A DNA stretch of 33,314 nucleotides from Chloroflexota bacterium. Its GTDB lineage: Bacteria; Chloroflexota; Anaerolineae; 4572-78. Made by a program: the position numbers and the translations under genes. The stretch spans positions 1-33,314 of the forward strand of contig DUEH01000007.1 of NCBI GenBank assembly GCA_011192195.1, in the 5' to 3' direction. The notes beneath the pieces are model-generated. The model was not told where the DNA came from. It was given only the letters and a program-made list of their open reading frames with translations, and did no database searches. Below are positions 1 to 33,314 of the stretch, one piece after another (the stretch's first letter is position 1; every line of letters starts with the position of its first letter).

Positions 1-894
1 ATAGCTCCTGCTATTTTTATTTTACCGGCTGTTGCCGTTCTGTTTGTTGGCTTGATTATCCCGGTAGCCAATGCTCTTTATCTCAGTTTCTTTGATTGGG
101 ACCTGGGAACCCCGTGGGAATCAGCCAAATTTCTGGGGCTGGACAACTTTCAACGGATGCTGACCGATGAAGGCGTGCGGTCATCAATCTGGGTCACGCT
201 TCGTTACACCTTTTGGACAACGACCCTGGAGATGATACTGGGGATTGCATTGGCGCTGGCGCTCGAGAAGCCAATCAAGGGCGCAGCAATTTTTCGCACC
301 GTGTTCATTCTGCCGCTGATGGTTTCGCCCATTGTTGTGGGTCTAATCTGGAAATATATGCTCGATGCCCGCACCGGTGTCATCAATCACTATGTTGAAG
401 CTATCGGCGAAGCGATTCCATTCTTGCAGAATTTGGGATTTGTTCGTCAAGCCTACCTGGGTGATCCAAACCTGGCCTTGCCCGCCCTGATCATCACAGA
501 TATCTGGCAGTGGACGCCGTTCATCTTCATTATCATCCTGGCCGGCCTCCAGGCCTTGCCCGAAGAAGTTATGGAGGCTTCCTTAATCGACGGCGCTAAT
601 TGGTGGCAGATGACATTGCGCATCAAGTTACCTATGATTTTGCCCCTGATTATCGTAACGCTTCTGATGCGTATCGTTGATGTGTTCCGCGCTCTGGAAG
701 TCATCTTCATTATGACCTTTGGCGGCCCGGGACGAACCACAGAGGTGCTGTCGTTAAAAATTTACCGTACGGCATTTACCGCCCAGGACCTTGGTTACGC
801 ATCGGTCATTTCAGTAATCTTGATTGCGATCACCTTTGTGTTGAGTATAGGTATTCTGCTTTACAACAATCCCGTCAAGGCGCAGGAGGGCTAA
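1..894 (+). CDS. Carbohydrate ABC transporter permease (MalF-like), 5'-truncated by window edge
   Basis: Frame 1 is open from base 1 (IAPAIFILPAVAVLFVGLIIP...), so the listed start at 52 is internal. Multi-TM protein with the EEVMEASLIDGANWWQMTLRIKLPM EAA-loop motif. Confidence 0.9.
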   Translation: MAPAIFILPAVAVLFVGLIIPVANALYLSFFDWDLGTPWESAKFLGLDNFQRMLTDEGVRSSIWVTLRYTFWTTTLEMILGIALALALEKPIKGAAIFRTVFILPLMVSPIVVGLIWKYMLDARTGVINHYVEAIGEAIPFLQNLGFVRQAYLGDPNLALPALIITDIWQWTPFIFIIILAGLQALPEEVMEASLIDGANWWQMTLRIKLPMILPLIIVTLLMRIVDVFRALEVIFIMTFGGPGRTTEVLSLKIYRTAFTAQDLGYASVISVILIAITFVLSIGILLYNNPVKAQEG

Positions 895-898
895 ACCG

Positions 899-1906
899 AT
901 GCAATCGACAACTCTGAACAAATCAACTGCAACCAAAAAAAGTTCATCAGGATTCCGGATCAAGTGGTCGCAGGTTACTCATTATGCGCTGTTGATTATC
1001 CTGGCATTAATCATTATTGGTCCGCTGTATTTGATGGTGCTGACCTCATTCAAACAGCAGGTTGTGATTATGTCGCGCGAGCCGGTCTGGTTTTTTGTGC
1101 CTACCGTACACAACTACCAGCAGATTATTCAGGAAGAGAATTTTCTGCGTCACCTGCTTAGTTCATTCACCGTAGGGCTGCTTTCAACCGCCCTCACGCT
1201 CTTTGTTTCAGGATGGGCCGCCTACGCCATTGCCCGAATGAAGTTTCCGGGCCGGGGGTTAATGGCTAACACAACATTGGTTGTCCGCATGGTGCCTCCT
1301 GCCGTGTTAACCGTTCCCATTGTCGCAATGTGGGGAGCCTGGGAAATCAGTCTGTCCACGGGCGGTTCTATTTTTTCCGGCCTAAACAATGCCTATCTTG
1401 CCTGGATCAATTCCACCGCGCTATGTACCTCAAATTCACCCTGGTTAGAAGCGGTTTGCCCCCTGTTAAATGACGGTCTGGCCGATGGCCGGCTGGGCTT
1501 GATCTTGTTTTACTCCGCGCTCAATCTGCCGTTCACCGTCTGGCTGTTGATCGGGTTCATCCAGCAGATTCCGATTGATCTTGAAGAAGCCGCTATTGTT
1601 GATGGGGCAACCCCGTTTCAGGTATTCAACAAAGTACTCTTCCCCCTGTTGAAAAGCGGCTATGCTGTGGCCGCAATCTTCACCTTTCGCATTGCCTGGA
1701 ATGAATTTCTGCTTGCCTTGATCCTCACCGGACGCACCTCTTACACCTTGCCGGTGAAAACAACCCTGTTCATTCGGGAATCTGGCGTGCAATGGGGCCT
1801 AATTATGGCAATGGGCACCCTGATTCTCATCCCGCCGTTATTGCTCACATTCTTCTCCGCCCGCCAGATAATTCAAGGTATGACCGCCGGAGCCGTGAAA
1901 GGATAA
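899..1906 (+). CDS. Carbohydrate ABC transporter permease (MalG-like)
   Basis: 335 aa, multi-TM, EAA loop 'DLEEAAIVDGATPFQVFNKVLFPLLKSG'; starts 4 nt after the upstream permease. Confidence 0.9.
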   Translation: MQSTTLNKSTATKKSSSGFRIKWSQVTHYALLIILALIIIGPLYLMVLTSFKQQVVIMSREPVWFFVPTVHNYQQIIQEENFLRHLLSSFTVGLLSTALTLFVSGWAAYAIARMKFPGRGLMANTTLVVRMVPPAVLTVPIVAMWGAWEISLSTGGSIFSGLNNAYLAWINSTALCTSNSPWLEAVCPLLNDGLADGRLGLILFYSALNLPFTVWLLIGFIQQIPIDLEEAAIVDGATPFQVFNKVLFPLLKSGYAVAAIFTFRIAWNEFLLALILTGRTSYTLPVKTTLFIRESGVQWGLIMAMGTLILIPPLLLTFFSARQIIQGMTAGAVKG

Positions 1907-1911
1907 ATACA

Positions 1912-2604
1912 ATGAACAAACCTTTACTCCAAATAGCCCTGGATACCTACGACCTCCCCTCTGCATTGGGGCCTTTGCAAAGAGCGCACCAGCAGATTGA
2001 CGTGATTGAAGTAGGCACGATCCTCTGTCTATCTGAAGGGATGCACGCCGTGCGGGCCATCCGCAGTCTGTATCCCGACAAAATTGTGCTGGCCGATGTG
2101 CGCATCGCCGAAGCCGGCAGCATCATCTCTAAAATGGCCTTTGAGGCCGGGGCTGATTGGGTCAGCGTGGTCAGCGGGGCCGCCCCCAGTTCCTTTGAAG
2201 TTGTCCTGGCCGAAGCTCAAGCCCGTCAAAAGGATATGCAGATTGAATTGAGCGACGGCTGGACCTGGGAAATGGCGCAACGCTGGTCAGATATGGGCGT
2301 ACAGCAGGTGATTTTCAAACGCAGCCGCGACCTTGAAGCGCAGGGCCAACTCAGTTGGGGCCAACAAGACTTTGACCAGATTCACCGCCTGGCCGAAATG
2401 GGCTTCAAAGTTACCGTCACCGGCGGCGTGAAACCGGCGGATATCCCTCTTTTTGCCGGAACGCCGGTCTACATCTTCATCGCCGGACGAGCCATTGTCA
2501 AAGCCGATGACCCGGCGGCTGCGGCCAAAGAATTTCAAGACGTCATTTCCCAAACCTTTGGCGCAGCGCCCGCCAGCCCGCCAGGGATTGAAACCCCAGG
2601 CTAA
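1912..2604 (+). CDS. ulaD: 3-keto-L-gulonate-6-phosphate decarboxylase / hexulose-6-phosphate synthase family (UlaD-like)
   Basis: 'PLLQIALDTYDLPSALGPLQ...IDVIEVGTILCLSEGMHAVRAIRSLYPDKIVLADVRIAEAG...VTGGVKPADIPLFAGTPVYIFIAGRAI'. The natural start MNKPLL is at 1912; the ORF-track start at 1792 is inside the permease. Confidence 0.85.
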   Translation: MNKPLLQIALDTYDLPSALGPLQRAHQQIDVIEVGTILCLSEGMHAVRAIRSLYPDKIVLADVRIAEAGSIISKMAFEAGADWVSVVSGAAPSSFEVVLAEAQARQKDMQIELSDGWTWEMAQRWSDMGVQQVIFKRSRDLEAQGQLSWGQQDFDQIHRLAEMGFKVTVTGGVKPADIPLFAGTPVYIFIAGRAIVKADDPAAAAKEFQDVISQTFGAAPASPPGIETPG

Positions 2605-2611
2605 TGGTCTA

Positions 2612-2629
2612 AGTCGGCTCAAGCCGACT
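2612..2629. repeat. Palindrome AGTCGGCT-CA-AGCCGACT
   Basis: Perfect 8-bp arms with a 2-nt loop, immediately after the ulaD-like stop codon. Confidence 0.7.
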
Positions 2630-2756
2630 AAACAATCTCAAAAATTAGTGCGCTTTGGCGTACTTGAGTTATTAGCCCTGAGCTTCAGCTCGAGGCGGAC
2701 TCGGGGCGGACACCGCAAGTTGAGCAATTACAATCTTAAATCACAGAGTGTGCTTT

Positions 2757-3611
2757 ATGACCAAACAACTCCCCATTGGCATTTACGAAAAAGCCCTCCC
2801 CTTCAACGTAGACTGGTTTGAGCGATTATCCAAGGCAAAAGAAGCGGGCTTTGATTTTGTCGAAATTTCAATCGATGAAAGCGACGAGCGTCTGAGCCGT
2901 CTCGACTGGTCTGCCAAAGAACGGGCCAACCTGCGAGCCGCCATCGCTGAAACCGGTGTGCCGCTGACCACTATGTGCCTCAGCGGTCATCGCAAATACC
3001 CCCTCGGCAGCGCAGATACCGCCATTCGCCAACGCGCCTACGACATTATGCAAAGAGCGGTTGACTTTGCCGTGGATGTCGGGGTGCGGGTGATCCAATT
3101 GGCCGGCTACTACGTTTACTACGAACCCCACACCGCCGACTCTCTGCCCCGCTACCAGGAAGGGCTGGCCCAGGGGCTTGAATGGGCCAGCCAGGCCGGC
3201 GTGATGCTGGCTATGGAAAATGTTGACGGCAACGATGTCGATTCCGTAACGCAGGCAATGTACTTTGTGGACGCCTTCAACTCCCCCTGGTTCCAGGTTT
3301 ACCCGGATATCGGCAACCTGTCGGAACACAGCCTGGACGTTTGCGCCGAACTTGAACTGGCGCGCGGGCATATGGTCGGCGTCCACGTCAAAGACACCGT
3401 TCCCGGCGAACCCAGGCGCGTACCATTCGGCCAGGGCACAGTTCCTTTTGTCGAAGCCTTCAAAAAACTGGCCGAAATGAACTTCACCGGCCCCGTTTTG
3501 CTGGAGATGTGGAACGACGACTCACCCGACTCAATGCGCATTATTCAGGAGTCTCGTGAGTGGGTGATGACCAAAATGCGTGAAGGCGGATTAATCTCCG
3601 AGGAGAAATAA
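2757..3611 (+). CDS. ulaE: L-ribulose/L-xylulose-5-phosphate 3-epimerase family (UlaE-like)
   Basis: 'GIYEKALPFNVDWFERLSKAKEAGFDFVEISIDESDERLSRLDWS' and TIM-barrel motifs 'MENVDGNDVDS', 'HVKDTVPGEPRRVPFGQGTVPF'; ATG at 2757. Confidence 0.9.
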   Translation: MTKQLPIGIYEKALPFNVDWFERLSKAKEAGFDFVEISIDESDERLSRLDWSAKERANLRAAIAETGVPLTTMCLSGHRKYPLGSADTAIRQRAYDIMQRAVDFAVDVGVRVIQLAGYYVYYEPHTADSLPRYQEGLAQGLEWASQAGVMLAMENVDGNDVDSVTQAMYFVDAFNSPWFQVYPDIGNLSEHSLDVCAELELARGHMVGVHVKDTVPGEPRRVPFGQGTVPFVEAFKKLAEMNFTGPVLLEMWNDDSPDSMRIIQESREWVMTKMREGGLISEEK

Positions 3612-3615
3612 ACCT

Positions 3616-4296
3616 ATGATGCTAGAAGAATTGCGAAAAGAAGTATGGCAGGCTAATATGGCGCTTCCCGAACACGGATTGGTCACCTGGACCAGCGGTA
3701 ACGTGAGCGGGCGAGACCCTGAAACCGGGTTGGTGGTCATTAAACCCAGCGGCGTGATGTTCAATGAACTTACGCCTGAAAATATGGTTGTTGTGGATGC
3801 CGAAGGTATGGTGGTCGAGGGAGACCTCGGCCCCTCATCTGATACCGCATCACACCTTTACATCTACAACCATCGCCCCGATGTGATGGGCGTTGTTCAC
3901 ACCCATTCAAATTATGCCACCGCCTTTGCCGCTGTTGGCAAATCTATCCCTGTTTACCTGACCGCTATTGCCGACGAATTTGGCGCAACTATCCCCTGCG
4001 GCGGCTATGCCGGTATCGGCGGCGAGGAAATTGGCGAGGAGATAATGCGCTCGATTGGCAATTCTCCGGCTATACTTATGAAGCAGCATGGCGTATTTAC
4101 CATTGGCAAGTCGGTTAAAAAAGCCTTGCAAGCAGCAGTTATGGTTGAGGATATTGCCAAAACCGTGTGGATGGCTATGCAAATTGGCGAGCCGGAAGAA
4201 CTTCCCGTTGAAGAGATTGACGCCAACTACGACCGCTACCAGCATCGATACGGCACGTTTGAAGCCAGCACGGGTATTTCAACCAAAGAAGGTTGA
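3616..4296 (+). CDS. ulaF: L-ribulose-5-phosphate 4-epimerase (AraD/UlaF-like)
   Basis: 'MLEELRKEVWQANMALPEHGLVTWTSGNVSGRDPETGLVVIKPSGV...VVHTHSNYATAFA' class II aldolase/epimerase motifs. Confidence 0.93.
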   Translation: MMLEELRKEVWQANMALPEHGLVTWTSGNVSGRDPETGLVVIKPSGVMFNELTPENMVVVDAEGMVVEGDLGPSSDTASHLYIYNHRPDVMGVVHTHSNYATAFAAVGKSIPVYLTAIADEFGATIPCGGYAGIGGEEIGEEIMRSIGNSPAILMKQHGVFTIGKSVKKALQAAVMVEDIAKTVWMAMQIGEPEELPVEEIDANYDRYQHRYGTFEASTGISTKEG

Positions 4297-4395
4297 ACTG
4301 CCTGAGAAATTAGAATTTAGAGGCCGTCTGGCATATTACATTTTTCTAATTTCTTGTTTCTAATTCCGGTTAATCCGGTCATTGGAGAATAAACA

Positions 4396-5355
4396 TTGCC
4401 TCGTTTTGATGTAACCACCATAGGTGAAGGACAATTACGTTATTGCGTCCCCGCCGGAAAACGTATGGAGCAGGTAAACCGGTTTGACGTGTTTGTTTCC
4501 GGCACCGAGGCCAATGTCAGCGGCCTGCTCTCGCGCCTGGGCTGGAATTGCGGCTGGATCAGCAGTTTGCCCAACAACCCGCTGGGTCGCCGTATTCGCA
4601 ACGAGTACCGGCTGGCTCAACTGGATTTGTCGGCGGTGGTCTGGACAGAGACGGGGCGGGTGGCCATCTATTACGTGGAATACGCCGTCCCGCCCCGGGC
4701 CACCACCGTATTTTACGACCGCAAAGATACCAGCTTCACCAAACTTACCACCGAACAAATTGATTGGGATTATCTGCTTGATACTCGATTGCTCCATTTG
4801 TCAGGGCTAACCGTGCCACTTTCAAAATCGCTTCAAGAAATTGTTATTGAAGCGGCCCGGCGGGCTAAAGCCAAAGGCGTGCCGGTTAGCTTTGATATGA
4901 ACTATCGCAGTCGCCTGTGGACGCCGCAGGAGGCCGCCGAAGCGGTCAAGCCCATCTTCAAAACGGTTGACTTACTTTTCTGCGGTCGAGGCGACGCCCA
5001 GCGGATGTTTGGCTTTGACGGTACTCCTGAAGAAATTGTGACCCAACTGAGCCAACTAACCGGAGCTAAATACATCATCACCTCGCTATCCGGCGAAGGC
5101 ATCATTGGCTGGGACCGGCAAAATTTTTACCGCCAACCCGCCAGAGAAGTGGGCATTGTGGACCGCATCGGCGCCGGCGATGCGATGGTGAGCGGCGTAC
5201 TGCACGGCTGGCTGCAAGGAGATTTTGCCAAAGGTCTGCGCTACGGAGTCTTAACCGCGGCCCTGGCCCTCAGTCAATGGGGCGACCAGTTGATAACCAG
5301 AGCCGCCGAAGTTGAAGCCCTGTTGACCAGCGACACTGTCGATATTTCGCGTTGA
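4396..5355 (+). CDS. PfkB-family carbohydrate kinase (KDG-kinase-like)
   Basis: 'GTEANVSGLLSRLGWNCGWISSLPNNPLGRRI' and the C-terminal PfkB signature 'VGIVDRIGAGDAMVSGVLHGWL'; TTG start at 4396. Confidence 0.85.
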   Translation: MPRFDVTTIGEGQLRYCVPAGKRMEQVNRFDVFVSGTEANVSGLLSRLGWNCGWISSLPNNPLGRRIRNEYRLAQLDLSAVVWTETGRVAIYYVEYAVPPRATTVFYDRKDTSFTKLTTEQIDWDYLLDTRLLHLSGLTVPLSKSLQEIVIEAARRAKAKGVPVSFDMNYRSRLWTPQEAAEAVKPIFKTVDLLFCGRGDAQRMFGFDGTPEEIVTQLSQLTGAKYIITSLSGEGIIGWDRQNFYRQPAREVGIVDRIGAGDAMVSGVLHGWLQGDFAKGLRYGVLTAALALSQWGDQLITRAAEVEALLTSDTVDISR

Positions 5356-5362
5356 ATCATAT

Positions 5363-5656
5363 TCAAAGCCCCGCCATAAACTGGAAAACTGTATCCGTAT
5401 GGCCGGGAAGTTCTTCATGCCCATAGTCGGGATAGAACGCCAATGATTTTGAGGTCTTGATCTTGTTTTAGGCACTTGTTGTAGGCAGCAAACTGCGTTG
5501 AAGGCGGGCAAATCTCATCCATCAGACCCACGCCCATCAAAATCTCAGCGCGAATTCGCGGAGTTAAATACTGCACGTCAATGTAGCCCAGTTTGGTGAA
5601 GATAGCTTCTTCTCTCTCGTGGCGGGGGTCAAAACGGCGGAAAAGGGTTGCGAGAT
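5363..5656 (-). pseudogene. Acetyl xylan esterase / cephalosporin-C deacetylase C-terminal remnant
   Basis: Minus strand reads [55 protein letters not shown], then a frameshift to [24 protein letters not shown]. No complete ORF. Confidence 0.75.
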
Positions 5657-5672
5657 TGTACTTAGGAATGAG

Positions 5673-5757
5673 AATTTGGTAATGGTTAAGTTGTAAGTGA
5701 TGATTGCGGAATTCAAAACTGTAGTTTTGGACTCCATCACTTACTTTTTTACCACTA
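5673..5757. repeat. Imperfect palindromic element (GTAAGTGATG / CATCACTTAC arms)
   Basis: Perfect 10-bp inverted arms 5693-5702 / 5735-5744, inner AAAACT-GT-AGTTTT hairpin, weaker outer complementarity. Confidence 0.6.
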
Positions 5758-5768
5758 CCGAGAATTTA

Positions 5769-5873
5769 ATAACTTACCCAATCCGCCGGGAGATTGGAGA
5801 TTAGAGATTGGAGATTGCAGGCTAATAATCTCTTTATCTCCCAATCTCCAATCTCCAAATGGGTAAGTTATTT
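5769..5873. repeat. GGAGATT heptamer-repeat hairpin element with 13-bp perfect terminal inverted repeats
   Basis: AATAACTTACCCA (5769-5781) and TGGGTAAGTTATT (5861-5873) flank (GGAGATT)n and inverted (AATCTCC)n arms. Confidence 0.85.
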
Positions 5874-6261
5874 ACGCACCATTCCTTACGCAGTCAAACT
5901 ATTGCTAACCGATGACAAAGGGCGGCAAGGTCAAGTCGGCCACAAAATTAAAATTTCCGGCGCGGCAGAGCCAGAACAGCCGCCCGTAGCCGTTATCACT
6001 GCCCCGGGGCAGGCGGCGGTAGGGGAAGAGGTTATTTTTGACGCCAGCGCCTCTCACGGAGAGAGCGCCCTTGTCAACTATCGCTGGAACTTTGGCGACG
6101 GCAATACCGCTGACGCCATCAGCGTGACCAAAAGCTATAACGCTGCCGGTATCTACAACGTAACCTTGACCGTAGTTGACGACAGAGGGCTGGAAAGCGA
6201 TAGCGTCTCCGTTCAGGTAGAGATCATTGCTGAATCAACGCCGATGCCGGCAGGGGGATAA
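5794..6261 (+). pseudogene. 5'-truncated PKD-domain protein fragment
   Basis: 'PPVAVITAPGQAAVGEEVIFDASASHGESALVNYRWNFGDGNTADAISVTKSYNAAGIYNVTLTVVDDRGLESDSVSVQVEI' is a PKD domain. The upstream 'PYAVKLLLTDDKGRQGQ' looks like the end of another PKD repeat, and the apparent start codon lies in the heptamer hairpin. Confidence 0.7.
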
Positions 6262-6425
6262 AGCGTTAACGTGAATGTCAAAGGCAGGCAATTCGGATAA
6301 TTTTCCAAAAATAGCAAAGCCTTGTAAAATCCAGGGTACTCAGTTAGCTCCCTTGTTTCCAAACTAAGCTTGGGAATGAGGTGGGCCTTGGATAACGATA
6401 ATAACGCTATTTGGAGGATTTTTAT

Positions 6426-6731
6426 ATGAAACGACAGAATGAACAAGCCGCTGTTTTTTTGCTTGGCGCGGCCATTGGCTTGATATTAGCGTTACTTTTT
6501 GCCCCGCAAAGCGGCGAAGATACCAGACAATTGATCAAAGACCGCAGCAGTGAGCTAAAAGACAAAGCCATTGCCGATAAAGACCATTTTACGCAGCGTA
6601 TTCAAAGCGCTACCGATGAATGGATCACCCAATTACGCGCCGTCACCGATGATCTGGTAGCGCAAGGCCGCCTCAACGCCGATGACGCTCGCGCGCAGAT
6701 AAACGGGCTGATAGCTAAAATGCGGAGTTGA
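6426..6731 (+). CDS. YtxH domain-containing protein
   Basis: 'AVFLLGAAIGLILALLFAPQSGEDTRQLIKDRSSELKDKA'; GGAGG Shine-Dalgarno before the ATG at 6426. Confidence 0.85.
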   Translation: MKRQNEQAAVFLLGAAIGLILALLFAPQSGEDTRQLIKDRSSELKDKAIADKDHFTQRIQSATDEWITQLRAVTDDLVAQGRLNADDARAQINGLIAKMRS

Positions 6732-6783
6732 GTTGCAGAAGTAATATCAGGCAAACCCTAATCTTTTGTTGCACCCGACTGAA

Positions 6784-6852
6784 CAGAAAAAGCCTCAACT
6801 TCCTCGTTCCCGAACAGAGTTTGGGAACGAGGAAGCTGAGGCTTTTCTTCTG
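6784..6852. terminator. Strong bidirectional hairpin terminator between convergent genes
   Basis: AGAAAAAGCCTCAACTTCCTCGTTCCC ... GGGAACGAGGAAGCTGAGGCTTTTCT is a long near-perfect inverted repeat between the + strand YtxH gene and the - strand UPF0182 gene. Confidence 0.75.
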
Positions 6853-7006
6853 ATTTCGTAACTACTAAGGCTCAGGTGCGACGCACTTAACAAATTGCTT
6901 TTTCTAGCAAATAACTGTCCAATACAGTCAAAATTTGCACTTGAAAACCGTTTCGTGAAGTGCGTTGCACCTGTTTCCGCTTGTGGCTGAGTAGTTACCT
7001 GATTTC
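6850..7006. mobile_element. MITE-like element with 8-bp target-site duplication
   Basis: CTGATTTC direct repeats at 6850-6857 and 6999-7006 flank a 141-bp element with termini GTAACTACT...AGTAGTTAC and inner arms CAGGTGCGACGCACTT / AAGTGCGTTGCACCTG. No ORF inside. Confidence 0.75.
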
Positions 7007-7012
7007 TTTCTT

Positions 7013-9802
7013 CTACTCCTCGATCGCCTCCAGTAGTTTATTCAAATCTGCTTCCAGCGCGTCCAGTTCTGCGCCGTATTTGGCCCAGTCGCCAGAGCGA
7101 GAGGCTTCTTGCGCAGCCTCGTAATGCGCCGAAGCGGATTCTGCCAGTTGGCGCACGCTTTGGTCTACTGCGGGGGCGTCAGATGCAGCGTCTTTCGACT
7201 CTGCGTCAGCGGGCGCGGCGATTTCATCCAGCACGGACGGACGCATACCGCCAATCAATTCTATCAGCCCTTCGGCCAGCGTATCGGCCATAATGACCTG
7301 ATCGCCGCTGGCAACAATAACGCGCTTTAACTCCGGGATGCGTCCCGATTCTGCCTGCAAATAGATGGGTTCCACATACAGCAGCGATTTCCCCAAAGGC
7401 AGCACCAGCAAATTCCCCCTAATGACGCCTGAACCACCCTGATCCCACAGCGAAAACTGGGCCGAAATCTCCGGGTCCTGGTCAATTCGGGCTTCAATTT
7501 GCAGCGGGCCAAAGACCAATTCTTGCTTGGGATAGCGATAAAGTACCAACTCGCCGTAATGTTCGCCATCGGAACGAGCCGCCAACCAGGCCACCAGATT
7601 GTCTTTATTATGCGGCGTCAAAGGCTGAAAGAGAATGTACTCTTCATCCTGTCCGCCGGGCAGACGGGCGATGATGTAATACGGTTCTACCGGCTGCATA
7701 TTGCCGGAAAAAGTCTCGTTGGGAATGGCCCACAGGTCTTCTTTGTTATAAAAAACGTTGGCGTCCTTCATGTGATAGGTCAGATACAAATCAGCCTGAA
7801 TGGCAAACAGGTCTTCCGGGTAGCGAATATGCTTTTTCAGCGTTTCCGGCATCTGCTCTGCGGGAAGAAAAATTCCGGGGAAGATGCGGGCGTAAGTTTG
7901 CGCCAGCGGGTCGGCGGGGTCAAAAAGGTAAAACGTCACCGAACCGCTATAAGGATCAATCACCACCTTGACCGAGTTACGAATGTAGTTAAATTGATTG
8001 CCTACGCGCTCTGAATAGGGGTACAGGCTAGACGTGGTATAAGCGTCCAGTATCCAGTACAAGCGAGCATCGTCGCCGACGACAATGTAGGGATCATGGT
8101 CATAATGCAAGAAAGGCGCAATCTCACGGGCGCGCTCCCTGATTTGCCGGTACAGAAGAATTTTACTCTGCGGGGCAATGTCGCGGCTAAGGATAATGTT
8201 GCTATCGCCCAGACGCAGGGCAAAGGCGATTTTCTTCAGATAGCTATTCAGCGTTACGCCGCCCTCGCCTTCATAGTGGGCGTAAATAGTTTTATCCCCT
8301 TCACCCGGATAATCGAACTCTTTTTCGCGGGTGTTCACAAAGACATAATCGCTGGCGTTTTCGCCAAAATAAATCTCCGGACGCTCGATGGGCATTGAAA
8401 TGCTTGACTTGGGCGGCAGGTCTTTGATCCAGAAATTGGGCAAGCCGTCTTCCGTCACTTCATTGACGGGATTCATCACCACGCCGTAGCCGTGCGTAAA
8501 TTGCAATTTCTGGTTGATCCAGGTGGGCGACTGCAATTGTCCCTTGTCCAACTCTCGCGCCGATATGGCTACTTGCCGGTACTGATCATCGACCATATAG
8601 CGGTCCAGGTCTACATCGTTAAAGGTGTAGTAAAGCCGCAAGGTTTGCAACTGTCTGAAGGTTTGCAACAGCGGGCGATAATCCCACAGCCGAACATTGG
8701 ATAAGGTGTCTACATTACCTTCCAGATCGGCGGCAGTAAGCGGCGTGAAGGTATCAAAATCCCATTCTCTCACATCTTGCAAGCCATAAGCCTGATTGGT
8801 GTACTCGATGTTGTAATCAATGTAGGCCGATTCGCGGTTCAGTTCATTGGGTTCCACCACAAAACGCTGCACCACGCCGGGAACAATGCCGCGCGCTATA
8901 AAACCGCCAATCAACCAGATAAAAATAGCCAGCAAGGGCAACGTGCTGCGCTGCATAAAAATGTTCAATATCAGCAAAACCGCCGATAACGCAGCCAGCC
9001 CCATCAAAATACGCAGGCCGGGCAGCAGTACATTGATATCGGTATAACTGGCGCCAAAAACTACGCCGCGCTCGCTGTACATCAGGTCAAAGGCATCGAG
9101 CCAGTATCCCCAGGCAAAAGCCAGGAAAATCAGCGCGCCTAAAATGGAAAGGTGTAGCTGCACGTGCGATAAAATCACCACGCGCCCTTCTTCCAGATTA
9201 TTACGCTGTTCCAGCAAATAAATTCCGGCAGCGCCAAAAAGAGACAGGAAAAGCACCAGCACCGTCCAGCCCTGCACAAAGCGCATCAAGGGTAAACTAA
9301 AAACGTAGAAGCTAATATCCTGCCCAAAAATGGGGTCGCTGATGCCAAAACTGACGCGATTGAAAAATTGCAGCACCGTTAACCAATTGGCCGATGCCGC
9401 CACGCCCACCAACCAGGCCAACATCAGCGCCACGCCCCACGTTACCTGCCCCACTACGCGCTGAGCCACCAGGGCTTCATCGCTAAAAAACAAGGTATTT
9501 CGCTTCACCAGCCAGCGGGCTATGTAGGTGTTGAGCAAAAAGAACAGGGCAAAGCTAAGGGCCACCGCCAGAAAAATGACCACTCTGGCCATCAATGAGG
9601 TGCTAAAGACCTGCACAAACCCCACCGCTTGAAACCACAGCCAGTCTGTGTAAAGCGTAATGCCGCTATTGAAGAGCCAAAAAATCGACAGGGCAATAGC
9701 GCCAATCAACCACAATCTGATGGATATTTTAGGCATTTGAATTTGCGGCGGCGTGGGCATACTTGGCCCGCCTTCGCCGTTACTGCTTGAACCGTAGTTC
9801 AT
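7013..9802 (-). CDS. UPF0182 family membrane protein
   Basis: Seven N-terminal TM segments then a large soluble domain ('VEPNELNRESAYIDYNIEYTNQAYGLQDV', 'PEIYFGENASDYVFVNT', 'PYIVVGDDARLYWILDAYTTSSLYPYSE'). Own SD plus start on the minus strand (ACGGAGTAATCTTATG) at 9802, although the ORF is open upstream into the NRPS. Confidence 0.9.
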   Translation of the reverse strand: MNYGSSSNGEGGPSMPTPPQIQMPKISIRLWLIGAIALSIFWLFNSGITLYTDWLWFQAVGFVQVFSTSLMARVVIFLAVALSFALFFLLNTYIARWLVKRNTLFFSDEALVAQRVVGQVTWGVALMLAWLVGVAASANWLTVLQFFNRVSFGISDPIFGQDISFYVFSLPLMRFVQGWTVLVLFLSLFGAAGIYLLEQRNNLEEGRVVILSHVQLHLSILGALIFLAFAWGYWLDAFDLMYSERGVVFGASYTDINVLLPGLRILMGLAALSAVLLILNIFMQRSTLPLLAIFIWLIGGFIARGIVPGVVQRFVVEPNELNRESAYIDYNIEYTNQAYGLQDVREWDFDTFTPLTAADLEGNVDTLSNVRLWDYRPLLQTFRQLQTLRLYYTFNDVDLDRYMVDDQYRQVAISARELDKGQLQSPTWINQKLQFTHGYGVVMNPVNEVTEDGLPNFWIKDLPPKSSISMPIERPEIYFGENASDYVFVNTREKEFDYPGEGDKTIYAHYEGEGGVTLNSYLKKIAFALRLGDSNIILSRDIAPQSKILLYRQIRERAREIAPFLHYDHDPYIVVGDDARLYWILDAYTTSSLYPYSERVGNQFNYIRNSVKVVIDPYSGSVTFYLFDPADPLAQTYARIFPGIFLPAEQMPETLKKHIRYPEDLFAIQADLYLTYHMKDANVFYNKEDLWAIPNETFSGNMQPVEPYYIIARLPGGQDEEYILFQPLTPHNKDNLVAWLAARSDGEHYGELVLYRYPKQELVFGPLQIEARIDQDPEISAQFSLWDQGGSGVIRGNLLVLPLGKSLLYVEPIYLQAESGRIPELKRVIVASGDQVIMADTLAEGLIELIGGMRPSVLDEIAAPADAESKDAASDAPAVDQSVRQLAESASAHYEAAQEASRSGDWAKYGAELDALEADLNKLLEAIEE

Positions 9803-9873
9803 AAGATTACTCCGTTTTGAATGGGTTTTTGGTTTTTTTGTTTCGAGTTTCTTGTTTTGAGATTCAGTTTTAG

Positions 9874-9921
<48 letters not shown>

Positions 9922-9942
9922 TTTCATCTTTTTCTGCTCTCA

Positions 9943-9997
9943 GCGGGTCCGCGACCCGCGTCTTGGACGCGAGGGTACGCCGGTTCGCGGAGCCGGC
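9943..9997. repeat. Cluster of three adjacent stem-loops (REP-like)
   Basis: GCGGGTC-CGC-GACCCGC (9943-9959), CGCGTC-TTG-GACGCG (9957-9971), GCCGGTTCGCGGAGCCGGC (9979-9997). Confidence 0.75.
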
Positions 9998-9999
9998 TT

Positions 10000-12900
10000 G
10001 AACCTGGGGAGAAACTAAACCGGCATTATACTGTCGCCATCCCGAATCTGTTTGCGCGAAACGTAAACGCAGGGCGTCGTGGTGGTTTAGCATAAGCTGC
10101 AAACTCTCTTCCAACAGGGCAGGCTCAAGAGGCTGCTGCAAGTTCAGAAGTAAAGGCATATTCCAGTGACGGGGCTGGGGCAAATCTTGCTCAAAGAACC
10201 AGCGCTGGATTGGCGTGAGGGGAAGCGGCCCCGTCACTGCGCCCTGTTCAGCCTGAACTTCCCGCGCCACACCGACAACCTTCGCCAGTTCAGCAATGGT
10301 TTGATGCTGGAAAAACTGTTTAGGCGTCAATCGCAATCCGGCCTGATTAGCCCTGGCAATGACCTGAATGCTCAAGATGGAATCGCCGCCTAACTCAAAG
10401 AAGTTGTCATTTCGCCCAACCCGCTCAATGCCCAGAACCTTTGCCCAAACGCTTGCCAAAGTTTCTTCGGCCTGATTTTGCGGCGGCGCAAAGGTCTCTT
10501 TCTGCTCGCTGCGGCGCTGATGGGGCGACGGCAATTGTCGGCGGTCAATTTTGCCGTTGGCGGTCAAAGGGAACGCATCCAGTACCACAAAAGCCGCCGG
10601 AAGCATATAGTCAGGCAAACGGCTCTTGAGATAATCGCGCAGTTCAACAATCAAGTCTTTAATAATTGATAATTCATAATTGCTAATTGCTAATTGTTCA
10701 GCCGGAACCACATAAGCCGCCAAGCGCTTTTGCCCCGGCCCTCCCGATCTATCCTGCCAAGCAATAACCGCCGCCTCACCCACCGCCGGATGCCGGGTCA
10801 GCGTCGCCTCTATCTCCCCCAACTCCACCCGGAAACCGCGAATTTTCACCTGATCGTCGGCCCGGCCCAGAAATTCAATGTTGCCATCGGGAAGGTAGCG
10901 GGCCAAGTCGCCGGTCTTGTAAAGATGCAGGGGAGCAGGGGAGCGGGGGGGCGGGGGAGCGGGGGAGAAAGTGAGTTCTTTCACTTTCCCACTTTCCCAC
11001 CTGTTCACCTGCTCACCTGCTTGAATAAACGATTCTGTCGTCAGCTCAGGGCGATTAAGATAACCCCGACTCACGCCTGCGCCGGCGATGTAGAGTTCGC
11101 CGGGGACGCCGATGGGGACGGGCTGGAGAGTTGCATCCAGCAGATAAACCTGAACGTTTGGCAGAGGACGCCCAATGGGGATGGTGGCGGAATGAGAAGA
11201 TGATTTATCCGCTTCAACGCGGTAGGTCGTCGCGCCGATGGTCGTTTCGGTGGGGCCGTAGTGGTTGAAGATAACACATTCCGGCGCAAGAGACTGCACC
11301 CTGTCTACCAGATCCCAGGTAGAAGCTTCGCCGCCCAAAATCAAGCGCTTGCGAGGCAAGATGTGTTCGGGGCCGGCGGCGCTTAACAAGGCGGCCAGAT
11401 GAGAAGGGACAATTTTCAACACGTCAACGGGATGACGGCGAAAATAATCGCTCAAGGCATTAGGGTCGCCGGCCCGCTCCCGCGAGATAATGTGCAGCGT
11501 TCCGCCGGTACACAGCGCGGCAAAGATAGCCGTGTTGCCCAGATCGGCGGCAAAGGTGGAAACAAGGGCGTAACTCAAGCCATCGCGCAGATCAAAACGC
11601 TCCAAAATGCCGTACAGGTAATTGGTCAACTGCCGGTGTTCAACCATCACCCCTTTGGGCGCGCCGGTTGAACCGGAGGTGAAAAGAATGTAAGCCAATG
11701 GATTTTGGATTTTGGATTTTGGATTTACGATTGCTGGTTGACTTCCTCCACCGGCTAAAGCCTCGACTCCGCGCTGATTAATACCATCCAAATCGTAAAT
11801 CGTAAATCGTAAATCGTAAATCTCCAGGATGGAGTTTCGGCGTTCTTCCGGCCAGTTGGGGTCAAGGGGCAAGTAGGCGCCGCCCGCTTTGAGAACGCCC
11901 AGCATCGCTACGATAAAATCGGCGGAGCGATGCAGGCTGATGGCGACGGGGGTTTCCGGTTCCACGCCCGGCAATTGCAGTCGCCGGGCCAGTTGCTCGG
12001 CCCGGCGATTCAGTTCTGCGTAGGTCAACTGCGTATCCTCGAACACAACAGCGACGGCGTTGGGGGTTTTGGCGGCCCACGCTTCAAAAAAATGATGGAT
12101 GAGCCGGTTCTGGGGGTAATCCCGCCCGGTGTTGTTCCAGGCGCTCAGGAGTTGATGGCGCTCCGATGCGGTCAGCAGCGACAGGGCTGAGACAGGCTGC
12201 GCCGGGTCGGCGACGACGCCTTCCAGCAGCGTTTGGAAATGTCCGGCCATCCGGGCGATGGTCTCCGCGTCAAAAAGGTCTGCGCTGTAAGTCAACGCGC
12301 CGGTCAGACCGTTTGGCGCGTCGGTCAGGGTCAGGGTCAGGTCAAATTTGGCCGTACCGCTGTCCGGGTCTTCAGCCGGAATTAAGGTCAATTCCGGCAG
12401 GGTTAGCGCCAGCATTGGATTGTTGCGCAGCGTGAACATCACCTGAAAAAGCGGCTGGCAGCTCAAATTGCGCTCAGGCTGCAATTCATCCACCAACTTT
12501 TCAAAAGGGAGTTCCTGGTGAGCGTAAGCGCCCAGAGCGGTTTCACGCACTTGAGCCAGAAGTTCCAAAAAAGCAGGGTCGCCCGACAGGTCTGTTCGCA
12601 AAACCAGCGTGTTGACAAAAAAACCAATCAGCCCCTCAATTTCGGCGCGGGTGCGGTTGGCAATGGGCGAAGCGACAATGATGTCCGTCTGTCCCGTGTA
12701 GCGATAGAGCAGCGCCTTGAAAGCCGTCAGCAAGGTCATAAACAGGGTGACGCCTTCCTGGCGGCTTAATTCTTTGAGCGCCCGGCTCAACGATTGGCTC
12801 AAACGTAACGGCTGCCGCGCCCCCCGAAAGCTTTGCGCCGGCGGACGCGGGCGGTCGGCGGGGAGGGAAAGGATGGGTAACTCGCCGCCAAGTTGCTTGC

Positions 12901-13705
12901 GCCAGTAGCTTAACTGCCTTTCCAGTCGCTCGCCGCGCAGCCAGTTTCGCTGCCAGCGGGCAAAATCGCTGTACTGGATGGGGAGCGGGGTCAGCGGCGA
13001 GGGCTTACCCGCTCGAAACGCCTGGTACAAAGCCGCCAGTTCCCGGATAAGAATTTCAATGGACCAGCCATCGCAGGCAATGTGGTGGATGACCAGCAGC
13101 AACTTGCGCCGCGTTTCGGACAGTCGCCAGAGAGAGACGCGCAACAGAGGCCCGCCAGCCAGATCAAAGGGGCGGCGAATCTCTTTGGCGATCAATCGCC
13201 CGGCTTCAGTTTCGCGCTCCGGCTCCGGCAAATGGCGCAGGTCAATCGGCGAAAGGCGGACAGTCAATTCAGGGGCAATTACCTGAATTGCTTCCCCATT
13301 CACCGAAGCAAACGAGGCGCGTAACACTTCGTGGCGGCGAATGATTTCGTTGAGGGCGCGTTCCAGAGCGGGAATATCCAGGCTTCCATCCAGATCAAAA
13401 ATAGCCGGGACGTTGTAGAGCGCGCTGCCCGATTCCAGTTGGTCCAAAAACCAAATTCGCTGTTGGGCAAAGGAGAGGGGGAGCGGGCCATCGCGTGAAA
13501 GGGGGGTAATGAGGGGGGCGTCAACAAGGGCGGCGGTCCTGGCCTCTTGCAAAAACCGAATGATGTCTGTTTTGCGGCGAGTCACTTCGGCCCGCAAGTC
13601 CGGCGTCAAGGCGTCAGGCGGCGCGCTATAACGCAGGCGCTCGCCTTCAAGCCAAAGTTTTATATCAAGTTGTCGAAGGCGGGAAAGAAAGTCGGTTGTA
13701 ATCAT
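10000..13705 (-). CDS. NRPS: TubC docking - C - A (Asp-like code) - T - truncated E/C domain
   Basis: TubC-like N-terminus 'FLSRLRQLDIKLWLEGERLRYSAPPDALTPDLRAEVTRRKTDIIRFL'; C motif HHIACDGWS; A3 'YILFTSGSTGAPKG'; 'HYGPTETTIGATTY'; T 'FFELGGDSILSIQ'; then 'GPLPLTPIQRWFFEQDLPQPRHWNMPLLL...NHHDALRLRFAQTDSGWRQYNAG', where homology appears to end (~10015). The ORF does not stop here but continues to 7013. Confidence 0.88.
10664..10698. repeat. AATTGCT-type heptamer array (5 units) in A-domain loop
   Basis: aattgat aattcat aattgct aattgct aattgtt. Confidence 0.8.
10928..11020. repeat. Octamer inverted-arm element in A-domain loop
   Basis: gagcaggg gagcgggg gggcgggg gagcgggg gagaaagt gagttctt tcactttc ccactttc ccacctgt tcacctgc tcacctgc. 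Confidence 0.9.
11700..11825. repeat. Heptamer element with two words (GGATTTT and CGTAAAT) in A-domain loop
   Basis: GGATTTT x3 + GGATTTACGATT, a spacer, then CGTAAAT x4. Confidence 0.9.
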
Positions 13706-14054
13706 TGGCCCAAATTCAAAAGCATAACGAATGGTAATTGAGCCGCGGCTTGATTAGTTTTTAACCGAACCGAAGTTTTCCCGGTCGACTCAAATTGCGT
13801 TGTTATATGGCGTTACAGGGCGCTCCATCTCTATCAGCACGATTTATCTTCGTTTGCCGCCTTCAAAATTGCCATCCACGCAATAATCTAACAAGTCTTT
13901 GCTTTTTCCGTCCTCTATAATTCCAGGCAATTTTCTCCTCTTTTTTCGGAATTGTCGAAATTCGTGAGGTTGGAGTTTTTTAACTTGTTTGGGTCTTTGA
14001 GGTTGGAAATCTCTGTTTTTTCGCTTGCTTTTTTCTTCGCTTTTTCTCTCTCCG

Positions 14055-14153
14055 CTATTCAGCTAACTTATCAATTTCTCCACTTCGACCTCGATAGTTA
14101 GCCTTCCAGCGTTTGGCTAACTTTTTGATTTCCTCATCACTTGGTTTTTTCAT
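14055..14153 (-). CDS. Possible small ORF (32 aa) MKKPSDEEIKKLAKRWKANYRGRSGEIDKLAE
   Basis: ATG to TAG on the minus strand in the intergenic region; AAGGA-like sequence upstream. Coding status unproven. Confidence 0.25.
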   Translation of the reverse strand: MKKPSDEEIKKLAKRWKANYRGRSGEIDKLAE

Positions 14154-14232
14154 AATTTTGTTGCATCCTTCATCTGTTGTTTGCCAGGTATGTTTTGAAG
14201 CACATTTTTCTTCCTGGCAACGTTGTTGCGCC

Positions 14233-14631
14233 TTACCAAATCGTATTGATATTCGACGCTTGAATCTTTCTATCCCGACTAATCAATGGAAGGTTGAAGT
14301 ATAGCGCAGTCGCGGCAATGATTCGGTCTGGCATATCGGGTATGGCTGATCGGGCTACGGTTTGAACTCGTAAGGCGATTTCTTCGGTGAGGGGGATAAG
14401 TTTGAGAACAGCTTGTCCCGTCAGCAATTCTTGCTTTAATTGCTGAAGAGCCGCTGGCGGGATACGCCGCTTCTCAGTCAGGTAGACGATCTCGACAATG
14501 CTGATAGCGGGAATGCCAACAGGGTCACTCCGAGTTACAGCATCATCAAAAATAGCCCGCGCAGTCGTTGAAAGACGTGGGTCATTGAGCAAATACCATA
14601 TAATAGCGTGGGTGTCGGCAATTGCCAGCAT
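14233..14631 (-). CDS. PIN-domain toxin (VapC-like)
   Basis: 'MLAIADTHAIIWYLLNDPRLS...AISIVEIVYLTEKRRI...IPDMPDRIIAATALYFNLPLISRDRKI': conserved acidic PIN residues. Confidence 0.88.
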   Translation of the reverse strand: MLAIADTHAIIWYLLNDPRLSTTARAIFDDAVTRSDPVGIPAISIVEIVYLTEKRRIPPAALQQLKQELLTGQAVLKLIPLTEEIALRVQTVARSAIPDMPDRIIAATALYFNLPLISRDRKIQASNINTIW

Positions 14632-14984
14632 CAGAAGCTTCGCTCGCCAAAATTACCCCACATCTCCCGACGCGCCTCGGTAATATCTTCCTCGCTTATG
14701 GTAAAACCTTGCCACAAGCCAAGTAGAGAGTGGAGCGGCTGTGGTTGAGTTGCTTCGTATGCTTCGGGTGATAATGGCAATTGAGGTTGGCTGGATTTAT
14801 AAACAGCCTCACGTAATAGTTGAAAGGCTTCGTCTATTAGTTTGAGCTTTTCAGAAGGCTGCGCTAATAGATTTTTGAAGATAACTTTGACCAGTTCCAT
14901 CTGCTCACGCGGCGATAGGTTTTGGGTAAAATCAATGGATTGTTGCAGTTGTTTGCTCATATTCCATCCTCCTCGTTTAGTCAT
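14631..14984 (-). CDS. Putative antitoxin partner of the PIN toxin
   Basis: 117 aa, directly upstream and overlapping the toxin start at 14631. Confidence 0.6.
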   Translation of the reverse strand: MTKRGGWNMSKQLQQSIDFTQNLSPREQMELVKVIFKNLLAQPSEKLKLIDEAFQLLREAVYKSSQPQLPLSPEAYEATQPQPLHSLLGLWQGFTISEEDITEARREMWGNFGERSF

Positions 14985-15015
14985 CAGACTTTATTGGAAA
15001 TAAGACAGTTATGCC

Positions 15016-15108
15016 AAAGACAAAAATATTTCACCGCGAAGACGCCAGGTACGCAAAGTTTTTTTGTCTTTTCCTTTAAATTCTTGGCAATCTTTGCATC
15101 TTCGCGGT
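15016..15108. repeat. Interleaved inverted-repeat element
   Basis: AAAGACAAAAA (15016-15026) pairs with TTTTTGTCTTT (15061-15071); ACCGCGAAGA (15033-15042) pairs with TCTTCGCGGT (15099-15108). Confidence 0.65.
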
Positions 15109-15190
15109 TCATTTTTAGCCATCTCGCTATTTCCGATAATGTCTCTAATGAAAGTATACAACTGCCGATTGAACTTGCAAATTCAACAGA

Positions 15191-18100
15191 TCACAACTCT
15201 CCTTCTTCACGAAGTTCCCCGTTTGAAGATGTGGCCTCAGTTCGTCCATAAGCTGCCCAACGAACAGTCTCTATGTATTCAGCCAGCCCGGCGACAGTTG
15301 GCGCGCTGAAAAGGCGACGCAGGGGCAATTCTACCTGAAAGGCGTCTCGCAGGCGAGAGATGAGCTGCGTTGCCAGCAGGGAATGTCCCCCCAACTCAAA
15401 GAAGTCATCGTGAATGCCCACCTGCTCCACGCCCAACACGGCGGCCCATATTTCGGCCAGATTCGCCTCTGTTGGGGTGCGGGGAGTCGCAAATTCCTGA
15501 GACAATCCCGCCCGCGATGAGTCGGGCGCGGGCAAGGCGCGGCGATCCACTTTATTGCTGGCTGTCAGCGGAAATGCGTCCAGAAAGACAAAGGCAGCCG
15601 GAATCATATAATCCGGCAAACGCGCAACTAAAAACTCACGCAGAACACTAATGACCGCCGACCGCTGACCGCTGACCGCCAAGCCAACGATGTAAGCAAC
15701 CAACCGCTTATCTCCCGGTCTGTCCTCCCGAAGCGCGACCACCGCCTCACTCACCGCCGGATGCCGGGCTAACGCGGCTTCAATTTCGCCCAGTTCCACG
15801 CGAAAACCGCGAATCTTCACCTGATTATCGACCCGGCCCAGAAACTCAATACTGCCATCGGGGCGGTAGCGGGCAATGTCGCCGGTCTTGTAAAGATGCA
15901 GGTGGGCAGGTGAGCGGGTGGGCAGGTGTGTAGGTGAGATTTTTTCTCCCCTGCCCACCTGCTCCCCTGCCCACCTGCTCACCTGCTCACCTGCCCACTT
16001 GCTAAATCGCTCCGCCGTCAACTCCGGGCGATTGAGATACTCGCGGGCCAGGCTGAAGCCGCCAATATGAAGTTCGCCGGGGAAGCCGATGGGAACGGGC
16101 TGGAGAAAGCGGTCCAGCAGGTAGATTTGGGTATTGGCAATGGGGCGTCCGATGGGGGGCAGCGCCGGCCAAGTATCTGCCGGGCCGGTCAAAGTGTGGA
16201 CGGTGACAACGTGGCTTTCGGTGGGGCCGTAGTGGTTGTGCAGGGCGCAGTTGGGCAAGCGATTGAACAGTTCAACAATCGCCGGGGTGATTTGCAATTG
16301 CTCGCCGGCGGTAACAATATCGCGGAGGTTGGCGGGGAGGACATCGGCGCTGCGCGCGGCCTCTGCCAGTTGGTTGAGGGCCACAAAGGGGAGAAACAGG
16401 CGCTCTATGCGGCGCTCGGCTAAAAAACGCAGCAAAGCCATCGAGTCGCGGCGCGTCTCCTCCGGCAGTAAAACCAGCGTTCCCCCCGCCGCCCAGGTAG
16501 AAAACATCTCCTGAAAAGCCACGTCAAAACTCAACGAAGCAAATTGCAGCGTCCGCGCAGGGCGAGATAAAGGCGAATCTTGCAAGTGCCACTGGATCAA
16601 ATTCGCCAGGGAACGATGGGGCATCGCCACCCCTTTTGGCCGCCCCGTAGAGCCGGATGTGTAGAGAATGTAAACCAATGACGAATGACGAATGACGAAT
16701 GACGAATGACGAATTTTTTCTGCTTTCACAGAATCGTAGTTCGTAGTTCGTAATTCGTAGTTCGTAACTCGTAGTTCGTAATTCTCCTGTTGGGTCAACA
16801 ACGCATTAATTCCAGCATCTTCCCTCATAAAGGCCAGACGTTCTTCAGGGTAGCCTGGGTCAAGGGGAACGCAGACGCCGCCGGCCTTGAGAACGCCCAG
16901 CACGGCTACAGCCATTTCGATGGAGCGTTCCAGACAGATGCCCACCGGTATATCCGGCTCCACGCCCAGCGATTGCAACTGACGCGCCAGTTGCCCGGCC
17001 CGACGATTTAGTTCCGCGTAGGTCAGGGATTGGTCTTCAAAGGTCACGGCAATGGCTTCGGGAGCGCGGGCGGTTTGCGCCTCAAAGAGGTGATGGACAA
17101 GGATGTCGGCGGGGTAATCGCGTTGGGTATCGTTCCAGTCAAGCAGCAGTTGACGCTCTTCGGCGGGCGTCAGGATGGGAAGTTGGGACAAGGGCGCGTC
17201 CGGCTGCCGGATAGCCGCATCCAAAAAAATCTCAAAACGTTGTTTCAGTTGCGCCGCGTCATCAGGGGAAAAAACCCTTGGATCCAGCAGCCAACGACAG
17301 CTTTGGCCGTCACTTCGGCCAGACTCAGTGCAGGCTTGAGCAATACCAACGGTCAGGTACGCGCCGGGAGCCGAACGCAGGGACTCAAGGTCTTCAAGCA
17401 GTTCAACGGCAACCGGCAGGGTGAAACGCGCCGGATCGCTCCGCAGTTCAGGATAGCGGGCAATCAGGTCGAGCGGGTAGGTGTGGCGTTTTTTAAGAGC
17501 CGCAATTTCTTCTTGCAGAGAATCCAGAGGAGCAAGCGGGTCCAAAGTAATGCGCCAGGGGATGTATGGCGCAAAAAACGCTTCCAGTCCGGCGACAGTT
17601 TGACGCAATTCCGGATAGGTAAAGGCCAGGTCAAAGGTGTATTGGTCGTTGAGGCGGGCGAGGAAGGCGGCAATGAGCGAGTGAGCGGGTAGGCAGGTGG
17701 GCAGGTGAGCAAAGAAATCACACCTGCCCACCTGCCCGCCTGCCCACCCGCTCACCTGCTTTTCACTGAACGGGAGAACAAGGGGCTGAAGGTCAAGCAG
17801 CCGTTTGCGCCAAAAAGACTCGCGGGGAGCAAGTTGGGCGTTGATTTGGGTCAGGCGATGGGCCAGATCCGGCGAAAGTGCGGGCAGGAGGTCGCCGGGA
17901 CGAAGGTTGTAACGGCTTGTCAAGGCGTTTGAGGGGAGCGATTGGCCGTCGAGGGCGGTTATCCGGCGCAAAATCGCGTTCCGGTCAGCGGCGGCGACGG
18001 TCAGCGCGTTCGGAGCGATAGCGACGATTACGCCGGGCAGCGCTGAAGCGGGGGCATCAAGGACTTCAAGGCTGCCAACAGCCAATGTCTCATCACCAAG

Positions 18101-18826
18101 CAAAAATTTAGGCAGCCCAAGTGGATTGGGATAGGCGCCAAAGGTGAGGGCGCGAGCCAGCGCGTCAATATCCAGAGCGCTGCGAGACCAGTCAATGACG
18201 CCGGCGGCAGGCGGACGTTGGCGGCGCGGAAAGTAGCTGCGTTGGCTTAAATCTTGAGGAGTACGCGTAATTTCAGCGCGGGCCTGCCCTGGGCCTGTCG
18301 AATGGGACAAGTCGTCAATCAGTTCGCGGAAAAGGCGCAGCGCTGTATCGTAGCTTTTGGCGTTCAGGGTGAGGGCGGTATCGGCGGGGCTAATATCAAA
18401 GAAACCCTGCTTCAAAATGTCGCCTGCGTCTGCCTGTTCGGTCATAATATGCCAGGTGACGCCGTGGCGAGTTTCCCCGTTCAAAATAGCCCACGATGTA
18501 ACGTGGAGACCGGCGTAACGGGGCAGCGGGCCATCGTGGTAATTGATGGCGAGTTGGCGGGGAGCGTTCAGGATGGGGAGAGGCAGAATCCGGTGGTTGA
18601 CAATGCTGAAGAGGTAGTCAACGGGTTGCCGCTGAAGGACGGTCAGAATGTTGTCATCGGGGGTGAAAAAGGGGAGGCCGCGTTCTTTTGCCCAGCGGGC
18701 CGCATCTGCGTCCGGGGAAACAAGAGCCTTGATGGTGTGTCCTTGCTCCAGCAAGATTTCCGCGCATTGAATGGGGAGCGTAGTTTCGCCAAAGATGGCG
18801 CAGGTGAATTTGCCGACTGACGACAT
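15191..18826 (-). CDS. NRPS loading-type protein: formyltransferase - degenerate C - A (Pro-like code) - T
   Basis: F domain 'AINYHDGPLPRYAGLHVTSWAILNGETRHGVTWHIMTEQADAGDIL'; A3 'YILYTSGSTGRPKG'; 'FDVAFQEMFSTW'; 'HYGPTESHVVTVH'; T 'FFELGGHSLLATQ'. ATG at 18826 (MSSVGKFTCAIFGE) rather than the listed 18895. Confidence 0.88.
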   Translation of the reverse strand: MSSVGKFTCAIFGETTLPIQCAEILLEQGHTIKALVSPDADAARWAKERGLPFFTPDDNILTVLQRQPVDYLFSIVNHRILPLPILNAPRQLAINYHDGPLPRYAGLHVTSWAILNGETRHGVTWHIMTEQADAGDILKQGFFDISPADTALTLNAKSYDTALRLFRELIDDLSHSTGPGQARAEITRTPQDLSQRSYFPRRQRPPAAGVIDWSRSALDIDALARALTFGAYPNPLGLPKFLLGDETLAVGSLEVLDAPASALPGVIVAIAPNALTVAAADRNAILRRITALDGQSLPSNALTSRYNLRPGDLLPALSPDLAHRLTQINAQLAPRESFWRKRLLDLQPLVLPFSEKQVSGWAGGQVGRCDFFAHLPTCLPAHSLIAAFLARLNDQYTFDLAFTYPELRQTVAGLEAFFAPYIPWRITLDPLAPLDSLQEEIAALKKRHTYPLDLIARYPELRSDPARFTLPVAVELLEDLESLRSAPGAYLTVGIAQACTESGRSDGQSCRWLLDPRVFSPDDAAQLKQRFEIFLDAAIRQPDAPLSQLPILTPAEERQLLLDWNDTQRDYPADILVHHLFEAQTARAPEAIAVTFEDQSLTYAELNRRAGQLARQLQSLGVEPDIPVGICLERSIEMAVAVLGVLKAGGVCVPLDPGYPEERLAFMREDAGINALLTQQENYELRVTNYELRTTNYDSVKAEKIRHSSFVIRHSSLVYILYTSGSTGRPKGVAMPHRSLANLIQWHLQDSPLSRPARTLQFASLSFDVAFQEMFSTWAAGGTLVLLPEETRRDSMALLRFLAERRIERLFLPFVALNQLAEAARSADVLPANLRDIVTAGEQLQITPAIVELFNRLPNCALHNHYGPTESHVVTVHTLTGPADTWPALPPIGRPIANTQIYLLDRFLQPVPIGFPGELHIGGFSLAREYLNRPELTAERFSKWAGEQVSRWAGEQVGRGEKISPTHLPTRSPAHLHLYKTGDIARYRPDGSIEFLGRVDNQVKIRGFRVELGEIEAALARHPAVSEAVVALREDRPGDKRLVAYIVGLAVSGQRSAVISVLREFLVARLPDYMIPAAFVFLDAFPLTASNKVDRRALPAPDSSRAGLSQEFATPRTPTEANLAEIWAAVLGVEQVGIHDDFFELGGHSLLATQLISRLRDAFQVELPLRRLFSAPTVAGLAEYIETVRWAAYGRTEATSSNGELREEGEL
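15653..15680. repeat. GACCGCT heptamer array in A-domain loop
   Basis: gaccgcc gaccgct gaccgct gaccgcc; same word as the 9874-9920 array. Confidence 0.9.
15899..16002. repeat. Octamer inverted-arm element in A-domain loop
   Basis: gggcaggt gagcgggt gggcaggt gtgtaggt ... ctcccctg cccacctg ctcccctg cccacctg ctcacctg ctcacctg. Confidence 0.93.
16677..16784. repeat. Heptamer element (GAATGAC left arm, CGTAGTT right arm) in A-domain loop
   Basis: GACGAAT repeats 16679-16716, spacer, CGTAGTT/CGTAATT repeats 16734-16784. Confidence 0.93.
17674..17760. repeat. Octamer inverted-arm element inside the degenerate C region
   Basis: gagcgagtgagcgggtaggcaggtgggcaggtgagc / cacctgcccacctgcccgcctgcccacccgctcacctgc; encodes KQVSGWAGGQVGRCDFFAHLPTCLPAH. 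Confidence 0.9.
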
Positions 18827-18833
18827 AGGTTTA

Positions 18834-19697
18834 TCAATCCAGCGCGTCATAGAGTTTATGTAAAGCGCGAGGCTTGGCGCGGGTAAGGGCGGCAACCTGC
18901 TGATTGGCGTCGCGGAGGCGCTGGCTCAAGACGTTGATCAGTTTCAATGATAGCTCGGAATTCTGGCGAGCCAGAGCCACCAACGGTTCGTGACGCAGAC
19001 TTAGAGTCAAGGTGTCTTGCAGGGCAACAGCCGCGGCAGAGCGAGCGCTGTTATCAAACAAGGTCATTTCGCCAAAGTAGGTATTTGCCCCCAGGCTTGC
19101 CAGACGAATGAAAGAGCCTTTGCGCTTGGCCTCCTGCTCAATGCCGACTTTGCCGCTGACAACCATGTAGAGCGCGCCGCCGGGGTCTCCCTGATTGAAG
19201 ATGCGTTGGTCTTCCTCAAAAATCTCTTCTTCGCACAGGGCGGCCAGGGATTTGAGCTGTTCGATGGTCATATCCTGAAAAAAAGGCACTTTCTTCAGGA
19301 AAATAATCTTCTCGATACTGGAAAGCATAGCGTCTTCCTCCTGATGAGCCGCGGTTCGTTGGGATACGGATTCACCTTGAGCGCGTCTTGCTCGATAGGC
19401 GGCCAAGCGTATTTCGGCAATTGACTCGCCGGCCATCAATCGTTGGGCGGCGCGGGCGGCCTGACGCACTTCGGCTTCGGGGTCATCAACGGCGGCCCGC
19501 ACAATGGCTTCGACTTCGGCCTGGGTTTTGGGCAGGTAGGCAGGTGGGCGGGTGGGCAGGTGGGCAGGCGAGACCTGAACCTCTGCATCAAGTGCATCCA
19601 AAGCGGCCAAGGGATCAATCGCGCGACTTCGACGAGCCGAGCGCGGTTTACGCCTCTCAGTCCGGTCTTCACTCTCATCGTCCAGCGCAGCCAGCAA
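18834..19697 (-). CDS. Cyclic-nucleotide-binding (CRP/CNB-fold) protein; probably the separated C-terminus of the upstream HEAT protein
   Basis: 'VPFFQDMTIEQLKSLAALCEEEIFEEDQRIFNQGDPGGALYMVVSGKVGIEQ...LGANTYFGEMTLFDNSARSAAAVALQDTLTLSL'. Alternative internal start at 19328 with good SD (AGGAGGAAGACGCTATG). Confidence 0.85.
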   Translation of the reverse strand: MLAALDDESEDRTERRKPRSARRSRAIDPLAALDALDAEVQVSPAHLPTRPPAYLPKTQAEVEAIVRAAVDDPEAEVRQAARAAQRLMAGESIAEIRLAAYRARRAQGESVSQRTAAHQEEDAMLSSIEKIIFLKKVPFFQDMTIEQLKSLAALCEEEIFEEDQRIFNQGDPGGALYMVVSGKVGIEQEAKRKGSFIRLASLGANTYFGEMTLFDNSARSAAAVALQDTLTLSLRHEPLVALARQNSELSLKLINVLSQRLRDANQQVAALTRAKPRALHKLYDALD

Positions 19698-22645
19698 ACC
19701 AGAGGCACGAACACGTCTCTCTCCCCGCTTCCTCGCCCCCTTTCTCCCTTTCTCCCTTTCTCCCTTTCTCCCCTGCTCCCCTGCCCACCCGCTCCCCTGC
19801 CCACCCGCTCATTCGCCCAAACTTCCCCCAGCGCGTAAACGGTAATCGCCCGCCGCCACGCATTACCGGTATTGGCGGTGAAGGCGTCAATGACGGCGTT
19901 GGCATCAAGGGGCGTAATGCCCCAGGTTTCTTCGCCAAGCTGCGCCAGCCGCGCCGAGGCGGCATCGGGGTCAAAGAGCGGCCCCATCAATTCAGCAGTT
20001 TGAGGACTGGTGAAGGTTTCAAGCGCTTCCAAAGCGTTGCTGCGGGCGCGCGCTTCGGAGCTATCCAGAGAATCAACCACCACGTCAATGGCCTGGCTCC
20101 CGTTCTGAACAGCGAGGAGAGTAAAGATTTCATCGAGCGTGTTCTGATTTTGCTCCCGCAGCGTGTCTTGCAGCAGCGTAACGCCGGTAGAACTGGCGAA
20201 AGGAGTCATAACCTGTAAATAGCCGTGATTGCGATAAATGGCTTGCAGATTATGGTTAATATGCTCCTCGATGAGCGGGCCAAATTCCCGGCGATCAACC
20301 CGGCTCAAGACCACAGCCGCCATCTTGCGCAACGCGGGGTCGGCGGCATTCAGATGAGGCCGGACGAGCGGAATAATCGCTTTGCCCGCCCGCGCCAGAC
20401 TTTCGACGGCGGCGGCGCGAACATCGGGGCTGGCATCGTTCAGGACTTTGACCACAGCTTGTTGGCTCTTCCGGCTGTCAATACGATTCAACACGGTCAA
20501 CGCCAATTGGCGAACGCGCGCAACAGGGTCATCAAGGCGGCGGATCATTAACGCCAACACTTCCGGCGCGCGCGTTTTGGTCAACAGCAAGTCATCCGGC
20601 AGGCTGGCAAAGGCCAGCATCGCTTCCAGGCGAGGAGAATCGGCGGGGTGTTCAAGGAAGTCAGACAGGGTTTTCATCGCCCGAAAATTGGCAATTTGCC
20701 CCAGAATTTTCATTCCTTGCGCTTGTAAATGAGGGTTATCGGCGTTTAGCAGACGGTCAAGCGCGTCAACAGCAGGGCGCATCTGATAAAAATCGCCTGA
20801 TTGGGACAAAATGGAGAAAGCCTCCATGCGCACGGCTGCGTTGGAATCTTGCAGCGCATCAAGCGCCGGTTGGCGAAGCGCGGCGTCGTCAGGGCCGTTT
20901 AATGCGGCCAATGCGGACAGGGCAGACTGCCGCACCCGCCCATCGGGATCGTTCAGGCAGTGGCGAAAGGTCTGAGCAACGGCCTCTTCGCGCATATCCG
21001 CCGCCGACATCGCGTCGATAATGGCGGCGCGCGCGTAAGGCGTACCGGCGTTTGTTAGGGCGCGGGTCAAAATGGGCGCAGCCGCCGAACCGCCAATCCG
21101 GGCGATAAGCCGGGCCATAAAAATGGCAAATTCCGGGTCGTCGCTCTTTTCCAGGCGACGTTCAAGGGAGGCCAGAGCCGCCGGGTCGGTCACGCTTAAG
21201 TCTGAGGCTTCCTGAGAAAAGAGAAAAGAGTAATCTTCCTCTGCCAGCATTTTGATGAGCGCGCGACTATAAAACTTGCGCACCGTCAAAATACTGACCA
21301 GGCAAGCAACCGCCAAAATTACCATTAAACCTGATACAAACCAGAGCGTTGAAACCAGGGGCAGCAGCAGAAGCAAACCGGCTAACAACGCGCCAACCGG
21401 CGTCACCAATCCGTTGACAAAGGCGCGCGCCCGCCCTTTTACCCGCAGAGGCACGGCGTTGTAGAGCAACCCTTCCACCGGATACCAAAAGGTCAAGCGA
21501 AATACGTTGCGGTCAAGATAGGCGGCCGAAGCGGCAATCAGGATAGCTGCGTCGCCGGTTAAACCGGATGAAGCCTGCCCTGATGAAAACTGAAGGGCTA
21601 TCAACCCCAGTACGATGACCAAGTTGCTGGCGGGAAAAATCAGCGTGGCGTTGGCTACTCCCAGACGGGCAATGATGCGGCTCACGCCAAATAGCAGCAT
21701 CGGCAGGACAATGATGTTGCCCGCGCCGCGCAAGTAGCCCACAAAGTTCGATATGCTTCCTGTGGGATTGGGGCTGTCGCTGTAAACCCGCAAAAAGAGT
21801 TCGCTGGCCCGGTATTCCAGCAAGGGCATCAAAATGGTTAGCAGCAACGTTCCGGCCACCATCCAACGCAGATAGGGTGATTTAAGGGTGTAGCGAAAGC
21901 CTTCGCGGAGATTATCCAGATATGCCTGTACTGAGCCTGGCCGAGGTGAGGCGCGTTGTTTTTTGGCGCTTGCGGCGGCTGTCGAGACGACGGACGGACG
22001 TTGGGTCTTGATGAGATGCGGCATTAGCCAAACCAGCGCCATCACCACTGCGTGGGCCGCCAGCCAGGCCGTAACAACGCCGCGCGGGTCGCCCAGCCAA
22101 TAGTTCAGCAAGAAAACGCTCAACCCGCCCACAATGGCGCCCACCCTGTAACCGGCAATGATCACCGGCATCATCCGTTTGGCGGTCTGGATGTCGTAAA
22201 ATTCATTGGTGTATGTAATCAAATGGGGGCCGGCCACCGCCAGCCAGGCCAATCCGATGACGTAGAGAAAGGAGAAGGCCATATCGGAATAGCCAAGCTC
22301 AAGCAGAAGCAGTCCCAGGATAATGCCGCCTGTTTCAACCGCGAAGATGATGTTCAGGAGTTTGTCGTTGGCAATACGATCAACAAAGGGGGTATAAGCG
22401 GCAATAGCCACGATAGACAGCGCGGCGCTGAAAATAAATATCCAGGGCAGCCCTGCCAGGCCGTCCCGCTCAAGAAAAGCGGCGTAAACTATAGAGTTGC
22501 CCCACACAGTCCCCATATTGACAAACACAAACATCAAAAACAGCATCGAGACGCGAGGCCATTCGGCGGGGCGAATGTTAAAGAGCTTGCTCAGTGAAGG
22601 GATAGTTGTTCTCCCGTTATTCAGCAGCCAAACTATCAGCCACAA
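19436..22645 (-). CDS. NTT/MFS-like multi-TM protein with HEAT repeats; out-of-frame C-terminal tail after an octamer repeat tract
   Basis: ~12 hydrophobic segments then HEAT repeats ('LNDPDGRVRQSALSALAAL', 'LNDASPDVRAAAVESLARAGKAIIPLV'). After GEVWANERVGRG the translation is low-complexity frameshifted sequence overlapping the CNB ORF. Confidence 0.8.
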   Translation of the reverse strand: MWLIVWLLNNGRTTIPSLSKLFNIRPAEWPRVSMLFLMFVFVNMGTVWGNSIVYAAFLERDGLAGLPWIFIFSAALSIVAIAAYTPFVDRIANDKLLNIIFAVETGGIILGLLLLELGYSDMAFSFLYVIGLAWLAVAGPHLITYTNEFYDIQTAKRMMPVIIAGYRVGAIVGGLSVFLLNYWLGDPRGVVTAWLAAHAVVMALVWLMPHLIKTQRPSVVSTAAASAKKQRASPRPGSVQAYLDNLREGFRYTLKSPYLRWMVAGTLLLTILMPLLEYRASELFLRVYSDSPNPTGSISNFVGYLRGAGNIIVLPMLLFGVSRIIARLGVANATLIFPASNLVIVLGLIALQFSSGQASSGLTGDAAILIAASAAYLDRNVFRLTFWYPVEGLLYNAVPLRVKGRARAFVNGLVTPVGALLAGLLLLLPLVSTLWFVSGLMVILAVACLVSILTVRKFYSRALIKMLAEEDYSFLFSQEASDLSVTDPAALASLERRLEKSDDPEFAIFMARLIARIGGSAAAPILTRALTNAGTPYARAAIIDAMSAADMREEAVAQTFRHCLNDPDGRVRQSALSALAALNGPDDAALRQPALDALQDSNAAVRMEAFSILSQSGDFYQMRPAVDALDRLLNADNPHLQAQGMKILGQIANFRAMKTLSDFLEHPADSPRLEAMLAFASLPDDLLLTKTRAPEVLALMIRRLDDPVARVRQLALTVLNRIDSRKSQQAVVKVLNDASPDVRAAAVESLARAGKAIIPLVRPHLNAADPALRKMAAVVLSRVDRREFGPLIEEHINHNLQAIYRNHGYLQVMTPFASSTGVTLLQDTLREQNQNTLDEIFTLLAVQNGSQAIDVVVDSLDSSEARARSNALEALETFTSPQTAELMGPLFDPDAASARLAQLGEETWGITPLDANAVIDAFTANTGNAWRRAITVYALGEVWANERVGRGAGGQGSRGEREKGRKGERGRGSGERDVFVPLVCWLRWTMRVKTGLRGVNRARLVEVARLIPWPLWMHLMQRFRSRLPTCPPAHLPTCPKPRPKSKPLCGPPLMTPKPKCVRPPAPPND
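19530..19572. repeat. GGGCAGGT octamer arm
   Basis: gggcaggt aggcaggt gggcgggt gggcaggt gggcaggc. Confidence 0.85.
19738..19810. repeat. Octamer tract (TTTCTCCC x4, then GCTCCCCT/GCCCACCC alternating)
   Basis: Read directly; coincides with the reading-frame break between the HEAT and CNB coding parts. Confidence 0.93.
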
Positions 22646-23375
22646 CCTGCAAGCTTTTGGCTATGGCGTGGTCGGGATAGTGAAGCGCAAAAATCCCCTT
22701 GCTGGCTAAAATCATCAGCTCGTCAGAGTGGGGTAAGATGGCGCCGACAGTGCAATCAAAAGTTTCTTCCATATCAGCTTGCATTTCGGCAAAATTGTAG
22801 ATGGTGGGGGCTTTGTTGACAATCAGGGTCAGGTTGGGTACTTTGAGTTTGCGCGCCACGTCAATGGTCACGCCCGTTCCCTGAATGTCCTGCTGGTCGG
22901 GGCGCATTATCAGCAGCAGGGTATCGGAAATGGCGATGGAGAGGAGCGTTTCTTCGTTGAGGCCGGGGTGGGTGTCAATCATCAGCACATCCAGGTCCAG
23001 CATTTCAATCAAATCCTGAAAGCCATCGTTGAGCAGGCCCACGTCGTAGCCATCGCGGAGGATGCGGGTTATGTCGGCGGCTTTTACGCTGGAAGGCACC
23101 AGATAGAGTTTTCCATCGCCTTGAATGTCCATTCTGGCGGTCATATCGTAGGCCGCTTCTTCAATGTCGCAGCGCTCCCAGAGAAAATCATTGAGAGTGA
23201 GGCCGGTCTCTTCCTCTTTCAGGCCAAAGAGAACGTGAATGCCCGGCGAGTTGATGTCGGTGTCTATGGCGCAAACTCGCAGCCCTTTTGCGGCCAGCAG
23301 GGCGCTGATGTTGGCGGTGGTGTTTGATTTGCCCGTACCGCCTCTAAATGAGTGAACTGAAACTATTTGGGACAT
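22617..23375 (-). CDS. MinD/ParA-like P-loop ATPase
   Basis: 'MSQIVSVHSFRGGTGKSNTTANISALLAAKGLRVCAIDTDINSPG' deviant Walker A, 'VLMIDTHPGLNEETLLSI' Walker B. Start reassigned to 23375. Confidence 0.9.
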   Translation of the reverse strand: MSQIVSVHSFRGGTGKSNTTANISALLAAKGLRVCAIDTDINSPGIHVLFGLKEEETGLTLNDFLWERCDIEEAAYDMTARMDIQGDGKLYLVPSSVKAADITRILRDGYDVGLLNDGFQDLIEMLDLDVLMIDTHPGLNEETLLSIAISDTLLLIMRPDQQDIQGTGVTIDVARKLKVPNLTLIVNKAPTIYNFAEMQADMEETFDCTVGAILPHSDELMILASKGIFALHYPDHAIAKSLQVVADSLAAE

Positions 23376-23395
23376 GGTTTTGCTCCTGTTTGTGG

Positions 23396-23478
23396 GTTTG
23401 TAGTCAGGTACGCAACGCAGTGGAGTACCGTCCGTTGTAAAACGCCACTCCGCTATCGCTGCGAGGCTCGCTACAAAC
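23396..23478. repeat. Intergenic inverted-repeat element with GTTTGTAG termini
   Basis: GTTTGTAG (23396-23403) / CTACAAAC (23471-23478), imperfect complementarity further in; no target duplication seen. Confidence 0.5.
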
Positions 23479-23492
23479 AATTACAACGCACG

Positions 23493-26400
23493 CTATGAAT
23501 CTAACGCAGACCAGATATCTATGGAAGACGATTTCTCTCGTTTCTCTCGCTTACGGTCAAAACCGGCCCGGTAGCGTCCGGTTTTTAGCTGACGCACGTA
23601 GCCTTTTTTGATCAGATCGTCCAATGCGCTTTGAACCTGCTCCGGCGGCAACTGTAAGTCATCGGCCAATTCGGTCAGGCTCAACCTGCGCCGCATAATC
23701 TTTCTGAAGATACTGAGCGACAAAGGCGGCAAATCCAGCAAAGCCGTTGGCGAGAACGGGGTCTGCAAAACGCTTTTGGCAAACTGTTTGAGCCAGATGT
23801 GATAATCGCCCGGCGAATTGTTGGCTTGAAGAGTTTTGAGCAACTCCGTCAATCCGGCGCGCGCGCCATCCTGGAGATTATGCTTATTCAAGGCAGTTTG
23901 CGCCAATTTCAGGGCGGGTTCTGTGCGCCCTTTTTGAGCCAGCAGCCAGGCGCGCCCGCCGTCAGCCCAGGGCTGCAACTCCGGCGTTGGCTCAAGCAAA
24001 GACAACGCATCCAAATCACCGGCGACGATAGCTTGTTTTTGCCGGGCGGCGGCGTTTCCCAGGGCTGCGCTGCGGGCGTAGGCTTCGGCAGCGGCGCGGT
24101 AATCGCCGCGAAGGGCCAGCGCGTCCGCCAGGCTCTCAAGAATAGCCGCTCGTTCCGGAGCGGGCAAGTCTGGCAAAGCCAGGACTTGCTGATAGTGTTC
24201 CAGCGCGCCGGCGTATTCGCGCCGATTTCTGGCCTGATCGCCGGCGCGGCGTCCATACTGGGCCGCTTTTGCGTCATCGTCGCCGCGCAGGTAATGGTAG
24301 GCAATTAGCGAAAGGGATTGTTCAGCCTGCCCGGACCGGGCCAGCCAATCGCCTGTTTGGGTGTGCCACCCGCGCCGCTGGGAAAATGACAGGGTGTTGT
24401 AGATGGCTTCCTGCATCAAAGGGTGCTTGAAACGATAGGTTGAATTGTCTACGGCAGTCACTAACGATGCCCGCGCGGCCTCTTCTAATGCCGTAAAAAC
24501 GGTCTCCTTGTCCAGCAATTCAGCGCAAATAGCTTGCAATCCCCTGGCGTCAAAGGTAGTTCCCATCACGGCGGCCCGTTTGAGAACGTTTTGATAGGCC
24601 AGCGGAAGTTCATCCAGACGAGCCAGCAAGAGGGCGTGCAAAGAGAGAGGCAGGGCGGGCGACTCTCTGGTCCAACCGGCCCAGCCGGTATGTCTGTCCA
24701 GAAATACGGCGTCGGCCCGTTCCAGCGCCCGGCATAACTCTTGAACGTACAAAGGGTTTCCCCCTGAGCGATGATAGATCCAGCGGGTCAGGTCATCGTC
24801 CAGAGTGCGCGCTCCCAAATGATGCCGGGCCACGCCCAGCGCCGCCTCGTTATTCAAAGGGTGGAGTTTCACCAACTTCGGAGACTTGTCCTGAGCGTGG
24901 TCGAAGAATTGAAGATTGGAGATTGGAGATTGGAGATTGTTAGAGTCGTTAATCTCCAAATCTCTAATCTCCAATCTCTGAAGACGCCCGGTCAGAAGCA
25001 GCAACAGCGGCAGGTTTTGCATTTGAGACAACAACTCATTCAGCAAATCCAGCGAAGTTGCGTCCAGCCAGTCAATATCTTCCAGAATGAGCAGGAAGGG
25101 CGAACGGGCGGTCAGTTTTTTGAACAGGACAGTCAGAATGTGAAGCGGGTCAACATCCGCTTCATCCGAAGCGCCCGATTCCCCCAAAGTGGCCTCTGCG
25201 GGCAGGTTCAGCAAATCGGCCAAGCGATTCTCCCACCGAGACAGGCCCAACGCGGCCAACTCCACCGACAGGCGTTCTCGCTGCTGAATTGCGTCGCCGC
25301 CGCCATCGGGGTCCAGCCAGCCAATCAATAAATCCAGCCAGGGAAAGAGGGGGACGTGCTTGCCGTGGGGTTGGCAGCGCCCAATCAAAATTGGCAAATC
25401 CTTTGCCTGCGCCGCCTGCGCCAGATGTGTAGCCAGCGCGGTTTTTCCCAGACCGGTTTCGGCAATGAGCAGCAGAACGCCTCCCTTGCCGTTTTGCAAA
25501 GCGTTCAGCGCGCCGGTCAAAAAATCCTGCTCAATTTCCCGACCCAGCAGCGGGCGTTCCAAAGGCTGCAATTGCGCGCCGTAACGCACATTGCGCACGT
25601 TGACAATAACCACCCGGCCATCTATGCCCTTCAACTCAACCGCCGGAAGTTCCTCGCCCACAAAAGCAGAGCGGGCGTCGCTCCAGATGTCGGAATCCAC
25701 AATCACCTGGCCCGGCCTGGCCTGACTCATCAGCCGCGCTCCTCTATTGACCGCCGGCCCGGCAATGACCGATTCGCGGCGGTAGCGGGCGCCAATTTCG
25801 CCGTTGAAGACCAGCCCGTGGGTAATGCCGCCTCGCTGGCGGAGGGGCGGATCCAGTTCAAATTCCCTATTGACCTGATCCAGCATTTGCGCCAGTTGCA
25901 GCGCGGCAGAGATGGCGTAGCGCGTGGTTCCTTCGTGCATTTTGGGGGAGCCGTAAGTGTTGAGCAAGAAAAACCCTTTGGCGCAGGCGTCTACCTGACT
26001 GATAACGCCTTCGTGCCGGGTGACAATCTCTTCGGCGCGAAGGAAGTAGCGCTGCAAAACCTGAGTAGCCAGTTCCGGGCCGCGCGCTGTCGCCAATTCT
26101 TCCAGCCCCAGCAGATTGATGTACTGCACCGCCGTAGGTCTAAACTCTGACTCTAAATGGCGATGGCGTTTTGTATTCACCAGACGGGCCAGCATATCTT
26201 CCGGCAGAAAAGGGGCCAAGCGTTCAACGTGTTGCAGCGAAACGTTCAGGGTTTGCAATACGTCGGGGAGGTCTTTGCTCAACAGAAGGGCGCCGCCTCG
26301 CTTGCGTGTGGGGGGCGATACTTCGTAATCGCCCAAATCGTCGCCCAGATCATCCACCACCTGCGCGCCGTTCAGGGTGAAATGCCCGGCGGCAGCTTGA

Positions 26401-27131
26401 CGCGCGCTCTCTCCCAAAAAGACGCGGCCCGGTTCGGCCTGAGCTTCTGCCAGCATTGCAGCGTGAACGCCCGATCCGCTGACCAGCAGTTCCATTCGCT
26501 CTGCATCCCCAACCACGCCGGCGTAAGCCTGACCGCGCTCTACGCCAATGCGCATCGAAAGGCTGCATTGACCAAATTCATTCTCGAAGGTGGAAAATGG
26601 CTTTATGGCGCGCTGCATTCGCAGTCCGGCCCGCGCCGCCTGAAGGGTATCTTCCGCATCATCCTGAGCCGGAAAATAAGCCAGCGCGGCGTCGCCGGCG
26701 AAGATCAACAAATCGCCCCCGGAAGCAATGAGCGGGTCCAGCAAGCTGCTAAACAGCTTGTTCAGCATCCGGTTCATCTCTTCCTGCCCGCGAGCGCGTC
26801 CCTGCCGGGCCAATAATTCGGTCAGCGCGGTGAAGCCTTTCAGGTCGGCGTGCATAAAGCTGCCGCTCAAAATTTCGCCGCGCGCCTGGCCGGGAAGCGG
26901 GGCCAGTTCGATGAGGTAGCGGGGCATATATTGAAGCAGCGTCCGGCGCAGCGGCTCCAGAGCGCGATTAGCCTTGAGCAGTTGCTGCGCCGCCCGACGC
27001 TGGGCAGCGTCATCAAGCTGCCGCAGATCATCCGGCAGGGCCAGCAGCCGATTGAATGTCTCGGCGGGCAGGTAGCGGGCCAATCGAGGGCGTATAGTTG
27101 ACCAGACTGGTGTGGTTGTTAAAGCGCTCAT
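23493..27131 (-). CDS. Class III nucleotide cyclase (tandem cyclase domains) - AAA/STAND ATPase - TPR - winged-helix-like protein
   Basis: 'GSFMHADLKGFTALTELLARQG', 'RIGVERGQAYAGVVGDAERMELLVSG', second cyclase-like 'AVQYINLLGL...ITHGLVFNGEIGARYRRESVIAGPAVNRGARLM'; P-loop 'LIAETGLGKTALATHLAQ'; Walker B 'LLILEDIDWLD'; C-terminal wHTH-like 'LSLTELADDLQLPPEQVQSALDDLIKKGYV'. Confidence 0.88.
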   Translation of the reverse strand: MSALTTTPVWSTIRPRLARYLPAETFNRLLALPDDLRQLDDAAQRRAAQQLLKANRALEPLRRTLLQYMPRYLIELAPLPGQARGEILSGSFMHADLKGFTALTELLARQGRARGQEEMNRMLNKLFSSLLDPLIASGGDLLIFAGDAALAYFPAQDDAEDTLQAARAGLRMQRAIKPFSTFENEFGQCSLSMRIGVERGQAYAGVVGDAERMELLVSGSGVHAAMLAEAQAEPGRVFLGESARQAAAGHFTLNGAQVVDDLGDDLGDYEVSPPTRKRGGALLLSKDLPDVLQTLNVSLQHVERLAPFLPEDMLARLVNTKRHRHLESEFRPTAVQYINLLGLEELATARGPELATQVLQRYFLRAEEIVTRHEGVISQVDACAKGFFLLNTYGSPKMHEGTTRYAISAALQLAQMLDQVNREFELDPPLRQRGGITHGLVFNGEIGARYRRESVIAGPAVNRGARLMSQARPGQVIVDSDIWSDARSAFVGEELPAVELKGIDGRVVIVNVRNVRYGAQLQPLERPLLGREIEQDFLTGALNALQNGKGGVLLLIAETGLGKTALATHLAQAAQAKDLPILIGRCQPHGKHVPLFPWLDLLIGWLDPDGGGDAIQQRERLSVELAALGLSRWENRLADLLNLPAEATLGESGASDEADVDPLHILTVLFKKLTARSPFLLILEDIDWLDATSLDLLNELLSQMQNLPLLLLLTGRLQRLEIRDLEINDSNNLQSPISNLQFFDHAQDKSPKLVKLHPLNNEAALGVARHHLGARTLDDDLTRWIYHRSGGNPLYVQELCRALERADAVFLDRHTGWAGWTRESPALPLSLHALLLARLDELPLAYQNVLKRAAVMGTTFDARGLQAICAELLDKETVFTALEEAARASLVTAVDNSTYRFKHPLMQEAIYNTLSFSQRRGWHTQTGDWLARSGQAEQSLSLIAYHYLRGDDDAKAAQYGRRAGDQARNRREYAGALEHYQQVLALPDLPAPERAAILESLADALALRGDYRAAAEAYARSAALGNAAARQKQAIVAGDLDALSLLEPTPELQPWADGGRAWLLAQKGRTEPALKLAQTALNKHNLQDGARAGLTELLKTLQANNSPGDYHIWLKQFAKSVLQTPFSPTALLDLPPLSLSIFRKIMRRRLSLTELADDLQLPPEQVQSALDDLIKKGYVRQLKTGRYRAGFDRKREKREKSSSIDIWSALDS
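24908..24982. repeat. GGAGATT heptamer hairpin inside the AAA domain coding sequence
   Basis: gaagattggagattggagattggagattgttagagtcgttaatctccaaatctctaatctccaatctct; encodes LEIRDLEINDSNNLQSPISNLQ. Confidence 0.95.
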
Positions 27132-27350
27132 TTGAGATACAAATTTGGAAGCTGAAGGTTGGATGCCCCCCGCTGGGTGGTGTTAGCTGAGATGGCGCTT
27201 CAGACAGCTTTTAACTTTGGGGGGATGGTCGTTTGCGGTTCATGGTAGCAGTCTTGCCTGATTTTCACAAAATTTACGTGTTGGCTTGGCTGCTAATTCT
27301 GTACGCGCTCATCCCCTCTAGCCTTTACAAAATACCTGTGTTAAAATGTT

Positions 27351-27520
27351 GGCACTGGTTCAGTTGAATGGGAATGAGATTTTTCAACACCAGACGAAGG
27401 ACGAAAGACAAAGGACGAAGGGAATTAGCGGACAAAATCCGTCCTTCGTCCTTCATCTTTCGTCGAAAAGTGGCGAATGACAGGCCGTCAAACCAAATCC
27501 CATACAACTGAACCAGTGCC
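27351..27520. mobile_element. IR-bounded element carrying an internal ACGAAGG heptamer hairpin
   Basis: GGCACTGGTTCAGTTGAATGGGA (27351-27373) and TCCCATACAACTGAACCAGTGCC (27498-27520), 23-bp inverted repeats with one mismatch; internal hairpin 27394-27464. Confidence 0.75.
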
Positions 27521-27780
27521 GGAGAATTTGAATGACGAATTTGCCGACCACCTGTCCCTCAAATTCTCAAAGCGCACCGTCCGAAAGCGCCATAGGTGAG
27601 CGTAGCCGAAGTATCGGCAAAATGCCGGTTACAGTTTCACTTCCTGCGGTCGCTGTAACCATCACTGTCGCGGCTTAAGTTGGTAGTCTGGTTCCACAAC
27701 ATTTGCGCCGTCCGCGAGATTTTTTTGGACTTTACTGGAACAGGCGCTTATAGTAGAATGATATGTAAAAGGACACACCT

Positions 27781-28806
27781 ATGGACGAACATAGCTCATT
27801 AGATTTGCCGCCGTCGCCGGAAAATCTGCGTTGGTTGGCCAGAAACGGAATATTGAACGCGGCGCCCCTTCGGCTACGCTCAGGACAGGCCCTGGAACGC
27901 GCGCTGGAGATCAGCGGTCACGCGCCCGATAGAGGCCGCTGGCTGCGCTTTTTGGATATCATCTTGCTCGTGCTGGGCGCCGGCTTTGCAGTTAGCGGAA
28001 TTTTCTTTTTCTTCGCCTTCAACTGGGCCGATATGCACCGTTTTTTCAAGCTTGGCTTATTGGAAGTTGCGATACTGGCAGCGGTTGGGCTGACATCCTG
28101 TTTAGGACTGGACAAACTTGCGGGGAAAATTGCGCTGACTGCCTCGGGGCTGCTGGTGGGCGCGCTGCTGGCAGTATACGGACAGATATACCAGACCGGG
28201 GCCGATTCCTATACCTTGTTCTTGAATTGGGCGCTATTGATCGCCGGTTGGGCGCTGATCGGCCAATTTGCCCCTTTATGGGTGGTATGGGTCCTGCTCT
28301 TCGATCTGAGCCTGGTATTCTACTGGATACAGATTGTGGGCGACGTCAACGGCCAGCTTTATCTATGGCTATTTCTGCTGAACGGAGGCGCTATCCTGGC
28401 CTGGGAAATCGCCTCTGCTCGCGGCGTGGCCTGGCTTGAAAATCGCTGGACCCCTCGCCTGCTGGCGCTGCCGACCTTTATCGCGCTGGTTGCGCCGACG
28501 ATAACGCTGATCTTTTCTTCGACCGGTGAACGGAGCCGCGATCCCCTGCTGTTTCTGATGTTGGCCTTGTTCATCGGGGCAAGCGTCGCGACGCTCTATG
28601 TGTACTCGCAAAAAATACTCGACCTGTTCATGCTCACCCTCTGCGCTTTCAGCTTGATCATCGCCTTCAACGCCTGGGTGTCCGAAACGCTGGATTTTGA
28701 AGAATTCACCCTATTCCTGGTGAGCGCGCTATTCATCGGGCAGGCGGCCCTGATAGCAGTCTGGTTGCGCCGGGTGTCGCAACAATGGGAGGAACGCAGC
28801 GCATGA
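27781..28806 (+). CDS. DUF2157 domain membrane protein
   Basis: Soluble N-terminus then multiple TMs ('VLGAGFAVSGIFFFFAFNWADMHRFFKLGLLEVAI'), first in an overlapping three-gene operon with DUF4401- and GDYXXLXY-like proteins. Confidence 0.85.
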   Translation: MDEHSSLDLPPSPENLRWLARNGILNAAPLRLRSGQALERALEISGHAPDRGRWLRFLDIILLVLGAGFAVSGIFFFFAFNWADMHRFFKLGLLEVAILAAVGLTSCLGLDKLAGKIALTASGLLVGALLAVYGQIYQTGADSYTLFLNWALLIAGWALIGQFAPLWVVWVLLFDLSLVFYWIQIVGDVNGQLYLWLFLLNGGAILAWEIASARGVAWLENRWTPRLLALPTFIALVAPTITLIFSSTGERSRDPLLFLMLALFIGASVATLYVYSQKILDLFMLTLCAFSLIIAFNAWVSETLDFEEFTLFLVSALFIGQAALIAVWLRRVSQQWEERSA

Positions 28807-29867
28807 ATTCGTCACTGACTCTACGAGATGTATTGGCTCAACTGGCTGATGAGGGCTTCGCCTTACCCGATGACTACGAAAACACCATTTCCGGCCTGGA
28901 GCTTGAGACGCAGGAGCCGGGCGCGCCCTGGTATGTCCGTCTTTTTGCCGGTTTGAGCGCCTGGATTGCAGCGCTTTTCCTGATCGCCTTTTTGTTCACC
29001 GCGAATATTCTTCAAGAGGACGAAAGCGCAATTTTTGCCGGATTGCTATTTTGCGCGATTGCGGTAGGCTTGAAGCGTCCGGGGTCTCGAAATGATTTTT
29101 TGGAACAGCTCGGTCTGGCGCTCAGTTTGGCGGGACAAGTACTTTTCGTCGTTGGTCTGGGCAGCCTGTGGGAAGAGGTTGTCCCGGTGGCTCTGGCTCT
29201 GATCGTTCTGGAAATTCTCCTGCTCTGGGCCTATCCAGATATACTCCATCGCTTCATCTCCACCATCATAATCGTCGGGGCGCTTCTGGCGATTATCCTT
29301 AACCAAGATATGCTCGAAGCCACGCATATCCTCATTTTTGCCCTGTCAGTCATCGCCTTTATTCTCTACTGGCAGGAAAATCGCCTGCTGCTCACAGGGT
29401 TGAGAGAATTGACGCGCCCTGTGAGTTACGGGATCGCCGTATCTCTGCTGGGGCTGCTGATCCTGCCGCTGATAGAAGATGCTGATGTACGTTGGTGGCA
29501 GCTCACGGCGGCGCTGCTGCTGGGGGTATTATTGTTTCTGGTGTGGCAAATTGCGGCAGATTTGGGCCTTGCTTCGCGCAGCGAGGTGATGATTTGGCTG
29601 GCGGCGGGGTGCGTCGCCTTGTTCATCCCCGCAATTCGTATGCCCGGCATCCTGGGGGCGCTGATCATCTTGCTGCTTGGTTTCTGGCGAAATAACCGGC
29701 TGCTGATTGGGCTGGCGTCTGTCTTCCTGGTCTTCTACCTGGGCGCTATCTACTATGTGTTGGAGTGGACGCTGCTGGAAAAATCTTTCGCCCTGCTTGT
29801 AACCGGCCTCGTCTTATTCTTGCTGCGCTACGTCTTACTGCGCTTCACTGAGGGGGACGCGATATGA
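28803..29867 (+). CDS. DUF4401 domain membrane protein
   Basis: ATGA overlap with the preceding gene, SD GGAGG; 'WYVRLFAGLSAWIAALFLIAFLF' and multi-TM profile. Confidence 0.82.
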   Translation: MNSSLTLRDVLAQLADEGFALPDDYENTISGLELETQEPGAPWYVRLFAGLSAWIAALFLIAFLFTANILQEDESAIFAGLLFCAIAVGLKRPGSRNDFLEQLGLALSLAGQVLFVVGLGSLWEEVVPVALALIVLEILLLWAYPDILHRFISTIIIVGALLAIILNQDMLEATHILIFALSVIAFILYWQENRLLLTGLRELTRPVSYGIAVSLLGLLILPLIEDADVRWWQLTAALLLGVLLFLVWQIAADLGLASRSEVMIWLAAGCVALFIPAIRMPGILGALIILLLGFWRNNRLLIGLASVFLVFYLGAIYYVLEWTLLEKSFALLVTGLVLFLLRYVLLRFTEGDAI

Positions 29868-30352
29868 AAATTCGCATTATCATCCTGTGGTTGGTTGCTG
29901 CGCTGGCGCTGCTTGTGATCAACGTACAAGCTTTTCAACGAGAGCGCCTGGCTGCGAGTGGGCAGGTCATCTTTTTGGAATTGGCGCCGGTAGACCCGCG
30001 CTCGCTGATTCAGGGCGACTATATGCGCCTGCGCTACGCCGTTTCCGGGCAAGTGAAAAAGGGCGCCGGCGCGCGAGACGGATTGATCGTCCTTCAGTTG
30101 GACGAAAACAACATCGCTCGATACGCGCGCATCCACGACCCACAGACGCCGCTCGCCAAAAACGAAATCCTGCTGCGCTACCGGCAACAAGATTCCGATG
30201 CGCGTATCGGCCCTGAGTCATTCTTCTTTCAAGAGGGGCAGGCAAAATATTACAACGCTGCCCGCTATGGCGAACTGCGCGTCTCCCCTGCGGGGGATGT
30301 GATGCTGGTAGGACTGCGGGGAGAAAGCCTGGAGACGCTTGGGCCGCCCTAA
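29864..30352 (+). CDS. GDYXXLXY domain-containing protein
   Basis: 'VIFLELAPVDPRSLIQGDYMRLRYAVSG' matches the GDYxxLxY motif; ATGA overlap. Confidence 0.93.
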   Translation: MKIRIIILWLVAALALLVINVQAFQRERLAASGQVIFLELAPVDPRSLIQGDYMRLRYAVSGQVKKGAGARDGLIVLQLDENNIARYARIHDPQTPLAKNEILLRYRQQDSDARIGPESFFFQEGQAKYYNAARYGELRVSPAGDVMLVGLRGESLETLGPP

Positions 30353-30496
30353 GCGCAGGGCAGTCCTCTGCCTGATCCTGAAGTAAGCTCCAGCCAATTC
30401 CCGCTTCGTTTATGGCGCTAAAAACCGACGCCAAAGGGGTGAAAAATTTGACATTACGCCTTGCCCCGACTACTCTTGAGTCTGAGCGAGGCAATA

Positions 30497-33314
30497 ATGA
30501 CCACTACTTCAACTACACCCAGCGCAAGCCTGAACAAACTGGCGCTGGCCTTGAATATTCGCCCCGACGAAAATCGCCTGGTGATGTTCTTCCTGTTCCA
30601 CTCATTCTTTGTGGGGATGGCGCAGGTATTGGTCTCCACAACCGCCAGCACCTTATTCCTCGATAGCTTTCAAGATCAAAGCGCCCGGTACCTGCCTTAT
30701 GTCTATATCGGGACGGCGATAGTCGCCTCGTTGATTGGGATTTTATACACCAAACTTGAAAAACCGCTTTCCTTCACCCATTTGCTGAGCGCCAATTTAA
30801 GCTTGCTCATCATCGCTCTGGTTGGGTTTCGACTTGCGTTCACCCCCCAGGCCCGGGCCGTCGTTATGGCGCTCTACATCTGGTACTACGTGCAAGACGC
30901 CCTGATTAATCTGGAATTTTGGGGGCTGGCCGCCAGCATCTTCAACGTGAGGCAGAGCAAGCGTCTCTTTGGACTCATTGGCATTGGCGAAATGCTTGCC
31001 CGGATCATCAGCGGCTTTTCAGTGCGCCCGCTGGTCAAGGTAATTTCTCCGGAAAATTTACTGTGGATTGCGGCCGGCGCCATTGCGCTGTGTCTGGTTT
31101 TTATGCTGAAAATTATGCGCGCTCACCAAAGCAGTGGCGGACAGACGCAAAACGCCCGCGCCGCAGACTCTTCAGCAAGCGCAGGACAGGCCCATTCGTC
31201 ACCTTCGGCAGGGCAGGCCCGGCGATCATTTCGAGAGTTGCTTCAAAGTCGCTACATTCAATTGATGGTCGCGCTGACCGTTTTATCGCTGCTGGGCTAC
31301 TACTTTGTGGACATTGCCTTTCTGGGTCAGGCGCAGGCGCAATTTCCGGACAAAAACGAATTGGCCGGCTTTTTGGGCGTCTTTTTCGCCATCATTGGCG
31401 TACTGGCCTTTTTGAGTCGCCTCTTTTTATCCGGCCCGCTCATCAGCCGCTATGGTCTGGCCGCGGGGCTGCTGGCCCTGCCGATAGCGGCGGCGGTGGG
31501 CGCCGCATCAATGGCGGTCATGGGAACAGTTTCCGGCGCAACAACCGCCCTCTTCTATCCCGCCGCGCTGACCAAGCTGAATTTCATCGTCTTCCGCAAA
31601 TCAACCGATAAATCCGCCTTCCCCATTTTGTACCAACCCCTGCCGGAAAATGAACGCGTCACCGTTCAAACCGTGATGGAAAGCATTGTGGCGCCTGTTG
31701 CCAGCGGTTTGGCCGGAATACTTCTCTTACTGTTATCGTTTAGCATTGTGCAAATTTCCTGCGCCCTGCTTCTTGTTTTTGGGGTCTGGATTGTCCTGAT
31801 TATCTCCCTGAACCAGGAATACAAAAACGCCCTCCTGAATGCCATTACTAAACGCAGGTTGGGGGGGATTGATCTGAATCTAACTGATAACGCCAGCCTG
31901 AGCGCTCTGGAAAAAAGCCTGAAAAGCCAACATCCCGGCGAAATCATTTACGCTCTGGACGTAATGGAAGAGGCAGAACACCCGAATTTGGAAAAAACCC
32001 TGAAAAAGCTGCTCCGCCACCCCGCCAAAGAAGTGCGTCTGGACGTATTGCGGCGCATCGAGCGCCTGGAACTGACCGGCGCGTTGAAGCGCGTTCAAAA
32101 TCGCTTGCGCCTGGAAAGTTCGCCGGAAGTATTGGGCGCAGCGGTGCATGCCTATACCGCGCTGGGCGAAAGCGACGCGCTGGAAGAAACGCTGCCTTAT
32201 CTGGATGATTCCCGCCCGCAGGTTCGACTGGGGGCGATGGTTGGGATGCTGCGCAGCGGCGGCGTTGAGGGAGTGTTGGTTGCCGGCGAGCGATTTATCG
32301 CCCTGAGCCGTTCAGACAAGCCGGAAGAACGCGCCTTTGCCGCCGAGGTTCTGGGCGAGGTTGGCATCCCGAATTTTTACCGGCCATTGCTCGATCTGCT
32401 GCAAGATGATTCTTTCGCAGTCCGTCGAGAAGCCTTGCAAGCCGCCGGAAAGCTGCGCGTTCCGCCGCAACTACGTCCTCTGGTAACGGCCAATTTAAAT
32501 GACTATCGCGTTAGAACGGCAGCGGTCTCAGCTCTAACAACTGGCGGCAAAGCAATCATCCCTTTCCTGGCCGAAGCTTTGGAACAACCCGGTCAATCAT
32601 CCCGCGCGCTGAGCCAAATTGCGCGCGCAGCCGGACAGATCAAGGGCAATGAAGCCACCGACCTGCTGCGAGACAACATCGCCTGTCCCGATGAAACCGT
32701 ACGCACTCAGGTATTGACCTCTCTGAGCCAGCGCCGCTACCAGGCCAATGAAACCGAAACTCTTTTCATCCAGGAACGCATCCGCGCCGAAGCCGCCGAC
32801 GCCGCCTGGACTTTAGCCGCGCTGGTTGACCTTGCGGGAGAGCGGGTGAGCAGGTGGGAAAGTGAGCGGGTGAGCAATAACAAAAAAAATCACCCGCCCA
32901 CCCGCTCACCCGCTCTATCCCTACTGCGGAACGCGCTGAGGCGCAAATTAGATGGCTGCCAGGAACGCATCCTCTTGCTCCTCAGCTTGCTCTACAACCC
33001 GGAAGCGATTCTACAAGCCAAAAAAATTCTTGCCCTGAGCGCAGCCGAAGGGCTGGGAAAGTCCGGCGCGTCGAAGGCTTGTCTTGAGCCTGGTCGAAAG
33101 AATAAAAACAGAGCCTACGCTCTGGAAGTGATTGACGTCTTCATCCCGCAAGCGTTGAAGCCAATGCTCTTCCCTCTACTGGAAGAACTGCCCCCCGACG
33201 AGCAATTGGAGCGGCTTGCAGACGCCTTTCCGCAGCCGCAGCTATCTCTTGAAGAGCGGTTGGTTCAAATCATTCAGACAAATGGCGAATTACGAATTAC
33301 GAATTACGAATTAC
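30497..33314 (+). CDS. Second NTT/MFS-like multi-TM plus HEAT-repeat protein, 3'-truncated by window edge
   Basis: ATG at 30497 (MTTTSTTPSASLNKLALALNIRPDENRLVMFFLFHSFFVGMAQVLVSTTASTLFLDSF...), TMs then HEAT repeats ('LDDSRPQVRLGAMVGMLRSGG', 'LQDDSFAVRREALQAAGKL'). Open to the last base; absent from the supplied ORF track, probably because no stop lies in the window. Confidence 0.85.
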   Translation, partial: MTTTSTTPSASLNKLALALNIRPDENRLVMFFLFHSFFVGMAQVLVSTTASTLFLDSFQDQSARYLPYVYIGTAIVASLIGILYTKLEKPLSFTHLLSANLSLLIIALVGFRLAFTPQARAVVMALYIWYYVQDALINLEFWGLAASIFNVRQSKRLFGLIGIGEMLARIISGFSVRPLVKVISPENLLWIAAGAIALCLVFMLKIMRAHQSSGGQTQNARAADSSASAGQAHSSPSAGQARRSFRELLQSRYIQLMVALTVLSLLGYYFVDIAFLGQAQAQFPDKNELAGFLGVFFAIIGVLAFLSRLFLSGPLISRYGLAAGLLALPIAAAVGAASMAVMGTVSGATTALFYPAALTKLNFIVFRKSTDKSAFPILYQPLPENERVTVQTVMESIVAPVASGLAGILLLLLSFSIVQISCALLLVFGVWIVLIISLNQEYKNALLNAITKRRLGGIDLNLTDNASLSALEKSLKSQHPGEIIYALDVMEEAEHPNLEKTLKKLLRHPAKEVRLDVLRRIERLELTGALKRVQNRLRLESSPEVLGAAVHAYTALGESDALEETLPYLDDSRPQVRLGAMVGMLRSGGVEGVLVAGERFIALSRSDKPEERAFAAEVLGEVGIPNFYRPLLDLLQDDSFAVRREALQAAGKLRVPPQLRPLVTANLNDYRVRTAAVSALTTGGKAIIPFLAEALEQPGQSSRALSQIARAAGQIKGNEATDLLRDNIACPDETVRTQVLTSLSQRRYQANETETLFIQERIRAEAADAAWTLAALVDLAGERVSRWESERVSNNKKNHPPTRSPALSLLRNALRRKLDGCQERILLLLSLLYNPEAILQAKKILALSAAEGLGKSGASKACLEPGRKNKNRAYALEVIDVFIPQALKPMLFPLLEELPPDEQLERLADAFPQPQLSLEERLVQIIQTNGELRITNYEL
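32837..32916. repeat. Octamer inverted-arm element inside HEAT coding sequence
   Basis: gagcgggt gagcaggt gggaaagt gagcgggt gagc ... cacccgcc cacccgct cacccgct c; encodes GERVSRWESERVSNNKKNHPPTRSPAL. Confidence 0.93.
33286..33314. repeat. CGAATTA heptamer array running off the window
   Basis: cgaatta x3-4 up to the last base. Confidence 0.9.

Follow-up and report, generated by a model that had tools for sequence, protein, structure and literature searches.

A conserved internal start for a predicted free CNB protein within NTT-HEAT-CNB fusion genes, and an octamer array that splits one such gene in a Chloroflexota assembly

Internal in-frame starts in bacteria yield C-terminal isoforms, as seen by start-site ribosome profiling, and the genomes of cyanobacteria contain dispersed short non-triplet tandem units, the short tandemly repeated repetitive (STRR) heptamers. 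The locus analyzed here lies in a window of 33,314 nucleotides (the whole stretch of DNA that was analyzed, from a contig of a Chloroflexota metagenome assembly) and shares features with both systems. As in the known bacterial internal starts, a Shine-Dalgarno (SD) sequence and a start codon lie within a longer ORF and a shorter C-terminal protein is predicted; it differs from them in that the start is conserved to family-to-class depth at a domain boundary, and in that two genomes present a separate gene as the alternative. Like the STRR heptamers and other dispersed short repeats, the repeats found here are short, non-triplet, tandem and dispersed over the genome, but their units are octamers, often arranged as inverted pairs, that have expanded in this genome (158 matches as against none in five genomes of the same family), and they are also found inside genes as in-frame peptide insertions. 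For the gene family itself, the passages of Major, Embley and Williams (2017; PMC5381601) that bear on it describe a cNBD gene placed a few nucleotides after an NTT-HEAT gene as well as fused NTT-HEAT-cNBD genes, and the window locus has the identical three-module order of the fusions in those passages. No nested start is mentioned in the passages of that paper on fused genes, whereas the fused relatives analyzed here keep the SD and start of the separate cNBD; compared with the fused form described there, the repeat in the window genome returns the gene to the split state. A search of the open-access literature for nested starts in the NTT-HEAT-CNB family found none. The locus also resembles slipped-strand contingency loci and the frame transitions linked to translational coupling (Antonov et al. 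2013, PMC3711429) in having a non-triplet coding repeat and a downstream half preceded by an SD of its own, and differs from them in that this SD is conserved in relatives without the frame break.

The gene is broken in this assembly by a non-triplet tandem array of octamers within its coding sequence (array 1, Table 1). The preliminary description of this DNA had noted that the HEAT frame enters an octamer tract and leaves it in the wrong frame, with a linker and the CNB domain open in the offset frame, and both points were confirmed by the ORFs and by the alignment with orthologues. The NTT-HEAT ORF is genuine coding sequence until about position 19815, after which approximately 125 wrong-frame codons of low complexity lead to its stop, and the CNB ORF (18834-19697, reverse strand, when counted from its first listed start) belongs to an open frame that runs through a basic linker (LLAALDDESEDRTERRKPRSARRSRAIDPLAALDALD) into the CNB domain, which ends at 18834. 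Comparison of the codon starts of both ORFs showed that joining HEAT to CNB takes a shift of -1 (or +2), and the arithmetic given earlier, by which the loss of one unit (-8) or the gain of two (+16) restores a single ORF, is correct. In the HEAT frame the orthologues can be aligned as far as residue 942 (about 19817), and the alignment is taken up again from LLAALDDESED (about 19700) in the CNB frame, a stretch that matches the linkers of the one-piece orthologues; the frame break is thus not a matter of chance. There is no further stop or frameshift across the 943 NTT-HEAT codons or in the CNB frame. NTT-HEAT residues 1-942 are 38-47% identical to the one-piece orthologues of the same order, and the window protein is homologous over the entire membrane domain. 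It gave no match to PF03219 (TLC) at E 0.01, a profile matched by three of the eight members of the alignment (the window protein and seven homologues), with a best value of 7.5e-9.

Table 1. Features of the split gene and of its neighbours, in positions of the window
Feature	Position	Strand	Remarks
Formyltransferase-NRPS (AMP-binding, PP-binding)	15191..18895	-	Downstream; ORF overlaps the CNB stop
Free CNB protein, 164 aa (predicted)	18834..19328	-	Conserved internal start ATG 19328
Linker + CNB frame	18834..19811	-	Offset -1 from HEAT frame; cNMP_binding 1.2e-17
Internal Shine-Dalgarno AGGAGG	19337..19342	-	8 nt upstream of ATG (19326-19328)
NTT-like membrane domain + HEAT repeats ORF	19436..22645	-	1069 codons; HEAT_2 (PF13646) 5.6e-31
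Octamer array 2	19529..19573	.	Inverted relative to array 1; read in CNB frame as SPAHLPTRPPAYLPK in linker; TRF
Octamer array 1	19738..19819	.	CTTTCTCC x4 merging in register into CCTGCTCC/CCTGCCCA/CCCGCTCC variants; TRF; frame-breaking
-1 slippery heptamer A_AAG_GGA (X_XXY_YYZ)	19745..19751	-	HEAT frame, inside array 1; possibility only; follows from the repeat unit
ParA/MinD-type ATPase	22617..23480	-	Upstream; same order in L064
Adenylate/guanylate cyclase + AAA_16 protein	23493..27131	-	Domain matches; same order in L064

Examination of 36 distinct relatives, taken from genomes of the same order, class and phylum and from GTDB contigs, identified NTT-HEAT-CNB as one open frame in every one of them, mostly of 1,080-1,480 codons and of 930-1,110 codons in the more distant relatives. 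The cNBD that stands in a separate frame from NTT-HEAT in this assembly is thus part of the same polypeptide in all 36, in agreement with the earlier supposition that the three modules normally form a single protein, and no other genome examined shares the frame break. Orthologues with HEAT and CNB as separate genes, which would have spoken against that supposition, were looked for, and the close relatives do not have them. Separate CNB genes do occur at the phylum level: in L158 (G405:C242) NTT-HEAT and CNB are adjacent genes 12 nt apart (7049-8209 and 8222-11029), the CNB gene having an additional N-terminal part of about 217 residues, and in L159 (G584:C39) a fusion without the nested start is accompanied by a separate CNB gene nearby (8327-8830 and 4317-7949). 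The nearest genomes, which belong to the same family, lack close copies of the gene, and no second assembly of the same species was found, with a contig scan that may omit near records. When TRF was run on the 36 orthologue ORFs, none contained an octamer tract except L123 (G364), where a short, independent tract, CTCTCCCT x4.4, occupies linker residues 979-990 in frame.

The suggestion that an SD and the ATG at 19328 could express a stand-alone CNB protein proved to be the most important part of the preliminary description, as both the start and the SD are present in 30 of 30 close orthologues (those at about 40% CNB identity or above). At the homologous position 20 of these sequences have ATG, six GTG and four TTG. 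Any other of the 1,144 well-filled columns of the alignment has a start-type codon in at most 5 of the 30 (mean 0.6%), in genes where TTG makes up 19% of the Leu codons and GTG 42% of the Val codons. The SD at the nested start has a duplex energy of -6.0 kcal/mol or better and a spacing of 5-9 nt in all 30 orthologues, with an exact AGGAGG in 21; among the 2,749 in-frame start-like codons elsewhere, 6% have a comparable SD. Its mean energy is -10.8 kcal/mol, against -6.4 kcal/mol under synonymous resampling of the same residues, a difference whose z of about -8.7 is inflated by kinship. The SD could partly be the relic of a once separate gene; against this argues its persistence through the start-codon changes, at least seven of which, among ATG, GTG and TTG, are placed by the protein tree within the 30-member set. 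Six more distant homologues lack the nested codon; in its place they carry an ATG 6-7 codons farther upstream, whose SD is weaker or equal (-4.3 to -10.3 kcal/mol). One of the six, L138, falls within the main clade as a long branch. At the phylum level GTG and SD are kept in G654 and G406 and are missing in G584. These results are independent of the present assembly, and from the sequences we conclude that an internal start under selection lies within the fusion gene, from which a predicted free CNB protein of about 164 residues is presumably made in cells. A widespread and uncharacterised transporter-sensor fusion hence appears to bear a conserved second gene inside it, one that would escape annotation pipelines calling a single ORF.

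Array 1 can also be written as four TTTCTCCC units (5.4 units by TRF) passing in register into (GCTCCCCTGCCCACCC)x2.2. A tandem of four perfect TTTCTCCC units is found nowhere else in the 3.23-Mb assembly, and the same is true of TTTCTCCCTTTCTCCC; this confinement of the perfect tandem indicates that units were added in place, which speaks of past slippage and not of an ongoing switch. Array 2, overlooked in the preliminary description together with the conservation of the internal start, is 82% complementary to array 1 over 45 nt and maintains the CNB frame, and at the RNA level the two arrays form a long hairpin (z -4.8). Among the pattern matches of the octamer family in this assembly inverted pairs are frequent, and two genomes of the same order contain 44 and 6 matches. 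We found no report on such octamers in Chloroflexota in the open-access literature. For the behaviour of arrays within genes we sampled 35 stretches in addition to the window, approximately 246 kb, picked for their octamer arrays and not representing the whole genome, and took as intragenic an array of 7 or 8 bp units within an ORF that stays open for 150 codons or more on both sides. The 41 other intragenic 7-/8-mer arrays so identified, distributed over 17 ORFs, are all in frame, and array 1 is the sole intragenic array among those sampled to break a frame, so that changes of unit number within genes appear to be either infrequent or strongly disfavoured by selection. A general tendency of the arrays to disrupt genes of this genome was rejected, as the remaining cases with different frames or stops are boundaries between different genes, recognisable by inspection as trpC/trpF-like and lutB/lutC-like.

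Taking these results together, we consider it probable that the array reversed the fusion, at a position that tolerates such a break, and left two cistrons, with the CNB protein translated from the conserved nested start. The ancestral gene would have encoded one polypeptide consisting of an NTT-like membrane domain, HEAT repeats, a basic linker and the CNB domain, and a nested ribosome-binding site and start within it would have yielded CNB alone, giving two products from one gene. A lineage-specific octamer repeat would then have entered the linker and put its two sides out of frame; ribosomes coming from NTT-HEAT would terminate at 19436, some 110 nt short of the internal start, and only the separate products would be left, NTT-HEAT ending in a junk tail and a free CNB begun at ATG 19328. 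Such a break would be tolerated because the modules on either side of it are translated independently, and it probably detaches the membrane half from the sensor while sparing the sensor itself: since free CNB could be made regardless of the array, the consequence would be uncoupling and not an OFF state. In such a scenario the window illustrates how a short repeat may undo a gene fusion at one low-cost place.

This reading supposes that the source cells really carry the assembled unit number, as they presumably do. That number rests on one contig of a metagenome assembly of 301 contigs that is 74% complete, in which several contigs end within 7-/8-mer arrays; arrays 1 and 2 are moreover inverted repeats, and all the remaining sampled intragenic arrays keep the frame, as would be expected if the true unit number differed here and the fusion were intact. 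We regard such an error as unlikely, given that 82 bp should be within the reach of ordinary short reads and that the same pipeline assembled the frame-keeping arrays. The earlier proposal of slipped-strand phase variation, in which the unit number of array 1 would toggle between a fused protein and NTT-HEAT plus free CNB as an ON/OFF switch, draws on a unit length that is not a multiple of three, by which a single-unit change restores or breaks the fusion, on the four perfect TTTCTCCC units that expanded in place at this locus, and on two halves that are otherwise intact ORFs. The linkers of the orthologues, however, have no conserved octamer tract, the one short tract in L123 being in frame, and the arrays within other genes give no hint that they flip freely; the switch is so far unsupported and we hold it to be unlikely. 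It is still less likely, in our opinion, that NTT-HEAT-CNB genes are obligate two-product genes in which the octamer array here acts as a reversible coupler setting the output of the fused transporter-sensor.

That the fusion is decaying after the insertion, as in a pseudogene under way, would agree with a break seen in this genome only, but seems very unlikely for a locus whose two halves show no other lesion, whose operon order is intact and whose internal SD and ATG are retained. Some full-length fusion could be produced by -1 ribosomal frameshifting in the purine-rich array, where a heptamer of the X_XXY_YYZ type (A_AAG_GGA, 19751-19745) lies in the HEAT frame, the direction of the shift is the required one, an SD-like AGGGAG is located upstream and the arrays are able to pair in the mRNA. 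Such a heptamer is bound to appear wherever an (GGGAGAAA)n tract has at least three units, is not conserved, and is enclosed by the hairpin instead of lying just upstream of it, and we regard this explanation as highly improbable. Transcriptional slippage was rejected, the site being without a long homopolymer.

The undoing of the fusion that we favour concerns a gene within an operon of cyclase-AAA_16, ParA/MinD, NTT-HEAT-CNB and formyltransferase-NRPS, which occupies 15191-27131 of the window and recurs in the same order at 289-12352 of L064. This shared order suggests that the neighbouring cyclase is probably the source of the cyclic nucleotide for CNB, and the free CNB protein is expected to bind it. 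The window CNB has the phosphate-binding Arg (FGEMTLFDNSARSAA), and the corresponding column of the cyclic-nucleotide-binding site has R in 21 of the 34 sequences that cover it; as the Arg is not universal, the ligand may differ among the members of the family. The nested start offers a testable handle on the regulation of this operon.

Two further sets of observations concern the same repeats elsewhere in the window and in the assembly. A second NTT-HEAT-like gene (30530-33314, forward strand), 26% identical to the first, contains an in-frame octamer hairpin at 32834-32915 and is truncated by the contig end within a CGAATTA heptamer array. Contig ends inside 7-/8-mer arrays were observed at 33286-33314 of the window and in contigs C30, C37, C122 and C148 of the same assembly (G000), which suggests that the arrays limit assembly. 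The NRPS-type ORFs at 15191-18895 and 7013-13705 have many in-frame 7-/8-mer arrays (for example, NYELRVTNYELRTTNYD...IRHSSFVIRHSS and KQVSGWAGGQVGRC...HLPTCLPAHS), and these in-frame repeats are insertions tolerated as peptide inserts.
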